DNA of 64,000 nt, taken from Oceanihabitans sp. 2_MG-2023 (GTDB lineage: Bacteria > Bacteroidota > Bacteroidia > Flavobacteriales > Flavobacteriaceae). A program made the position numbers and the translations under genes. Below, piece after piece: positions 1 to 64,000 of this stretch; position 1 is the stretch's first letter; each line of letters starts with the position of its first letter. The DNA lies in assembly GCF_030547245.1 (NCBI RefSeq), contig NZ_JAUOQT010000001.1, forward strand, positions 186,001 through 250,000, given 5' to 3'. The notes beneath the pieces were generated by a model. That model was not told the origin of the DNA. It searched no databases and saw only the letters and a program-made list of their open reading frames with translations.

Positions 1-937
1 AAAGTCTATTATATGTCCAATTACACAAAGCATCAGAGCATATAGAAGTATCTAAATCATGTAATAAAAAACTACTCATTCCTGCTCCGTACACACGTTC
101 AAAAGTTTGGTCCTCTTTATTATAAATTGAAAAACCTACCCGTATATCTTTTAAACCTAATAACGAGCGAAAAATTTCATGAAATCCTTCCATAAAAGTT
201 TCATCTTTTCGCTTGTTCTCTCCTATTAATTTAGATTTAATATTGGAAATAGATTGATCATTGGTAACATCAAACATATTAGAAATCACAAAACCTTTAA
301 AAGAATAACTATTTGGAGGAAACTTTGCTTTCCATAAATCTATATTTTCAAAATTATCTAATAACTCATTATAATCTTCCTGTGTTATTTTAGGTGTATT
401 TTCATTAGGAATAATCTCTACAAAATCGGCATTATATAATATTTTATAATATCGGATAATTCCTTTTTCGTCTGGTATTTCGTAATAAAAAGGTCTTTTA
501 AAGTCTAACGAATATCCATAATAAAAGTTTAAAATAATTGTACAATAAATAATATACCTATCATCTTCAGGCATATTTTGTATTTTCAAATCAAAATTTT
601 CTCCTGCTGTTTTAATAATAGATTTAAAGCGTTCCGAGGAATTAAAAACTACATCTTCAAAAGGTATAGAAGCCGTTTTAATTTCATTTTTTGTTAAAAC
701 TGCACTAAAAGAATCTTGTAATATGATTTGAATTTCATTTTTGTATTTTTCCAGTAATTTAATATCGGTAAATCCTTCACGAAGTATAGGGTAAGGAGCC
801 GCTGTTTTTAAAACACGTTGTGCTTTTCTAGAAATAAACGCATCAGAATTAGTAACTAACTCCTCATAATGCTCTAATAACTTATTAAAGCTAATCTGCA
901 AACACATTGGTGATTCGGACTGGTTAAACACTTCCAT
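1..937 (-). CDS. GAF-domain-type flavobacterial protein, C-terminus cut by window edge
   Basis: An open frame runs without a stop from an ATG at 937 to the left edge, giving 312 residues of the N-terminal part. The protein begins MEVFNQSESPMCLQISFNKL. It has no signal peptide or membrane segment, so it is probably cytoplasmic. It resembles large flavobacterial proteins annotated as GAF-domain containing, which I recognise by sequence feel rather than by a defining motif. The visible part may precede or enter the GAF fold. It is separated from the glucan operon by a terminator, so it is probably an independent unit. A TATATTTG promoter-like element lies at 965-972 on the same strand. The function is unknown. 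Confidence 0.7.
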   Translation of the reverse strand, partial: MEVFNQSESPMCLQISFNKLLEHYEELVTNSDAFISRKAQRVLKTAAPYPILREGFTDIKLLEKYKNEIQIILQDSFSAVLTKNEIKTASIPFEDVVFNSSERFKSIIKTAGENFDLKIQNMPEDDRYIIYCTIILNFYYGYSLDFKRPFYYEIPDEKGIIRYYKILYNADFVEIIPNENTPKITQEDYNELLDNFENIDLWKAKFPPNSYSFKGFVISNMFDVTNDQSISNIKSKLIGENKRKDETFMEGFHEIFRSLLGLKDIRVGFSIYNKEDQTFERVYGAGMSSFLLHDLDTSICSDALCNWTYNRL

Positions 938-1075
938 GATTATTAAATTTATAGTATAAAAATACAAATATATATTTTAGTCGTTTTAAATCTAATATCC
1001 TTAACAGTTCAATTATTTTTTCTCTACATTTTAGTTGTATGTCCTAGCCCAACAAAATCAAGTTTTTAAACAAAA

Positions 1076-1112
1076 AAAAGTCTCTTCGAATTAGTATTCA
1101 AAAGAGACTTTT
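1076..1112 (-). terminator. Rho-independent terminator of the glucan operon
   Basis: An 11-bp perfect stem, AAAAGTCTCTT (1076-1086) with AAGAGACTTTT (1102-1112), closes a 15-nt loop and is followed on the minus strand by a run of T. It lies 22 nt past the stop of the last gene of the minus-strand operon. Confidence 0.85.
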
Positions 1113-1133
1113 CTGGGGTTTATATTTAAATAA

Positions 1134-1556
1134 TTAATCCATGTACGTCCAATTAAAACCATCACTAATTACTATTATAGTTCTTAAATTATTTTCGTAC
1201 ATATAAACTTGCGAACTTCCAATTGTGGACCCTTTAGGAAATAATAAACCTGAAGTAGTTGTTAACTGTGCAGTATTTACATTATTAATATTCCTAATAA
1301 TATAAACTCTCCCTGGAAAACTAATGGGATTTGGAAGCCTAAATTCCTGATCTGTAGCTTGCGGATCTACAGACAAATAAACACCATCATTAATATCTGT
1401 AGCTGTCCCGCTACCCGTTAAAGTAAGGTGTTTTACAGAAAGGTTTCCATTAATATCTAAAGTACTTTTAGGATCTATAGTACCAACTCCTACTTGAGCA
1501 AAAACAGTAATATTTAAAAAGAAAAAACAGTATAAAAACAAAATATTCTTCATCAT
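1134..1556 (-). CDS. Small secreted protein at the 3' end of the alpha-glucan operon
   Basis: The 140-residue product has a signal peptide (about residues 1-20, cut after AQ) and then VGVGTIDPKSTLDINGNLSV. That motif is common at the mature N-terminus of Bacteroidota exported proteins of unknown function, some related to tail-fibre or intramolecular-chaperone proteins. There is no lipobox, T9SS domain or catalytic motif. It starts 8 nt after the upstream GH13 gene and precedes the operon terminator, so it is almost certainly co-transcribed with the amylases. Two ATG codons are adjacent at the start. The role is unknown; an exported accessory protein is an inference from position only. Confidence 0.75.
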   Translation of the reverse strand: MMKNILFLYCFFFLNITVFAQVGVGTIDPKSTLDINGNLSVKHLTLTGSGTATDINDGVYLSVDPQATDQEFRLPNPISFPGRVYIIRNINNVNTAQLTTTSGLLFPKGSTIGSSQVYMYENNLRTIIVISDGFNWTYMD

Positions 1557-1564
1557 TTTACATT

Positions 1565-2986
1565 TTAATTTATTAATATTTTATACTCCCAAGCTCCTAA
1601 TGGCATAACTTCTTCATCGATTTCAATGGCTGAATTTGTCATATAATCTAAATACTTTCCTTTTATAGGTAGACTTACTTTTAATTCTTGATTAGAAAGG
1701 TTTGCTAAATAAATAACGGTACTTCCATTTTTACTTCTTTTAAATGCTAAAATATTTTTATTCGGAACAGCTATTTTTTCATAAGAAGCAGCATTTTTAC
1801 CTCCATTTAGTGCAGTACTTGTACTTTTAAGTTTCCCCAGTTTTTCTAACAACTTCCAAGTATTTCCTTTCGTATGCGGGAAACTATCTTTTTCAAAAAA
1901 CAATAACCTGTGGTCTAAATCATATTCTTGACCAGAATAAATTAATGGCATTCCAGGCATTACATAACTTAAAGCAGTCATTGTTTCAGAAGCATTTCCC
2001 ATACGTTCCTTAATGGTGCCATTCCAAGAGTTTTCATCGTGATTGGTTACAAAATTCATTAATATATCATCTGCTAGGTAGGTTTCATTTCTCTTCTTCA
2101 TATAATCTGAAAAAGCGGTTGCATTTTCTTCCCCTTTAGCGATATGATTCATAACATGGTGTCCATCCCAACCATACGCCATATCAAACAAACCGTCTTT
2201 CAATAATTCTGGTTCCCAAGCTTCTGCTAGCATAAAAATATCTTTTTTAGCACGTAATTCTGGAATAGCTTGTTCCCAAAAATTAGTTGGTACCGATCCT
2301 GCTACGTCACATCTAAAACCATCAACACCTTCATCTGTTAACCAATAGCTCATATCTGCAATCATTTCTTTACGCATTTCTTGATTATCGTAATTTAAAT
2401 CGGCAACATCTGTCCAATCGGTATCTTCAGGATGTACAACCGCTCCTTTCTCGTTTTGTGTATAATACTCCGGATTGGTTTTTAACCAAGTATGATCCCA
2501 ACCTGTATGATTTGGCACCCAGTCTAAAATGACATAAATCCCATTGTCATGAGCAGTATTTACTAAATCTCTAAAATTTTCAATAGTCCCAAATTCTGGA
2601 TTAATTTTAGTAAAATCGGAAACCGCATAGTAACTTCCTAAATATTTACCTTGTTCTGCTTCTGGAAAATCGGTTGCAAACTTGCTGTCCTCTCCTCCTG
2701 TTGCTTTTCTTTTGGTTTCTGAAATAGGAAACACTGGCATTAACCAAATCACTTTTACACCTAATTGTTTTAACTGCGGAATGTCTTTTGTAAATTGCTC
2801 AAAAGTTCCTTCTGGGGAATATTGTCTAATATTCGCTTCATAAATGACAGCCGTTTCTAAGTCGGAAGCCGAAATAGGTTCTATGCTTATTTTTTCTTCT
2901 GAAGCTGTTGCAACTTCTACTTGTTTCTTCTCTTCTTTACATGCTAAAATGCTAAGAAACACTAAGGATAAGATTATTTTTTTCAT
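1565..2986 (-). CDS. GH13 alpha-amylase family lipoprotein (473 aa)
   Basis: A glycoside hydrolase family 13 enzyme expected to cleave alpha-1,4-glucosidic bonds of maltodextrins in the periplasm or at the outer membrane. The lipobox LSILAC places the lipidated Cys at residue 16. The (beta/alpha)8 barrel fills about 45-390. The first conserved region is DWVPNHTG (155-162). The nucleophile is D227 in GFRCD, the acid/base E255 in LAEAW, and the third carboxylate D317 in NHDE. A short beta domain follows. It is compact, close to the maltogenic/glucosidase-like members. It is the third GH13 of the operon, 8 nt from its neighbours on both sides. The exact product spectrum cannot be read from sequence. 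Confidence 0.92.
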   Translation of the reverse strand: MKKIILSLVFLSILACKEEKKQVEVATASEEKISIEPISASDLETAVIYEANIRQYSPEGTFEQFTKDIPQLKQLGVKVIWLMPVFPISETKRKATGGEDSKFATDFPEAEQGKYLGSYYAVSDFTKINPEFGTIENFRDLVNTAHDNGIYVILDWVPNHTGWDHTWLKTNPEYYTQNEKGAVVHPEDTDWTDVADLNYDNQEMRKEMIADMSYWLTDEGVDGFRCDVAGSVPTNFWEQAIPELRAKKDIFMLAEAWEPELLKDGLFDMAYGWDGHHVMNHIAKGEENATAFSDYMKKRNETYLADDILMNFVTNHDENSWNGTIKERMGNASETMTALSYVMPGMPLIYSGQEYDLDHRLLFFEKDSFPHTKGNTWKLLEKLGKLKSTSTALNGGKNAASYEKIAVPNKNILAFKRSKNGSTVIYLANLSNQELKVSLPIKGKYLDYMTNSAIEIDEEVMPLGAWEYKILIN

Positions 2987-2994
2987 GCGTATAT

Positions 2995-4668
2995 TTAGTT
3001 TAATTCTTCTAATAATAAAATATTTGACTCTACTTCTATTGTGATGTTTCCGTTTACTACTTCTACTGTTTTTCCGGAATAAAAATCTTTCACTGTATCT
3101 TCATCGTTAAAAACAGAAGACACGTTAATGGTGTGTTTTCCTTTAGGAATATCGATACCAACAATGACGTCATCTTTAAAATACCCTTTAGTATAGCTTC
3201 TACTAAAAAAGTAAAGTGCATTGCTAATCCTAGTATGCTTTCCTGCTCCAATAGAAGGATGATTGCGTCTAAACTGACCCAATTTTTGCCAATGGCTTAG
3301 TACATCTTGTTTTTGAGAAAGTTCTTCCCAATTCATGAAACTTCTTAAAGTAGCGTCTCCAACGGTTCCATCTATGGTTAAATCTCTTGCAGATTCATCT
3401 CCATAATATACTTGTGAAGCTCCGGGAGACAACAATAATCGTGTAGCTGTTTCGTAGGTTTTCTCTCTATTTTTATCGAAAGGTTGTCCGTCGTCATGAG
3501 ACGTTAAATAGTTTAATACACCATAACCTTTAAGGTTGGTATGCAAAAGACTATCGTATTTTTTGAATTGTTCTTCATAGGTTTGCTGAGCAGCATTCCA
3601 TTTAAATTCAAAATTAATTAGACTATTAAAAGCAGCATCAAAATAGTTCACTTTTTTATCTCCAAAATCAAAAGCTGTTCCTGCTGAAATTCCGTAATTA
3701 TATACTTCTCCAACCAAGTAAAACGCATTATCGTCTAGAACTTTGTTTGGGTTTTGCTGCTTAAATTCCGCGAAAGCGTTATCACAAACAGCTTTAAACT
3801 CTTGCCATACAAAAGCTTCGGTATGTTTTACGGTATCTACTCGGTAACCATCAATACCAAAATCTGTAATGTAATCGCTTAACCATTTCATGATATAAAA
3901 ACGAGGAGCACGCGGATAACCTGTAGCTTTAAAAAAGGCATCTAATTCTGCAACCTCTTCGTCATAACGACCTTCTGCTTTCCATTTTTCCACCAATTGT
4001 GGTGGTAATTCTACAGCTTCGTTACTTTCGGTTTTAATGTCTGGCAGATTTTTTACCAAAGTACACGTTATGGTGTTTTCGTAATTATCGTAACTACATT
4101 GTGGGTCTGTTCTTACCCAATCGCTTGGCCAAACAGGATCTTGCTCTGTAACTGGACCTGTATGATTGATAACTGCATCCAATAAAATTCTTATACCTTT
4201 TTCATGTGCTGCATCAACCAATTTTTTTAAATCCGCTTTGGTTCCTAAATTAGCATCAATGTTGGTCCAATCTTTTGTCCAATACCCATGAAAACCATAG
4301 GTTACACCAGTTCCTTCGTCTGTTCCACCATGAATTTGCTCCACGATTGGCGACATCCAAATGGCATTGATTCCTAAGTTTGTAAAATAACCTTCTTCAA
4401 TTTTTTGGATAATCCCTTTTAAATCGCCACCTTCAAAACCTCGTAAAACAGCAGTTTCTTGGGTTCTTCCATAGTTTACATCATTGGTTTTGTCTCCATT
4501 ATTAAAACGATCTGTCAATAAAAAATAGATGTTTGCAGCATCCCAAACAAAAGGGGTTGTAGCCGCTTCTTTTTTCTGATCTTGAGCGATATCTTGATTT
4601 ACTTTTTTTTCGGTTTTACAACTAAAAGCGAGCAAAGTTAATGCAATTAAAAGTATGTTCTTTTTCAT
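2995..4668 (-). CDS. GH13 alpha-amylase family lipoprotein (557 aa)
   Basis: A second GH13 enzyme of the operon, probably degrading starch oligosaccharides in the periplasm. The lipobox is LLAFSC (Cys17). The barrel begins near residue 42 with IYFLLTDRFNNGD, typical of alpha-amylases. Catalytic residues are D278 (GYRVD), E321 (VGEVY) and D392 (HDDG); DAVINHTG (164-171) is conserved region I. An insertion around 170-260 lengthens domain B and contains two cysteines (C191, C202). The C-terminal 90 residues look like an all-beta domain C. It begins 7 nt after the GH31 fusion gene, in a tight operon. SusA-like neopullulanase or plain amylase are both possible. Confidence 0.92.
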   Translation of the reverse strand: MKKNILLIALTLLAFSCKTEKKVNQDIAQDQKKEAATTPFVWDAANIYFLLTDRFNNGDKTNDVNYGRTQETAVLRGFEGGDLKGIIQKIEEGYFTNLGINAIWMSPIVEQIHGGTDEGTGVTYGFHGYWTKDWTNIDANLGTKADLKKLVDAAHEKGIRILLDAVINHTGPVTEQDPVWPSDWVRTDPQCSYDNYENTITCTLVKNLPDIKTESNEAVELPPQLVEKWKAEGRYDEEVAELDAFFKATGYPRAPRFYIMKWLSDYITDFGIDGYRVDTVKHTEAFVWQEFKAVCDNAFAEFKQQNPNKVLDDNAFYLVGEVYNYGISAGTAFDFGDKKVNYFDAAFNSLINFEFKWNAAQQTYEEQFKKYDSLLHTNLKGYGVLNYLTSHDDGQPFDKNREKTYETATRLLLSPGASQVYYGDESARDLTIDGTVGDATLRSFMNWEELSQKQDVLSHWQKLGQFRRNHPSIGAGKHTRISNALYFFSRSYTKGYFKDDVIVGIDIPKGKHTINVSSVFNDEDTVKDFYSGKTVEVVNGNITIEVESNILLLEELN

Positions 4669-4675
4669 GTTATAC

Positions 4676-7600
4676 TTAGTATGTTATTTGTGTTTTATGG
4701 CTACTTGAAGTGTTCCACTTTAGATTAAAACGCAACGTTTTTGAGTTTGCATCGTAATGGAAATCTAATTTCTTACCATTGCTTTTTATACGTTTTGGTG
4801 CTTTAGGAAAATGGTGAATTACTACATCTATATTTTTAGTAGTTGTAACGTATTTAGCACCTGTTTCTGCTTCAAACTGCAATTCTAAAAGCTTTGAAGT
4901 GGTTTCTGCTTCAAACTCTAAAATCTCATATTGACCGTTTTCAAAAGCGTTTTTTGTTTTACCATCGTCATTATACATTTTACGTTCACTTTTAGCTATA
5001 GAAGCATCGTAATAATAATGCAACTCGAAAGTGTTTCCATTATATTCTGCAGTGCTTTGCATGGCTTTTGCAGTTGGAATAAATGCGCCACCACGAACGT
5101 ACGTTGGAATACTATTTTCTTGCGTTTTAACCGCAAATGCTTGTCCGCCTTCTACTTTTTTATTGGTATAAAAATCAAACCAATTACTGTTTTCAGGAAA
5201 GTACACCTCAGCTTCTGTTTGCTTAGCATTCACAATAGGCGTGACTAAAAAATCATTTCCCCAAAGGTATGTTGAAGCCATAGTTTGCAACTTCACATTG
5301 TCTTCTTCTTCAAAAAATAAAGCTCGCATTAAAGGCGCACCAGTTTGGTTATTTTCGAAAACTAAATTGTAATTATAAGGTAGTAATTGGTAACGTAATT
5401 CGATAGACTCTTTAGCTAAGGCTTTTGCTTTATCGCTTCTAAAAACAGGTTCTGCAGGCACTTCTTCTTGTGCATGTGGTCTGTAAATAGGTTGAAACAC
5501 ACCATACTGTAACCATCGAGCATACAACTCATCATCTAAATTATTACCAGCAAAACCACCTAAATCACTATGCATATAAGCTAATCCTTGCATTCCCATT
5601 TGTAATGCAATTTCTGGTTGAGATTGTAATCCTCCCCAAGTTCTGTTGACATCCCCAGACCAAGGTATCATACCAAATCGTTGCGATCCAGAACTTCCTG
5701 CACGCATTAAAATAAATGGTCTTGTATTTGGAAAATTTTGGATGTACATATCTTGTACTAATTCCGCCCAATGGTGACCATAAATATTATGTACCTCATC
5801 TGCTGTTCCTGTGGCGTGTATTAGATTTTTAGGATGTACTTCTGGTTCTCCTAAATCTCCCCAAACTCCTGAAACCCCTAAATCGGCTAAGTCTTTATAA
5901 ATATTTTGAAACCATTGTTTTCCTTTTGGATTGAAAATATCTATCAATCCTGTGTTACCAAAATAGAAATCGTAAGTAAACGGATTCCCTAATGAATCTT
6001 TAGCCAAAACATCTGCTTTTACCGCTTCGTCCCAACGGTTTGATGTGGTTAATACAAACGGTTCTGTTACTAAAACGGTTTTGACATTATTGTCTTTTAA
6101 TCCTTTTAGCATTTGTTTTGGGTTTGGAAAAGAATCACGATCAAAAGCAAGGTTTCCCATAGTACCTTGAATGGTTTTTCCGAACCAAAAAATATCGATA
6201 ATAATAGCATCTAATGGAATATTCTCTTCTCTAAATTTTTCTACTGTAGCAGTTACTTCTTCTTGCGAATGATAACCAAATCGGCTAGAAAAATTACCTA
6301 AAGCCCAACGTGGTGGCATGGGTTGTGTACCAGTTAGTTTGGTGTAGTTCTTCGTTACATCTAACCAAGAATCACCAACTACAATTTGATAGGTTTTTCT
6401 TCCAGAAATGGTTTCGTATGTTAGTGTGTTATCTGCTTTACTATCTAAATCTAAAAAGCCAATTGGTGCATTGTCAAAATGAATTAAATACTTTTTGGAA
6501 GACACCACAATAGGCATGGTATAGTTCATTAACTCACTTCGGTCTTCATAACCATAATGTGCTTTATTGTACAACTCTAAACGATTGCCTCTTCGGTTCA
6601 TACCTAAAGCTCTTGCTCCTGCACCATACAATACTTCCTCAGGTTTTAGATTAAAACTGATGGTTTCAAAATTGTCTGTTTTTTGAAAACTGTTTTTTAC
6701 AGAAGTAACTTCTTTTCCGTCTTTCCAATACGAAATATGAAAAGGAGACTTGGTGATTTTCACTGTTAATTTTTCAGATTGAAAAGTAATTTCATTTTCT
6801 GTTTCATTAAATTTCACCTCAGAAAGTACTTTATCTATAACAACAGCGTGTGACTCTTTATCAAATGTTTCACCTGTAGGCAAAAATGTAGTTTCGATAA
6901 TTTCAGGATGGTAAAAATGCATTTTATAATTTCCATCTGAAACCTGAATATGTAATTGATTGTTTTGAAAGGTTGCTGTCTTAAACTCTCTTTTTTTAAT
7001 AGCATCTGCAAACAACCACGTTATAGCTTCAGCAAAATTGTTTTCCCATAAAGCTTCATTATGTTTGCCTTCAGGAACGACTTTAGACTGTATGTTTTTT
7101 TTTGGAAATCCGTTATCTTTTAAAATAGAAATGATACTATTCATATCTGTAACGGTTTGGCTAATCTCGTTATAACCTGCGTTTTCACCTTCTTTTCCTC
7201 CAGCTAAAAAGTACATTTTAGTATCCTTAATATTGGCATGAGATTTTGTAAAAGGATGCACTTCTGGAGCAAACCAAAATGCAGGAGAATACACACCAAC
7301 TTTACCAAAAACTGTTGGATGTTTTAAAGCTGCATAATGCGAAATTAAACCTCCCATAGAACTACCAAAAATGGCTGTATTGTTTCTATCTTTTTTGGTG
7401 TTATAATTAGTGTCTATGTAGGGTTTTAAGGTATTGACAATAAAATCGATGTATGCGTCACCTTCTCCTCCACCATACTTGTTGTGTACCCAAGGAGAAT
7501 ATTCATCTAAGCGTTTAGATTCGCCATTATCGACACCAACAACGATAAGTTTTAAGTTCTCTTTAAATAGTTTGTCTAGGGTTTCGTCTACATTCCATTC

Positions 7601-8152
7601 GCCATAACCCGAAGTACTAGCATCAAAAATATTTTGACCATCATGCATATAAACCACAGGATAATCTTGCTTTGAAGTCTGATAATCTGGTGGTAAATAC
7701 ACCCAAACACGACGTTCTCTGTTGAGTTGTGGTATATGAAATGTTTCAGAAATAATGGAAACATTTTTTGAAGCAGTAGAGACATCTTTATTATCAAACA
7801 GGTGACTCCAACCTGCTATTTTTACTTGTATTGTATCGTTTGGTTTTTCAAATTTATGAATACGATTATCTATAGTTTCACCTGTATTGGTACTTTCTGA
7901 AGTCTCCCAATTCCCTAAGGTAAACTTGAATAAAATGCGTTGTTCTGTTTTAGGAAGTGTTATTTGGTGCTGACCATTTACAAATTGTAATTGGTAGTCT
8001 TTGTGTCCGCCAGACCAACCTTCAAAATCTCCTGAAACAAATATAGAAGCATCTTGTGGAGTGTCTTTTGGAAGTGCTTCAACAATGATGGTTACCTGAG
8101 AATAGGTGACTTGAAATAATAAAAAGAATAGTATGTATAATAAATTTCTCAT
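4676..8152 (-). CDS. Esterase-GH31 alpha-glucosidase fusion (1158 aa)
   Basis: A bifunctional exported enzyme. Residues 1-19 are a signal peptide. Residues 20-116 resemble a CBM20/48-like starch-binding module (IFVSGDFEGW). Residues about 136-386 are an alpha/beta-hydrolase of the Fes/esterase-D type, with nucleophile elbow GSSMGG (S265), MHDGQN (169-174) and a likely catalytic H364. Residues about 400-1158 are a GH31 alpha-glucosidase with nucleophile D766 (VWGDLGEPE) and acid/base D834 (PWSGD). All key residues are present in both halves. There is no lipobox. It lies in the glucan operon between two GH13 genes. Removal of acyl groups from alpha-glucans coupled to glucose release is an inference. 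Confidence 0.9.
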   Translation of the reverse strand: MRNLLYILFFLLFQVTYSQVTIIVEALPKDTPQDASIFVSGDFEGWSGGHKDYQLQFVNGQHQITLPKTEQRILFKFTLGNWETSESTNTGETIDNRIHKFEKPNDTIQVKIAGWSHLFDNKDVSTASKNVSIISETFHIPQLNRERRVWVYLPPDYQTSKQDYPVVYMHDGQNIFDASTSGYGEWNVDETLDKLFKENLKLIVVGVDNGESKRLDEYSPWVHNKYGGGEGDAYIDFIVNTLKPYIDTNYNTKKDRNNTAIFGSSMGGLISHYAALKHPTVFGKVGVYSPAFWFAPEVHPFTKSHANIKDTKMYFLAGGKEGENAGYNEISQTVTDMNSIISILKDNGFPKKNIQSKVVPEGKHNEALWENNFAEAITWLFADAIKKREFKTATFQNNQLHIQVSDGNYKMHFYHPEIIETTFLPTGETFDKESHAVVIDKVLSEVKFNETENEITFQSEKLTVKITKSPFHISYWKDGKEVTSVKNSFQKTDNFETISFNLKPEEVLYGAGARALGMNRRGNRLELYNKAHYGYEDRSELMNYTMPIVVSSKKYLIHFDNAPIGFLDLDSKADNTLTYETISGRKTYQIVVGDSWLDVTKNYTKLTGTQPMPPRWALGNFSSRFGYHSQEEVTATVEKFREENIPLDAIIIDIFWFGKTIQGTMGNLAFDRDSFPNPKQMLKGLKDNNVKTVLVTEPFVLTTSNRWDEAVKADVLAKDSLGNPFTYDFYFGNTGLIDIFNPKGKQWFQNIYKDLADLGVSGVWGDLGEPEVHPKNLIHATGTADEVHNIYGHHWAELVQDMYIQNFPNTRPFILMRAGSSGSQRFGMIPWSGDVNRTWGGLQSQPEIALQMGMQGLAYMHSDLGGFAGNNLDDELYARWLQYGVFQPIYRPHAQEEVPAEPVFRSDKAKALAKESIELRYQLLPYNYNLVFENNQTGAPLMRALFFEEEDNVKLQTMASTYLWGNDFLVTPIVNAKQTEAEVYFPENSNWFDFYTNKKVEGGQAFAVKTQENSIPTYVRGGAFIPTAKAMQSTAEYNGNTFELHYYYDASIAKSERKMYNDDGKTKNAFENGQYEILEFEAETTSKLLELQFEAETGAKYVTTTKNIDVVIHHFPKAPKRIKSNGKKLDFHYDANSKTLRFNLKWNTSSSHKTQITY

Positions 8153-8201
8153 GTTTAATCTTTAAAAGTATATTACGTATCCAGTGCGGAATGACAAATA
8201 A

Positions 8202-10121
8202 TTATATTTTTGTGGTTAGCAACAAACTTCCTCTTTCGTTTAAGATAATTTCATCTTCCCAAACAAAAGTTTCATTCGTTACTATATTTTTTAATGTTTT
8301 ACCTTGTAAACCAACTTCTTCAAAACGTTTTAAATCTAAACTAATTGGTTCATTATTTTTATTAATAATATGTACAACAGTTTCGCCTTCAATAACTCGA
8401 AATAAAAAGTACGTTCCCATAAAAGGTGCAAAATGAATGGTTTTTCCATTATGGATGGCAGCACTTGATTTTCTGTAATTCAATACTTTTTTAAGGAATA
8501 GCTGCATGTCTTTTTGTGCATCTGTTAAACCTTCACCAGAAAATGTATTGACAGTATCTCCTTGCCAACCTCCTGGGAAATCGGTACGAATTAAACCATG
8601 GTCGCCAGGTTTTTCAAAATCGTTCATTAAAATTTCTGTTCCGTAATATAGTTGCGGAATTCTAGGTAAGGTTAATAGATAACTTAAGGCCATTTTGGTA
8701 TTAGGCACATCTCCTTTTAATTGTGTAAAAATGCGACTCATATCATGATTGTCTGGAAAAACCATAATGTCTTTTGGTGATGCATAGGCAAAATCGTTAG
8801 CTAAACCTTCGTATATTTTCACCAATCCTGTGTCCCATTGTTCGGCTTCATTTAAAGCATCCACCGTATTTTTTTGCATGGCAAAATCCATGGTCGATCT
8901 TAAATTAGAATCGTAACCATCTTTATTGTCATGACCTTCTTGCCAATAGGCAATTAACAACGGATTGGTACTCCATTCTTCACCAACAATACTAAAGTTA
9001 GGATACTCATTCATGATAGCTCCTGCCCAATTAGACATAAAAGTTTTATCAGGATACGGATAGGTATCTTGACGAATTCCGCTAAGGTTTAATGTTTCCA
9101 CCCACCAAATACTATTTTGTATAATATAATTAGCCATAAACGGATTACGCTGATTTAAATCTGGCATTGCAGACACAAACCAACCTTCTGCCATTTCTTT
9201 TTTATCGCGTTTGGAAGCATATAAATCTTGGTTACTCGTACGTCTGTGGTTGGAGTTATTTAATGGTTTATTATTCTCAAAACTTTCTTGCTGATTGACC
9301 CAATCTTTAAACGGTAAATCTTCCATCCACCAATGTGCACTTCCGCAATGATTAGCCACTTGATCCATAATTAAACCGATACCTTTTTCTTTCGCTTTTG
9401 CAGCTAATTCTTGGTATTCTTCTAAGCTTCCGTAACGTGGATCTACTTGGTAAAAATCGGTCATGGCGTAACCATGATACGACGACCTTGACATGTCGTT
9501 AGTCAATAAAGGACACGACCAAATTTGAGTAAACCCCATATCTTCTATATAATCTAAATGCTGAATAATACCTTGTAAATCACCACCATGACGCGCATAA
9601 TCATCTTCTCTGTTGATGGTTTTTTCCTTTAAACTTTCGTTTATATCATTAGAAGTATCACCATTTGCAAAACGATCTGGAGTGATTAAATAAATGGCAT
9701 CTGTACTATCAAAACCTTGATAATCGGAAGCCTCTTTTACACGCGCTTTTACTTCGTAGGTTTGAACAAGGTCTTTTTCTTCATTAAATTTAAAATGAAT
9801 ATTGAATTGTCCTGCTTTAGCACTTTCTGAAATATGTAGATCTAAAAACAGATAATTAGGACTATCTGCTTTATGCACTTTTTCAATAGAAACTCCTGCA
9901 TAATTTATACTAGGTGTTGCTTCCGAAATATTAACATGCTTCACCAATAATTGTACTTGTGTATTATTAAAACCTGTCCACCAATGTGGTGGTTCGATGC
10001 GCTCGATATCGTTTATAACTTCGGTTACAACTTCAGAAGGTATTGCTTTTTTGGTTTCCTTTTTACAAGAAAAACTAACACTAATTAAAACGATTAATGA
10101 TATGTGTATTAATTTTTTCAT
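8202..10121 (-). CDS. GH13 cyclomaltodextrinase/neopullulanase-like lipoprotein (639 aa)
   Basis: A GH13 enzyme with the architecture of Bacteroidota SusA-like cyclomaltodextrinases. The lipobox is SVSFSC (Cys19). The N-terminal immunoglobulin-like domain (about 42-130) begins PPHWWTGF and matches the Cyc-maltodext_N type. The barrel starts near 140 and a C-terminal beta domain follows. Catalytic residues are D352 (GIRQD), E381 (VGEEW) and D460 (DNHD); MDQVANHCG is region I. It is expected to act on cyclodextrins, pullulan or maltodextrins in the periplasm. It is the first GH13 after the GH65 gene (19 nt) and precedes the GH31 fusion by 49 nt. Confidence 0.92.
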   Translation of the reverse strand: MKKLIHISLIVLISVSFSCKKETKKAIPSEVVTEVINDIERIEPPHWWTGFNNTQVQLLVKHVNISEATPSINYAGVSIEKVHKADSPNYLFLDLHISESAKAGQFNIHFKFNEEKDLVQTYEVKARVKEASDYQGFDSTDAIYLITPDRFANGDTSNDINESLKEKTINREDDYARHGGDLQGIIQHLDYIEDMGFTQIWSCPLLTNDMSRSSYHGYAMTDFYQVDPRYGSLEEYQELAAKAKEKGIGLIMDQVANHCGSAHWWMEDLPFKDWVNQQESFENNKPLNNSNHRRTSNQDLYASKRDKKEMAEGWFVSAMPDLNQRNPFMANYIIQNSIWWVETLNLSGIRQDTYPYPDKTFMSNWAGAIMNEYPNFSIVGEEWSTNPLLIAYWQEGHDNKDGYDSNLRSTMDFAMQKNTVDALNEAEQWDTGLVKIYEGLANDFAYASPKDIMVFPDNHDMSRIFTQLKGDVPNTKMALSYLLTLPRIPQLYYGTEILMNDFEKPGDHGLIRTDFPGGWQGDTVNTFSGEGLTDAQKDMQLFLKKVLNYRKSSAAIHNGKTIHFAPFMGTYFLFRVIEGETVVHIINKNNEPISLDLKRFEEVGLQGKTLKNIVTNETFVWEDEIILNERGSLLLTTKI

Positions 10122-10140
10122 TCTAATTAGTGTGCTTAAT

Positions 10141-12447
10141 TTAAATTTTTACCAAATTATTTGGTGAAACAGTTATTGGATTATCATTTACAAGAATGTT
10201 TAAATCTGTATTTCCTTCTAACTCGAAAGTAGTTTCTGCTTGCGATACATTTACTTTTAAAATTTGATCTCTAAAATTCACTTTAAACGAGTATGCATCC
10301 CATTCTTTAGGAATACGAGGTTCAAAATGTAGCATATCCTTTTTAACACGCATACCACCAAAACCTTCCACAATACTCATCCAGGTTCCAGCCATACTTG
10401 TAATATGTAGACCTTCTTCAACTTCTTTATTATAGTCATCTAAATCCAAACGAGAAGTACGCAAATAAAATGTATACGCTTGGTCCATTTGATCTAATTT
10501 AGCTGCTTGAATACTATGCACACAAGGTGAAAGTGAACTTTCATGCACAGTAAATGGTTCGTAAAAATCGAAATGACGTTTTAATTCTTCGGTAGAAAAT
10601 TGATCTTCAAAAAAGTACAATCCTTGTAAGGTATCTGCTTGTTTGATGTAAGGCGAACGCAAAATACGATCCCAACTCCACTTTTGGTTTATTGGTCTAT
10701 CGGCTTTTGGTAAATCTGCTACAGTAATTAATTCTTTATCTAAAAAACCATCTTGTTGTAAGTACACTTGATGTTTTTCCGAATATGGAAAAAACATATT
10801 ATCTGCTACTTTTTTCCAAGCATGAAGCTCCTGATCTGTAATTTTTGTTTTACCAGAAATACGTAAATAATCGTCGTGATGACCTTCTTTTACTTTCTCG
10901 ATATTTTCTAATGCGTAATCAATGCACCATTTAGCTAAATAGTTGGTGTAAAAATTATTATTGATGTTGTTTTCATATTCGTTAGGACCAGTAACACCTA
11001 AAATAACATACTTGTTTTTATCTGTAGAAAAAGTGGCACGTTGTTGCCAAAATCTAGCAATTCCGATAAGGACTTCTAACCCCATTTCTGGAATATAACT
11101 GTAATCTCCTGTGTAGCGATAGTAGTTAAAAATAGCGAAAGCTATGGCTCCATTTCTATGAATTTCTTCGAAAGTAATTTCCCATTCGTTATGGCATTCT
11201 TCCCCATTCATGGTTACCATTGGATATAATGCCGCTCCATTTTTGAAGCCTAATTTTTGAGCATTTTCTATCGCTTTTTCTAAATGGTTATAACGGTATT
11301 CTAACAAACTTCTTGCAACTTTCTGGTCTTTAGTTGCCATATAAAAAGGGATGCAATATGCTTCGGTATCCCAATAGGTACTTCCTCCATATTTTTCTCC
11401 AGTAAATCCTTTTGGACCAATATTTAAAGTCGAGTCTTTTCCTAAATAGGTTTGGTTTAATTGAAAAATATTAAAACGAATACCTTGTTGTGCTTTTACA
11501 TCACCATCGATGGTAATATCTGACATTTCCCAGATTTTAGACCAAGCTTCTTTTTGATTATTTAAAAGGGCACTGAATCCTAAATTGGAAGCAGTATCTA
11601 GAGCTTTTTTAGCAGCTATCACTAATTGATTTTTATTGTGATTTCTATCTACTGTATAACCACCAAATTTTTGAATGCTAGCAGTTTGGTCTGTATTTAC
11701 AGAAACGACATATGTGAATGCTATAGAATTTTCTTGTTTATCTATTTCTGGAACCTGCTCTTGTTTTGTATTATTTACAAAAACCGAAGACTGCATAAAT
11801 GTACAGGTATGGAAAGCCGTTTTCATGGTTTTTGCTTCAATAAACGCTTGCTCGTTTTCTGTACTTACGTTTAAAGTATCCCAAAATTGGTCGTCCCAAT
11901 TGGTATCTTCATTAGTAATTCCGGCATCTAAATACGGTTGAAATCTAATGGTAGCTTCTCCGTTTAAAGGTGTTACTTGGTAATTAATCGCTCCAATTTC
12001 GTCTAAATCTAAACTTAAAAAACGAAGCACTTTTACTTCTACTTCTAATTTATTTTGAAGGATTGCAGTAAACGATCTAGATAACCAACCTTCTTTCATG
12101 TTAAGCTCTCTTTTAAAATTAGAAACTGAAACACAAGTATTTAAATCTAGTTGTTCGCCATTAATTTCGACATGAATACCAATCCAATTTGGTGCATTTA
12201 AAACTTTTGCAAAATACTCTGGATAGCCATTTTTCCACCAACCAACTCTGGTTTTGTCCGGATAATAAACACCTGCAATGTAGCTTCCTTGAAAGGTTGG
12301 ACCTGAATAATGCTCTTCAAAATTAGCACGTTGTCCCATAGCTCCATTACCTATGCTGAATAAACTTTCAGATGATTTAACGCGATCTGCATCAAAACCT
12401 TCTTCAATTATAGACCAATTGTCTGGTTGTATATAATCTTGATTCAT
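10141..12447 (-). CDS. Maltose phosphorylase-like GH65 enzyme
   Basis: A family 65 glycoside phosphorylase: maltose plus phosphate gives glucose and beta-glucose 1-phosphate in the cytoplasm. I chose the ATG at 12447 (768 aa, MNQDYIQPDNW) rather than a TTG 21 nt upstream, because the N-terminus WSIIEEGFD is the family's usual start and an A-rich leader precedes it. The general acid is E490 in GVTGPNEYE. WDTEAYCIPFY and the phosphate-loop HESSLSP are visible. No signal peptide is present, as expected. The next upstream gene is pgmB, whose product uses beta-glucose 1-phosphate, which supports maltose phosphorylase over trehalose or kojibiose phosphorylase. Confidence 0.9.
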   Translation of the reverse strand: MNQDYIQPDNWSIIEEGFDADRVKSSESLFSIGNGAMGQRANFEEHYSGPTFQGSYIAGVYYPDKTRVGWWKNGYPEYFAKVLNAPNWIGIHVEINGEQLDLNTCVSVSNFKRELNMKEGWLSRSFTAILQNKLEVEVKVLRFLSLDLDEIGAINYQVTPLNGEATIRFQPYLDAGITNEDTNWDDQFWDTLNVSTENEQAFIEAKTMKTAFHTCTFMQSSVFVNNTKQEQVPEIDKQENSIAFTYVVSVNTDQTASIQKFGGYTVDRNHNKNQLVIAAKKALDTASNLGFSALLNNQKEAWSKIWEMSDITIDGDVKAQQGIRFNIFQLNQTYLGKDSTLNIGPKGFTGEKYGGSTYWDTEAYCIPFYMATKDQKVARSLLEYRYNHLEKAIENAQKLGFKNGAALYPMVTMNGEECHNEWEITFEEIHRNGAIAFAIFNYYRYTGDYSYIPEMGLEVLIGIARFWQQRATFSTDKNKYVILGVTGPNEYENNINNNFYTNYLAKWCIDYALENIEKVKEGHHDDYLRISGKTKITDQELHAWKKVADNMFFPYSEKHQVYLQQDGFLDKELITVADLPKADRPINQKWSWDRILRSPYIKQADTLQGLYFFEDQFSTEELKRHFDFYEPFTVHESSLSPCVHSIQAAKLDQMDQAYTFYLRTSRLDLDDYNKEVEEGLHITSMAGTWMSIVEGFGGMRVKKDMLHFEPRIPKEWDAYSFKVNFRDQILKVNVSQAETTFELEGNTDLNILVNDNPITVSPNNLVKI

Positions 12448-12576
12448 TTTATTTTGTTTGAGAATCAAGAATCAAGAATATAGACCACTTACTTTTTGAC
12501 TACTTCTTTACTTCTTGATTATTTATTTTTTATGGAAAGGATGAAAACAGAAATTGCAATTCTCCTTTCTATTATT

Positions 12577-13233
12577 TTATCTATTTATTAATTCTTGGAT
12601 GAAGCTATTTTCAATTTCGGTGAAATCTGAAAAAATATAATCTGCTTCATGCAATACTTCTTTTTTCCCAATACCAATGGATATCATATTTGCTGTATTT
12701 GCAGCTTGTACACCTGCTACAGAATCTTCGAATACGATACAGTTTTCTAGTTTTATATTTAAATGTTTTGCAGCAATTAAAAACACTTCAGGGTCTGGTT
12801 TTGCGTTGCTAACATCATTTCCATCTACAATAGCATTAAACTTTGAAAGTAAATTCACTTTTTCTAAAATTGGCCTTGCATTTTTACTGGCAGAGCCTAA
12901 CGAAATTGGTTGTTCTTTTTGTATTAAATAATTTAAAATTTTTGGAACATCTGGTAGAATTTCTTTGTCGTCCATTTTAGCGATATAGCTTAAATATTCT
13001 TCATTTTTCTTCAACATTAAAGCTTTGAATTGGGTTTCAGAAATAGTTTTATTTCCCCATGCTAATATTTTTTCTAATGATTTTACACGACTAACTCCTT
13101 TAAGTTGTTCATTTTGTTCGTGTGTAAAATCTATATCTATACTTTTAGCTAGCTCTTTCCATGCTAAAAAGTGATATTTTGCGGTATCTACAATAACACC
13201 GTCTAAATCGAATATAAATCCTTTTTTATTCAT
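12577..13233 (-). CDS. pgmB: Beta-phosphoglucomutase
   Basis: A HAD-superfamily mutase of 218 residues, the usual family length. It converts beta-glucose 1-phosphate to glucose 6-phosphate in the cytoplasm. The nucleophile D9 and acid/base D11 sit in FDLDGVIVDTAKYH. The motif SLGSASKNA and the metal site FEDSVAGVQAA are present. It starts 2 nt after the MFS transporter and is followed by the GH65 phosphorylase 129 nt on, forming a phosphorolytic maltose pathway. A phosphatase of the same fold is possible, but context and the conserved cap make PgmB the best call. Confidence 0.9.
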   Translation of the reverse strand: MNKKGFIFDLDGVIVDTAKYHFLAWKELAKSIDIDFTHEQNEQLKGVSRVKSLEKILAWGNKTISETQFKALMLKKNEEYLSYIAKMDDKEILPDVPKILNYLIQKEQPISLGSASKNARPILEKVNLLSKFNAIVDGNDVSNAKPDPEVFLIAAKHLNIKLENCIVFEDSVAGVQAANTANMISIGIGKKEVLHEADYIFSDFTEIENSFIQELINR

Positions 13234-13235
13234 TT

Positions 13236-14609
13236 TTAAATTTCTTCTGCTTGATATGTAATTGCATTTTTATTTGTGATTAACAAGTTGCAAAGCCCTG
13301 CAATTATTAGACTTATTCCTGCAACCGTCATGGCATTAATTGCCTCTTCTCCTAATAATCCGGAAACAAAATTAATTCCGCCTAAGGCTGCAATAATTTG
13401 TGGGATAACAATAAACATGTTAAAGATTCCCATAATAACACCCATTTTCTTTGGATCTACCGAACTAGATAACATAGCATAAGGCATAGAAAGAATACTT
13501 CCCCAAGCAAAGCCAATTAATACAAAACACCATTTTAAATTTTCTGGTGAAGTGTAGCTCATTAATAAGAAACCTAAACCTCCTAATATTAAAGAGCCTA
13601 AATGTACTAGCTTTCGGTTTATGCGTTTTTTGGAAGTATAAAAGGTTAATAAAAGTGCGAAGGCCATGGAAGACAATCCATAGACTCCCATAGCAGAACC
13701 TACAGCGTTTGAAGATTCTTGAAATGCTGTATTTGCGACTTTAAAAGCTTCAGCTTGAACAGCATTCGCCATGTTATATGCACTTTCAACTGGAGCTGGC
13801 GTATTAAATACATGCTCGGTAAGTGCTGGATTTGCCATACTCCACATCGTAAAAAATGCAAACCAAGAAAAGAATTGAATCACACCTAACTTTTTCATGG
13901 TTAGTGGCATGTTTCCAATATTATTTAAAATATCTGGAATGAATTGATTTTTCTTCGCTTTTTCTTTTTCGAATTCTTCCATGTCTTCTGGAGGATACTC
14001 GGTAGTAGTAAAAACGGTATATAAAATACTTACTAAAAACACAAAAGCTCCTATAGCAAAGGCTACTTTTACAGACATTGGGACCACACCTGAAGCAGCT
14101 TCATTACTAACTCCTAATTGAGAAACAAGCCAAGGTAAGTTACTAGCAACCCAAGTACCAATTCCTATAATAAGGGTTTGCATAACAAATCCGTAAGAAC
14201 GTTGTGATTCTGGAAGTTTATCAGCAACTAAGGCTCGAAATGGCTCCATAGAAATATTTATGGATGCATCGAGAATCCATAAAAACCCTGCTGCCACCCA
14301 TAGTGCTGGAGAATGTGGTACGAAAAACAATGCAATAGAACTTAAAATAGCTCCTATTAAAAAATAAGGTCTTCGTCTTCCCCATTTGGCACTCCAAGTT
14401 CTATCACTTAGATACCCAATAATTGGTTGTACTAATAAACCGGTTAGAGGTGCTGCAATCCATAATAATGGAATGGCATCTTTTTCTGCTCCTAATGTTT
14501 GAAAAATTCGAGACATAAAGCCTCCTTGTAGTGCAAATCCGAATTGAATTCCTAAAAAACCGAAACTCATGTTCCAGATTTCCCAAAAACCTAATGCGCG
14601 CTTTTTCAT
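13236..14609 (-). CDS. MFS sugar transporter (GPH/SLC45-like), probable maltose carrier
   Basis: A 457-residue inner-membrane protein with about 12 hydrophobic segments. It carries the MFS loop signature DRTWSAKWGRRRPY after the second segment, as in SLC45 or sucrose/maltose carriers, and a charged central loop near residues 205-225. It is expected to bring maltose or short maltodextrins from the periplasm to the cytoplasm by cation symport. It is the first structural gene of the minus-strand operon, followed 2 nt later by pgmB. Upstream lies an intergenic region with a long inverted repeat, and then the LacI regulator. The substrate is inferred from context. Confidence 0.85.
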   Translation of the reverse strand: MKKRALGFWEIWNMSFGFLGIQFGFALQGGFMSRIFQTLGAEKDAIPLLWIAAPLTGLLVQPIIGYLSDRTWSAKWGRRRPYFLIGAILSSIALFFVPHSPALWVAAGFLWILDASINISMEPFRALVADKLPESQRSYGFVMQTLIIGIGTWVASNLPWLVSQLGVSNEAASGVVPMSVKVAFAIGAFVFLVSILYTVFTTTEYPPEDMEEFEKEKAKKNQFIPDILNNIGNMPLTMKKLGVIQFFSWFAFFTMWSMANPALTEHVFNTPAPVESAYNMANAVQAEAFKVANTAFQESSNAVGSAMGVYGLSSMAFALLLTFYTSKKRINRKLVHLGSLILGGLGFLLMSYTSPENLKWCFVLIGFAWGSILSMPYAMLSSSVDPKKMGVIMGIFNMFIVIPQIIAALGGINFVSGLLGEEAINAMTVAGISLIIAGLCNLLITNKNAITYQAEEI

Positions 14610-14656
14610 TAATAGTATATTTTAAAATGAATACTATTCTGATAAGCTATTTACTT

Positions 14657-14697
14657 ATCAAAACTTATTGGTGAGAAATGAAAATATAAGTTTTGAT
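14657..14697. repeat. 12-bp perfect inverted repeat upstream of the glucan operon
   Basis: ATCAAAACTTAT (14657-14668) and ATAAGTTTTGAT (14686-14697) are perfect complements separated by 17 nt. They lie between the LacI gene and the MFS gene, 48-88 nt before the MFS start. A second pair, GATAAG/CTTATC, overlaps the left edge (14641-14659). It could be a leader hairpin or a regulator site. Confidence 0.55.
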
Positions 14698-14743
14698 TTG
14701 GGTGTAAAGATATAAAAGTTTTTAAATATTTTGTATTCTTTTT

Positions 14744-15784
14744 TTATTTGGTAGATTTTCTTTCTATTAATTCTGTTTCAATTACTACCGTTTCATAGAC
14801 ATCTTCTTCATCTTCTCTTTCTAAATTATTAATCAATAATTCGGCGGCTTTTTCGCCTATTTTTTTACCATGCTGACTTACGGTTGTTAAAGCTGGCACA
14901 GCGTGTTTAGACAATACTCCATCTGTAAAACCTACAATTTGTATATCCTCTGGTATTTTAAAACCTAACTTTCTTGCTACTTTCATTGCAGTAATGGCAT
15001 ACAACTCATTTACAGCAAAAACACCATCGATATTTTTATTGTTTTTAAATAAATTTTCTATTTCTATTTCTAAAGAATCTAGGTGGTCTTCGGATAATAA
15101 TTGATCATGTACTTTTAATATTAAACTAGATTCTGGACTCATTTTATGGTCTTCTAGTGCTTCTAAATAGCCTTGTGTTCTTAATTTTCCTACACTTACA
15201 TAATCCTTAGTAGTAACAATCGCTATGTTTTTACAACCACATTGAATTAGCTTATTTACTGCAAGCTTTGCACCTTCGGCATCATCTACTATCACTTTAT
15301 CACATTTTATATCGTTAACCACACGATCAAACATTACAATTGGCATACCTTGATTAATGGTTTCTGTAAAATGATGATAATCTTGCTGTTGTTGCGTTTC
15401 TTTGGCTATAGATAATATAAAGCCATCAATACTACCATTGGCTAACATTTCCATATTAATAACCTCTTTAGCAAAAGACTCGTTAGACAAACCTACAATT
15501 ACATTATAACCTCTTTTATTAGCTACTGCTTCAATACCACTAATCACCTTGGAGAAAAAATGATGCACAATTTCTGGAATAATTATACCAATAGTTTTAG
15601 TTTTTCTATTCTTTAAACTAAGTGCTATATTATTAGGTCTGTAATTATATAATTTTGCAAATGCTTGCACTTTTTGACGTGTATCTTCACTAATTTCAAT
15701 GCTATTTCTTAATGCTTTAGATACTGTCGAAATAGATACATCTAATTCTCTTGCTATCTGTTTTAAGGTGACTTTTCGTTTCAT
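14744..15784 (-). CDS. LacI/GalR-family transcriptional regulator
   Basis: A 346-residue DNA-binding repressor or activator. The N-terminal helix-turn-helix (about residues 5-27, VTLKQIARELDVSISTVSKA) and hinge are followed by a periplasmic-binding-protein-like effector domain (about 60-340, starting TIGIIIPEIVHHFF). It stands between the minus-strand catabolic operon and the divergent susC operon, so it is the likely controller of both. A palindrome of the LacI-operator type lies in the intergenic region. The effector (maltose or a derivative) is inferred. Confidence 0.92.
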   Translation of the reverse strand: MKRKVTLKQIARELDVSISTVSKALRNSIEISEDTRQKVQAFAKLYNYRPNNIALSLKNRKTKTIGIIIPEIVHHFFSKVISGIEAVANKRGYNVIVGLSNESFAKEVINMEMLANGSIDGFILSIAKETQQQQDYHHFTETINQGMPIVMFDRVVNDIKCDKVIVDDAEGAKLAVNKLIQCGCKNIAIVTTKDYVSVGKLRTQGYLEALEDHKMSPESSLILKVHDQLLSEDHLDSLEIEIENLFKNNKNIDGVFAVNELYAITAMKVARKLGFKIPEDIQIVGFTDGVLSKHAVPALTTVSQHGKKIGEKAAELLINNLEREDEEDVYETVVIETELIERKSTK

Positions 15785-15886
15785 AGAATTTATTAATTGC
15801 TCAAAAAAGGGAATATTTAATTACCAATGTAATAATTTTTACTTGTTTTTTATACAAAACCCTCATATTTTAAAAAGTTTTCAACA

Positions 15887-15900
15887 CGAAAACGTTTGCG
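15887..15900. promoter_or_regulatory. Putative LacI-family operator
   Basis: CGAAAACGTTTGCG is a near-perfect palindrome centred on AACGTT (its complement is CGCAAACGTTTTCG), the shape expected of LacI/GalR sites. It is 102 nt upstream of the lacI-type start and 107 nt upstream of susC. Confidence 0.65.
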
Positions 15901-15916
15901 CTAGTCTTTTCTTTTT

Positions 15917-15961
15917 TCGATGTTAAATCTTTACATAAAATTTACATAGTTTTAACATCGA
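15917..15961. repeat. 11-bp perfect inverted repeat in the susC leader
   Basis: TCGATGTTAAA (15917-15927) and TTTAACATCGA (15951-15961) are perfect complements with a 23-nt spacer, ending 46 nt before the susC start. It could form an mRNA hairpin or bind a dimeric regulator. Confidence 0.55.
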
Positions 15962-16007
15962 GAAGTGAAAATATAACAATTAAATTAATAACTAATTAAA
16001 ATATTTT

Positions 16008-18917
16008 ATGAAAACAAAACTAAATAGTTTATTGTTTTTTCTACTAATTTTCCCTTTGTGCATGGTAGCACAAAACACAGTAAAAGGAACAGTAACTGAA
16101 CAATCTTCCTCTTTACCACTTCCTAGTGTGAATGTGATTATAAAAAACACATCTAAAGGAACTGCAACAGATTTTGATGGATTATATGAAGTTAATGTTA
16201 ATAACGGAGACGTTTTAGTATTTTCTTACATTGGGTTTATTTCGCAAGAGATTGTTTATAACGGACAACAAACCATAAATATTAACTTAATTGAAGATAC
16301 TTCAAGTTTAGATGAAGTTGTAGTTATTGGTTATGGTACTGTAAAAAAAGAAGACTTAACTGGTACTACAGATTTAGTAACAAGTGATGACTTTAACAAA
16401 GGCCCTATTGTATCTGCACAATCCCTTATTAGTGGTAAAGTAGCAGGTGTAAATGTAACTTCTGGAAGTGGAGCTCCTGGTGATGGACAAAACATTACTA
16501 TTCGTGGAATAGGATCTTTATCTTTAACTTCAGAACCTTTATATGTTATAGATGGTGTGCCAATAGACAACTCTGGTGTTGGTGGATCTAGAAACCCATT
16601 AAACTTTATTAACCCAAATGATATTGAAACTTTTGTAGTTTTAAAGGATGCATCATCTGCAGCTATTTATGGTTCTAGAGCAGCTAATGGTGTGATACTT
16701 ATTACCACAAAAAAAGGAAAAGACAGAGACTTTAAATATAATTTTAGTGCCCAAACAACGGTATATAATCCTGTTGATGACATTGATGTTCTTTCTGCTT
16801 CAGAATTTAACGGGTTAATTAATGAGATAGGAAGTCCAACTCAAATTGGGTTACTAGGAAACGCGAATACGGATTGGCAAGATGAAATTTACACAACCGC
16901 ATTCGGTCAAGACTATAACTTTAATGCATTAGGAAGCGCTTTTGGAATTCCAATGAGAGCTTCAATTGGGCATTCGGATCATGATGGTATACTAAAAGGA
17001 GATAACATCCAACGTACAACTGGATCGATTAGTTTAACTCCTTCTTTATTAGATGACCATTTAAAAGTACAGTTAAATGCTAGGGCAGTTTATACCGAAA
17101 ACACTTTTGCTAATAGAGATGCTATTGGAAGTGCTATTGGTTTCGACCCTACTCAATCTATTTATGATTCAAGTTCTCAATATGCAGGTTACTTTGCATG
17201 GTTAGATAATGGTACTGGTAATCAAAATAACTTAGCTCCAACAAATCCTGTTGCATTATTAAACTTAGTAGACGATACATCTGAAGTTAGACGTTTTGTT
17301 GGAAATGCAAAATTTGACTATAAGATTCATGGTTTCGAAGACTTAACAGCTACTGTTAATTTAGGATATGATACTTCTAATAGTCATGGTAGAAAAATAA
17401 CTTCAGAGTTTATTCCAACTTCCGACGCAACTTTTAATGGAGCTAGAACAAGTTATATTCAAAATTCATTTAATAAACTTTTAGATGCTTACTTAACGTA
17501 CAATAAATCTTTTAAAGAAATACATAATTTAACTGTTGCTGCAGGACATGTTTTCCAATCTTTTGAATATGACAATTACAGTTACGATAGCGAAAACGAA
17601 GAAGATGGTGTACAATTCGAATTTGAAGACCCATCTAAAAATGTATTATTATCGTACTTTGGAAGATTAAATTACGATTATGATGGAAAATACTATGTAA
17701 CTGCTTCGTTAAGAGCAGATGCTTCTTCTAAATTAAACCCAGATGATCAGTGGGGGTACTTTCCTTCTGCAGCTGTAGCTTGGAGTATTCATAAAGAAGA
17801 TTTCATGGAAAATTCATTTTTTAACGAATTAAAACTTCGTGTTGGTTATGGTGAGATTGGAAATATAAATGGTTTAGGAGATTACGGTTTCTTAACGAGA
17901 TATTTAGGAAGTACAGATACTGCTAATTATCAATTTGGAAGTACTTTCTACCAAACCTACAGACCAGAACCTATCAATAAAGACTTACGTTGGGAAGTAG
18001 GTAAAACCTTTAACTTAGGTTTAGATTATGCTTTTGTTAATAGACGTATTTCTGGTTCTATTAATGCATATAGAAAAGAAACAGAAGATCTAATTGCTAG
18101 TTCTTTAGTAGATCCTTTTACCAATTTTGGTAACCGAATAGATGCCAACATTGGTAATATGGTAAATAAAGGTTTAGAATTTAATTTAAATGTAATACCT
18201 TTTAGAACAGATGATTTTGAGTGGTCTATTAACTACAACATATCTTTAAATGATAATGAAATCACGAAACTTTCTGTAGACCAACCAACTGGAGGCATTT
18301 CTACAGGAGTAGGAAATAATGTTCAGGTGCAAAGAGTAGGTGAAACTGCTAACAGTTTTTACGTATATGAACAAGTATATGACGAAAATGGAACGCCATT
18401 AGAAGGTGTATTTGTAGATAGAAATGGAGATGACGTGATTAATGATGAAGATAAGTATATTAAAGAAGATCCTTTTGGAGATATTTTAATGGGATTAAAC
18501 ACCAATGTAAGCTACAAAAACTGGGATTTGTCTATACAATCTAGAGCTAGTCTTGGAAACTACATGTACAATGATGTAGCTGCTAACAGAGGGGTTTTAG
18601 CGAATGCTACAAATAACAACATATTATCTAACATACACTCCGATTATTATAATACTGGTTTTACTATAATAGATGGAGACACTGCTTTAAGTGATCATTT
18701 TGTAGAAGAAGCGTCTTTCTTTAAATTAGATAATATAACACTTGGTTATACTTTAAACAAAATAAAAAACACCACTTTAAGATTATATGGATCTGTGCAA
18801 AACGTTTTTACAATAACAGATTACGACGGTTTAGATCCTGAAATAAATTTAGGTATAGATAATAATTTTTACCCAAGACCAAGATCTTTTGTAATGGGTG
18901 TAAACATTGATTTTTAA
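16008..18917 (+). CDS. SusC-like TonB-dependent outer-membrane receptor
   Basis: A 969-residue outer-membrane transporter for glucan oligosaccharides, energised by TonB. A signal peptide (1-22) is followed by a carboxypeptidase-regulatory-like domain (about 23-96), the TonB-box region EVVVIGYG (103-110), a plug (about 115-225, with NITIRGIGSL and YVIDGVPIDNSG) and a large beta-barrel ending in aromatic residues (VNIDF). Length and order are typical of SusC. It is the first gene of the plus-strand operon, 12 nt before susD, and diverges from the LacI gene. The substrate is inferred from the surrounding amylases. Confidence 0.95.
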   Translation: MKTKLNSLLFFLLIFPLCMVAQNTVKGTVTEQSSSLPLPSVNVIIKNTSKGTATDFDGLYEVNVNNGDVLVFSYIGFISQEIVYNGQQTININLIEDTSSLDEVVVIGYGTVKKEDLTGTTDLVTSDDFNKGPIVSAQSLISGKVAGVNVTSGSGAPGDGQNITIRGIGSLSLTSEPLYVIDGVPIDNSGVGGSRNPLNFINPNDIETFVVLKDASSAAIYGSRAANGVILITTKKGKDRDFKYNFSAQTTVYNPVDDIDVLSASEFNGLINEIGSPTQIGLLGNANTDWQDEIYTTAFGQDYNFNALGSAFGIPMRASIGHSDHDGILKGDNIQRTTGSISLTPSLLDDHLKVQLNARAVYTENTFANRDAIGSAIGFDPTQSIYDSSSQYAGYFAWLDNGTGNQNNLAPTNPVALLNLVDDTSEVRRFVGNAKFDYKIHGFEDLTATVNLGYDTSNSHGRKITSEFIPTSDATFNGARTSYIQNSFNKLLDAYLTYNKSFKEIHNLTVAAGHVFQSFEYDNYSYDSENEEDGVQFEFEDPSKNVLLSYFGRLNYDYDGKYYVTASLRADASSKLNPDDQWGYFPSAAVAWSIHKEDFMENSFFNELKLRVGYGEIGNINGLGDYGFLTRYLGSTDTANYQFGSTFYQTYRPEPINKDLRWEVGKTFNLGLDYAFVNRRISGSINAYRKETEDLIASSLVDPFTNFGNRIDANIGNMVNKGLEFNLNVIPFRTDDFEWSINYNISLNDNEITKLSVDQPTGGISTGVGNNVQVQRVGETANSFYVYEQVYDENGTPLEGVFVDRNGDDVINDEDKYIKEDPFGDILMGLNTNVSYKNWDLSIQSRASLGNYMYNDVAANRGVLANATNNNILSNIHSDYYNTGFTIIDGDTALSDHFVEEASFFKLDNITLGYTLNKIKNTTLRLYGSVQNVFTITDYDGLDPEINLGIDNNFYPRPRSFVMGVNIDF

Positions 18918-18929
18918 TAAAAAAGAAAA

Positions 18930-20825
18930 ATGAAAAATTTAATTAAACAAATATTCTTCGTAACCATACTATCTACATTATTTGTAGGGTGTCACGACGA
19001 ATTAGATCAGTCACCGACGGATCCAGACAGTTTTACAGAAGAGGATGTATTTGCAAATGCTACTGAAGCTAAAGGAGCATTAGCTAAACTTTACGCTAGT
19101 TTAGCGCTTACAGGTCAAGATGGACCTGCCGGTCAAGCAGATATTTCAGATATTGATGAAGGATTTTCTCAATACTCAAGAATGCTTTTTAACCTTAATG
19201 AATTAACTACAGATCATGCTGTTGTTGGTTGGGGAGATGCAGGATTACCGGATCTACATGGTCAATATTGGTCTGGAAGTAACGACTTTACAGAAGCAAT
19301 GTATTATAGACTAGCACAAGAAGTCTCTTTTTGTAATTCATTTATTGCCAATGCTAGTGTATTATCTGATGAAGAAGTAACTTCTTTTATTGCAGAAGCA
19401 CGCTTTTTAAGAGCATTCGCTTACTACAACTTAATAGATTTATATGGAAATGTACCTTTAGTAACAGAAGTAACTACAGATTTACCTTTACAAGCATCAA
19501 GAGCAGAATTATTTGATTTTGTAGAAACCGAATTATTAGAAATACAAGACAACTTAAAAACTAGTGGTTCTAATGAATACGGTAGAGTAGACCAAGTTGC
19601 TGCTTGGGCATTATTATCTAAACTTTATTTAAATGCTGAAGTTTGGACAGGAACTGCACGTTACACAGATTGTGTTACCTATTCTAACAACGTGATTAAT
19701 TCTTCGTATAGAATAAACACCAATGATGCTAATGGAAACGGAACAGCTTATGATGAATTATTCCTTGCAGATAATGATACTAACGGAGCACAAAACGAAT
19801 TTATTTTTGCATTAAACTTTGATGGTTTAAGATCACAAACATATGGTGGATCTACTTTTTTAGTACATGCAGCAATAGGAGGGTCTATGGATGCAACAGA
19901 ATTTGGTGTTAATGGAGGCTGGGGAGGTCTTAGAACTACTAAAAATTTAGTAGAAAAGTTTCCAGTATTAAGTCTTGCAGACTTAAATACCGCTTTAGGT
20001 ACGCAATCCGACTGGGGAATTGTTGGAGACGGAACACCTAATGGTTGGGGTGGCCCAGATACAGAAATGTACCAAACTGGCACGAATCAATTTGCTTTAT
20101 ATGCAGAATTAACAGATGGTTTCTTAAAATTTAGATTTAACGAAGATTGGGGAAATAATTATGGGGATAATGGAGCAGATGGTTCTTTAGAATCTGGTGG
20201 CGAAAATATTGCAGTTACTGCAGGAACTTATTTAATCACTTTAGACTTAGATGCTTTAACATATTCTATTATTTCATTTACTCCTACTAGTGATCAACGC
20301 GCTATGTTTTATGCAGATGGTCAAAATTTAGAAATAACAGATATTTCTGAATTTACAGAAGGATATGCAGTAACAAAATTTAAAAACATAGATAGTAATG
20401 GAAATCAAGGTGCAGATTCTGCAGGCGATTTTGTAGACACCGATTTACCTTTAATTCGTCTAGCTGAAATTTATTTTAACTATGCCGAAGCTTCGCTTAG
20501 AGGTGGTGGTGGTGATTTAAACTTAGCCTCAAATAAAATAAATGAATTATTAGAAAGAGCTACAGGCGGAACAAACGCAAACATTTCGAGTAGCGATATT
20601 ACATTAGATTATTTATTAGATGAAAGATCTAAAGAGTTATACTGGGAAGGACAAAGACGTACCGATTTAATTCGTTACGATTACTTTACAACAGACACTT
20701 ATGTATGGCCATTTAAAGGAAACGACCCTTCAGGAACTTCTGTTTCTAGCTATAGAAACTTATTTCCTTTACCTACAAGTATTATAACAGTTAACCCAAA
20801 CCTTTCTCAAAATGAAGGGTATTAA
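18930..20825 (+). CDS. SusD-like lipoprotein with an inserted SusE-type binding repeat
   Basis: A 631-residue surface lipoprotein partner of SusC that captures glucan. The lipobox is TLFVGC (Cys21). TPR-like SusD helices run from 30 to 345 (EARFLRAFAYYNLIDLYG at 156-173), and the C-terminal SusD region resumes at about 455 (RAMFYADGQ, RLAEIYFNYAEA, WEGQRRTDLIRY). Between them, residues 361-447 closely match the two binding repeats of the next gene's product (WGIVG..TPNGW, LKFRFNEDWG, NYGDNGADGSL, VTAGTY). SusD proteins are usually about 500-550 aa, so the extra length equals the insert. It is co-transcribed with susC and the susE-like gene. Confidence 0.93.
   Translation: MKNLIKQIFFVTILSTLFVGCHDELDQSPTDPDSFTEEDVFANATEAKGALAKLYASLALTGQDGPAGQADISDIDEGFSQYSRMLFNLNELTTDHAVVGWGDAGLPDLHGQYWSGSNDFTEAMYYRLAQEVSFCNSFIANASVLSDEEVTSFIAEARFLRAFAYYNLIDLYGNVPLVTEVTTDLPLQASRAELFDFVETELLEIQDNLKTSGSNEYGRVDQVAAWALLSKLYLNAEVWTGTARYTDCVTYSNNVINSSYRINTNDANGNGTAYDELFLADNDTNGAQNEFIFALNFDGLRSQTYGGSTFLVHAAIGGSMDATEFGVNGGWGGLRTTKNLVEKFPVLSLADLNTALGTQSDWGIVGDGTPNGWGGPDTEMYQTGTNQFALYAELTDGFLKFRFNEDWGNNYGDNGADGSLESGGENIAVTAGTYLITLDLDALTYSIISFTPTSDQRAMFYADGQNLEITDISEFTEGYAVTKFKNIDSNGNQGADSAGDFVDTDLPLIRLAEIYFNYAEASLRGGGGDLNLASNKINELLERATGGTNANISSSDITLDYLLDERSKELYWEGQRRTDLIRYDYFTTDTYVWPFKGNDPSGTSVSSYRNLFPLPTSIITVNPNLSQNEGY
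20010..20270 (+). repeat. SusE/F-type carbohydrate-binding repeat embedded in susD
   Basis: This codes for residues 361-447 of the SusD protein. It is homologous at protein level and visibly at DNA level (AATTATGGGGATAATGGAGC, and GGTGGCGAAAATATTGCAGT) to the two repeats of the following gene. Confidence 0.85.
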
Positions 20826-20836
20826 TAACTATTAAA

Positions 20837-21862
20837 ATGAAAAACATAATATATAAATCAATTCTTTCCTTATTTATTACTACACTATTTGTGAGTTGTG
20901 ATGATAATGAATTAACAGAATTAAACAGTAACGGAATCCCTGAAATATCACTTTCTGATAATACTGTCATTTTAACCGAAGCTAATGCAGACCAAGATGC
21001 ACTTACTATAACTTGGACAGAACCAGATTATGGTTTTGATGCTGCACCAGAAGCTTACAAAATATTAATCGACACAGTAGATGGTGATTTTACTTCTCCA
21101 CAAAGTGCAACGGCAAGTATGTCTTTGAAAACATTTACTGCGCAACAATTAAATACCCTTTTAACAGATCTAGAATTACCTCCTAACGAAGAATCTCAAG
21201 TTCAGATAAAAGTGGAAGTTGTTCTAAGTTCTATAAATAGTATTTTCTCTGAAGCAGTTAATTTAACGGTAACTCCATATCCTGCTTTATCAGACATTAG
21301 TTCTCCTTGGGGAATTGTTGGAAGTGCAACTCCTAATTCTTGGGATGGTCCAGATGTGCCTTTTTACAAAACAGAAAATGATAATGTTTTTGCTGCATAT
21401 GTATATTTATTAGACGGTGAAATCAAATTTAGAGAGAACAATGATTGGGCTGTTAATTATGGAGATACAGGAGTCGATGGTACCTTAGAAGGTGGAGGAG
21501 ATAATATTGCAGTAACTGCTGGAACCTATTATATAACCATGAATTTAAACACACTTACTTATACCATGACTGATGCTTCAAGCGAAGACATTTGGGGGTT
21601 AGTAGGTAGCTCAACACCAAATGGCTGGGATGGTACAGATTGGCCACTTTATCCTGCTGGAAATGATATTTATATAACGTACGTAACATTACTAGATGGA
21701 GAACTAAAATTTAGACTTAATAATGATTGGGGTGTAAATTATGGAGATACTGGAGTCGATGGTACTCTAGATTCTGGAGGAGATAATATAGTGGTAACTG
21801 CAGGAAGCTATAAAATTACCATGGACTTGTTTAATCAAACCTACACAATAGAGTTAAATTAA
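20837..21862 (+). CDS. SusE-like glucan-binding lipoprotein with two tandem binding repeats
   Basis: A 341-residue outer-surface lipoprotein (lipobox TLFVSC, Cys21) that probably binds starch for the SusC/D complex. A SusE-type immunoglobulin-like domain (about 33-146, PEISLSDNTVILTEANADQDALTITW region) precedes two repeats at 157-244 and 252-339. Each repeat has WG[IL]VG, TPN.WDG, a DGE[IL]KFR..NDW core, VNYGDTGVDGTL and VTAG.Y.IT. The conserved tryptophans are candidate sugar platforms. It begins 11 nt after susD. Classical SusE is 387 aa, so this is a short member. A hairpin follows the gene. Confidence 0.88.
   Translation: MKNIIYKSILSLFITTLFVSCDDNELTELNSNGIPEISLSDNTVILTEANADQDALTITWTEPDYGFDAAPEAYKILIDTVDGDFTSPQSATASMSLKTFTAQQLNTLLTDLELPPNEESQVQIKVEVVLSSINSIFSEAVNLTVTPYPALSDISSPWGIVGSATPNSWDGPDVPFYKTENDNVFAAYVYLLDGEIKFRENNDWAVNYGDTGVDGTLEGGGDNIAVTAGTYYITMNLNTLTYTMTDASSEDIWGLVGSSTPNGWDGTDWPLYPAGNDIYITYVTLLDGELKFRLNNDWGVNYGDTGVDGTLDSGGDNIVVTAGSYKITMDLFNQTYTIELN
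21305..21853 (+). repeat. Two tandem carbohydrate-binding repeats in the susE-like gene
   Basis: Repeat 1 spans 21305-21568 and repeat 2 spans 21590-21853, 88 codons each. They remain very similar in DNA (GGAGTCGATGGTAC and GGAGATAATAT occur in both), suggesting a fairly recent duplication. Confidence 0.85.
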
Positions 21863-21905
21863 TACCATTAAATTCTTTTGTAGAATTAGTCAATATTAAG
21901 AAAAC

Positions 21906-21943
21906 AAAAGCCTATTTAATGTAAAATATAAATAGGCTTTTTT
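21906..21943 (+). terminator. Terminator or attenuating hairpin between susE-like gene and amylase
   Basis: A 13-bp stem, AAAAGCCTATTTA (21906-21918) with TAAATAGGCTTTT (21929-21941), is followed by T residues. It lies 44 nt after the susE-like stop and 50 nt before the amylase start. Confidence 0.8.
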
Positions 21944-21993
21944 CTTAATAAAAAACAACGTCATTTTATTGCAACTTTTAATTTTTTGAAAAA

Positions 21994-24828
21994 ATGAAAA
22001 AAATAATTTATTTAATAATGCTGCTAGGTGTATTTAACACTTATGCACAAATATCCTGGCAAGGAGGGAACAATCCCGAAGAAACAGATGCCGCCACTAT
22101 ACTTTTTGATAAAACAGGAACAGGTTTAGAATCTTATTCTGGAACCATATATGCACACACAGGAGTAACTATAGACGATAGTTCAGATTGGCAAAACGTT
22201 ATTGGTAGTTGGGGAAATAATACAACACAACCTGCTTTAACTCTAGTTTCTGGAAACATATATAAACTAGACTTAACTTCAACAATTAGAAATTTCTATA
22301 ACTATACTGGTGCTGGAACAGTAACTGCTATTAATATTGTACTTAGAAGTGCGGATGGCACACAACAAACTACAGATTTACAAATAGCTGTCGGTTCTTT
22401 TCAAGTTACTATGATAAACCCTAGTGATAGCAATAGCACTATAGCTGTAAATTCAGGAGCTGGCACACAAATTCTAGCACAAAACACTAATGGGAATGCG
22501 ACATACGAATTAAAAGCAAATGGAGCTACCATAAATACAACAACTACTTCATTTTACAGTTATTTTATATCTGGTATTACGGAGAACCTTAATTGTGAAC
22601 TAATTGTAACACAAGGCAGTGCTTCCGTATCTAAATATTTTAACATATTAGTAAATAACACCCAAAGTCAAACACTACCAAGTGGTTTAGAAAATGGAAT
22701 AAATTACACAAGTAATACTTCAGCAACACTTGTTTTAGAAGCTCCTAACAAAGATTTTGTATACGTAGCAGGAAGCTTTAATAACTGGAATCCTGATGCT
22801 AATTATGCCATGAAAAAAGATACTGCTTCCGATAAATTCTGGTTAGAAATTACAGGTTTAACAAGTAACCAGATTGAAACGTATCAATATTGGGTAGTAG
22901 ACCAAACTCCTATTACTAATTCCCCAGCAATGGTAAAAACCGCAGACCCGTTTTCAACCTTAGTATTATCCCCTTTTGATGATCCTTGGATTTCTTCAAC
23001 AACGTATCCAAATTTACCTGTTTATCCATCTGGACAAGAACGGGAAGTAACAGTTTTACAGACTGGGCAAGTAGATTATCCTTGGGTAGTTACAGATTTT
23101 GAAAAACCTAAAAAAGAAGATTTAGTAATCTACGAAGTATTAATTAGAGATTTTGATGAAGACATGAATTATCAAGACCTAATTGACAAAATAGATTATT
23201 TTAAAAACTTAAATGTAAACGCAATTGAGTTGATGCCTATCATGGAGTACGAAGGAAATGAAAGCTGGGGATACAACACTTCTTTTCACATGGCGTTAGA
23301 TAAATTTTATGGTACAGAAAATAAACTTAAAGAGTTTATAGACTTATGTCACCAAAATGGTATCGCTGTAATTTTGGATGTAGCACTAAATCATGCATTT
23401 GGTAGAAACCCAATGAATAGAATGTGGATGGAGGATGCAGATGGCGATGGTTGGGGAGAACCAAGTAGCGAAAACCCATATTTTAATCAAGTAGCACAAC
23501 ATAGTTATAGTGTTGGTTCCGATTTTAATCACCAATCTACTCTAACACAATATTATGTAGAACGAGTGGTTAAACATTGGATCGAAGAATTTAAAATTGA
23601 TGGTTTCCGTTGGGATTTAACTAAAGGATTTACTCAAAATGCCGAAGGAAGTGAAACGAATACCAATGCTTATCAAGCAGATCGTGTTGCTATTTTAAAA
23701 GAGTATGCAGATTACTCTTGGTCTTTAGATGAAACACATTATGTTATTTTTGAACATTTAGGTTTTGGAGGAAGCGCACAAGAAGAAACAGAGTGGGCGA
23801 ACTACAGACTTAATGAAAGCGTATCAAAAGGTATTATGCTTTGGGGGAAATTAACAAATCCTTATAACCAATTAACAATGGGTTATAACTCTGATAATAA
23901 CTTTGACGGAATGGGCCATGTTAGTAGAGGCTTTAATGCTCCTAGATTAGTTGGTTATGCAGAGAGTCATGACGAAGAACGCTTAATGTACAAAAACGTA
24001 CAATATGGTAATGCTTCTAATACTTCGCACGATGTAACAGATTTAAATACTGCAATCTCAAGAATGTCTGCTTTAGGTGCTGTAAGTTTAACCATTCCTG
24101 GTCCTAAAATGATTTGGCATTTTGGGGAGTTAGCTATGGAAAACTCCATATTCACTTGTAATAATGGAACCGTGAATGATCCAGATTGTAAATTAGACAC
24201 AAAACCACAACCACAATGGGTAGATAACTGGGATACAGACCCTACACGAAGTCAAGTGTACAACGATTGGTCTAGAATGAATTACTTAAAAATAAACGAA
24301 CCTGTTTTTGAAGGAGATTACACCATCACTTCAGGAAGTTTAACACCTAGAATCGATATTTTTGATACTTCTATTCCAACTACACAATTAAGAAACGTTA
24401 TTGTTTTAGCAAACTTTGATGTGGTTGCCCAAACTGTTAATACTAGCTTCCCTTCTAGTGGAACTTGGTACGATTTAATGGATGAAACTGGTAACACTAC
24501 AATTGAATCAACTGTTGCAACCATTAATATACCAGCAGGACAATTTAGAATTTTTGGTAACCATGCTTCTACTTTAAGTATTGATGACTTGGAAAATGTT
24601 TCCGATTTAAAGCTACACCCAAACCCAACAAAAAATTCATTTAAATTAAATAAAGAGGTTACAGATGTTCAAATATTTGATATTTCAGGAAAACTAGTAA
24701 AAGAATACAAAGGCGATTTTTCTAAAAACGCATCTTTTAATATATCCGAATTATCAAAAGGCATGTATCTAGTTAAAGTTAAAAACATGTTAGAACAAAT
24801 AAGCACCACTAAACTAATTAAATTTTAA
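21994..24828 (+). CDS. T9SS-exported multidomain GH13 alpha-amylase (944 aa)
   Basis: A cell-surface or secreted starch-degrading enzyme. Residues 1-19 are a signal peptide. An N-terminal beta domain (20-135, starting ISWQGGNNPEETDAA) of a type seen in Bacteroidota amylases is followed by another beta domain (136-222) and a CBM48-like module (about 245-325, FVYVAGSFNNWNP). The GH13 barrel spans about 374-800 with D541 (GFRWD), E587 (VIFEHLG) and D660 (ESHDEE); DVALNHAFG is region I. A type-A T9SS sorting domain (about 865-944, HPNPTKNSF...) ends in KLIKF. It lies 131 nt after the susE-like gene behind a hairpin. It probably makes the oligosaccharides that SusCD imports. Confidence 0.93.
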   Translation: MKKIIYLIMLLGVFNTYAQISWQGGNNPEETDAATILFDKTGTGLESYSGTIYAHTGVTIDDSSDWQNVIGSWGNNTTQPALTLVSGNIYKLDLTSTIRNFYNYTGAGTVTAINIVLRSADGTQQTTDLQIAVGSFQVTMINPSDSNSTIAVNSGAGTQILAQNTNGNATYELKANGATINTTTTSFYSYFISGITENLNCELIVTQGSASVSKYFNILVNNTQSQTLPSGLENGINYTSNTSATLVLEAPNKDFVYVAGSFNNWNPDANYAMKKDTASDKFWLEITGLTSNQIETYQYWVVDQTPITNSPAMVKTADPFSTLVLSPFDDPWISSTTYPNLPVYPSGQEREVTVLQTGQVDYPWVVTDFEKPKKEDLVIYEVLIRDFDEDMNYQDLIDKIDYFKNLNVNAIELMPIMEYEGNESWGYNTSFHMALDKFYGTENKLKEFIDLCHQNGIAVILDVALNHAFGRNPMNRMWMEDADGDGWGEPSSENPYFNQVAQHSYSVGSDFNHQSTLTQYYVERVVKHWIEEFKIDGFRWDLTKGFTQNAEGSETNTNAYQADRVAILKEYADYSWSLDETHYVIFEHLGFGGSAQEETEWANYRLNESVSKGIMLWGKLTNPYNQLTMGYNSDNNFDGMGHVSRGFNAPRLVGYAESHDEERLMYKNVQYGNASNTSHDVTDLNTAISRMSALGAVSLTIPGPKMIWHFGELAMENSIFTCNNGTVNDPDCKLDTKPQPQWVDNWDTDPTRSQVYNDWSRMNYLKINEPVFEGDYTITSGSLTPRIDIFDTSIPTTQLRNVIVLANFDVVAQTVNTSFPSSGTWYDLMDETGNTTIESTVATINIPAGQFRIFGNHASTLSIDDLENVSDLKLHPNPTKNSFKLNKEVTDVQIFDISGKLVKEYKGDFSKNASFNISELSKGMYLVKVKNMLEQISTTKLIKF

Positions 24829-24862
24829 TCCCTAAATAAAATTTAATTTTATATTCTAACAT

Positions 24863-24898
24863 AAAAGCGCAACCAGTTTTCTGGATTGCGCTTTTTTT
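24863..24898. terminator. Bidirectional terminator between amylase and second LacI gene
   Basis: A stem, AAAAGCGCAACCAG with CTGGATTGCGCTTTT, around a TTTT loop and ending in seven T. It separates the convergent amylase and regulator genes and could serve both. Confidence 0.88.
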
Positions 24899-24914
24899 AT
24901 TAAATAACTAAAGT

Positions 24915-25907
24915 CTATAGGTTTACTGCAATTGTTTTTGTACGAAAACTTGTTTTATCTTTACTTTTAATTCTTTCCAATAATAACTTGGCAGCCTCTT
25001 TACCAATCTCTTTAGCGTTTTGATTTATTACAATAAGAGATGCATCATATTTTAATTGCATTTCATTACAAAACCCAGCTATAGATATATTACTGTCCTC
25101 TTTTTGCAACTTATTAGTTAACAGAATAGCATGTAAAACACTTTTTTCATTTAAACCAAAAACCCCATCAACACTAGTATCTTTTTTTAATAATTCTTTT
25201 AGCTTCTGCTTCAACCCTTTAGATCTTTCATCGGTAATAACCGTACATTTCACAATGGACTTATGTTTTTCTATTGCAGCTTCAAATCCTTTTTGTCTTA
25301 AATTTAAATGATGTAGATTATTCATTTTTGAAGTGATAACTATATGCTTACAACCTCTATTTTTTATAAGAAATTCTGTTGCATCAAAAGCAGCTTGAAA
25401 ATCATCAGTTATTACTTTATCACATTCCAACTCATCACATATCCTATCAAACATAACTATAGATGTTCCATTATCTAACAATGTTTTAATATGTTGGTAT
25501 TTCTTTTTTTGTTCCGCTTCTTTAGAAATACAAATAATTAATCCATCAACAAAACCACTGGACATAACCGATATATTTTTGGTTTCCTTTTCTATTAGAT
25601 CATTAGAGATCGATGTAATTAGTTTATATCCATTATCATCTAAATACGTTTCTACTCCAACTAAAACCTTTGCATAAAACGGATTTAAAATATTTGGTAT
25701 AATTAAACCTATCGTACTTGTCGTTCCTTTTCTAAAACTAGATGCAAAACTATTTGGAGTATAATTATTTGCTTTTGCGTATTCTAAAACTCTCTTTTTT
25801 GTTTGAACACCAATTTCTGGACTATCGGAAAGTGCTTTAGATACTGTAGAAACCGAAATCTCTAAAGCTTGAGCAATAGAAGCTAATGTTGTTCTGTTTG
25901 TTTGCAT
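24915..25907 (-). CDS. Second LacI/GalR-family transcriptional regulator
   Basis: A 330-residue regulator with an N-terminal helix-turn-helix (about 6-28, TTLASIAQALEISVSTVSKA) and a sugar-sensing PBP-like domain (TIGLIIPNILNPFYAKVLVG). It is paralogous to the regulator at 14744-15784, sharing SVSTVSKAL, FDRI/FDRV and the CDKVI-DD region. It lies at the far end of the susCDE-amylase operon, convergent with the amylase. It may control the plus-strand operon, or a different branch of glucan use; the sequence does not decide. An inverted repeat upstream may be its own operator. Confidence 0.9.
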   Translation of the reverse strand: MQTNRTTLASIAQALEISVSTVSKALSDSPEIGVQTKKRVLEYAKANNYTPNSFASSFRKGTTSTIGLIIPNILNPFYAKVLVGVETYLDDNGYKLITSISNDLIEKETKNISVMSSGFVDGLIICISKEAEQKKKYQHIKTLLDNGTSIVMFDRICDELECDKVITDDFQAAFDATEFLIKNRGCKHIVITSKMNNLHHLNLRQKGFEAAIEKHKSIVKCTVITDERSKGLKQKLKELLKKDTSVDGVFGLNEKSVLHAILLTNKLQKEDSNISIAGFCNEMQLKYDASLIVINQNAKEIGKEAAKLLLERIKSKDKTSFRTKTIAVNL

Positions 25908-25941
25908 TTTACTTAGGTTTTAATACTTAAAAAATTTTTTT

Positions 25942-25967
25942 TAACTAATACTGTCCAATTTTAGTTA
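25942..25967. promoter_or_regulatory. Inverted repeat upstream of the second LacI gene
   Basis: TAACTAA (25942-25948) and TTAGTTA (25961-25967) are perfect complements 12 nt apart, 35 nt upstream of the start codon. A possible autoregulatory site, but the sequence is AT-rich and chance is not excluded. Confidence 0.35.
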
Positions 25968-26042
25968 GTAAAAATACTTCTTTTATTTCTTTTTATAACA
26001 GTATAGCTTTTTCAAAAAGAAAAAACCAAACAGCAAATTATA

Positions 26043-26076
26043 TAAAAAAAAGCCTCTCTGTTTAGAGAAGCTTTTT
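26043..26076 (-). terminator. Terminator of the tRNA-Leu gene
   Basis: The stem AAGCCTCTCT (26050-26059) / AGAGAAGCTT (26064-26073), with one G-T pair, is followed on the minus strand by eight T. It starts 9 nt past the tRNA 3' end. Confidence 0.85.
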
Positions 26077-26081
26077 ATTTG

Positions 26082-26163
26082 TACAGGCGGAGAGACTCGA
26101 ACTCTCACACCTCGCGGCACTAGATCCTAAGTCTAGCGTGTCTACCAATTCCACCACGCCTGC
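26082..26163 (-). tRNA. tRNA-Leu (anticodon UAG)
   Basis: An 82-nt class II tRNA. The acceptor arms GCAGGCG/CGCCTGT pair and the discriminator is A. The anticodon stem CTAGA/TCTAG encloses loop CTTAGGA, giving anticodon UAG with G37. A long variable arm (TGCCGCGAGGTG) and the T-arm GAGAGTTCGAGTCTCTC are present. CCA is not encoded. It is flanked by a promoter-like element and a terminator, so it is a single-gene unit. Confidence 0.95.
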
Positions 26164-26187
26164 AACTTTTCCGATAATTTCGGATTG

Positions 26188-26195
26188 CAAATATA
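26188..26195 (-). promoter_or_regulatory. -7 promoter element of tRNA-Leu
   Basis: TATATTTG on the minus strand fits the Bacteroidota -7 consensus TAnnTTTG, 24 nt before the tRNA. The same 13-mer TATATTTGCAATC precedes tRNA-Asp. No clear -33 TTTG is seen here. Confidence 0.6.
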
Positions 26196-26277
26196 AACAA
26201 TACTTTGAATATTCATAACATCTAAATAAAGAAAATTATCTCCCTTTTTGTACTTTTACAAAAACCGTTAATTTATT

Positions 26278-27666
26278 ATGCAAAATATTAAAAAATATAT
26301 CGATCAAAATAAAGATAGATTTCTAAACGAATTAATAGAACTGCTTAAAATACCGTCTATTAGTGCTGATTCCGCTTATAAAAAAGACGTACTTAAAACA
26401 GCCGACGAAATTAAATCAAGTCTTGAAAAAGCAGGCTGTGAAAACGTAGAAATTTGTCAAACCAAAGGATATCCTATCGTATTTGGCGAAAAAATTATGG
26501 ACAAAAACCTGCCTACAGTTCTAGTTTATGGCCATTATGATGTGCAACCACCAGACCCAATTAACCTATGGGATTCTCCTCCATTTGAACCTGTGATTAA
26601 AAAAACAGAACTACATCCTGAAGGTGCTATCTTTGCTCGTGGTGCTTGCGATGACAAAGGACAAATGTATATGCACGTTAAAGCCATGGAGCTTATGACG
26701 CAAACCAACCAATTACCTTGCAACGTAAAATTCATGATTGAAGGAGAAGAAGAAGTTGGTAGTGCAAGTTTAGCCGATTTTGTAAAAGAAAACCACGAAA
26801 AATTAAGTAACGACGTTATTTTAATTTCCGATACAGGAATGATTGCAAAAGAGGTTCCTTCTATAACTACCGGATTACGTGGGTTAAGCTATGTAGAAGT
26901 TGAAGTTACAGGACCTAATAGAGACTTACACTCTGGTTTATATGGTGGTGCAGTTGCAAACCCAATAAACATATTAACTAAAATGATTGCTTCCTTACAC
27001 GATAAAAACAATCACATTACTATTCCTGGTTTTTACGATAAGGTTGAAGAACTCAGTAAAGAAGAAAGAGCAGAAATGGCAAAAGCACCATTCTCTTTAG
27101 AAAACTATCAAAAAGCTTTAGATATTGATGCTGTATATGGCGAAGATGGCTACACTACCAACGAAAGAAACTCCATAAGACCAACCCTAGACGTAAACGG
27201 AATTTGGGGAGGTTACACTGGCGAAGGCGCAAAAACAGTAATTGCAAGCCAGGCATTTGCTAAAATATCAATGCGTTTAGTACCTAATCAAGATTGGGAA
27301 GAAATCACCCAACTCTTTAAAAATCACTTTGAAAGCATTGCTCCTAAAGGCGTTAAAGTAAAAGTAACACCACATCATGGTGGTCAAGGCTACGTGACAC
27401 CAATAGACAGCATTGGCTACAAAGCTGCAAGTAAAGCCTATGCAGATACTTTTGGAAAAACGCCTATACCACAACGTAGTGGAGGAAGTATTCCTATTGT
27501 TTCCCTTTTTGAAAAAGAATTAAAAAGCAAGACTATTTTAATGGGATTTGGTTTAGATAGCGACGCAATTCACTCGCCAAACGAACATTTTGGTGTTTGG
27601 AATTATTTTAAAGGCATTGAAACAATTCCTCTTTTTTACAAATATTTCACAGAATTATACAAGTAA
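26278..27666 (+). CDS. M20 family dipeptidase / metallopeptidase
   Basis: A 462-residue cytoplasmic zinc peptidase of the DapE/CNDP-like group, expected to cleave dipeptides or short peptides. Metal and catalytic residues are visible: H86 and D88 (YGHYDVQPP), D125 (GACDDKG), and E157/E158 (EGEEEVGS). A dimerisation/lid domain occupies about 190-370 (RDLHSGLYGG), and H in DAIHSPNEH completes the site. The protein has a full family length. It is followed almost immediately by a dispersed repeat. The natural substrate cannot be read. Confidence 0.9.
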   Translation: MQNIKKYIDQNKDRFLNELIELLKIPSISADSAYKKDVLKTADEIKSSLEKAGCENVEICQTKGYPIVFGEKIMDKNLPTVLVYGHYDVQPPDPINLWDSPPFEPVIKKTELHPEGAIFARGACDDKGQMYMHVKAMELMTQTNQLPCNVKFMIEGEEEVGSASLADFVKENHEKLSNDVILISDTGMIAKEVPSITTGLRGLSYVEVEVTGPNRDLHSGLYGGAVANPINILTKMIASLHDKNNHITIPGFYDKVEELSKEERAEMAKAPFSLENYQKALDIDAVYGEDGYTTNERNSIRPTLDVNGIWGGYTGEGAKTVIASQAFAKISMRLVPNQDWEEITQLFKNHFESIAPKGVKVKVTPHHGGQGYVTPIDSIGYKAASKAYADTFGKTPIPQRSGGSIPIVSLFEKELKSKTILMGFGLDSDAIHSPNEHFGVWNYFKGIETIPLFYKYFTELYK

Positions 27667-27668
27667 TA

Positions 27669-27785
27669 TTTGGGTGTTACCACCTTTTACTTTTAAGTAA
27701 GTAAAAGGTGGTCGCGCTTTTCATTATATCTTTTTTTGCCATATATGGTAGCAAAAAAAGGATGTCATTACAATCGCTAACACGA
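27669..27785 (+). repeat. Dispersed flavobacterial intergenic repeat, copy A
   Basis: It begins 3 nt after the M20 stop. Layout: GGGTGTTACC, a hairpin (ACCACCTTTTAC with GTAAAAGGTGGT), CGCTTTTCATTATATC, a second hairpin (TTTTTTTGC with GCAAAAAAA), then GGATGTCATTACAATCGCTAAC. The same layout recurs at 34763-34884, 52931-53010 and 63804-63914. Confidence 0.85.
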
Positions 27786-27802
27786 GCCAATTAAACATTT
27801 AT

Positions 27803-28672
27803 ATGAAAAACAATCACATAAATCATTTATTAGAGCTCACCTTTGCAACTTTTCTTATAAGTACTTCTGGTGTTTTAGGCAAATACATCGATATGCCTAG
27901 CGAAATACTAGTTTGGTGGCGTAGTGCCTTAGCACTAGTTATCCTTTTTGCTTATTGTAAATACAAAAAGCTAAACCTTCATATAAACTCTAAAAAAGAC
28001 ACATTGCCTTTTTTTATAAGCGCTTTTTTTATGGGTGCACATTGGATCACCTATTTTTATGCCCTCAAATTATCTAATGTAGCTCTAGGAATGCTTTCCC
28101 TTTACACATTCCCTATACTTATTGCTCTATTAGAACCTTTATTTATTAAAGTAAAATTCGACCCAGTACATATCGCTTTAGGAATACTCGTGTTATTAGG
28201 GATTTATTTTCTAGCACCAAATTTTAATTTACAAAACACGCAGGTTAAAGGTATTTTATTTGGTCTACTATCTGCTTTTTGCTATGCAATTAGAATACTA
28301 ATATTAAAGCAACATATTTCTAAATATAATGGCACCGTTTTAATGTTGTATCAATTACTCATATTAACAATTATTATGTCGCCAATCTTATTTTTTATGG
28401 ACACTGATAATATAAAAACAGAATATCCTTATGTTATTTTACTAGCTCTAGTAACTACAGCAATAGGACACACCTTATTTATTAAAACTTTAAAATATTT
28501 TAGCGTAAGTACAGCAAGTATAATTAGTAGTATACAACCTGTTTTCGGAATACTTCTAGCCTTCTTGTTTTTAAACGAAACACCTACACTTAATACCTAC
28601 ATTGGTGGCTCTTTAATTATTACTACTGTTATTATAGAAAGTGCTCGTTCAAAACAAAAAAAAGATGTTTAA
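27803..28672 (+). CDS. EamA/DMT-superfamily transporter
   Basis: A 289-residue inner-membrane protein with about ten hydrophobic helices in two EamA halves (internal duplication). It is of the RhaT/YdcZ-like drug/metabolite transporter type, with LTFATFLISTSGVLGKY at the start and the second half near residue 145. Transporters of this group export amino acids, purines or other metabolites; the substrate is unknown. Its stop codon overlaps the convergent M28 peptidase gene by 4 nt. Confidence 0.88.
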   Translation: MKNNHINHLLELTFATFLISTSGVLGKYIDMPSEILVWWRSALALVILFAYCKYKKLNLHINSKKDTLPFFISAFFMGAHWITYFYALKLSNVALGMLSLYTFPILIALLEPLFIKVKFDPVHIALGILVLLGIYFLAPNFNLQNTQVKGILFGLLSAFCYAIRILILKQHISKYNGTVLMLYQLLILTIIMSPILFFMDTDNIKTEYPYVILLALVTTAIGHTLFIKTLKYFSVSTASIISSIQPVFGILLAFLFLNETPTLNTYIGGSLIITTVIIESARSKQKKDV

Positions 28673-30042
28673 TCTTTTATTATTTTAGAAAGCTGCAACT
28701 TATTATTTGTTTTTATTTTCAAGAAATAAACACCATTAGATAATGCACTTAGGTTTAGCGTTGTTTTAATTTTAATAGCACTTTCTTGCAGTATTAGTTT
28801 TCCATTAATATCATATAATTCAATTTCTAATTCTTCAAAAGAACCAATGTTTTCAATAACTAGATTCGTCTTAACGGGATTAGGATAAAATGCAATTTCC
28901 GTATTCTTAAATGTCTCTAAACTTAAAGAATTAAAATCAAAAGAATTACTTGTTTCTATACAAGAACCCAAAGTAATTTCTACGGCATAACTTCCATTCA
29001 TTACTGGTGTAAAACTTTGGTTTGTTTCTCCTAAAATAGCAGTACCTGTGTCTATATTTATCCATTGATAAGAAGCGCCATTTTGTAAAGCAGTTAATAC
29101 ATTTCCACTTTGGCTTACCGAATTAGTTACATTTACTAATCCTGCTTTAGTTACCATGTACCCCATAATTAACTTAGACAACGCATGATAATACGGGAAA
29201 TTTAAGGTATTATACGTGTCACCTGAACTATGATAATATGGTGTTTCATCATCGGTTTCCCATGATTCACCAACTAAAACAGCAGAATAACCTTGGTTCC
29301 AAAATCTAGAATGATCACTTGCTGAAGTTCCTGGATTTACAACATTAACCTGTAAAGAGAAACCATATTCTGGAGTATTTAAAATAGAAATAAGATCATC
29401 TTTCATTTCTAAAGAGTTAGCAACATCTCTAACATCTATATCAAAATTATTGTCATTATTTCCATCATATCCCATCATATCAATATTTAAAACGCCTAAA
29501 ATATTGTCGTTGTTAGCGGCTGCTTGATTTGCGTAATATCCTGCTCCTACAAGACCTATTTCTTCTTCATCCCAAAGTGCATAAACAATCGTATTATCTA
29601 AACATTGTGTCGATAATATTCTTGCAATTTCTAATACTGTTGCAGTTCCAGATGCATTATCATCGGCACAATAAGCAGCAACCGAATCGTAATGTGCACA
29701 AATAATATAAATGTTATCTGGATTTGTTTTTCCTAGTTGTGTTGCTATAATATTTCTCCTTCCTGCTTCTCCATTTATAAACTGATTAACAACATTTAAA
29801 TGATCTAACTTATCTAATTTTTGAAATAGATAATCTGCAGCAAGTTCATTGTTCGATTGTACTCTGCTAGATATAGTAACTTCGTTACCATTTACTATGG
29901 TGGTTTGTTCTCCAGAAAACTCCCTTAAAGTGAGTTGTAAAGAATCTAAATCCATTTGATTAATTACCTCTGTAATTGTTTGACCATATACAAAAGAGCT
30001 AAAACACAATGAACAAACAAGAATAAAGTATGCCTTTTTCAT
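28669..30042 (-). CDS. T9SS-exported M28 family zinc peptidase
   Basis: A 457-residue exported aminopeptidase-like enzyme. A signal peptide (1-20) is followed by the M28 catalytic domain (about 60-310). Ligands and catalytic residues are H117 (AHYDS), D128 (DDNASG), E160/E161 (WDEEEIG), D188 (NIDMMGYD) and H244 (SASDHSRFW). An Ig-like linker follows, then a T9SS type-A sorting domain (about 380-457, FYPNPVKTNL, ending KIIKD). It is likely surface-bound or secreted, feeding on proteins. It is convergent with the EamA gene and divergent from the BlaI operon. Confidence 0.92.
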   Translation of the reverse strand: MKKAYFILVCSLCFSSFVYGQTITEVINQMDLDSLQLTLREFSGEQTTIVNGNEVTISSRVQSNNELAADYLFQKLDKLDHLNVVNQFINGEAGRRNIIATQLGKTNPDNIYIICAHYDSVAAYCADDNASGTATVLEIARILSTQCLDNTIVYALWDEEEIGLVGAGYYANQAAANNDNILGVLNIDMMGYDGNNDNNFDIDVRDVANSLEMKDDLISILNTPEYGFSLQVNVVNPGTSASDHSRFWNQGYSAVLVGESWETDDETPYYHSSGDTYNTLNFPYYHALSKLIMGYMVTKAGLVNVTNSVSQSGNVLTALQNGASYQWINIDTGTAILGETNQSFTPVMNGSYAVEITLGSCIETSNSFDFNSLSLETFKNTEIAFYPNPVKTNLVIENIGSFEELEIELYDINGKLILQESAIKIKTTLNLSALSNGVYFLKIKTNNKLQLSKIIKD

Positions 30043-30098
30043 AGAATAAATTGCAATAATTTCACGTGTAAAGGTAATGCAATAATTATTATTTCGCC

Positions 30099-30160
30099 TC
30101 TACATTTGTAGAATCAAATTATATTCTCTACATTTGTAGAGAACATTCTAAACATGTAGA
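30099..30160 (+). promoter_or_regulatory. Triple BlaI-type operator overlapping the blaI-M56 promoter
   Basis: Three dyads are visible: TCTACATTTGTAGA (30099-30112), TTCTCTACATTTGTAGAGAA (30124-30143) and TCTAAACATGTAGA (30147-30160). TTTG at 30105-30108 in the first and TACATTTG at 30129-30136 in the second have -33 and -7 spacing (20 nt). The third covers the start-site and ribosome-binding region of the regulator gene. This arrangement fits autorepression. Confidence 0.8.
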
Positions 30161-30161
30161 G

Positions 30162-30527
30162 ATGCAATTATCAAAAACAGAAGAGGATTTAATGAATTAC
30201 CTCTGGAAGCTTGAGAAAGCTTTTATGAAAGATTTGCTAGAAGCTTATCCAGATCCTAAACCAGCAAACACCACAGTTGCAACACTATTAAAGCGTATGA
30301 CAGATAAAGGGTTTATTGATTATACTCTTTTTGGAAATTCACGAGAATATTTTCCGCTAGTAAAGAAAAAAGACTATTTCTCTAAACATGTAAACGGATT
30401 AATAAAGAACTTTTTTAACGATAGCAGTTCGCAATTCGCATCGTTTTTCACTAAAGAAACCAATCTATCTAAAAAAGAATTAGAAGATTTAAGAAGCATT
30501 ATAGATCAAGAAATAAAAAACAAATAG
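30162..30527 (+). CDS. BlaI/MecI/CopY-family repressor
   Basis: A 121-residue winged-helix repressor, the usual length. It begins MQLSKTEEDLMNYLWKLEKA, with the recognition region KPANTTVATLLKRMTDKGF (about 43-61) and a C-terminal dimerisation part. In the known BlaR/BlaI and MecR/MecI systems the M56 partner triggers cleavage of the repressor. Here the M56 gene follows 2 nt after the stop, and three operator dyads precede the gene. What the system senses is unknown. Confidence 0.92.
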   Translation: MQLSKTEEDLMNYLWKLEKAFMKDLLEAYPDPKPANTTVATLLKRMTDKGFIDYTLFGNSREYFPLVKKKDYFSKHVNGLIKNFFNDSSSQFASFFTKETNLSKKELEDLRSIIDQEIKNK

Positions 30528-30529
30528 TC

Positions 30530-32578
30530 ATGGAAATCGTACTATTAAAATCCAGTATATGTTTGCTTGCTTTTATTGCTTTCTATAAAGTATTTTTAGA
30601 AAGAACAAGTAACCATCAATTTAAGCGTATTTACCTATTAGGTGTTGTATTGGTTTCAATTACCATTCCTTTTATAACTTTTGTAGAATATATAGAACCT
30701 CAAAATGCATTAACCAATATTTCAGAAGTAACAGGTTTTTCTGAAAGCCAAAACCCAATCCTAAAAGAGCCAACAAACTATTTACCAATAGTGTTATGGA
30801 GTATTTACGGATTAGGAGTTTTATTATTTTTAATACGATTTGTGTACAACTTATCGCAAATAGCCTTAAAAATAAGGAGAAATCCGAAGCAAAAAACAAA
30901 CAATTTTACACGTGTTTTATTGAAAGATTTAATAATACCACATACCTTTTTTAGTTACATTTTTTTTAATAAAACCAAATTTGAAAATAACGAAATACCA
31001 AAAGAAGTTTTACTTCATGAGCAAACACATGCCAAACAAAAACACAGTTTAGACATACTGTTTATAGAGGTCTTACAAATACTATTTTGGTTTCATCCTT
31101 TGGTCTATTTAATAAAGAAAGACATCAAACTAAACCATGAATTTTTAGCAGACCAAGCAGTTATTAACAAAGGCATAGAAAGCACTAATTATCAAAAAAT
31201 ATTGCTATCGTTCTCATCAAACCAGCAAACATTAACCTTAGAACACGCTATCAATTATTCATCCATCAAAAAACGATTTACAGTTATGAAAACACAAACA
31301 TCCAAACAAACCTTTTGGCTTCGTAGTTTATTACTACTGCCATTATTAGCAATCTTAATTTTCAGCTTTAGCACAAAAAAACAGATAGAGAAAGAAGCGG
31401 AAACAAAATCACAAATATCCAACGAGGCAATTAATAATTCAGAAAACTTAGAAATACGAATTACTAAAGACTTAAAAATTTCTGTAAATGACAGAGTGAC
31501 ATCTATTGAGAATTTACAAAACATGCTTAATGAGTTCCATAATCATTTAACTTTTAATGAAAAGCAAAATTTAGTTCTCGTTGAAATTAAATTAGAAGAT
31601 AATATTGAAATGGGATTTTTTACCGATGTAAAAGAACAGTTAAGAGCTTCTGGGTATTTAAAACTAAATATCACACCTAGACATCCTACAACCCAAAAGC
31701 AAGATAAAGCAACACCTAAACAACTTGCAGAATACAACAAACTTGCAAAAAAATACAACAATCAACCAGAAGGCAAAAGATTTATCGAACGTAAAGACGT
31801 TGAAAAATTAGAATATATATATAGTTTAATGACTGAAAAGCAAAAGACAGAAGCTGAACCTTTTCCAAACTTTCCTTCTCCACCTCCAGTGCGTAAAGTA
31901 AAAAAAGGAGAAGTAAGTAACATTCCACCTCCACCACCTCCAATTCCAGGTGATGCAACGGAAGAAGAAAGAGCGGAATACGAGAAAATTTATGAAGAGT
32001 ACAATCGGAAATACGAGATTAAAAATGGTCACGTTTCTGAAAGAATGGTTTCTCCTCCACCTCCACCTCCACCTCCAATTCCTGGTAATGCAACAGAAGA
32101 AGAAAGAGCAGAATACGAGAGAATTCATGAAGAGTACAATCAGAAATACGAGGTTAAAAATGGTCACGTTTCTGAAAGCATGATTCCACCACCTCCACCT
32201 CCAAAATCCCCTCTAGATCATGCTATAGAAATGGCAAAAAAAGATGCCAATTTTTATTTTGAAGGAAAAAAAATTACTTCCGACGAAGCTATTGCGATAT
32301 TGAAAAAGGACACCGACTTAAGCATCTCTACACAAACAAAAGGTTTACAAAAACCAATGGTAAACATTACAACACAACCTGTTATTACAGATGCTAACGG
32401 AAAAGTAATTACTAAAATAGAAACATTACAAGACGTAAAATCAAATCCTAAAAAGGACAGAAATGGCTATGTCGATATACATGGTACCACTTATTTCTAT
32501 ACTGTTAAAAACGAGAAAACAACATACTTTAATAGATATGGAAAAAAAGTAAACGAAAAAGGAGAACTTATCAATTAG
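30530..32578 (+). CDS. M56 family (BlaR1-like) membrane metallopeptidase with Pro-rich repeats
   Basis: A 682-residue inner-membrane sensor peptidase. Transmembrane segments lie at about 3-22, 36-54, 86-108 and 263-281. The M56 zinc motif HEQTH is at 163-167 in a loop between segments. No beta-lactam-binding domain is present; instead there is a long extracytoplasmic tail. The tail contains a tandem 45-residue unit built of a proline run plus IPG[DN]ATEEERAEYE (about 465-558) and a C-terminal beta-like segment. It is translationally coupled to the BlaI gene. It may sense envelope stress rather than an antibiotic; that is inference. Confidence 0.88.
   Translation: MEIVLLKSSICLLAFIAFYKVFLERTSNHQFKRIYLLGVVLVSITIPFITFVEYIEPQNALTNISEVTGFSESQNPILKEPTNYLPIVLWSIYGLGVLLFLIRFVYNLSQIALKIRRNPKQKTNNFTRVLLKDLIIPHTFFSYIFFNKTKFENNEIPKEVLLHEQTHAKQKHSLDILFIEVLQILFWFHPLVYLIKKDIKLNHEFLADQAVINKGIESTNYQKILLSFSSNQQTLTLEHAINYSSIKKRFTVMKTQTSKQTFWLRSLLLLPLLAILIFSFSTKKQIEKEAETKSQISNEAINNSENLEIRITKDLKISVNDRVTSIENLQNMLNEFHNHLTFNEKQNLVLVEIKLEDNIEMGFFTDVKEQLRASGYLKLNITPRHPTTQKQDKATPKQLAEYNKLAKKYNNQPEGKRFIERKDVEKLEYIYSLMTEKQKTEAEPFPNFPSPPPVRKVKKGEVSNIPPPPPPIPGDATEEERAEYEKIYEEYNRKYEIKNGHVSERMVSPPPPPPPPIPGNATEEERAEYERIHEEYNQKYEVKNGHVSESMIPPPPPPKSPLDHAIEMAKKDANFYFEGKKITSDEAIAILKKDTDLSISTQTKGLQKPMVNITTQPVITDANGKVITKIETLQDVKSNPKKDRNGYVDIHGTTYFYTVKNEKTTYFNRYGKKVNEKGELIN
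31925..32203 (+). repeat. Tandem 135-bp proline/charged repeat inside the M56 gene
   Basis: Two full units (IPG codons at 31943 and 32078) differ little: six or eight prolines, IPG[DN]ATEEERAEYE, EEYN.KYE.KNGHVSE. A third proline run at 32186-32203 ends the array. Confidence 0.88.
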
Positions 32579-32648
32579 TTGCCAACAATATTCATTAAAA
32601 TCTGTGTGCGATTCGTGTTTGGTGTAATTTTCATCAAAATAAAATATT

Positions 32649-32888
32649 ATGGCTAGACAAAGTATCTCATTTACAAAACCAAATGATGAATGGCTTAAAA
32701 ATCAAGTTGACAATAAAGAATACTCTAGTAAAAGTGAATTAGTCAACGATTTAAATAGACAAGCTAAAAGCCAACAAGTTCAAATTGACTGGATTAAGGC
32801 TAAACTCGAAAGAGCTGAAAATAGCGGATTTACTTCGGATAGTAAAGCCCAAATTCTTAAACAATCCAAGGACTTACTCAATGGCTGA
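32649..32888 (+). CDS. ParD-like type II antitoxin
   Basis: A 79-residue protein of the ParD/CopG (ribbon-helix-helix) type. The N-terminal strand ARQSISFTKPNDEWL is followed by helices with SSKSELVNDLNRQ and a charged tail that would wrap the toxin. ParD proteins neutralise ParE and autorepress the operon. The toxin gene overlaps by 8 nt (its ATG at 32881), the standard layout. Because the toxin is frameshifted, the antitoxin may now lack an active partner. Confidence 0.85.
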   Translation: MARQSISFTKPNDEWLKNQVDNKEYSSKSELVNDLNRQAKSQQVQIDWIKAKLERAENSGFTSDSKAQILKQSKDLLNG

Positions 32889-33172
32889 GTTTAGAATAAG
32901 TAATACTGCAAAAGAGGACTTAATCAGAATTCATCATTACGGAGTTAAAAAAATTGGAATTACTCAAGCGGATAAATACTTCGACTCTTTTTTTGAGTAT
33001 TTTGGGATAATTGCTCAAAGACCTTTTTCATTTGAATCGGTTGATTTTCTAAAGAAAGGATATAGACGTTGTGTGTATGTGTGGATCTGATAGTATCTTC
33101 TATAAAATAAATGAAGATACCGTAGATATAATGACAATTGTTGGAAAACAAAATTTAGATAATACCCTATAA
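32881..33172 (+). pseudogene. ParE/RelE-superfamily toxin, frameshifted near the C-terminus
   Basis: The frame from ATG 32881 codes MAEFRISNTAKEDLIRIHHYG and stops at 33090 after 69 residues, reading RRCVYVWI. Removing 4 nt (GTGT at 33079-33082, in a GT-rich run) restores RRCVYGSDSIFYKINEDT and continues to a stop at 33172, giving 95 residues. This is the usual ParE length and contains the conserved C-terminal strand needed for toxicity. I therefore call it disrupted by a 4-bp insertion. A sequencing error or phase variation at the simple repeat is the alternative. A longer in-frame start at 32785 lies inside the antitoxin and is not used. Confidence 0.8.
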
Positions 33173-33236
33173 AAAATACAGTTGCTAACACTGTGTTTTT
33201 TTATTGCTTGGTTCTAGCTTACTTAGATACTTAAAC

Positions 33237-33257
33237 ACGTAAGAGCGCTCTTAACGT
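33237..33257. promoter_or_regulatory. Near-perfect palindrome upstream of the DUF4407 gene
   Basis: A 12-bp perfect core AAGAGCGCTCTT (33241-33252) is flanked by ACGT on one side and AACGT on the other, giving about 20 symmetric bases in an AT-rich intergenic region. It may be a protein-binding site or a hairpin. No function is assigned. Confidence 0.45.
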
Positions 33258-33273
33258 ATTTCTTATAACTAGG

Positions 33274-33310
33274 CCTTATATGTTTTAAAAACATGTAGGG
33301 TCTTTTTTTT
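33274..33310 (+). terminator. Terminator between the ParDE module and DUF4407
   Basis: The stem CCTTATATGTTTT (33274-33286) with AAAACATGTAGGG (33288-33300), including two G-T pairs, is followed by TCTTTTTTTT. It lies in the 210-nt gap after the toxin remnant and 73 nt before the DUF4407 start. Confidence 0.7.
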
Positions 33311-33382
33311 AAACTCAAACTGTAACAAAAAGCACCTTTTAGCGTTCTAATAACCTAGTCATCAATCAAAATCAATCACATC

Positions 33383-34483
33383 ATGTTAAAACATTTCTTT
33401 ATTATCTGCTCTGGAGCAGATACCAATATTATAAAAGATTGCTCGAATGGAGAGCAAAACAAATATGCAGGAATTGGAGCAACCGTTTTTTTTACTGCAG
33501 TTATGGCTTTTATAGCTTCTAGTTATGCGCTATTTACAGTTTTCGACTCTATATATTCTGCGCTATTTTTTGGTTTAATTTGGGGTTTACTTATTTTTAA
33601 TTTAGATCGTTTTATTGTTTCTACCATAAAAAAAAGAGACCGTTTTATGGATGAATTTATTCAAGCTTCCCCAAGAATTCTACTAGCAATTATTATAGCA
33701 ATAGTAATTTCTAAACCTTTAGAATTAAAGATTTTTGAAAAGGAAATCAACCAAGTACTTTTAGAACAAAAAAACGAATTAACACTAGCTAACCAAGATC
33801 AAATTGCTTTACAATTTACTCCAGAAATAGCAACTTTAGAAAATAACATTACAGCTTTACAAAGCGAAATAGACACCAAAGAAATCGAAGTAAATGCATT
33901 ATATGCTGTTTTTATTAACGAAGCCGAAGGAACTGCAGGAACCAAACTTTTGGGGAAAGGTCCTGTGTATAAAGAAAAACGTGACAAACACGATGCTGCT
34001 TTGGCAGAATTACAAGAATTAAAAACCACAAACAAAGAGAAAATTGCAACTTCTGAAGCACAAATAACGCAGCTAAAAACAGATTACGAAACACAAGTCG
34101 CGACTACACAACCAATTATTGATGGTTTTGATGGTTTAATGGCTAGAGTAAATGCCTTAAACACATTGCCTTGGCTACCAAGTTTATTTATATTTCTACT
34201 ATTTTTAGCTATTGAAACTTCTCCAATTATCGCTAAACTACTTTCTCCAAAAGGAGAATACGATTTTAAATTTGAAAATCAAGAACATAAGATTAGAACC
34301 TGGACAACACAACAAGTAAGTCAAGAAAAAATGATGCTTCAAGCAGATAATGCTATAAACGATAAAGTATATAAGGACATTACAGAAGAGGAAGAATTAT
34401 ACACGTACAAAAAGAAAATGGCTCGCGAACTAATGAAAAAACAACAAGAAGCTTTTTATACAAAGCAAACAAAGATTTTATAG
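33383..34483 (+). CDS. DUF4407 membrane protein with coiled coil
   Basis: A 366-residue inner-membrane protein recognisable as DUF4407. Two hydrophobic segments (about 33-75), with ...LDRFIVSTIKKRDRF after them and a third near 97-112, precede a long periplasmic coiled coil (about 120-245, repeated ATLENNITALQSEIDTKEIE-type heptads). Another membrane segment follows near 262-285, then a charged cytoplasmic tail. The function of the family is unknown. It ends 6 nt into the 3' end of the convergent DUF1272 remnant. Confidence 0.85.
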   Translation: MLKHFFIICSGADTNIIKDCSNGEQNKYAGIGATVFFTAVMAFIASSYALFTVFDSIYSALFFGLIWGLLIFNLDRFIVSTIKKRDRFMDEFIQASPRILLAIIIAIVISKPLELKIFEKEINQVLLEQKNELTLANQDQIALQFTPEIATLENNITALQSEIDTKEIEVNALYAVFINEAEGTAGTKLLGKGPVYKEKRDKHDAALAELQELKTTNKEKIATSEAQITQLKTDYETQVATTQPIIDGFDGLMARVNALNTLPWLPSLFIFLLFLAIETSPIIAKLLSPKGEYDFKFENQEHKIRTWTTQQVSQEKMMLQADNAINDKVYKDITEEEELYTYKKKMARELMKKQQEAFYTKQTKIL

Positions 34484-34740
34484 CTTGTGTTTTTTATAAT
34501 GCGCTTTCACATCTTTGGGTTTATAAACTATAGTTGTAGAAATCGGGTGTTTGTCTAATAGACTTTCTGGTCTAATTGGTCTTGGTGAAAAATTGCCACC
34601 ACAATTAGGACATATTTTTTTAAAACCTCTTCTGCACATGCTTTACAATACGTACACTCAAAAGTACAAATCATTGCATCTTCGGCATTATGAGGTAATG
34701 CTTTGTTACAATGTTCGCAAGTTGGTCTTATTTCTAGCAT
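34478..34740 (-). pseudogene. DUF1272 zinc-ribbon protein, frameshifted in a poly-A run
   Basis: The frame from ATG 34740 begins MLEIRPTCEHCNKALPHNAE and has the cysteine pattern CEHC...CTFECTYCKAC of DUF1272. At the run of seven A (minus strand; 34615-34621 on the plus strand) the frame leaves the family pattern and stops at 34555. Adding one A restores ICPNCGGNFSPRPIRPE and reads to a stop at 34478 (87 residues), completing the zinc ligands. Either a one-base deletion, a sequencing error in the homopolymer, or slippage-dependent expression explains this. The family's role is unknown. Confidence 0.78.
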
Positions 34741-34762
34741 GTGTATTTTTTAGAATAAAGTT

Positions 34763-34884
34763 GCGTTAAGGATAGAAACGACATCCTTTTTTTCGTTAGT
34801 TATCGAGTTTTGTGAAGCATGAACAAAATATATCGAGAACAAGTAAAAAAGATAAAGTGGATAGCCTGACCTTTAGGTAACGCC
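34763..34884 (-). repeat. Dispersed flavobacterial intergenic repeat, copy B
   Basis: Minus orientation, starting 12 nt past the PhnA-like stop. It reads GGCGTTACC, then AAAGGTCAGGCTATCC, TTTATCTTTTTT, a long variable loop, then AAAAAAAGGATGTCG and CTATCCTTAACGC. Confidence 0.8.
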
Positions 34885-34896
34885 ATTATATATATA

Positions 34897-35475
34897 CTAA
34901 ATTTTCTTTACATATTCTGTAATAATAACGATTTGAGTTGGGCCAACTTTACCTTCAATATAAGTTTCGTTTTCGCGATCTAAACGAATATTCCTAACTG
35001 CTGTACCCTGTTTTGCAACCATACTAGATCCTTTTACTTTAAGATCTTTTATTAAAACAACAGAATCTCCTGTTTCAAGAATTACACCGTTTACATCTCT
35101 GTGTATTAGTTTTCCTTCTTCGTCTTCACCTTCTCCTGTTGCTTTTGCAAACTCTAAAACATCTTCCTCAAGATACATCATATCTAACAAATCTTGTGGC
35201 CAACCTTCTTTTCGTAAACGCGATAACATTCGCCATGCTGCAACTTGTACTGCTTGGTGTTCGCTCCACATACTATCGTTTAAACAACGCCAATGATTTG
35301 GATCTGTTGTGTCTGGGTTTTCTATTTGACCTTCGCAAATTTTACAAATAGTTAATGTGTCTTTTATGCTTTGGTCTTTTTTTGGCGCTAAAGTATATAA
35401 TTGTAAATGTTCTTCGTTTTTACATAATTCACACTTACCATCTGCTCTTTTACTCAATTCTCTTTCTAAACTCAT
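34897..35475 (-). CDS. PhnA/YjdM-like zinc-ribbon protein
   Basis: A 192-residue cytoplasmic protein. The N-terminal part carries paired cysteines (CELC near residue 14, CKIC near 44) forming a probable zinc ribbon, followed by PNHWRCLNDSMWSEHQAVQV. The C-terminal PhnA-type beta domain (about 120-192) has HRDVNGVILETGDSVVLIKDL and KGSSMVAKQGTAVRNIRL. Despite the name, PhnA-like proteins have no proven phosphonate role in most species. It is flanked downstream by repeat copy B. No operon partner is evident. Confidence 0.88.
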   Translation of the reverse strand: MSLERELSKRADGKCELCKNEEHLQLYTLAPKKDQSIKDTLTICKICEGQIENPDTTDPNHWRCLNDSMWSEHQAVQVAAWRMLSRLRKEGWPQDLLDMMYLEEDVLEFAKATGEGEDEEGKLIHRDVNGVILETGDSVVLIKDLKVKGSSMVAKQGTAVRNIRLDRENETYIEGKVGPTQIVIITEYVKKI

Positions 35476-35562
35476 AAGTATATTTTAAAAAACAAATGTA
35501 CATTTATTATAACAGTACAACAAGAAGATGTATACTATCTCTTGTTGAATAATAGAAGAGGC

Positions 35563-35841
35563 TTATGCGACTTTATTAGAGATTAAAGTATTAGATAATT
35601 TATCCTTACCAAAACCAATAATAGATAGTTTTTTGTTTTTTGAAAGTGCTTCGTTGTGTAATTGCGCAATGGCAACTACGCCTTGATTATCAATATTAGT
35701 TACCCCTTGCAAGTTTAATATAACATCGTCTTTATGGTTAAAAACGTCTTTTAATTCACTTTTAAAAATTGGGATATTCATTTTTATAAGGTTTCCTTTT
35801 ACCTTATATATATTGTTGGTATTTGTAATAATAAGTTTCAT
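35563..35841 (-). CDS. Small STAS-domain protein (first of a tandem pair)
   Basis: A 92-residue protein with the STAS fold pattern of anti-sigma-factor antagonists: beta start IYKVKGNLIKMNIPIFKSEL, then DDVILNLQGVTNIDNQGVVA and KKLSIIGFG. The position that carries the phosphorylated Ser in SpoIIAA-like proteins (after the D of the D-S-x-G loop) is Asn here (DNQG), so classical phospho-switching looks impossible. The paralogue at 35895-36173 lies 53 nt upstream. Its partner and role are unknown. Confidence 0.75.
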   Translation of the reverse strand: MKLIITNTNNIYKVKGNLIKMNIPIFKSELKDVFNHKDDVILNLQGVTNIDNQGVVAIAQLHNEALSKNKKLSIIGFGKDKLSNTLISNKVA

Positions 35842-35894
35842 GGCTTTTTTATTTAATAATAGAATTGGTGCTATAATCGACTATGCATTATTAA

Positions 35895-36173
35895 TTAGGC
35901 TGCATCTATAGTTGTAACATGATCGAATATTTCTTTGCTTCCTACACCTGTAATAAAAAAAGGCTTATGAGCTTTTAAAGATTGTTTGTAGATATCCTCG
36001 AAGGCAGAAACACCTTCTCGATCAATACTCTTAAGTTCGTTAATATTAATAACTAACTCATTAGTAGTATTAAAAATATTTTTGAAATAAATTTGAAATT
36101 TTTTTACGCTTTTTTTATCAAGTACTCCTGTAACTTTAAACGTATTTAGTGAATTTGTGATTTCTAGTGCCAT
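35895..36173 (-). CDS. Small STAS-domain protein (second of a tandem pair)
   Basis: A 92-residue paralogue of the neighbouring STAS protein, with the same length and the shared pattern NT(Y/F)KV.G, ELVININELKSIDREGVSAF, then KPFFITGVG. The loop is DREG, again lacking the phosphorylatable Ser. The pair is probably co-transcribed, this gene first. Two diverged copies suggest hetero-oligomers or two partners. No anti-sigma kinase is nearby in the window. Confidence 0.75.
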   Translation of the reverse strand: MALEITNSLNTFKVTGVLDKKSVKKFQIYFKNIFNTTNELVININELKSIDREGVSAFEDIYKQSLKAHKPFFITGVGSKEIFDHVTTIDAA

Positions 36174-36311
36174 CTTTTTTTAATTAAATTATAAAATGTT
36201 AAGCGCTATTAATCGATGTAAATATGTAATTTATTATTAGTTACACCTAAAATGTTCGATGAAATGCGGTATAAATTGTTGAACACAAAAAATCGTAATC
36301 TTATTCATGCA

Positions 36312-36674
36312 TTATATTAAAGAATCGCGAAGTTTTTTAGATAACCCTTTAACTACCATATCATAGGAGTGATCCACGAGTTGGATTACAAATGGAGTTT
36401 GCAGGTCGTTTTGGTGTAATTGTATGGTATTCCAGTGTTTTTTGCTCATGTGGTAACCTGGTTCTATACTTTGGTATTCTGCACGAAGTTCTTGCGCATA
36501 ATCGGGATCACACTTTAAATTTACAGATGGAGTTCCTGCTTCCCAACCTTTTAATGAAGTTAAAACAAACATTTTATCTAGTACTTTAAACACTAATGTT
36601 GTTTCATCGAAAGGAAAATGTTCTGTAACTCCTTTTTTACGCAAACAATATTCACGAAGCTGTTCTATATGCAT
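36312..36674 (-). CDS. MmcQ/YjbR family protein
   Basis: A 120-residue protein of the CyaY-like MmcQ/YjbR family, full length, with YCLRKKGVTEHFPFDETTLVF at its start, then KMFVLTSL and VNLKCDPDYAQELR, and a C-terminal HSYDMVVKGLSKK. Members are annotated as DNA-binding-like, but a biochemical role is not established. It begins 2 nt after the DUF4230 gene ends, in the same direction, so they are probably one transcript. Confidence 0.88.
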   Translation of the reverse strand: MHIEQLREYCLRKKGVTEHFPFDETTLVFKVLDKMFVLTSLKGWEAGTPSVNLKCDPDYAQELRAEYQSIEPGYHMSKKHWNTIQLHQNDLQTPFVIQLVDHSYDMVVKGLSKKLRDSLI

Positions 36675-36676
36675 GC

Positions 36677-37288
36677 TTATTCTTCAATTTTCTTTACTGG
36701 ACTTTCTTCTAATTTTAAAGCAGAATAGTCTAGTTTCCAACCAATGGTCTCAACAATACTTTCCATTAAAGAAATGGTTTGTAATGCTTCTTTTTTTGCC
36801 GCTAGCATTAAACCACTTTCTGGGACTTTATCTAAAATATGTTGTTTGGCTTCTTGGTTTAATTCGGTTAAATCGGAAGCTTCAAATTTATTAAAGTAAC
36901 CATCTTTTTTATCGTAATAATTTAAATTGGTTTCTACAGACAGGACTTCTGGTTGCGGAAAATGCGCTAAAATAATTTTCTTATTTTCGTTATCTGCTTC
37001 TAGTTGTATTTTACTTAAATCGTAACCAACATATGCTTTGGCATTAATAACCACTAATGCTTTTTTTCTACTATTGACCATCTTTAAGAAACGTTCTTTT
37101 ACATCTTCATAGTGGTAAATTTCTGCAAAATCACCTTCAACAGTAATAAATTTACATACGGTTTTTACTTTATCTAACAACAGTAGAGATTGTGAGTTTA
37201 CCAGTTGTTTATTTTTAAATGATTTAAAATAAGTAACAACTCCTAAACTTGCTAATATTCCTATAATAATTCCTAAAAAGGCTTCCAT
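36677..37288 (-). CDS. DUF4230 domain protein, membrane-anchored
   Basis: A 203-residue protein with one N-terminal membrane helix (about 3-22, FLGIIIGILASLGVVTYF) and a DUF4230 domain outside or inside the membrane (VKTVCKFITVEGDFAEIYHY; KALVVINAKAYVGYDLSK). It is of unknown function but widespread in Bacteroidota and Firmicutes. It is followed by the MmcQ gene 2 nt on and preceded by the cyclase 47 nt upstream, forming a likely operon with hemW. Confidence 0.85.
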   Translation of the reverse strand: MEAFLGIIIGILASLGVVTYFKSFKNKQLVNSQSLLLLDKVKTVCKFITVEGDFAEIYHYEDVKERFLKMVNSRKKALVVINAKAYVGYDLSKIQLEADNENKKIILAHFPQPEVLSVETNLNYYDKKDGYFNKFEASDLTELNQEAKQHILDKVPESGLMLAAKKEALQTISLMESIVETIGWKLDYSALKLEESPVKKIEE

Positions 37289-37335
37289 TAATTTAATTGG
37301 TTTTATTCTTTAACAAGCAATTTATGTACCAAAAA

Positions 37336-38094
37336 TCACTCGTTTAAAAGTGCATACAAAATTGGTTTACTTGGTGAAGCATCATTTTCAAAAGGTGCTA
37401 TTTGTAAATTTAAAAAATAGGTGCCATCGGTTACATTATTTGGCACAAAAATAAGCTCTGTTATGGTTGCTTTTAATCTTAATTTTCCTTTTGTATTCCA
37501 AAAAGCATTATGTGCTAAAAGCTTACCATCATCTTTTTCCTTATCTATACTTGGTAAATCTATAAGTAAATGTTCTACTCCTTTTTCTCTTAAATATATT
37601 GCAGCATCTTCTAACAAATAAGGTGGATTAGTATGCGAATATTGTGCAGACAACTTCTCTTTAGTATTAGATAAAGTTCGTATTACTACAGCTTTTCTTT
37701 TTTTGTTTCCCAAGGCAAATTGGATTTGTTTTTTTGAAATTACAAAATCCTCTCCAAGTTTTTCAGGAGCAACGGTTATTACTTCGGCTAAAAAGAAAAA
37801 CTTTTTTAAATTCGTATTTACAGAGTGTACTTTTTCTACAATATGACCAACACATTCGGTATGTGTACCATGTGCATGTGGATTAAAACATATATTATTA
37901 AAATTAATACTTGCACCTTCTTTTACACTTGCTATCCAACCATTATCTTGAACTGGCTCTATAGTTGGTTCATCTAAATACCAAGCATTTACATTGTTTT
38001 TAGATGCTATTAGTGGAATAGAAATGTCTAATGGTTTCGAAAAATCTATCTTATATTTTTTTGAATTGGTTTCTATAGTTGCTATCATACCCAA
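37336..38094 (-). CDS. Cyclase / kynurenine-formamidase-like family protein
   Basis: A 252-residue metal-dependent hydrolase-like protein of the cyclase family. The metal motif appears as HAHGTHTECVGH (about 72-83), a variant of HxGTHxDxPxH in which the Asp is Glu. Other family elements, such as HNAFWNTKGKL near the C-terminus, are visible. Members hydrolyse formylkynurenine or similar amides, but the substrate here is unknown. It starts 5 nt after hemW, implying co-transcription. Confidence 0.82.
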   Translation of the reverse strand: MGMIATIETNSKKYKIDFSKPLDISIPLIASKNNVNAWYLDEPTIEPVQDNGWIASVKEGASINFNNICFNPHAHGTHTECVGHIVEKVHSVNTNLKKFFFLAEVITVAPEKLGEDFVISKKQIQFALGNKKRKAVVIRTLSNTKEKLSAQYSHTNPPYLLEDAAIYLREKGVEHLLIDLPSIDKEKDDGKLLAHNAFWNTKGKLRLKATITELIFVPNNVTDGTYFLNLQIAPFENDASPSKPILYALLNE

Positions 38095-38099
38095 ATATA

Positions 38100-39248
38100 C
38101 TAAATCATAAAGAGTTCGGAAGCAATTCCATCGACTAAAAATTTACCTTTTTGAGTTGTTTTTAGGAAAAATTCTTCGACAAGCTCGGAAGGATCGCTTG
38201 TAATATTTACTAATCCTTCGGCAATATATTTTTGTGAAGTTTGCAACAAATGCTTTTTATATTCTGTTCCAAAATCGTTTTCTACCTTTTGTAAAGCAAC
38301 GCCCCAAATGGTTCGTAATCTGGTCATAACGTATTCGTTGTATCGGTCTGAAACACTTAATTCCTCTATGGTATTTGGAAGCATATTATTTTGAATTGCT
38401 TCTATGTATTTGCTATTATTTGAAACATTCCAACTACGTTGTGTTTGGTGAAATGAATGTGCCGAAGGACCAATACCTAAGTATTTTTTTCCTTCCCAAT
38501 AACTTGTATTGTGTTTTGAAAAATAGTTAGGTTTCCCAAAATTAGAAATTTCATAATGTATAAAACCTTGCTTTTGAGTTTCTGCCACCAAACAATTAAA
38601 ATGCTGTAATGCTAAGTCTTCATCCATTGGTGGATAATTCCCTTTTTTAATAAAAGTAGCTAATGCGGTTTTAGGTTCTACCGTTAAAGCGTAGCTTGAA
38701 ATGTGATTTATTCCAAACTGAAATGCTTTATTTAAGTTTTTTTGCCACTTATCTATTGACATATTTGGAATTCCATAAATCAAGTCAATTGTAATATTAT
38801 CGTAATATTGCGTTGCATATTTTAAACACTTTTCTGCTTCTTCTGCATTATGTGCTCTATTCATACTTATTAAGTCATCTTGAAAAAAAGATTGTACACC
38901 AATACTCAATCTATTGATTGGTGTTTTAGAGAGTTGGATAATTCTTTCTTTGGTTAAATCGTCTGGATTTGCTTCTAATGTTATTTCTGGATCTTTGGAA
39001 ACCTTAAAATTTTTATAAATAGATGTTATTAATAAAAGAAGTTCCTCATTGGTAAGTAATGACGGTGTTCCTCCTCCAAAATAAATAGTTTCTACTACTT
39101 GATTTTCTAGTTCGTTTTTACGAAGCTGTAACTCTGTAATTAGTGTTTGAATGAGTTCGTCTTTCTTCTTCATAGAAGTAGAAAAATGAAAGTCGCAATA
39201 ATGACATGCTTGCTTGCAAAATGGTATGTGAATGTAGATGCCGCTCAT
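38100..39248 (-). CDS. hemW: HemW-like radical SAM heme chaperone
   Basis: A 382-residue protein related to coproporphyrinogen III oxidase HemN but of HemW type: it lacks the HemN N-terminal extension and begins MSGIYIHIPFCKQACHYCDF. The iron-sulfur cysteines are C11, C15 and C18 (CxxxCxxC). YFGGGTPSLL, NRLSIGVQSFF and DLIYGIPNMS are conserved. HemW is thought to deliver heme to target proteins. It lies upstream of the cyclase gene and downstream of ruvC. Confidence 0.92.
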   Translation of the reverse strand: MSGIYIHIPFCKQACHYCDFHFSTSMKKKDELIQTLITELQLRKNELENQVVETIYFGGGTPSLLTNEELLLLITSIYKNFKVSKDPEITLEANPDDLTKERIIQLSKTPINRLSIGVQSFFQDDLISMNRAHNAEEAEKCLKYATQYYDNITIDLIYGIPNMSIDKWQKNLNKAFQFGINHISSYALTVEPKTALATFIKKGNYPPMDEDLALQHFNCLVAETQKQGFIHYEISNFGKPNYFSKHNTSYWEGKKYLGIGPSAHSFHQTQRSWNVSNNSKYIEAIQNNMLPNTIEELSVSDRYNEYVMTRLRTIWGVALQKVENDFGTEYKKHLLQTSQKYIAEGLVNITSDPSELVEEFFLKTTQKGKFLVDGIASELFMI

Positions 39249-39367
39249 TTTAGTATTTAGTAGCAGTTATTATATTTAATTAGCATTCTAGAAATAAAAA
39301 CAAATTAATCTTACGCTTGTAACAGTTTATGGTTAATTTACAATACTATACTTGTAACGATTACTGG

Positions 39368-39919
39368 CTACTTAATTCGATCTTCATTCTGTTTTACAAA
39401 ACTGTCCCAGCCAGAATAACTTTTACCGACAGTAATTTTCCCTGAATTATAAAAATGGCAAACCGCTGCTGCCAATCCATCTGTTGCATCTAAGTTTTTA
39501 GGTAAAGTTTTTAATCCCAACATACTTTGCAACATTTTAGCTACTTGTTCTTTACTCGCATTACCATTTCCTGTTACTGCCATTTTTATCTTTTTTGGCA
39601 AGTACTCTGTAATAGGTATTTCTCGCGAAAGTCCAGCTGCCATTGCAACCCCTTGTGCTCTACCAAGCTTAAGCATACTTTGTACATTCTTACCAAAAAA
39701 AGGTGCTTCGATAGCTATTTCGTCTGGATGGTGAGTATCTATTAGCTCGATGGTACGTTCAAAAATAAGTTTCAGTTTTAGATAATGGTCTTTGTATTTT
39801 TTTAAATCTAATTCATTTAACTGCAAGAATTCCATTTTTTTATTTCTGACTCTTATAAGGCCGAAACCCATAATTGTAGTTCCTGGATCAATTCCTAAAA
39901 TAATTCTATCTTCACTCAT
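39368..39919 (-). CDS. ruvC: Holliday junction endonuclease RuvC
   Basis: A 183-residue resolvase that cuts Holliday junctions with RuvAB in recombinational repair. The first acidic residue is D11 in LGIDPGTT. The EAPFFGKN region supplies the Glu, and the C-terminal DATDGLAAAVCHF region supplies the last two acidic ligands. The length is normal. Its ATG overlaps the stop of the upstream outer-membrane protein gene by one base (TAATG), suggesting translational coupling. Confidence 0.95.
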   Translation of the reverse strand: MSEDRIILGIDPGTTIMGFGLIRVRNKKMEFLQLNELDLKKYKDHYLKLKLIFERTIELIDTHHPDEIAIEAPFFGKNVQSMLKLGRAQGVAMAAGLSREIPITEYLPKKIKMAVTGNGNASKEQVAKMLQSMLGLKTLPKNLDATDGLAAAVCHFYNSGKITVGKSYSGWDSFVKQNEDRIK

Positions 39920-40554
39920 TATTCACAATAATAACAACCACTTAATGAAATAGAAATACCAACTGTTGCAGTTAAGAGGTTTCCGTTAAAAGTTCCAAAT
40001 CCGTCAACGACATTATCATAATCGCCACTAAATGCATAAATGTATGATGTGTCTAAGAAAACAGACAATCCTTGTGAAATTCCATAATGAAACTCTAAAC
40101 CAGCCATGGCATTAAGAAAAGATTCTTTGTTATTGGTATACTCTCCTAAAGGTTTTACAAAAGTAAACCCTGGTCCTGCATGCGCCATTATAGCATAATT
40201 TTGAGGCAAACGAATTAAACTTCCTAGGTCGTAAACCACTTGTGCATTTATTCTAGAATAATTAACTTTAAAATCGGGAGAGTTACTAGCATTAGATAAT
40301 CGATTATAACCAAAATCTAATTTAGTCCCCAAATTTCTACTAAACATACGTTGCAAACCAATGTGTACTGTTGGAAAATTTATAGGTTTTGCTTCGAAAG
40401 TCGAAACAAATGCGGTTTGGCTAGGGCTATTAATTCCTACTGCAAATTGTGCTTTCCAAGTGCTGGTTTCACTTTGTGAAAAACCCGAAAAGCAAAAGAA
40501 ACTTAAAAGCAATACGAATATGAAGGTCTTAAATGTTTTATTTGGTATTATCAT
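39919..40554 (-). CDS. Outer-membrane beta-barrel-like protein
   Basis: I place the start at 40554 (211 aa, MIIPNKTFKTF), because it is followed directly by a good signal peptide ending FSQ. The longer reading would begin inside the divergent flippase gene region. The mature protein consists of alternating strands typical of small Bacteroidota barrels (VHIGLQRMFSRNLGTKLDFGY, INAQVVYDLG, GAMAGLEFHYG-like), and the C-terminus ends GCYYCE rather than an aromatic residue. No function is recognised. It is coupled to ruvC. Confidence 0.72.
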   Translation of the reverse strand: MIIPNKTFKTFIFVLLLSFFCFSGFSQSETSTWKAQFAVGINSPSQTAFVSTFEAKPINFPTVHIGLQRMFSRNLGTKLDFGYNRLSNASNSPDFKVNYSRINAQVVYDLGSLIRLPQNYAIMAHAGPGFTFVKPLGEYTNNKESFLNAMAGLEFHYGISQGLSVFLDTSYIYAFSGDYDNVVDGFGTFNGNLLTATVGISISLSGCYYCE

Positions 40555-40592
40555 AAAGCAATATTGTGTTAATTTGTGCATTTTAGCACAAA

Positions 40593-41564
40593 ATGTATAA
40601 GGCACTACCATACAAAACTAAACAATTCTTTTTTGTACTTATTAAATTAAGTATTGTAATTGGTGCTTTTTATTTTATTTACAACAAACTAACGACAAAC
40701 AACAATTTAGATTTTAGTGAATTTGTTTCTTTTTTAAACAAAAACAACATTTTTTCATTAAAAACCATCTTAATTTTACTGTTTTTAAGCATTTTAAATT
40801 GGATTTTAGAAAGTGTAAAATGGCAAATCTTAGTGAACTCTATAAAAAAAACATCTTTTTATGAAGCCTTAAAACAAAGCTTAGGTGCTTTAACAGCATC
40901 CATCTTTACACCAAATAGAATTGGTGATTATGGAGCAAAAGCTTTATATTTTACTTCTCTATATAGAAAACGAATTGTGCTTTTAAATCTTATTGGCAAC
41001 TTAACACAAATGACCATCACTGTGCTTTTTGGTGCTTTTGGCTTGTACTTTTTTGTAACAGAATACCAAATAGAGCTTAACCTTTTAAGAATATCTAGAT
41101 TTCTCATTATTATTGTTATAGCTTTTGGCTTTACTATTATTGGAGTAAAACAAAAACGCTTTAAAATAAAAGGGTTCGCTATTGAAAAAGTTATAAATTT
41201 CATTAAAAACCTAGCATTAAAAACAATAGTCTATAGTTTTATATTGTCACTTTTAAGATACTTAGTTTTTTCGTTTCAATTTTACTTTTTACTTCGTGTT
41301 TTTGGTGTTGAAACATCCTATTTTCATGCTATGGTTGCTATAACAAGTATGTATTTAATCGCTTCTGTAATTCCGTCAATATTTATTTTTGACATCCTCA
41401 TTAAAGGAAGTGTCGCTGTTTATATTTTCACAACTGTTGGCGTAAACGAATTTACCATATTAAGTATTGTACTGCTTATGTGGATTTTAAATTTCGTATT
41501 ACCAAGCATACTTGGGAGCTTTTATGTGCTTACCTTTAAACTTCCAAAAAACAAAACCACATGA
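40593..41564 (+). CDS. Flippase-like (UPF0104/AglD-type) membrane protein
   Basis: A 323-residue polytopic inner-membrane protein with about eight hydrophobic segments. It matches the lysylphosphatidylglycerol synthase TM-region family (EALKQSLGALTASIFTPNRIGDYGAKA). Members lacking the synthetase domain are thought to flip lipids. Its stop overlaps the following glycosyltransferase ATG by 4 nt, so the two probably act together on a glycolipid or envelope polymer. The substrate is not readable. Confidence 0.82.
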   Translation: MYKALPYKTKQFFFVLIKLSIVIGAFYFIYNKLTTNNNLDFSEFVSFLNKNNIFSLKTILILLFLSILNWILESVKWQILVNSIKKTSFYEALKQSLGALTASIFTPNRIGDYGAKALYFTSLYRKRIVLLNLIGNLTQMTITVLFGAFGLYFFVTEYQIELNLLRISRFLIIIVIAFGFTIIGVKQKRFKIKGFAIEKVINFIKNLALKTIVYSFILSLLRYLVFSFQFYFLLRVFGVETSYFHAMVAITSMYLIASVIPSIFIFDILIKGSVAVYIFTTVGVNEFTILSIVLLMWILNFVLPSILGSFYVLTFKLPKNKTT

Positions 41565-42709
41565 TCCTTTTACTTTTTATTGGCATCACACTCGTTTACA
41601 TATTTTTAATAGGAATTTTGGCCTTTGGTTTTGACAAAGTAAAGCGCTTTGCCATGGAAGACTTGGAAGCTAAGACTAGCTTTTCTGTGGTTATTCCGTT
41701 TAGGAATGAAGCTGAAAATTTACCTTCACTTTTAAAATCGTTGGAAGCTTTACAATACCCAAAACATTTGTATGAAATTATTTTAGTTAATGATGCATCG
41801 GAAGATAATTCGGTAACTATTATTGAAAAGGTACTCCACACCAATTTACGTAAAGATAAATTCACTAGAAATCCTATAAAAATTATTAATAATTTACGGG
41901 AAAGTGATTCGCCAAAAAAAGACGCCATAACATCTGCAATACAAATTGCAAAATACGATTGGATAATTACTACAGATGCCGATTGTATTTTACCAAAGTT
42001 TTGGCTAGATACCTTTGATGCTTTTATTCAAAAAAGGGACGCCGATTTTATAGTAGCTCCAGTTACGTATAGCAAGGCAAAAACTTTTCTAGACCGCTTT
42101 CAATTACTAGATTTTTTAAGCCTTCAAGGTGCAACTATTGGTGGTTTTGGAATACAGAAACCTTTTTTATGTAACGGCGCAAATTTAGGATATAGAAAAG
42201 ATTTTTTTAAAACGGTTCAAGGATTTCATGGCAATACCAATATTGCAAGTGGCGACGATATTTTCCTTCTTGAAAAAGCATTAAAACAGGATGCAAAAAA
42301 AGTGCATTATTTAAAATCGGAACATGTAATTGTAACCACAGAAGCTGTTAAAAACTTTAAAGATTTGATATCTCAACGTGTACGTTGGGCTTCTAAATCT
42401 GCTAGCTATAAAAACAACTTTGCAAAAGCTGTTGGTCTCTTGGTTTTACTTATGAATGCCTCCCTTATTTGTCTATTAACTTTATGCATAACAGGCATAT
42501 TTAATGTTAAAGTATTATTGTATTTATTTTTAATAAAATGCAGTATCGACTTTTTATTACTCTTTAAAACACTTCGTTTTTATAAACAAGAAACCTTTTT
42601 ACCTTCTTTTATTTTTAGTTGTTTTCTGTATCCTTTTTTTAGTGTTTACGTCGTTTTTGTTTCGGTTTTTTCTAATTACAAATGGAAAGGTAGAGCCTTT
42701 AAAAAATAA
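41561..42709 (+). CDS. Family 2 glycosyltransferase, membrane-anchored
   Basis: A 382-residue GT2 enzyme using a nucleotide sugar. An N-terminal membrane helix (about 1-20) precedes the catalytic domain with VVIPFRNEAENLPSLLKSLE, LVNDASEDNS, TTDADC (the DxD-type motif) and RVRWASKS (QxxRW-like, here QRVRW). C-terminal membrane segments span about 290-380. It is translationally coupled (ATGA overlap) to the flippase-like gene. It probably glycosylates a lipid or surface polymer. Confidence 0.88.
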   Translation: MILLLFIGITLVYIFLIGILAFGFDKVKRFAMEDLEAKTSFSVVIPFRNEAENLPSLLKSLEALQYPKHLYEIILVNDASEDNSVTIIEKVLHTNLRKDKFTRNPIKIINNLRESDSPKKDAITSAIQIAKYDWIITTDADCILPKFWLDTFDAFIQKRDADFIVAPVTYSKAKTFLDRFQLLDFLSLQGATIGGFGIQKPFLCNGANLGYRKDFFKTVQGFHGNTNIASGDDIFLLEKALKQDAKKVHYLKSEHVIVTTEAVKNFKDLISQRVRWASKSASYKNNFAKAVGLLVLLMNASLICLLTLCITGIFNVKVLLYLFLIKCSIDFLLLFKTLRFYKQETFLPSFIFSCFLYPFFSVYVVFVSVFSNYKWKGRAFKK

Positions 42710-42758
42710 GATTTGTACCGTATATATTTTGTAGATTTACCATGATAAATGAAACCAT

Positions 42759-43490
42759 ATGCGTTTAGATAAAACATCGAATCCTGCTTTTACAAATTTC
42801 TTTTGGAACGACAGAAAATCCTCCTCAGCAAAAATGACAGTTTCTGGTATATTTATGAAATCGCTTTTTTGTATTGCAATTATTGCTGCAATAACGGTAT
42901 TTATTTGGAAACTATATAGTTCGGGCTGGGATATCGAATGGTTTCTTTATGGCGGAATTATTGCATCTATAATTATAAGTATCACTATCTCTTACAAACA
43001 CGGTTGGGCACCTTTTCTTGTGCCTTTATACGCTATAGCTAAAGGTTGTTTTCTAGGTGGAATAAGTAGTTTTGCACATGCTAAATTTCCTAATATGCCT
43101 TACCAAGCAATTGGTGTTACTATTATAACTTTTTTCACGATACTTTTTCTATATCAAACTAGAATTATTGCAGTTACTCAAAAACTAAAAAGTATTATTA
43201 TTACTGCTGCATCAAGTATCTTTTTAGTGTATATTATTTCGTGGGTTTTAAGCTTTTTTGGAATTCAATCTTTTATTTGGGGAACTTCATTAATTGCAAT
43301 TGCATTTAATGTGATTGCTGCTTTTGTTGCATCATTAACGCTGCTTTTAGATTTTCAATATATTGAAAGACAAAAAAACAAAGCGCCTAAAAGTAAAGAA
43401 TGGCTTGCTACTTGGGGTCTTTTAGTATCTTTAGTCTGGTTGTATGTCGAGATTTTGAGACTAATGAAAAAATTAGCTATTCGGTATTAG
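42759..43490 (+). CDS. Bax inhibitor-1 / YccA-type membrane protein
   Basis: A 243-residue protein with seven hydrophobic helices and the family features PLYAIAKGCFLGGISSFAHAKFPN and the terminal KEWLATWGLLVSLVWLYVEILRL. Bacterial members are linked to calcium leak or to FtsH control, but the role here is unknown. It is preceded by the glycosyltransferase 49 nt upstream; membership of the same transcript is possible. Confidence 0.85.
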   Translation: MRLDKTSNPAFTNFFWNDRKSSSAKMTVSGIFMKSLFCIAIIAAITVFIWKLYSSGWDIEWFLYGGIIASIIISITISYKHGWAPFLVPLYAIAKGCFLGGISSFAHAKFPNMPYQAIGVTIITFFTILFLYQTRIIAVTQKLKSIIITAASSIFLVYIISWVLSFFGIQSFIWGTSLIAIAFNVIAAFVASLTLLLDFQYIERQKNKAPKSKEWLATWGLLVSLVWLYVEILRLMKKLAIRY

Positions 43491-43531
43491 TACTCGGCAA
43501 CTACAGACAAGAAGGTAGAATTAAAAAAAAA

Positions 43532-44008
43532 CTAATCTACCTGAATTTGAATTGGCAAAGTAAACTGTGTTTTTACTTGTTGACCACGTTTAATTGCTGG
43601 ATATATTTCTGGTAAAAAATCTAAGCTCTCATATAATAAATCTTCAATATTTGGTATTTCAACTAAAGTTATAGAATCGATTTTTGCATCCATAAGATGC
43701 AGTTCTCCAGTTTCAGAAATTTGAAAATGCACTAAAATGGTATCTTGAATGTCTTGAGTAACGACTATTTTTTGTGAAGTTAAATTCTTGTAAATAGCTT
43801 CTGTTAGCGTATTTTGAAAACAGACTTTCTTACTTTCTTGATTGGAAGAAGTAGAACAAGTTTTAAAAGTTGGGTAAACATCAACATCCCTCCAATTAAA
43901 CGTTTGTAATTCTTCTTCAAGAATAGCTTCGGAAGATGTTTTCTTCACATTAAAATAGTTACAGGAAGTAACTACTAAGAATAATAAAAAAAGCAGGATT
44001 CTTTGCAT
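43532..44008 (-). CDS. Lipoprotein with TonB C-terminal-like domain
   Basis: A 158-residue exported lipoprotein (lipobox LVVTSC, Cys16). The C-terminal half has the sequence pattern of the TonB-C/energy-transducer fold (DTILVHFQISETGELH, then LPEIYPAIKRGQQVKTQFTLPIQIQV), similar to the C-terminus of the M56 protein at 44941-46377. It lacks a membrane anchor for energy transfer, so it is not a classical TonB. The role is unknown. Confidence 0.7.
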   Translation of the reverse strand: MQRILLFLLFLVVTSCNYFNVKKTSSEAILEEELQTFNWRDVDVYPTFKTCSTSSNQESKKVCFQNTLTEAIYKNLTSQKIVVTQDIQDTILVHFQISETGELHLMDAKIDSITLVEIPNIEDLLYESLDFLPEIYPAIKRGQQVKTQFTLPIQIQVD

Positions 44009-44051
44009 ATATTAAAGAAAACCGAAAAATACAATTTATTATTGAATGTTG

Positions 44052-44735
44052 TTATTTCTTAACCACAAACATACTAGAATGCGTTTTAGAGCCTTGTTTT
44101 ATTTTTAAAACATAAACACCATCTTCTAGCTTTTCTACATTAATAGTTTTAATAAGCTGATTTTTTATATGGTAGTTTTTATCATCATAAAAACGTACGC
44201 CATTTAAGTTAAAGATTTCAAAATCATAATTTCCTTCGATTGCTGTTTTAAACTCTATGTTTAAATTAACAGATGCCGGATTGGGGTAAACAACAATATT
44301 CTCTTCTAAATTAAAAGAATCACAACAAACTTCTTCTTGTACTTTTTTAGAATTTCGATACCCTAATTTAATGTTTTTTGTAAGTGTTCTACCTTCGCTT
44401 AAAACTTTAAACTCTAGAGTATCAAAAGGTTTGTGGGAAGCAATTATTTTTTTTGCTTCTACCATTTTATTTACTTCTATGTTATTAATAGATAAGACAA
44501 CATCTTCAATTAATAATTTGTTTACATCTGCAGCAGTATTTTCTAATACATTTAAAATAATAACACCTTTTTCTGTTTCTCTACCACAAGGGCCTCCAAA
44601 CTGCACACCTAAATAAGCCTTTTCGTAAACAACTTTATCTATAGTACATGTTTTTTTACAATCTTTTTCTGACTGTGAAAATATTGGTGTTACGCAAAAA
44701 AAGAATCCAAATAAGAATAGTAAACTGTTTTTCAT
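44052..44735 (-). CDS. PDZ-domain protein with T9SS sorting domain
   Basis: A 227-residue exported protein. A signal peptide (1-20) is followed by a PDZ-like domain (about 32-125, AYLGVQFGGPCGRETEKGV, VINIEVNKMVEAKKII-type binding groove) with several cysteines. A T9SS type-A sorting domain occupies about 145-227 (VYPNPASVNLNI, ending FVVKK). It is expected on the cell surface. There is no protease domain, so it probably binds peptides or assembles complexes. It has its own transcription unit behind the terminator at 44882-44907. Confidence 0.85.
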   Translation of the reverse strand: MKNSLLFLFGFFFCVTPIFSQSEKDCKKTCTIDKVVYEKAYLGVQFGGPCGRETEKGVIILNVLENTAADVNKLLIEDVVLSINNIEVNKMVEAKKIIASHKPFDTLEFKVLSEGRTLTKNIKLGYRNSKKVQEEVCCDSFNLEENIVVYPNPASVNLNIEFKTAIEGNYDFEIFNLNGVRFYDDKNYHIKNQLIKTINVEKLEDGVYVLKIKQGSKTHSSMFVVKK

Positions 44736-44881
44736 ATTGCTAAGTAAATAAAAAAAGTTTTCTTATAAATAAAAAACTCCAAATTATTAAGATTTGCTAA
44801 TTAAATGCAAAAAAACAGGTTTAAATGCCGCTCAATCCATCTAATTGTTTGCGAAGCATTAGAAATACCTCCTAAAAATTT

Positions 44882-44907
44882 AAAACCGAAGATTAATCTT
44901 CGGTTTT
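44882..44907 (-). terminator. Terminator of the second blaI-M56 operon
   Basis: A perfect 26-bp palindrome (AAAACCGAAGATT with AATCTTCGGTTTT), 34 nt past the M56 stop on the minus strand; its 3' arm ends in TTTTA. Confidence 0.75.
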
Positions 44908-44940
44908 AAATTTAAGAAACAAAAATGTTTTAAAAGTGTT

Positions 44941-46377
44941 TTATCCTTTAATTTGAAACTGTATTGGAAATCCGTAAGGTACTGTAACCGCTTTACCAAG
45001 ATGCATTCCTGGTTTCATTTTAGGTAATAGATTTACTATACGTATCGCTTCTTTTTCTAATGCTGCATGTGGAGCTCTTGATTTAACATCAATAATATTT
45101 CCATTTTCATTTACTTTAAACTGCACACTTATTCTGTGTTTCCCTGGTGCTAAACCTAAACTTTCTGCTAAGTCTACATTAAATTTTTTACCAACAAATT
45201 CACCAACTTTTGTTGCCATACATTTTTTTCTTTCCTCATTATTTACCGCATCTTCACAACCTGGAAAAACAGGAACTTGTTCGATTGCTGTGAAAGAAAC
45301 TTCTTCACTACTAAAACTTGATGCTGTAAAGCTACCAGAACTTGTTTGTCCATTATCTTCTAGGTTTGCTTTAAACGCATCTATAATATATTCTGCTAGC
45401 TCTATTCGATCTTGCTTTGAAAAATTGCTGTTTTCTGTTAGTAGTTGGTTTCTAAACTTATTAACAATAGCTTCTAATTCTTGATCGGGTTCTTGTTCTT
45501 GTGTTTCGTTAGAACATGAAGAATAGGTTAGCATTACAGCCATAATTGGTACTAATAATGCATATTTTAATAATTGTACTTTTTTTGATTTTGATTTGTT
45601 TAACATAACGATTCGTTTTTTGATTAATGATTGTTTATAAAATGGATTGATGAATGATATTCGCTTTGTTTGAAAAACTTTAGCTAATAAATTGTGATAA
45701 TAACTTGTTTTATCTTGATGCTTTATGGCTTCTATATCTGCCAGATACTCATGTAGATCTGCTATTCTGTTTTGATAAATATAAATGAATGGGTTGAACC
45801 AAAAAACAATTCGGAGGATTTCAAAAAGAAGCAAATCGATGGAGTGCTTTTGTTTTACATGTGCCATTTCATGTTTTAAAATAGCTTCTTTATCTTCTGG
45901 TTTAATAAGTTCTCCTAGAAATATATAATTGAAAAATGAAAATGCAGAACTACTCTTTTTTAACTTTACTAGTATGATCTTTCCAAAGACCTCCTTTGGG
46001 TTGTTATGAATAAGTAATAGCACATTTATTATTTTATAAACAAATAAGATAGAAGCTATAAAAACACCTAAATAAAGGAATATTTGCCATGTAAATATTG
46101 TATTTGTAACAACAGGACCATTATCTATTACAACATCATTTAGCATTATTGTTTCTGGATTCCCTAAAATTATTTCTGGAAGTGTAATTATAAATTCTTG
46201 TGGTATTACATTTTTAAAACTATCAATTTTTATAAAAGGAATAATAAAGGACACTATGGTAGTTGCCAAGAGGTAAACCCTATTCCAATTAAAAAAGGTT
46301 TCTTTTTTTAAAAACAGATCGTAAGCGATTAAAAAGAAACACTGAAATGCTATAGTTTGTATAATATAATGTAGCAT
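44941..46377 (-). CDS. M56 family (BlaR1-like) peptidase with TonB-like C-terminus
   Basis: A 478-residue membrane metallopeptidase paralogous to the one at 30530-32578. It has about four membrane segments in the N-terminal 300 residues and the M56 motif HEMAH near residue 168. The periplasmic part starts after a lipobox-like segment (YSSCSN) and carries a TonB-C-type domain (about 395-478, PGCEDAVNNEERKKCMATKV, then GKHRISVQFKVNENGNI and PYGFPIQFQI). It is 2 nt from the BlaI gene. It lacks the proline repeats of its paralogue, so the sensory parts differ. Confidence 0.88.
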   Translation of the reverse strand: MLHYIIQTIAFQCFFLIAYDLFLKKETFFNWNRVYLLATTIVSFIIPFIKIDSFKNVIPQEFIITLPEIILGNPETIMLNDVVIDNGPVVTNTIFTWQIFLYLGVFIASILFVYKIINVLLLIHNNPKEVFGKIILVKLKKSSSAFSFFNYIFLGELIKPEDKEAILKHEMAHVKQKHSIDLLLFEILRIVFWFNPFIYIYQNRIADLHEYLADIEAIKHQDKTSYYHNLLAKVFQTKRISFINPFYKQSLIKKRIVMLNKSKSKKVQLLKYALLVPIMAVMLTYSSCSNETQEQEPDQELEAIVNKFRNQLLTENSNFSKQDRIELAEYIIDAFKANLEDNGQTSSGSFTASSFSSEEVSFTAIEQVPVFPGCEDAVNNEERKKCMATKVGEFVGKKFNVDLAESLGLAPGKHRISVQFKVNENGNIIDVKSRAPHAALEKEAIRIVNLLPKMKPGMHLGKAVTVPYGFPIQFQIKG

Positions 46378-46378
46378 A

Positions 46379-46738
46379 TTACTCTTTTTTATTTATTTCC
46401 TTTAAAACAGATTCTAATTCGTTTAAACTGATATCATTTTTTTTCATAAAAAAAGAAACCATACTCTTAAACGAACCTTGAAAATAATTATCTACCAATT
46501 TATTTATAGATTGATTACTGTAATCTTGTTGTTGCACTAATGGAAAGTATATATGACCTTTTCCTTTTTTTTCATAATCAACAAAACCTTTACTTTCTAA
46601 AATTCTAACTATTGTAGATACAGTATTATATGCAGGTTTGGGGTTTGGTAATTGTTCAATTATAGCTTTAACATTTGCTTTTTCAAGCTGCCAAAGTACT
46701 TGCATAATATCTTCTTCTGCTTTTGTGAGTTGTTTCAT
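46379..46738 (-). CDS. BlaI/MecI/CopY-family repressor (second copy)
   Basis: A 119-residue winged-helix repressor (MKQLTKAEEDIMQVLWQLEK; recognition helix KPAYNTVSTIVRILESKGF) paralogous to the one at 30162-30527. The two operator sets are unlike each other, consistent with different recognition residues (AYNTVSTIVRI versus ANTTVATLLKR). It is followed 1 nt later by its M56 partner. Three AACTAA-type dyads precede it. Confidence 0.92.
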   Translation of the reverse strand: MKQLTKAEEDIMQVLWQLEKANVKAIIEQLPNPKPAYNTVSTIVRILESKGFVDYEKKGKGHIYFPLVQQQDYSNQSINKLVDNYFQGSFKSMVSFFMKKNDISLNELESVLKEINKKE

Positions 46739-46756
46739 TATTCTTTGATTTAATGC

Positions 46757-46823
46757 AACTAAAAACTTAGTTTAACATGACAAATATAACTAAAAATTTA
46801 GTTTGAACTAATTTTTTAGTTGC
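46757..46823 (-). promoter_or_regulatory. Triple operator and promoter of the second blaI-M56 operon
   Basis: Dyads AACTAAAAACTTAGTTT (46757-46773), AACTAAAAATTTAGTTT (46788-46804) and AACTAATTTTTTAGTTGC (46806-46823) surround a -7 element TATATTTG on the minus strand (46781-46788). The first dyad covers the expected start site. Confidence 0.8.
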
Positions 46824-46869
46824 AAATTGTAACATTATGAAGTGAATTGCGTCTTATAATAAAAAATAC

Positions 46870-47379
46870 ATGGACATTTTTTTAGCCTTTTTGGGCTTCT
46901 TATTTATAATTATTGGCGTCATTGGTAGTTTTCTACCTGTGCTTCCAGGACCACCAATGAGTTGGATTGGTTTATTTTTATTGTACCTTACTAAAGCAGT
47001 GCCAAATGATACTTGGTTTTTGGCTATTACATTAATTGTAGCACTAATTGTTTTTGCGCTAGATTATATAATACCTGTACTTGGCACCAAAAAATTTGGT
47101 GGCAGTAAAATGGGTATGATAGGCACCACTGTTGGTCTATTAATTTCCATATTTTTTCCAGTTTTTGGTTTGTTAGGAATTATTATTTGGCCTTTTATTG
47201 GCGCATTGACTGGTGAATTAATTAATAAAGCAGATTCTAAAACTGCTGTAAAAGCAGCTTTTGGTTCCTTTTTAGGGTTTTTAACTGGTACCTTTTTAAA
47301 GTTTATTGTAGCTGTAGTTTATCTCGGTTTTTTTATTCTAACTTTTTGGGAATACAAAACGGCTATTTTTAATTTTTAA
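46870..47379 (+). CDS. DUF456 membrane protein
   Basis: A 169-residue polytopic inner-membrane protein of the DUF456 family, full length. The first helices include FLFIIIGVIGSFLPVLPGPPMSWIG and IIPVLGTKKFGGSKMGMIG, both conserved in the family. The function is unknown. It stands divergent from the second blaI operon and is monocistronic. Confidence 0.88.
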   Translation: MDIFLAFLGFLFIIIGVIGSFLPVLPGPPMSWIGLFLLYLTKAVPNDTWFLAITLIVALIVFALDYIIPVLGTKKFGGSKMGMIGTTVGLLISIFFPVFGLLGIIIWPFIGALTGELINKADSKTAVKAAFGSFLGFLTGTFLKFIVAVVYLGFFILTFWEYKTAIFNF

Positions 47380-47527
47380 GACTAAAAAATCGAAAAAGCC
47401 TTATAATTTCAAATAAATGAAACCACAAGGCTTAATACATGCTATAATCAACATAATTTTATCTGAGGGGATTAACTAATTATGCGTTGTTGATAATATA
47501 AAGATAGGTATAATCTATAAAACTCGC

Positions 47528-47562
47528 TTACGGTTTTTCCGTAAAACAATTACGGTAAAACC
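47528..47562. promoter_or_regulatory. TTACGG palindrome plus half-site downstream of the response regulator
   Basis: TTACGGTTTTTCCGTAA (47528-47544) is TTACGG/CCGTAA around five T. A further TTACGG-type half-site lies at 47550-47555, and the downstream arm (to 47562) also pairs with the upstream one. It sits in the 274-nt gap between the DUF456 gene and the response regulator 3' end. The rest of that gap shows only a weak AAGCCTT/AAGGCTT pair at 47394-47436. Confidence 0.45.
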
Positions 47563-47653
47563 ATACTAATCAGTATTTTAGATGCTTTTAAGCGTTAAAA
47601 AAAAATACAAAAAGTTTATAAATTAACATTTCAAAAGGTAAATCTTACAAATT

Positions 47654-48328
47654 TTATAAAAAACCTTTCTTTCTAGCTTCAATTAGTAAAGTCTCATCTT
47701 GACTATCTGTAATATAAAACACTTCTTTTAAATTTTTTTTTCTTTTTTCAACCGAGCTTGTAGAAATACCTAAATGCTTGGTTAAACTTTTTGTTTTAAT
47801 TCCTTGTGATAAAAGGTATAAAATTTTTCTATCTATATCGTCTATTTCAATTTCAGAGTCTAGCGTAGTTTGAAGATATTTAGTAACTGTTGTACTATAA
47901 AATGGGGGATTATTAATAACAGCTTGAAATGCACTTGCTAGTTCTCTTGAAGTTAAATCGCTTTTAATAACAAAACCTTCTGGCTTTATTTCTTTAATGA
48001 TATTATGTATTCTATATGGTTCATTAAACATGGTAAGAATAACAATTTTAGCATTTGGAAGAATAGTTCTAGCGTATTTAGAGAGATCTTCTCCAGAAGT
48101 TATAGACCCATCTGCCGATGGTGGCAAACTAATATCCATAAATAAAACAGTATAAGGATTCTCTTCTTCTCTGGATTTTTGCATTAAAGTAATAGATTGA
48201 TCGCAAGTATTTGCAATATCTATTTGTAATTCTTGGGTTTCTTTTTTTGTAGCTAATAATGTGTTTTGATAACCTTCTATAATTATAGGGTGATCATCTG
48301 TCATTAGAATTCTAATTTTTTCGTGCAT
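47654..48328 (-). CDS. NarL/LuxR-type response regulator
   Basis: A 224-residue two-component response regulator. The receiver domain (about 1-125) begins RILMTDDHPIIIEGYQ, with the phosphoacceptor D65 in LFMDISLPP. A C-terminal LuxR-type helix-turn-helix (about 155-210) includes LYLLSQGIKTKSLTKHLGIS and SSVEKRKKNLK. It is encoded 15 nt after its histidine kinase. The target genes are unknown. Confidence 0.9.
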   Translation of the reverse strand: MHEKIRILMTDDHPIIIEGYQNTLLATKKETQELQIDIANTCDQSITLMQKSREEENPYTVLFMDISLPPSADGSITSGEDLSKYARTILPNAKIVILTMFNEPYRIHNIIKEIKPEGFVIKSDLTSRELASAFQAVINNPPFYSTTVTKYLQTTLDSEIEIDDIDRKILYLLSQGIKTKSLTKHLGISTSSVEKRKKNLKEVFYITDSQDETLLIEARKKGFL

Positions 48329-48343
48329 TATGTTAGGGCGTTT

Positions 48344-50371
48344 TTACTTGGTAGGAATAGCAATGGTAATACTAGTTCCTACATTTTTTTGTGACTTAAT
48401 ATCTAATTTTCCTTGAATTTCTTTTACTCTAGATGTAATATTTTTAATACCAATTCCTTTTTTGGATTTACTTACTTCAAAACCAGTTCCATCATCTCTT
48501 ATCGTGATACAAATTACATTATTTTTTATAGTAAAGCTAATTTCTACTTTGGAAGCATTAGCATGCTTGTATATATTTTGAAGAGATTCTTGTAAAATTC
48601 TATATATATGAATTTTAGTTTTATTTGTTACATTATCCCAGTGTATAGCATCATCATTAGTTAGTGTATAATCTAATTTGTATGCTTTTGTTTGTGTTTC
48701 TAAAAGTGTTTCAATAATGTCTTTAAATCCAGATCCAGAAACAAAATCGGTATTTAACTCATGAGATACTTTTCTAATTTCTTGTTCAATGGCCTGTAAT
48801 TCATCAATATAGTTTTCTCTAGATTTAATAGCTTCTTCCGTAGTACTCATATTCAAACTATCTAAACTCAACCTAGTTCCAAAAAGTCTTCCTAAAATAC
48901 CATCATGAAGTTCTTCCGAAATTCTTCTTTTTTCGGTACTTCTTGCTTCATCAATTTTATCTTGTTGAGAAAGCATGAGGTTATAAATCTCTTCATTGGT
49001 TTCTTGTTGTTGTTGCACAAACTTTAATTCTTTATTTTTTGCGCGCTGGGTAATGATAACGTATAGTAAAGTAAGTGTAACTAACAAACCAATAGATATT
49101 AATAAAAGTAAGAATCTTTCTTTTGAAACTTGTTCTTTTTCTGCTTTTATTTGGTCGGTTTCATAGTCTATTCTAGCAAATTTATTTCTTATAGAACGTT
49201 CTGCTTTTTGCAAACTATCACTAAGTTTTATATATGTTTTTAAACTTTTTTGCGCCTTTTCTCCCGTATCAATCTTCGCTTTTAGTAAAAGAGATTCTAG
49301 AATGGTTTCATTTGCTACTAATTCTTTACCTATTTTATATGCGTTATTTACATAATATCTAGCACTATCTAGATTTTCTATTTGCAAATAGAACTCCGCC
49401 AAATCCATACTAATAGATAACTGTCCGACATCATCATCTTCTTTTTTACTTATTTGAAAAGCGTCATTAAAAAGCTTTTTTATTTCTAATTTATTTGCTG
49501 TATTATTTTTAAGTTTTGCATATGCCAATCCTGATAAAATTATAGAATAAGAAGATGGGTCATAGTCTAAAACAGATTCTTCTTTATATAGTTTTTCATA
49601 AAGTCTTTCTGCTGTAACATAGTCCCCTTTTCTTCTATACAAGGCAGCTATATTTATATTAGAAAACAATTTGTTTTCATAAGAATCCTCCATTTTATCA
49701 CAAATAACGAGAGTCTTATCATAATACTCTAATGCTTTTTCATACTGTTCTAATTCTGCTGAAACTACAGCAATTAGACTATTTGCGTTCCATAATGTTT
49801 CTAGATTTCCATCAGTTTCTGGTAACTGCTCTAGTAAAGAAATAGATTTAATAGCATTATTTTCGCAGCCAACATAATCTCTTTCTATTTCCTGAATAAC
49901 GGCCATATTAGATAAGACCTCCCCTTCATGTTGCGCATCTTTTAAAAAATGGTAAAATTTGGAGGATTTATAATAATAGAAATAAGCGCTATCGTGCTTC
50001 TCTAAAAGATGATAATAAAAACCTAAATAATAATTCGAATGCGCAATTGAGGTAGTGTCTTTTATTCTTTCTGATACTTTTAAATTATTAAAACTTATAG
50101 ATTTATAAGTGTCAAAATCTCCAGACTGTAAATATAACATCGATAAGTTACGGCTGCTTTTTAATACAATTGTATCTAGGTTCGTAAGTTTAGATAAAGC
50201 TACCGCCTCTTTTGCATAATTAATTTTATCCTCAAAAGAATACTCTTGCTGGTTAGATAAATCTTTTAAATTTTGTATTTCTTTTATTTGACTTTCTAAT
50301 CCATCCTTATTCTGAGCAAGACAGACATTATAAATCAAAAATGTTATAAAAAAATAATACTGTATTTTCAA
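48344..50371 (-). CDS. Exported-sensor histidine kinase with TPR repeats (HisKA_3 type)
   Basis: A 675-residue sensor. A signal peptide (1-19) precedes a periplasmic TPR array (about 60-390; YEKALEYYDKTLVICDKMED and several similar units), a membrane helix (about 424-446), a linker coiled coil, and a NarX/DegS-type dimerisation domain with phosphoacceptor H489 in RRISEELHDG. The C-terminal ATPase domain carries IRDDGTGFE and KGIGIKNITSR. It pairs with the response regulator 15 nt downstream. The ligand is unknown; TPR sensors commonly read protein or peptide signals. Confidence 0.9.
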   Translation of the reverse strand: MKIQYYFFITFLIYNVCLAQNKDGLESQIKEIQNLKDLSNQQEYSFEDKINYAKEAVALSKLTNLDTIVLKSSRNLSMLYLQSGDFDTYKSISFNNLKVSERIKDTTSIAHSNYYLGFYYHLLEKHDSAYFYYYKSSKFYHFLKDAQHEGEVLSNMAVIQEIERDYVGCENNAIKSISLLEQLPETDGNLETLWNANSLIAVVSAELEQYEKALEYYDKTLVICDKMEDSYENKLFSNINIAALYRRKGDYVTAERLYEKLYKEESVLDYDPSSYSIILSGLAYAKLKNNTANKLEIKKLFNDAFQISKKEDDDVGQLSISMDLAEFYLQIENLDSARYYVNNAYKIGKELVANETILESLLLKAKIDTGEKAQKSLKTYIKLSDSLQKAERSIRNKFARIDYETDQIKAEKEQVSKERFLLLLISIGLLVTLTLLYVIITQRAKNKELKFVQQQQETNEEIYNLMLSQQDKIDEARSTEKRRISEELHDGILGRLFGTRLSLDSLNMSTTEEAIKSRENYIDELQAIEQEIRKVSHELNTDFVSGSGFKDIIETLLETQTKAYKLDYTLTNDDAIHWDNVTNKTKIHIYRILQESLQNIYKHANASKVEISFTIKNNVICITIRDDGTGFEVSKSKKGIGIKNITSRVKEIQGKLDIKSQKNVGTSITIAIPTK

Positions 50372-50498
50372 GTCTACATAATTTTTGGCTGCCTTTCAAA
50401 TGTATAACTTTTTATGAAACTCTTAGCATATAGTTACTATAAACTAGCATACCCTTTGCGTATTTACAAAGGGTATAATAGTTAAAAAATAAATAAAT

Positions 50499-50663
50499 TT
50501 ATGCGTTAGGAACTTTTATTTTAAGTTTTTCCTTTTTAAAAGTAACTTTTACTATTGTTTCTTTGTTTTTCTCTTTTTCTTGAGAAGGTTTGTCTTGTGG
50601 AGTTAAAGATGCGAAGATTGCACATACTACTGCTACTAATAATGTAATTTTTAGGGATTTCAT
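50499..50663 (-). CDS. 54-residue exported lysine-rich peptide
   Basis: A small gene from ATG 50663 with a full signal peptide (MKSLKITLLVAVVCAIFASL) followed by a charged tail rich in Lys and Glu (DKPSQEKEKNKETIVKV, then KKEKLKIKVPNA). It has no cysteines in the mature part. It lies upstream of and in the same direction as the kinase (127 nt gap), so it might be the signal or a target of that system. I found no family to name. Its start is supported by the preceding AT-rich spacer. Confidence 0.6.
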   Translation of the reverse strand: MKSLKITLLVAVVCAIFASLTPQDKPSQEKEKNKETIVKVTFKKEKLKIKVPNA

Positions 50664-51084
50664 TTTATTTGATTTTATGGTTTATAATATTTTATATATA
50701 CGTATATAAAGCAAATGCCTCTATATAATTGAAATTAAAATTTCTGTAAAAAACACAAAGTAGACATCAGGTCTATTTTGTATTTATTGAGGGAATAAAT
50801 AAAATGGATTAAAAACCTTAATAAGCTGAAATATAATTTATTGGGACTTAATTAAGAACGGCTAATATATAGCAATCTAAAATTAAGAAAACAAAAAACA
50901 CGTTTAAATGCTTATTTCATCGTTCAAATGTATCGTTTTTATTTTAATTGTACAAAAAAAGCTTATAAAACAAAAAAGCTTCACAATTTTCTATAAAGAA
51001 AAAAGGAAAGCTTTCCATCGGTTTAACTACTTAAACCATTGATAGACTTTAACATCTATCAAACAACACAACTAAATTTTATTG
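50664..51084. other. Gene-poor interval with three small hairpins
   Basis: There is no convincing gene on either strand. Near its end are a 12-bp perfect palindrome (GGAAAGCTTTCC, 51005-51016), GGTTTAA-ctac-TTAAACC (51020-51037) and TGATAGA/TCTATCA (51040-51061). The remainder is AT-rich with short A-runs. Confidence 0.5.
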
Positions 51085-51090
51085 CCAAAA

Positions 51091-51114
51091 AAAGCTTCTC
51101 CTAAGAGAAGCTTT
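51091..51114 (-). terminator. Terminator of the tRNA-Asp gene
   Basis: A 10-bp perfect stem AAAGCTTCTC/GAGAAGCTTT with loop CTAA, followed on the minus strand by seven T. It starts 11 nt past the tRNA 3' end. Confidence 0.88.
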
Positions 51115-51125
51115 AGCAATTTTTG

Positions 51126-51199
51126 CGGTCTGGACGGGACTCGAACCCGCGACCCCCTGCGTGACAGGCAGGTATTCTAACCAACTGAACTACCAAACC
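51126..51199 (-). tRNA. tRNA-Asp (anticodon GUC)
   Basis: A 74-nt tRNA. The acceptor GGTTTGG/CCAGACC pairs with one G-T, and the discriminator is G73, an aspartate identity base. The anticodon stem CCTGC/GCAGG encloses CTGTCAC, giving GUC. The T-arm is GCGGGTTCGAGTCCCGT. CCA is not encoded. Confidence 0.95.
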
Positions 51200-51217
51200 G
51201 TTGCTTAATTGCGATTG

Positions 51218-51248
51218 CAAATATACATTGCTTATTTAATATCCCAAA
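51218..51248 (-). promoter_or_regulatory. Promoter of tRNA-Asp
   Basis: On the minus strand TTTG (51245-51248) is followed by 19 nt and TATATTTG (51218-51225), a full Bacteroidota -33/-7 promoter. Confidence 0.75.
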
Positions 51249-51280
51249 TGTTTTTTTAAGTTTTTTTTAAAAAAAATTAC

Positions 51281-52210
51281 TTAAACAAAATTTCTGCGCT
51301 CTACCATATAGGTTGTCAGTATATTATCGAAATTTTTATTTATATCAGCCTCGACGTATTTTATTCTGTATTGCCCACATTTTAATCGTAATTCTTCAAA
51401 ATATGTTGAAACTGCTTTTTCATAATTCTCTTTTACGGTTTCAGAATACAAATTAATATACTCTCCAGTTTCTACATCTATAAACCGTTTTGGTTTATTA
51501 TCAAAATCGAAGGTTAATTCTTTGCTTTTATCGAATACATGAAATAGCACTACTTCATGTTTATTATGTTTTAAATGTCGTAGTGCTTCAAATAGTTTAA
51601 CTTCATCTTCGCTAGTTTGAAACATATCTGTAAACAGAAATATCAATGATCGTCTATGAATTTTTTCAGCAATAAGGTGTAAATAATTATAGGTTTCTGT
51701 TTTTCTATTTAACGTTTTAGCAACTACTGTGTCACTTAATTGATGGAGCAACATTTGGTGATGGCGTTCGCTTCCTTTTTCTGGTGCATAAAAATTGTAA
51801 GCATCACTATAGATGCTTAACCCTACGGCATCGCGTTGTTTTTTTAACATGTGCATTAAAGACGCAGCGGCTAATGCAGAAAAAGCAACTTTATTTAAAT
51901 GATCTATTGAGAAATTTTGCATCTCTGGATAATGCATCGAGCTACTATTATCTACAATAATATGACAGCGTAAATTGGTTTCGTCATCGTATCGTTTGGT
52001 GTATAATTTGTCTGTTTTCGCAAATAATTTCCAATCTATATGCCTGGTGCTTTCACCTGGATTGTAAATTTTATGTTCTGCAAATTCTGCCGAAAAACCA
52101 TGAAACGGACTTTTATGCATCCCAGAAATAAAACCTTCTACTACTTGCTTAGCAAGTAATTCTAGGTTTTTAAAACCTCCCGTTTTGTTTAGTTCGTCTC
52201 TTAAATTCAT
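51281..52210 (-). CDS. DUF58 domain protein (VWA-like)
   Basis: A 309-residue cytoplasmic protein of the DUF58 family, with the signature YNPGESTRHIDWKLFAKTDKL (about 51-71) followed by a von Willebrand A-like fold with IIVDNSSSMHYPE (MIDAS-like DxSxS). In Bacteroidota these genes usually accompany a MoxR ATPase and BatA/B proteins, but those are not adjacent here. It is probably part of a chaperone-like complex. The gene is close to tRNA-Asp but separate. Confidence 0.88.
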   Translation of the reverse strand: MNLRDELNKTGGFKNLELLAKQVVEGFISGMHKSPFHGFSAEFAEHKIYNPGESTRHIDWKLFAKTDKLYTKRYDDETNLRCHIIVDNSSSMHYPEMQNFSIDHLNKVAFSALAAASLMHMLKKQRDAVGLSIYSDAYNFYAPEKGSERHHQMLLHQLSDTVVAKTLNRKTETYNYLHLIAEKIHRRSLIFLFTDMFQTSEDEVKLFEALRHLKHNKHEVVLFHVFDKSKELTFDFDNKPKRFIDVETGEYINLYSETVKENYEKAVSTYFEELRLKCGQYRIKYVEADINKNFDNILTTYMVERRNFV

Positions 52211-52432
52211 AAGTCTATCTGTCGCTCGCTACATCTTCCCAAAAGGGGAAATTATATTAATTAATATGTTTTTTTAAGCGCGTTATGGATGGTAGAAAAA
52301 TCTTTTCTTGTCTTTAAAAGCAAAAATCAGTCCATTCGAATCCGCTCAGGGTAAACCCTAGTCTGGTTTTGTTTTGTTTTGCTTTATTTTTGAAAAACAA
52401 AAAACGCGCAAATTATAACAGCTCTAAACTAA

Positions 52433-52461
52433 AAAAGGTTTGCCATTACAGCAAACCTTTT
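52433..52461 (-). terminator. Terminator of the thioredoxin gene
   Basis: An 11-bp perfect stem AAAAGGTTTGC/GCAAACCTTTT with a 7-nt loop and a T-run on the minus strand, 23 nt past the trxA stop. Confidence 0.88.
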
Positions 52462-52483
52462 ATCTTTTCTTTTACGTTTTATT

Positions 52484-52801
52484 TTACAAAAGCTTGTCTA
52501 TTGCTTCCGAATACACAGCTTTAGGAGACACTCCTACTTGACGACCTACAACTTCACCGTTTTGAAAAACTAAAACTGTTGGTATGTTACGTACGCCATA
52601 TTTTGCTGCAAATTCTTGGTTTGCATCTACATCTACCTTACCAACTACTGCTTTACCTTCGTATTCTGTACTAATTTCATCAATGATTGGTCCAACCATT
52701 CTACATGGTCCACACCAAGCTGCCCAAAAGTCAACCATTACTGGTTTGTCACTTTTTAATACTGTTTCTTCAAAGTTTGCATCTGTGATTTCTAATGCCA
52801 T
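52484..52801 (-). CDS. trxA: Thioredoxin
   Basis: A 105-residue cytoplasmic thioredoxin with the redox site WCGPC in FWAAWCGPCRMVGPI (about 27-41) and the cis-proline region NIPTVLVFQNG. It has the full normal length. It reduces protein disulfides with thioredoxin reductase. It has its own terminator and is separate from dnaE upstream, with repeat copy C between them. Confidence 0.95.
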   Translation of the reverse strand: MALEITDANFEETVLKSDKPVMVDFWAAWCGPCRMVGPIIDEISTEYEGKAVVGKVDVDANQEFAAKYGVRNIPTVLVFQNGEVVGRQVGVSPKAVYSEAIDKLL

Positions 52802-52930
52802 AATTTTATGTTTTAATTGAATTTTACTTCTTGTTAATATGCAATATTAGTCAAAAATTTTGCCAAAGCTTACAAACTAACAATTTGTTCTGTTTATTAG
52901 TCTATTGTTTTAGTCTATATTACTTTTTAT

Positions 52931-53010
52931 TTGGGCGCATAAACCAGGCTTTCCTCTATATCTTTTTTGCTTTTCTTGGCAAAAAAGGATGCCGTATCAA
53001 TCCTTTGCGC
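52931..53010 (+). repeat. Dispersed flavobacterial intergenic repeat, copy C
   Basis: A shorter copy: TTGGGCGCATAAACCAGGC, CTATATC, the hairpin TTTTTTGC/GCAAAAAA, then GGATGCCGTATCAATCC and GCGC. It lies 29 nt beyond the dnaE stop, in antisense orientation to dnaE. Confidence 0.75.
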
Positions 53011-53039
53011 ACCAAACAATAATAAGCATCTTAACAACC

Positions 53040-56000
53040 CTAATTTAGCTTATAAAAAACCTGATTATTGTCTAATTCGCCCAATAATTCTTGGCTTACT
53101 TTTATTTTTTGTTTTCTACTTATCATTGGTAGTTTTATTTGTTCAGCATTATCATAAACTACAAAATTTAAAGCTTGATTTCCTGGATGCATATTAAATA
53201 ATTGCTTCAAAAATTGAATTTTTTCTGTTTCAATCTCTTTAATATTTAACTGTATAGATAATTTTTTAGCGTAGGTATCCATAACATCATGTAGCAATTG
53301 AAAACTATTAAATTGCATTCTAGGATCACTCTTTTTTCCGGTATCTTTATTCACCCAACCTTCACGAATAAAAATCTTGGTGTACACAAAATTGTTTTTC
53401 ATTAAAAAATGTCTAAATTTTAAATATTCTTCGCCAAATATTCGAAATTCAAAACTATCGGTATAGTCTTCCATAGTAAACATTGCCCAACCTTTACCTT
53501 GTTTACTTACTCGATGTTGCACATCTGTTACTACACCTCCAAATGTAAGTTCTCTATTTACATAGGTGTTTAAATCATTAAACAAAGCTAAATTGGCGTT
53601 GCAAAACGTTTTCATTTCGGTTTTAAAATCGTCTAAAGGATGACCAGAAATATAAACACCAACCACTTCTCTTTCTTGTGCAAGTTTTTCCATGGTTCCC
53701 CATTCTTCACAAGGAGGAACAACTGGTTCTGCTATTTGCACATCACTAGCAGCACCAAACAAACTTACTTGTGCAGAATTTTCATTTTCTTGGTGTTTTG
53801 CACCATATTTTACTGCTTTCTCTAAAAAGGTTACGCCATCGCCTTCATCATGAAAATATTGTGCTCTGTGAGTATCACCAAAGCCATCAAATCCACCTGC
53901 AAGTGCAAGATTTTCGAAGGCTCTTTTATTTGCTGCTCGCAAATCAATTCGTTTTGCTAAATCGAAAATAGATTTATAAGGTGCATCTTTTCTGTGTTCT
54001 ATAATGGTTTTTACTGCTCCGTGTCCTACTCCTTTAATAGCTCCCATACCAAAACGCACTGCATAATCCTGATTAACAGAAAACTTGTAATAACTTTCAT
54101 TTACATCTGGGCCTAGAACTTTTAGTTTCATTCGCTTACATTCATCCATAAAGAAGGTAACCGATTTTATATCGTTCATGTTATTAGAAAGAACAGCTGC
54201 CATATATTCGGCAGGGTAATGCGCTTTTAAATATGCGGTTTGGTAAGCAATCCAAGCATAGCATGTAGAATGTGATTTATTAAAAGCATAACTCGCAAAG
54301 GCTTCCCAGTCTTTCCATACTTTTTCTAAAACTTTAGCATCATGCCCTTTTGCACTTGCTTGTTCTATAAATTTCGGTTTCATTTTATCTAGAACCGCAA
54401 TTTGCTTTTTACCCATTGCCTTACGCAGTACATCGGCTTCCCCCTTAGTAAAATCTGCAAGCTTTTGCGAAAGCAACATTACTTGCTCTTGGTATACTGT
54501 AATTCCGTAGGTTTCTTTTAGGTATTCTTCCATTGCTGGAAGGTCATATTCTATTTCTTCGTCACCATGTTTTCTTCTAACAAAACTTGGAATATACTCC
54601 ATAGGTCCTGGACGATAGAGTGCATTCATGGCAATTAAATCTTCAAAAACGGTAGGTTTTAAATCTTTAAGGTGTTTTTGCATTCCTGGAGATTCATATT
54701 GAAAGACTCCTACAGTTTCCCCTCTTTGGAAAAGCTCGTAGGTTTTTTCATCGTCTAGCGGAAAACTATCTGGATCTAAAATAATATCATGCTTTGCCTT
54801 TACAATTTTTACAGTATCTTTTATAAGCGTTAAGGTCTTTAATCCTAAGAAATCCATTTTTAATAATCCAGCATCTTCTACAACTGAGTTATCAAATTGG
54901 GTAACATATAAACCAGAATCTTTTGCTACAGAAACGGGAACGAATTTGGTAATATCATCTGGAGTAATAATGACACCACAGGCGTGAATTCCTGTATTAC
55001 GAACAGAACCTTCTAATGTTCTTGCTAAATTTACAGTTTCTGCTGGTAAATCTTCACCATCTGAAATATTTAAAAGTTCATTAACTTTTTCTAAATCTTC
55101 TGCTCTAAACTTTTTACTTAATTCTTTTTCGTCTAAACCAAAAATCTTGTTCAGTTTCGACATGTTTGGAATTAGCTTAGCAATTCTATCTGCATCAAAT
55201 AACGGTAAATCAAGAACACGTGCAGTATCACGAATAGATGACTTTGCAGCCATGGTACCATAGGTGATAATTTGTGCTACTTGATTGCTTCCATATTTAT
55301 CGATTACATATTCCATGACGCGACCACGGCCTTCATCATCAAAATCGATATCAATATCTGGCATACTCACACGATCCGGATTTAAAAAACGCTCAAAAAG
55401 CAGATTGTATTTTAAAGGATCGATATTGGTAATCTTTAAACAATATGCTGCTACAGAACCTGCTGCCGAACCTCGACCAGGACCAACAGATACATCCATA
55501 TTTCGAGCTTCACGAATGAAATCTTCTACAATAAGGAAATAACCAGGATATCCTGTTTTTTCAATAACGCTTAGCTCAAAATCTAAACGCTCTACTACTT
55601 CTTCCGATAGTTCTTCTCCATAACGTTCTTTGGCTCCTTCGTAAACTAAATGCCTAAGAAATTTATTTTCCCCACGTTTTCCATTATCTTTTTTGTCTTC
55701 TTCGAAAACAAATTCTTCTGGTATATCAAATGCTGGTAACAATACATCACGAGCCAATTGAAAAGGTTCTATTTTATCTACAACTTCTTGAATATTGGAA
55801 ATAGCTTCAGGAACATCTTTGAACAAGGCTTTCATTTCGTCTGGAGACTTAAAATAGTACTCCTGATTTGGCAAACCATATCGGTAACCCCTACCTCTTC
55901 CTATTGGAGTCGCTTGTTTTTCTCCATCTTTTACACATAATAAAATATCGTGCGCGTTTGCATCTTTTTTCTTGCAGTAATAAGTATTATTCGTCGCTAC

Positions 56001-57425
56001 CAACTTAATATTGTGTCTTTTAGACAACTCTATTAACACAGGATTTACACGGTTTTCATCTTCTTGATTATGTCGCATAAGCTCCACATACAAGTCATCA
56101 CTAAATTGTTCTTTCCACCATAAAAGCGATTCTTCTGCTTGGTTTTCTCCTACATTTAAAACCTTACTTGGTACTTCACCATAAAGGTTTCCTGTTAAAC
56201 AAATTAGGTCTTCTTTATATTCTTGAATTAGTTTTTTATCGATTCTAGGCAAATAATAAAAGCCATTAACAAAAGCATGTGAAGATAATTTAGCCAAATT
56301 ATGGTAGCCGTTTTTATTCTTCGCTATTAGTACAATTTGATAGCCATTATCTTTTCTTGTTTTATCTAAATGGTTTTCGCACACAAAAAACTCGCAACCA
56401 ATAATTGGTTTCATTTCGTTTAATGAGGCTGTGTCGCCTCGCTCTAAAGCTTCTTCATTCTTAGCTTTTACACTTTTATTATGATTATTTACTGCTTTTA
56501 CAAAATGAAAAGCTCCCATCATATTGGCATGATCTGTAAGCGCCACTGCAGTCATATTGTATTCTGCTGCAGATGCTACTAAATTTGGGACACTAATTGT
56601 AGATTGTAATACCGAAAATTGGGAATGATTATGTAAATGCACAAAATCTACAGCCTCAAGACTTTCAATATTTTCCTTTATTTCTTGCGAAGAAATATCA
56701 CTAGCTTGTGCTTTTTGTAATCGTTCATTAATCTTAGCGCTTTCGCTTTTAAGATTAATATGTTTTAAACCAATTAAAGCAATGGTTTGTGGATTCTCTT
56801 GTGTAAATTTTTGAAAATAATCCTCCGGAACATCTAACTGTTCATGTGTATATTCTTCTCTACGAATTAACTCGAAAAAACAACGCGTAGTTGCCTCAAC
56901 ATCTGCAGTTGCATTATGCGCTTCTCCAAAAGGAGCATCAAATAAAAACTGATGTAACTCGGTTAAGGTTGGCAGTTTAAATTTACCATATCTACCACCA
57001 GGAAGCTGACATAAACTAGCAGTATGTTCGGTACAAGTATCTAAAACAGGAAGTTCTTGTAATGGGTTTGCTACGTCTCCACGAACAAATTCGGCTCCCA
57101 TAATATTCAGGTCAAACTTTACATTCTGTCCAACTACAAACTTGGTTTTACCTAAAGCTTCATTAAATTTCTCTAGCACCTCAGCTAAAGGCACACCTTG
57201 TTCTTGGGCTAATTCTGTTGAAATACCATGAATTTTCTCTGCATCATAAGGTATATTAAACCCTTCTGGCTGCACTAAATAATCTTGACTTTCGATACAG
57301 TTCCCCATAGCATCGTGTAATTGCCATGCTATTTGTATACATCGAGGCCAATTATCGGTATCGGTAATTGGAGCATCCCAACGTTTTGGCAAACCGGTAG
57401 TTTCTGTATCAAAAATTAAGTACAT
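53040..57425 (-). CDS. dnaE: DNA polymerase III alpha subunit fused to a DnaQ-type exonuclease
   Basis: A 1461-residue replicative polymerase. Residues 1-190 form a DEDDh proofreading exonuclease with D6 and E8 (FDTETTG), D105, H170 and D175, all present. A PHP domain starts at 261 (FVHLHNHSQFSVLQ). The palm with MPDIDIDFDD lies near 685-700, the tau/beta-binding and OB regions follow (ELTFGGVVTDVQHR), and the chain ends near the OB fold. Fusion of exonuclease and DnaE replaces a separate epsilon subunit and is known in Bacteroidota. The stop is at 53040. Confidence 0.95.
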   Translation of the reverse strand: MYLIFDTETTGLPKRWDAPITDTDNWPRCIQIAWQLHDAMGNCIESQDYLVQPEGFNIPYDAEKIHGISTELAQEQGVPLAEVLEKFNEALGKTKFVVGQNVKFDLNIMGAEFVRGDVANPLQELPVLDTCTEHTASLCQLPGGRYGKFKLPTLTELHQFLFDAPFGEAHNATADVEATTRCFFELIRREEYTHEQLDVPEDYFQKFTQENPQTIALIGLKHINLKSESAKINERLQKAQASDISSQEIKENIESLEAVDFVHLHNHSQFSVLQSTISVPNLVASAAEYNMTAVALTDHANMMGAFHFVKAVNNHNKSVKAKNEEALERGDTASLNEMKPIIGCEFFVCENHLDKTRKDNGYQIVLIAKNKNGYHNLAKLSSHAFVNGFYYLPRIDKKLIQEYKEDLICLTGNLYGEVPSKVLNVGENQAEESLLWWKEQFSDDLYVELMRHNQEDENRVNPVLIELSKRHNIKLVATNNTYYCKKKDANAHDILLCVKDGEKQATPIGRGRGYRYGLPNQEYYFKSPDEMKALFKDVPEAISNIQEVVDKIEPFQLARDVLLPAFDIPEEFVFEEDKKDNGKRGENKFLRHLVYEGAKERYGEELSEEVVERLDFELSVIEKTGYPGYFLIVEDFIREARNMDVSVGPGRGSAAGSVAAYCLKITNIDPLKYNLLFERFLNPDRVSMPDIDIDFDDEGRGRVMEYVIDKYGSNQVAQIITYGTMAAKSSIRDTARVLDLPLFDADRIAKLIPNMSKLNKIFGLDEKELSKKFRAEDLEKVNELLNISDGEDLPAETVNLARTLEGSVRNTGIHACGVIITPDDITKFVPVSVAKDSGLYVTQFDNSVVEDAGLLKMDFLGLKTLTLIKDTVKIVKAKHDIILDPDSFPLDDEKTYELFQRGETVGVFQYESPGMQKHLKDLKPTVFEDLIAMNALYRPGPMEYIPSFVRRKHGDEEIEYDLPAMEEYLKETYGITVYQEQVMLLSQKLADFTKGEADVLRKAMGKKQIAVLDKMKPKFIEQASAKGHDAKVLEKVWKDWEAFASYAFNKSHSTCYAWIAYQTAYLKAHYPAEYMAAVLSNNMNDIKSVTFFMDECKRMKLKVLGPDVNESYYKFSVNQDYAVRFGMGAIKGVGHGAVKTIIEHRKDAPYKSIFDLAKRIDLRAANKRAFENLALAGGFDGFGDTHRAQYFHDEGDGVTFLEKAVKYGAKHQENENSAQVSLFGAASDVQIAEPVVPPCEEWGTMEKLAQEREVVGVYISGHPLDDFKTEMKTFCNANLALFNDLNTYVNRELTFGGVVTDVQHRVSKQGKGWAMFTMEDYTDSFEFRIFGEEYLKFRHFLMKNNFVYTKIFIREGWVNKDTGKKSDPRMQFNSFQLLHDVMDTYAKKLSIQLNIKEIETEKIQFLKQLFNMHPGNQALNFVVYDNAEQIKLPMISRKQKIKVSQELLGELDNNQVFYKLN

Positions 57426-57514
57426 AAAGGTGTTTTCTTAAGAATAAAAGAGAACGATAAAATTAAGAAAAAATGGCCTTTATATATGGGAAAGTTATAA
57501 ACAGTTTTAAACAA

Positions 57515-57544
57515 AAAAAGCACAACCTATTGGTTGTGCTTTTT
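57515..57544 (-). terminator. Terminator after the DUF2383-like gene
   Basis: A 13-bp perfect stem AAAAAGCACAACC/GGTTGTGCTTTTT with loop TATT, followed by a run of T on the minus strand. It is 20 nt past the stop of the gene at 57565. Confidence 0.9.
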
Positions 57545-57564
57545 CATTTATATGTATTATACTT

Positions 57565-58017
57565 TTAAGACACTAATTCCTCTTGTACTTTAACTGTATT
57601 TATTGCAGATTGTATAGCATCTTTTTGCTTATTCAATAAAGTATCAATAGATGGTGGAAATACCATATCTGAATTAATGATTTCATTATATTCATCTAAA
57701 CTTGCTTTTTCTCCACGTAAGGCTTCTTCTAAAATTGCTTCTTCATTGTTTGAAGTCAATGTAGCCTTTAAAGTCATCCAGTTTCTATGCATCGTTCCTT
57801 TAAAACTACCTGAGTTTTCTGGAACTTCTCCATAAAGCTGAATTTCGGTTCTTAATTCTTTAGCAAAATCACTTCGCTCGGAAGCTCTTCGCTTGAAGAA
57901 CATTTTTAAATTAGCGTCCTCTACATTATCAATAGCATTTAAATACCCTTTTTCGGCATCATAATTTTTTACTAATAACTCATTTAATTGGTTTGAAATT
58001 TTTTCTGTGAACTTCAT
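57565..58017 (-). CDS. Four-helix-bundle stress protein (DUF2383/PA2169-like)
   Basis: A 150-residue all-helical protein of the ferritin-like PA2169/DUF2383 group, beginning KISNQLNELLVKNYDAEKGY and continuing with ASERSDFAKELRTEIQLYG and EEALRGEKASLDEYNEIIN. It has a normal length and no signal peptide. Members are often linked to stress or stationary phase, but the biochemical role is unknown. It is monocistronic with its own terminator. Confidence 0.85.
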   Translation of the reverse strand: MKFTEKISNQLNELLVKNYDAEKGYLNAIDNVEDANLKMFFKRRASERSDFAKELRTEIQLYGEVPENSGSFKGTMHRNWMTLKATLTSNNEEAILEEALRGEKASLDEYNEIINSDMVFPPSIDTLLNKQKDAIQSAINTVKVQEELVS

Positions 58018-58156
58018 TATATCTTTTACATTTTAAATTCCAATAGCTTTATTTATAGATGCGTATTGTTTCACATCTGCAATAACAACATAACACAAAC
58101 TAACACTTATGTCAAGTGGTTTAACAGTGTTTATGAGAAATTTAAGAGTATTTAAC

Positions 58157-58190
58157 AAAAAAAGAGCAACCAATTGGCTACTCTTTTTTT
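58157..58190. terminator. Bidirectional terminator in the gene-poor interval
   Basis: AAAAAAAGAGCAACCAATTGG and its near-complement (two G-T pairs) ending in CTTTTTTT. It could end the minus-strand transcription unit that contains the DUF6252-like gene and its decayed tail. Confidence 0.75.
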
Positions 58191-58200
58191 GTTTTCGATC

Positions 58201-58500
58201 TTTTGATTACTAGAATACACTGCTGCTTCCAGGCCTGGAATATACTCTTCAAAAGAAACTACTGTTAAATCTAAATTAGTAACCGAAGCTCAAGTGATCG
58301 AGACGTTCATTGTTTATTACATAACAATCATCTCAACATTCGGTATCTAAAAATGAAGTAATGAAACAAGTTTAACATTCTACAGGAACTATTACTACTT
58401 TTAGACAGTCCAAACCATAAATAATATCTAGTAGTGCATTACTAGCATCTCCACAATTTTCTATTTGTTGTCCTAATGTATTTAGCAAATTATATAGTAA
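58201..58500 (-). pseudogene. Decayed coding region with a further cysteine repeat
   Basis: On the minus strand 58372-58500 reads a repeat like those of the next gene (LLNTLGQQIENCGDASNALL, then DIIYGLDC) and stops at 58372. Upstream of it is the stop of the lipoprotein gene and an unreadable stretch. Between 58205 and 58295 another readable piece (SVTNLDLTVVSFEEYIPGLE) has no start or frame continuity. Together these look like the eroded remnant of a longer or duplicated lipoprotein gene. No complete gene lies in 58018-58555. Confidence 0.6.
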
Positions 58501-58555
58501 GAATATCCATTTTAAAGAACTTCATTAAACCTATCCACGAATAGAAATACTATTC

Positions 58556-59425
58556 TTAGTTACAATCTAAACCATCAATTAAAACTTGTAAATCACCAGT
58601 AGTATCTCCACAACTTTCAATCTGCTGCTCTAATGTTAATTTATATTCATTACATACATCAGGATACGCTGTGCTTGATGCATCTGTATTGTCATAAACA
58701 ACTAAAGCTGCATCCGTATTAGCAGTAGCAACATCACAAGGAAGAACACAATCTAGACCATCAATAATATTTTGTAATGTATTTGTATCATCACCACAAC
58801 TAGTAATTTGTTGCATTAATGCTGCCTTATATGCATTACAAGCAGGCGGAAAACTAGAACTCATATTATCTACAGCTTCGTAAACCGCTAAAGCAGCTGT
58901 TGTAGCAGTAACAGCTTCATCACAAGAAACTATAGTACCTGCATTAAGACCTCCTGATAAAACAACCCTATAAAAAACACCTTGACTAAAATTAACCTTT
59001 TGTAATCCATCTTCAGTAAAAGCATTAAACCAGAATGTTCCAGTTACTGCATTACTACCATCTACAGTATCAAAACTTTCTATAACAATTTGTCCATCGG
59101 CTGGGTAAATTTGAACACTTGGGTCTGGCGCATATTTTGTTGAAAAAACTACACCTTGAGCATTTACATATCTTGCTTCACTAATATTATTTTCTCCTAA
59201 CACGTAAGTATCTCGATTATCATTATCTGGCAATAACCATATGGATTCTGAGCCTCTTCGACCACGAACTACAATTGCACCAAAATCAATATCAGCTTCA
59301 AAAGCTTCAGCTCGCCATGAACTCCCATCCTTTTCTGCTTGAATAGCGGGTGTATTAAACTGTATATCTTCACCACAACTTAATACTAAGAAAGCTGAAA
59401 AAATAAACACAAATATCTTTTTCAT
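58556..59425 (-). CDS. DUF6252-like lipoprotein with two cysteine repeats
   Basis: A 289-residue exported lipoprotein (lipobox LVLSC, Cys17). Residues about 20-160 resemble the DUF6252 beta domain (QAEKDGSSWRAEAFEADI). Two 59-residue repeats follow at 168-226 and 230-288, each with four cysteines at identical spacing (28, 14 and 16 residues: C168, C196, C210, C226; C230, C258, C272, C288), suggesting two disulfides per repeat. The function is unknown. Remnants of further repeats lie downstream. Confidence 0.8.
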   Translation of the reverse strand: MKKIFVFIFSAFLVLSCGEDIQFNTPAIQAEKDGSSWRAEAFEADIDFGAIVVRGRRGSESIWLLPDNDNRDTYVLGENNISEARYVNAQGVVFSTKYAPDPSVQIYPADGQIVIESFDTVDGSNAVTGTFWFNAFTEDGLQKVNFSQGVFYRVVLSGGLNAGTIVSCDEAVTATTAALAVYEAVDNMSSSFPPACNAYKAALMQQITSCGDDTNTLQNIIDGLDCVLPCDVATANTDAALVVYDNTDASSTAYPDVCNEYKLTLEQQIESCGDTTGDLQVLIDGLDCN

Positions 59426-59483
59426 AATTTTTATATAATTTGAGAGCCTAAAAATAGCATAAAAAAATGATTAATAATAAAAG

Positions 59484-59512
59484 TTGAATATAAATAATTT
59501 ATAGTATCTTTG
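59484..59512 (+). promoter_or_regulatory. Promoter of the rpsP gene
   Basis: TTG (59484-59486), an 18-nt spacer and TATCTTTG (59505-59512) form a canonical Bacteroidota promoter 49 nt before the rpsP start. A small hairpin (AGAGGT-CGAGA-ACCTC, about 59531-59546) lies in the leader. Confidence 0.8.
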
Positions 59513-59560
59513 CACACTTATTAATAACCAGAGGTCGAGAACCTCAATGAATTAATTATT

Positions 59561-60067
59561 ATGCCTGTAAAAATTAGATTACAAAGACACGGTAAAAAAG
59601 GAAAACCTTATTACTGGATCGTAGCAGCAGATGCTCGCGCGAAAAGAGATGGTAAATACCTAGAAAAATTAGGTGCTTACAATCCAAACACTAACCCAGC
59701 AACCATTGAATTAAATGTTGATGGAGCTGTAACATGGTTAGAAAATGGTGCACAACCAACAGATACAGCAAAAGCTATTTTATCTTACAAAGGTGTTTTG
59801 TTAAAAAAACATTTAAAAGGTGGAGTAACTAAAGGTGCTTTAACAGAAGAACAAGCAGAAGCTAAATTTACTGCTTGGTTAGAAGAAAAAGCAAGTAAAA
59901 TTGGAAACAAAACAGATGGTTTAGCTAAAGCGGAAGCAGAAGCAAAAGCAAAAGCTTTTGAAGCTGAAAAAGCAGCAAACGAAGCTAGAATTGCAGCTGC
60001 AGCTCCAGTTGTAGAAGAAACTACAGAAGATGCTCCTGCAGAAGAAGCATCTAACGAAGAAGAATAA
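59561..60067 (+). CDS. rpsP: 30S ribosomal protein S16
   Basis: A 168-residue S16. The core (1-80, PVKIRLQRHGKKGKPYYWIV) is standard; the C-terminus is extended by about 80 residues rich in Ala, Glu and Lys, as is usual in Bacteroidota. It is a small-subunit protein needed for 30S assembly. It is first in a set with rimM and trmN6, though a terminator lies before rimM, so read-through or a second promoter is needed. Confidence 0.97.
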   Translation: MPVKIRLQRHGKKGKPYYWIVAADARAKRDGKYLEKLGAYNPNTNPATIELNVDGAVTWLENGAQPTDTAKAILSYKGVLLKKHLKGGVTKGALTEEQAEAKFTAWLEEKASKIGNKTDGLAKAEAEAKAKAFEAEKAANEARIAAAAPVVEETTEDAPAEEASNEEE

Positions 60068-60088
60068 AAAATATTTTTTTATACTTTT

Positions 60089-60121
60089 AAACTCCAATAC
60101 TACTTGTATTGGAGTTTTTTT
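60089..60121 (+). terminator. Terminator after rpsP
   Basis: The stem AACTCCAATAC/GTATTGGAGTT with loop TACTT, followed by a run of T. It lies 21 nt past the rpsP stop and 92 nt before rimM. Confidence 0.85.
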
Positions 60122-60212
60122 ATGAAATAATATTATAAAAATCCGTTGCAAAGCAGAAACTTAGTATAACTATAGAGATATTCCTGTTATCTCACAAAAA
60201 ATAGATTTTTCG

Positions 60213-60743
60213 ATGAAAAAAGAAGATTGTTTTTATTTAGGAAAGATTGTTAAAAAATACAGTTTTAAAGGAGAGGTTCTAGTAAAACTAGATACAGACG
60301 AACCAGAAATATATGATGGTTTAGAGTCCGTTTTTGTAGATTTAAGAGGCAATCTTGTTCCTTTTTTTATTGAAAAAGCTCAGTTACACAAATCGGAACT
60401 ATTACGTATTAAGTTTGAAGATGTAGATACAGATGAAGATGCGGATGCCATTTTAAAAAATGAGCTATATCTACCTTTAGAATTTTTGCCAAAACTGGAA
60501 GATGATAAATTTTACTTTCACGAAATCACTGGCTTTACCGTAAAAGATGTAAACTTTGGAGACGTAGGAATTATCACAGGAGTTAACGATACAACTGCAC
60601 AAGCTCTTTTTGAAATAGACCGAGACGGTATTGAAATATTAATACCAATGAACGATCACTTTATTAAAAAAGTAGATAAAGAAAATAAAGTTATTCTTGT
60701 GGATACTCCAGAAGGATTGATTGACTTATATTTAGAGGAATAA
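60213..60743 (+). CDS. rimM: Ribosome maturation factor RimM
   Basis: A 176-residue protein that binds S19 in the assembling 30S head and helps 16S rRNA processing. The N-terminal RimM domain (YLGKIVKKYSFKGEVLVKLD) and the C-terminal PRC-barrel (YFHEITGFTVKDVNFGDVG, ILIPMNDHFIKKVD) are complete. Its place after rpsP is the conserved order in bacteria. The next gene, trmN6, follows after 36 nt. Confidence 0.95.
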   Translation: MKKEDCFYLGKIVKKYSFKGEVLVKLDTDEPEIYDGLESVFVDLRGNLVPFFIEKAQLHKSELLRIKFEDVDTDEDADAILKNELYLPLEFLPKLEDDKFYFHEITGFTVKDVNFGDVGIITGVNDTTAQALFEIDRDGIEILIPMNDHFIKKVDKENKVILVDTPEGLIDLYLEE

Positions 60744-60779
60744 GTAAATCCTTATTAAATAGGAAAGACTCTTACTCTT

Positions 60780-61493
60780 ATGAACAAACCATTTAAATTC
60801 AAAGAATTTCAGGTACGTCAAGACCAATGTGCTATGAAAGTTGGCACAGATGCAGTTATACTTGGCGCTTGGACTTCTGTAAAACAAAACCCTTTTGCAA
60901 CGCTAGATATTGGTGCAGGAACTGGTATTTTATCCCTTATGTTAGCCCAACGATCTTCAGCAGAAGTGATAGATGCTATGGAAATTGATGAAAATGCTTA
61001 TGAGCAATGTGTAGATAATTTTGAAAATGCGCCTTGGGCAGACAGACTTTTTTGCTATCACGCAGCTTTAGAAGAGTTCACCGAAGAAATAGAAGACAAA
61101 TACGATTTAATTATATCGAATCCTCCTTTTTATTCGGAAGACTTTAAAACGGCAGATACATCACGCGATTTAGCAAGGTTTCAAGATGCGATGCCTTTTT
61201 CGCATTTAATAGAAAGTGTTGCATCCTTACTAGTAGAAGATGGCATTTTCTCAGTAGTTATTCCGTTTAAAGAAGAAACTAATCTCATAGACTTAGCATC
61301 AAAAGTAAAGTTATTTCCTAATAGAATTTTGCATGTTAAAGGAAGTCCATCTTCAGAAATAAAAAGAAGTCTTTTAGAATTTTCCTTCCGCGAAAGCGAA
61401 ATACAAAAAGAGGAACTAATTATAGAAACTGCAAGACACCAATACACAGAAGACTACATAAATTTAACGAAAGATTTTTATCTTAAAATGTGA
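60780..61493 (+). CDS. trmN6: tRNA1(Val) adenine-N6 methyltransferase (TrmN6/YfiC-like)
   Basis: A 237-residue SAM-dependent methyltransferase. The first motif is DIGAGTGILSLMLAQR (about 42-57), and the catalytic NPPF motif (ISNPPFYSEDF) lies near residue 118. The N-terminus FKFKEFQVRQDQCAMKVGTDA is the family pattern. It modifies A37 of tRNA-Val; the specificity is inferred from family. It closes the rpsP-rimM set. Confidence 0.88.
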   Translation: MNKPFKFKEFQVRQDQCAMKVGTDAVILGAWTSVKQNPFATLDIGAGTGILSLMLAQRSSAEVIDAMEIDENAYEQCVDNFENAPWADRLFCYHAALEEFTEEIEDKYDLIISNPPFYSEDFKTADTSRDLARFQDAMPFSHLIESVASLLVEDGIFSVVIPFKEETNLIDLASKVKLFPNRILHVKGSPSSEIKRSLLEFSFRESEIQKEELIIETARHQYTEDYINLTKDFYLKM

Positions 61494-61502
61494 TATTTAA
61501 AT

Positions 61503-61532
61503 TTGACAATGAAAACGATTTCGTTACTTTTG
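61503..61532 (+). promoter_or_regulatory. Promoter of the acyl-CoA dehydrogenase gene
   Basis: TTG (61503-61505), a 19-nt spacer and TACTTTTG (61525-61532) fit the Bacteroidota consensus, 74 nt before the start at 61606. Confidence 0.75.
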
Positions 61533-61605
61533 TTAAACGTATAAAATAACGCCTTCTATTTTAATGAATTCGTAAAAAATAGAAGCATTAAATATCATAA
61601 TTAGA

Positions 61606-62784
61606 ATGAAAGCCGATTTATTCGAAGCACCAGATTATTATAACCTTGATGAATTACTAACCGAAGAACACAAATTGGTTCGTGATGCAGCAAGAGAATG
61701 GGTGAAACGTGATGTTTCTCCTATTATTGAAGACTATGCACAAAAAGCAGAATTCCCAACACAAATTGTAAAGGGTTTGGCTGAAATTGGCGCTTTTGGA
61801 CCATACATTCCAGAAGAATATGGAGGAGCTGGATTAGACCAAATTTCTTATGGCTTAATCATGCAAGAAATTGAACGTGGAGACTCTGGAGTTCGAAGTA
61901 CAGCCTCTGTACAATCGTCTTTAGTAATGTACCCAATTTGGAAATACGGAAACGAAGAACAACGCAACAAATACTTACCTAAATTAGCCTCTGGCGAATG
62001 GATAGGTTCTTTTGGGCTTACAGAACCAGATCATGGAAGCAACCCTGGTGGAATGGTTACCAATTTTAAAGATATGGGAGACCATTACCTTTTAAATGGT
62101 GCAAAAATGTGGATTTCTAATGCACCTTTTTGCAATATCGCTGTGGTTTGGGCAAAAAATGAAGAAGGAAGAATTCATGGTCTCGTTGTTGAACGTGGCA
62201 TGGAAGGATTTACTACTCCAGAAACACACAATAAATGGTCCCTTAGAGCATCTGCTACTGGTGAGCTAATTTTTGATAATGTGAAAGTGCCAAAAGAAAA
62301 CTTATTACCAAATAAATCAGGTCTTGGTGCTCCTTTAGGATGTTTAGATTCTGCTCGTTTTGGTATTGCTTGGGGAGCAATTGGAGCTGCAATGGATTGC
62401 TACGATACGGCATTATGTTACAGTAAAGAACGTATGCAATTTGGAAAACCTATAGGGCAATTTCAATTACAACAAAAGAAATTAGCTGAGATGATTACAG
62501 AAATCACCAAAGCACAATTATTAGCTTGGCGACTTGGTGTGATGCGTGAAAACGGTACAGCTACCTCAGCGCAAATTTCGATGGCAAAAAGAAACAATGT
62601 AGAAATGGCAATTAATATTGCTCGTGAAGCTAGGCAAATGCTTGGGGGAATGGGAATTTCTGGAGAATATTCTATAATGAGACATTCTATGAACCTAGAA
62701 AGTGTAATTACTTATGAAGGTACTCACGATATTCACTTATTGATTACAGGACTAGACATTACAGGATTAAATGCTTTTAAATAA
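61606..62784 (+). CDS. Acyl-CoA dehydrogenase, glutaryl-CoA dehydrogenase type
   Basis: A 392-residue FAD flavoprotein, full length. The signatures GSFGLTEPDHGSNPGGM (FAD/substrate) and KMWISNAPFC are visible, and the catalytic base Glu lies in ITYEGTHDIHLLITG, the glutaryl-CoA dehydrogenase position. The ARFGIAWGAIGAAMDC region is also typical of that subfamily. It is expected in lysine/tryptophan breakdown, giving crotonyl-CoA, but a different short-chain acyl-CoA remains possible. Confidence 0.88.
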   Translation: MKADLFEAPDYYNLDELLTEEHKLVRDAAREWVKRDVSPIIEDYAQKAEFPTQIVKGLAEIGAFGPYIPEEYGGAGLDQISYGLIMQEIERGDSGVRSTASVQSSLVMYPIWKYGNEEQRNKYLPKLASGEWIGSFGLTEPDHGSNPGGMVTNFKDMGDHYLLNGAKMWISNAPFCNIAVVWAKNEEGRIHGLVVERGMEGFTTPETHNKWSLRASATGELIFDNVKVPKENLLPNKSGLGAPLGCLDSARFGIAWGAIGAAMDCYDTALCYSKERMQFGKPIGQFQLQQKKLAEMITEITKAQLLAWRLGVMRENGTATSAQISMAKRNNVEMAINIAREARQMLGGMGISGEYSIMRHSMNLESVITYEGTHDIHLLITGLDITGLNAFK

Positions 62785-62818
62785 GCCACTTAACAATATT
62801 TTATAATCTTAAATATTA

Positions 62819-62877
62819 TGTCATTTTGAGCGTAGTTGAAAATCTTCTTCAGATTCTTCATTACACTCAGAATGACA
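62819..62877. repeat. Imperfect palindromic dispersed element (TGTCATTTTGAG type)
   Basis: TGTCATTTTGAG (62819-62830) pairs with CTCAGAATGACA (62866-62877) with one G-T. I recognise the wording of this element, and that of its CGTAGTTGAAAATCTTC interior, as a common mobile-looking repeat in Bacteroidota genomes. It ends 21 nt before the metallophosphoesterase start used here. Confidence 0.7.
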
Positions 62878-62898
62878 TTTTTTAGTTACATTTACTAT

Positions 62899-63798
62899 AT
62901 GTTTTCAGCAAAAAAACGATTAGATAAAGCGTATAATGAAGCAAAAATTTTAGATTTTGATAACGATTCAAAATTTATTCTTTTTAGTGATTGCCATCGT
63001 GGAGATAATAGTTTTGCTGATGATTTTGCAAACAATAGAAATATTTATTTTCACGCATTGAAGCATTATTATGCAGAAGGATATAGCTATGCTGAAATTG
63101 GAGATGGAGATGAACTATGGGAAAACTTATCGTTCACACCAATCTTAGAAGCTCATAAAAATGTATATCTACTCATGAAACTATTTCATGAGCAAAACAG
63201 ATTACATATGATTTGGGGAAATCATGATATGGTGTATCGTGATCCGGAATATGTAAAAAGAAATTTATCGACTTATTTTGACCCTAAAATTGGTGAAGAT
63301 GTAGAGCTTTTTAAAGATATTAAATACTATGAAGGTATTATATTAAAACATACAAAAACGCAACAAGAAGTTTTTTTAACGCATGGACATCAAGCAGATT
63401 GGTGGAATTATACCTTTTGGAAATGGAGTCGTTTTTTAGTTAGAGCACTTTGGAAACCTTTAAATGTCATGGGAATTGCAGACCCTACAAGTCCTGCAAA
63501 AAACTATAAAGAGCTTATTAAAGTAGAACGCAGAACAAAAAAATGGATTACCGATAACAACAACTTAATTACTATAGTTGGACATACACACAGGCCTCGT
63601 TTTCCAGAACCTGGAGATATTGCCTTTTTTAATGATGGAAGCTGTGTACACCCAAGAAGTATTACAGGAATTGAAATTGAAAATGGCGAAATCGCATTAA
63701 TAAAATGGCAAATTGCTACAACAGAAGATGGTACACTAAAAATTGTACGTGTATTATTAGAAGGACCAAAAAAGCTAATAGACTATAAAACGAATTGA
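62899..63798 (+). CDS. Metallophosphoesterase
   Basis: I use the ATG at 62899 (299 aa, MFSAKKRLDKAYNEAK) because the longer reading from 62836 would lie inside the palindromic repeat. Metal ligands are visible: D and H in FSDCHRGDN, D in GDGDELWE, N-H in WGNHDM, H in LTHGHQADW and the GHTH of VGHTHRPRF. A membrane-proximal stretch (WNYTFWKWSRFLVRALW) may associate it with the membrane. It is a hydrolase of unknown substrate. Repeat copy D follows 5 nt after its stop. Confidence 0.85.
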   Translation: MFSAKKRLDKAYNEAKILDFDNDSKFILFSDCHRGDNSFADDFANNRNIYFHALKHYYAEGYSYAEIGDGDELWENLSFTPILEAHKNVYLLMKLFHEQNRLHMIWGNHDMVYRDPEYVKRNLSTYFDPKIGEDVELFKDIKYYEGIILKHTKTQQEVFLTHGHQADWWNYTFWKWSRFLVRALWKPLNVMGIADPTSPAKNYKELIKVERRTKKWITDNNNLITIVGHTHRPRFPEPGDIAFFNDGSCVHPRSITGIEIENGEIALIKWQIATTEDGTLKIVRVLLEGPKKLIDYKTN

Positions 63799-63803
63799 AT
63801 TAT

Positions 63804-63914
63804 TTGGGCGTTACCTTTAAAAAAAGGTCAGGCTTTTCATTATATCTTTTTTACCTTATACGTTTCACTGCGTGCAACTAGATAAAAAAGGATGCCATTT
63901 CAATCCTTAACGCA
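63804..63914 (+). repeat. Dispersed flavobacterial intergenic repeat, copy D
   Basis: It begins 5 nt after the metallophosphoesterase stop: TTGGGCGTTACC, AAAAAAAGGTCAGGCTTTTC, ATTATATC, TTTTTTA, a variable loop, TAAAAAAGGATGCCATTTC, AATCCTTAACGC. It sits between convergent genes and ends 4 nt before the ferredoxin stop. Confidence 0.85.
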
Positions 63915-63918
63915 ACCC

Positions 63919-64000
63919 TTAACTTTCAGGAGCAAGTTCTACTTCAAGACCTTCCATTGCTGGAGTCATTTGAATCTGGCAACCTAATCTAGAGTTCTCT
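63919..64000 (-). CDS. 2Fe-2S ferredoxin, C-terminus only
   Basis: The last 26 residues of a minus-strand gene cut by the right edge. They read NSRLGCQIQMTPAMEGLEVE and end LAPES. The NSRLGCQI motif, containing the last cluster cysteine, and the following LEVEL tail match adrenodoxin-type 2Fe-2S ferredoxins. Most of the gene lies outside the window. Confidence 0.75.
   Translation of the reverse strand, partial: ENSRLGCQIQMTPAMEGLEVELAPES

Follow-up and report, generated by a model that had tools for sequence, protein, structure and literature searches.

The window, a 64,000-nucleotide stretch of DNA from a marine bacterium, encodes an alpha-glucan SusD with one SusE-type, starch-binding-like repeat in a loop a short way past the canonical tryptophan W331. 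In most accounts of the importer, SusD lids and the SusE/F surface binders are distinct components. Here, the lid protein that passes starch to the importer itself bears a domain of a starch-binding type that normally belongs to another protein encoded next to it, and relatives seem to have acquired such an insertion at this position on more than one occasion. As a whole, we consider it probable that the SusE-type repeat in the SusD loop forms a putative second glucan site on the lid, that the insertion has an old, single origin in Flavobacteriaceae, and that other families made insertions of their own.

A SusE-type repeat inside the SusD of an alpha-glucan locus

The window contains an alpha-glucan utilisation locus, with minus-strand genes from GH65 to a LacI-type regulator, plus-strand susC, susD, susE and GH13, and then a second LacI-type regulator. 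The features are as follows (amino acids of SusD in parentheses):

10141-12468, minus strand: GH65 (NCBIfam, above curated cut-off)
12577-13233, minus strand: beta-phosphoglucomutase (NCBIfam, above curated cut-off)
13236-14609, minus strand: GPH-like sugar transporter (NCBIfam similarity, below cut-offs)
14744-15784, minus strand: LacI-type regulator (NCBIfam similarity, below cut-offs)
16008-18917, plus strand: susC, partner barrel of the lid, directly upstream of susD (TIGR04056, 730 bits, above cut-off)
18930-20825, plus strand: susD, alpha-glucan-type lipoprotein with insert, 631 aa, frame intact (PF07980, PF14322; alignment to PDB SusDs 3ck7 and 3jys; Foldseek with the AF2 model)
19230-19232, plus strand: W101 of the SusD core, aligned to Bacteroides SusD W98 (W in 50/50 one-domain and 17/17 two-domain SusDs)
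19920-19922, plus strand: W331 of the SusD core, aligned to Bacteroides SusD W320 (W in 50/50 one-domain and 17/17 two-domain SusDs)
19962-20285, plus strand: extra stretch relative to insert-free SusDs, linkers included (aa 345-452; 86-SusD alignment and insert-free same-genus SusD)
19974-19997, plus strand: N-terminal linker helix before the insert domain (aa 349-356; AF2 secondary structure)
20001-20276, plus strand: SusE-type beta-sandwich domain (aa 358-449; BLASTP to SusE repeats, AF2, Foldseek to starch-binding domains)
20046-20048, plus strand: W373, putative glucan-binding Trp of the insert (W in 35/35 Flavobacteriaceae inserts)
20127-20150, plus strand: K400, R402 and W407, putative glucan-binding residues of the insert (each in 35/35 Flavobacteriaceae inserts)
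20837-21862, plus strand: susE, 341 aa, two repeats at about 21290-21577 and 21575-21859 (PF14292 74 bits, PF16411 52.6 bits, both above cut-off)
21994-24828, plus strand: GH13 alpha-amylase-like enzyme with T9SS tail (PF00128 and PF18962, above cut-off)
24915-25907, minus strand: second LacI-type regulator (NCBIfam similarity, below cut-offs)

Two Pfam models place the protein in the SusD/RagB family (PF07980, 108.4 bits against a cut-off of 23.1; PF14322, 48.4 bits against 27). The NCBIfam model for alpha-glucan SusD, NF033071, gives 455 bits in two stretches, which is below its curated cut-off of 725, and the protein is therefore not filed under that exception-level model. A candidate lipoprotein cysteine, C21, follows the signal peptide and is invariant across 70 aligned SusDs. 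Residues W101, Y305 and W331 align to W98, Y296 and W320 of Bacteroides thetaiotaomicron SusD, which we take, for both numbering and role, to be the aromatic arc of the binding site. Residues R84, W101 and W331 are retained in all 67 inserted SusDs, and the window SusD keeps its canonical site residues beside the insert. The AF2 model of the whole protein finds B. thetaiotaomicron SusD 3ck9 (TMt 0.84) and 3jys (TMt 0.90) in the PDB by Foldseek. The B. thetaiotaomicron structures (3ck7-3ckc, 3ck9) and 3jys share with the window SusD the core fold, the aligned Trp/Tyr/Trp positions and the SusC partner, but their loop is free of any SusE-type domain.

The preliminary description of this locus, made from the sequence, held that residues 361-447 of SusD are homologous to the two repeats of the adjoining SusE and are flanked on both sides by SusD sequence, and both statements are borne out. 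By BLASTP, residues 341-447 match SusE with 54% identity over 108 columns (E 6e-31) and, in a second match, 53% over 103 columns (E 1e-29). The 54% match lies at SusE 145-244, and PF16411 matches SusE at 160-235. The likeness extends to the DNA, with an identity of 70% across 223 nt (E 9e-26) and of 76% across 124 nt. The PDB SusDs 3jys and 3ck7 align to the flanks only, at residues 44-345 or 24-344 and then at 453-631, and skip the insert. The closest comparison comes from the genus, where a SusD match at E 1e-20 was found in five of seven genomes, the window's included. One insert-free SusD (G004) aligns at residues 1-344 (77%) and 453-631 (70%), with 3 bases between the two pieces. Another SusD (G005) is 90% identical to that of the window and has the insert, itself 89% identical, while two more distant ones (G003 and G006, 43-46%) are without it. 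The limits first proposed, 361-447, lie close to those of the predicted strands, 358-449, within an extra stretch of 345-452 relative to G004. Aligning 86 SusDs, composed of all 35 listed insert-bearing loci (the window's included) and 51 chosen insert-free ones, so that 35/86 is no frequency, places all 35 inserts at one position, after the segment aligned to LVEKF and before the one aligned to DQRAMF. The last core residue before the insert lies 13 residues after W331. As the 51 insert-free SusDs and G004 all lack the segment, the idea of an insertion holds.

The Pfam SusD_RagB match in the window SusD covers residues 289-631 and spans the insert without a break, so routine annotation would hide the insert, which is easily overlooked. 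A Pfam search gave no PF16411 row for the window SusD at E 0.1, and none for the SusDs of L193, L051 or L230. Inside other SusDs PF16411 does score, with 60 bits in L300 and 38 bits in L235, both above cut-off, and 27.2 bits in L227 against a cut-off of 27.5. The X25 model PF22058 also passes its cut-off in two of these SusDs, L300 (35 bits) and L235 (27.2 bits). On contig C26 of the window genome, a contig other than that of the locus, lies a gene for a 283-aa protein with two SusE-type repeats and a T9SS tail (L049:4413-5264, minus strand).

Predicted fold and relatives of the inserted domain

Modelled alone with AF2, the insert is predicted to form an eight-strand beta domain with a mean pLDDT of 96.7. 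It remains a separate domain in the full-protein model, with block means of 89-97 over residues 361-450 and a short helix ahead of it. Its fold resembles known starch-binding domains: the eight best Foldseek matches in the PDB are X25-2 of Sca5, SusF, the AmyP starch-binding domain (AmyP-SBD), a pullulanase and four chains of maltohexaose-producing amylase, with modest E-values of 0.026-0.48, none at or below 0.001. The proposal that the segment folds separately as a beta domain is thus supported by prediction. SusF (4fe9) is the second match (probability 1.00, E 0.034), and the X25 domains of R. bromii Sca5 and a Bacillus pullulanase (7rpy, 2wan; PF22058) are the first and fourth. These X25 domains are not known to be part of SusCD systems. 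A profile built from 40 inserts matches the dextran surface glycan-binding protein SGBPdex BT3088 with a whole-sequence E of 1.7e-6, made up of several weak stretches of which the best single one has E 0.12, and matches SusF weakly (E 0.12). The repeats of SusE and SusF (PF16411) and of BT3088 (9sji, 9sje) are homologous to, or matched by profile with, the window insert, but they reside on separate lipoproteins, whereas the window repeat lies within the susD frame.

A comparable arrangement within the Sus system is SusG, in which, according to the part of PMC11267923 that concerns it, the starch-binding module CBM58 is inserted in domain B; the host protein there is an enzyme, whereas the host of the window insert is the SusC lid. 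Alpha-glucan SusDs of North Sea Flavobacteriia, from the same kind of polysaccharide utilisation locus as the window's, have been divided into 'looped' and 'open' types in a study that describes a loop of ~17 aa near the binding site, and the passages of that study that deal with them mention no inserted domain (PMC11093988). A literature search, judged by titles and abstract openings and covering few subscription papers, found no description of a SusE-type domain inside SusD.

Conservation of the insert

Seven residues, W362, W373, D377, K400, R402, W407 and G412, are invariant in all 35 Flavobacteriaceae inserts. Four of them, W373, K400, R402 and W407, we take to be a putative glucan site by likeness to SusF-type repeats. 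Against two relatives, dN/dS is 0.06 and 0.10 for the insert and 0.08 and 0.09 for the core, rough values given a dS of 0.8-1.2. Because of these invariant residues, the core-like dN/dS and the canonical residues kept in every inserted SusD, both the canonical and the insert site look maintained in Flavobacteriaceae.

Spread and age of the insertion in Flavobacteriaceae

The same-loop insert occurs in 35 or more of the 397 Flavobacteriaceae genomes searched, 179 of which have a SusD match; the 397 were drawn from a larger group and three SusD candidates were scored per genome, making 35 a lower bound. Among the 80 named records that best match the insert-bearing query, a selection from which no frequency can be read, 48 carry the insert (47 by rule, plus the truncated L161), and the inserted isolates belong to Lacinutrix, Olleya, Winogradskyella, Psychroflexus, Lutibacter and Aureibaculum. 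Its presence across many genomes and isolate records led us to reject an assembly artefact.

The SusD cores and the inserted domains give different histories. On a SusD-core tree built with the insert columns removed and L050 as outgroup, the insert trait needs 9 changes, at least 6 of them forced by well-supported branches. A single clade of inserted cores is rejected overall (p 8e-6) and inside the two main clades (p 9e-52 and 0.003; L050, L047, L048, L129 and L130 were dropped from the within-clade tests), and one gain without loss was accordingly rejected for the cores. For the domains themselves, placing all Flavobacteriaceae inserts in one clade raises the likelihood by 105 and is not rejected (p 0.996). 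A free domain tree holds 30 of the 35 together (SH-aLRT 84), while four lie close to or among the first SusE repeats and one (L069) groups with second repeats; these tests used quick searches, one of which missed a better tree by 105 log units.

The preliminary description had proposed that the repeat was copied from this susE into this susD. Its source does appear to be a SusE-type repeat, and the protein (53-54%) and DNA (70-76%) similarity to the adjacent repeats would fit a recent duplication, as would the mean identity across 33 loci, which is slightly higher to SusE of the same locus (best repeat, 41.9%) than to SusE of other loci (38.5%). The inserts are nevertheless closer to one another, at 54.8% on average, and group together rather than with their own-locus SusE in domain trees. 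The window insert groups with other inserts, such as its 89% identical counterpart in G005, and 26 of the 34 others resemble it more than does its own best SusE repeat, at 53.1%, a value that a repeat from another locus equals. A recent local copy is thus hardly credible, and the window susE was rejected as donor. Since the inserts group together and resemble each other more than their own SusE, the insertion is older than this genome's susD/susE pair, and the best reading of the sequence comparisons is an old insertion that arose once, from a SusE-type repeat, and was afterwards lost or exchanged several times. Such repeated loss or exchange means that the domain is dispensable.

Several insert-free SusDs (L045, L085, L086, L087, L089, L091, L096, L100 and L102) are nested among inserted ones and have a very short linker, as opposed to the longer loop of most insert-free SusDs of the same main clade. 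These short linkers are possibly scars of insert loss.

Inserted SusDs in other families

A phylum sample of 395 genomes, 105 of them with a match, led to two further families, f24 and f5. We take f24 to be Balneolaceae because it holds the SusD of Rhodohalobacter halophilus (L200, identical in its core to L237). Matches were found in 23 of 92 Balneolaceae genomes, 12 with one domain, 8 with none and 3 weak or cut. Family f5, in the class Bacteroidia, has matches in 83 of 150 genomes, at least 41 of which show a two-domain pattern, and all 17 SusDs fetched from it carry two domains. The insertion occupies the same SusD loop in Flavobacteriaceae, Balneolaceae and f5. Three SusDs from records titled Chitinophagia, Chitinophagaceae or uncultured Bacteroidetes (L193, L194, L201) have one domain each. 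Altogether, the 148 SusDs analysed jointly comprise 81 with no domain, 50 with one and 17 with two (L200 repeats L237).

The two tandem domains of f5 match SusE repeats 1 and 2 in that order. Both domains keep the W-K-W residues in all 7 SusDs with an adjoining two-repeat SusE. For the 10 without one, W-K-W is present in domain 1 of none and in domain 2 of four, and as these 10 form one clade they count as one event, not ten. Downstream of the 17 two-domain SusD genes lie 7 two-repeat SusE genes and, in L307, a gene for a five-repeat protein; L310 ends with its contig, and 8 loci have no SusE-type gene recognised by the domain model within 1.5 kb on the same strand. From these counts we do not conclude that the insertion brought about the loss of SusE in f5.

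In f5 loci without a two-repeat SusE, a gene for a 584-614-aa protein with five SusF_SusE-type repeats is transcribed divergently from the ~1000-aa gene that precedes susD and is presumed to be susC (L227:724-2499, minus strand; similar in L228, L309-L311, L314, L315 and L319); the L227 protein bears a T9SS tail. Directly after the two-domain susD of L227 comes a GH53 gene (7764-9158, plus strand), unexpected for a starch locus, which makes the substrate of that f5 clade uncertain. Two 613-aa SusDs of genus g128 (L230, susD at 5814-7655, minus strand; L231, 6286-8127, plus strand) carry a different segment of 85-86 aa in this loop, which the domain model does not recognise as SusE-like. The SusD loop seems generally open to insertions.

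One insertion or several

Scored against models of 7 sequences each (the f5 models from the 7 loci with a two-repeat SusE, and with the SusE repeats of 8 loci omitted as divergent), inserts fit the SusE of their own family better than the inserts of other families: 100 bits versus at most 83 for Flavobacteriaceae, 115 versus 80 for Balneolaceae, and 122 versus 78 and 136 versus 86 for the first and second f5 domains against their own SusE repeats 1 and 2. With larger models applied to all inserts, own-family SusE was best for 12/12 Balneolaceae, 17/17 and 17/17 f5 and 34/35 Flavobacteriaceae inserts. Because this holds in three families, we lean towards several independent insertions at the same loop, and most likely Balneolaceae, with one domain, and f5, with two in tandem, each made their own from their own SusE. 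The rule has an exception that slightly lowers the weight we give it: the L193 and L201 inserts fit Flavobacteriaceae SusE repeat 1 (108 bits), with only 21 and 41 bits on SusE of their own kind, and transfer or a foreign donor is possible for these Chitinophagia-type inserts.

The competing history is a single ancient block of two SusE repeats, acquired before the families split, of which f5 kept both, Balneolaceae the first and Flavobacteriaceae the second, while other lineages lost both domains and some copies were later homogenised with SusE. The common loop would follow naturally from it, and the types of insert fit, the Balneolaceae insert being of the repeat-1 type and the Flavobacteriaceae insert scoring better with the repeat-2 models of other families than with their repeat-1 models. 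Quick searches of constrained trees with an origin shared between families gave p 0.41, and 0.07, 0.43 and 0.54 with a smaller set, none significant; the last two are for the joint clades f24I+f5I1 and f1I+f5I2, the latter with a slightly higher likelihood. (The cross-family domain set sampled insert-free Flavobacteriaceae loci down to one third for SusE repeats and omitted domains shorter than about 70 residues, the duplicate L200, and families besides f1, f3, f5, f24 and the Chitinophagia-type records.) Against a shared block stand the far better matches to own-family SusE models and the lack of any sign of recent homogenisation in Flavobacteriaceae or in Balneolaceae, where mean identity is 38.8% to own-locus SusE and 50.4% between inserts. 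Family f5 differs, its own-locus SusE being as close as, or closer than, other inserts (46.7 and 54.9% versus 43.6 and 45.3%). Overall, we regard the ancient block as rather unlikely. On the reading with separate insertions, the loop after the glucan-site tryptophan would be a reusable port where Bacteroidota have placed SusE-type domains on three or more independent occasions, so that the SusC lid came to bind starch at several sites, and most of the inserted sites would have decayed in those f5 members, forming one clade, that have no two-repeat SusE gene beside susD; we judge this combined statement somewhat better than even.

What the inserted domain may do

The likeliest reading of the insert is that it adds a second working, though putative, glucan site to the SusC lid. 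The lid would then carry two sites on the same polypeptide, and the insert site may hold a glucan chain near the canonical SusD cleft, at the mouth of the barrel. A chain so held could be retained at the lid whether or not a separate SusE docks, and local concentration and avidity would rise. Counting against this reading are the modest fold matches, the weak stretches behind the BT3088 match, the dispensability of the domain and the degraded sites of the one f5 clade. According to passages of the utilisome study (PMC7618045), SusE, SusF and SusG appear to be too many for one SusC to accommodate at the same time, and the complex for starch may be dynamic; a SusE-type domain in cis could help starch systems in which the three may not all fit one SusC.

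The insert could instead serve mainly in assembly, contacting SusE, GH13 or SusC to hold the surface complex together, with glucan binding secondary or lost. A role for SusE that does not depend on starch binding is reported (Foley 2018), the surface glycan-binding protein of the dextran system sits nearest SusD in the part of PMC7618045 that treats it, and the f5 SusDs with degraded insert sites still retain their domains. Such a role sits poorly with the invariance of seven residues, four of them putative ligand residues, in every Flavobacteriaceae insert, and with the f5 pattern, in which W-K-W persists in both domains wherever a two-repeat SusE adjoins and in both domains of none of the ten, one-clade SusDs where it does not; we hold this role to be rather improbable. 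That the segment is a neutral loop insertion without function, or an artefact of assembly, is very improbable: the loop does tolerate the unrelated stretch in the two g128 SusDs, but the insert recurs across Flavobacteriaceae genomes and named records, and its low dN/dS and invariant residues speak of constraint.

Inserted SusDs together with insert-free relatives of the same genus offer natural matched pairs for testing what a surface binder fixed to the lid contributes.
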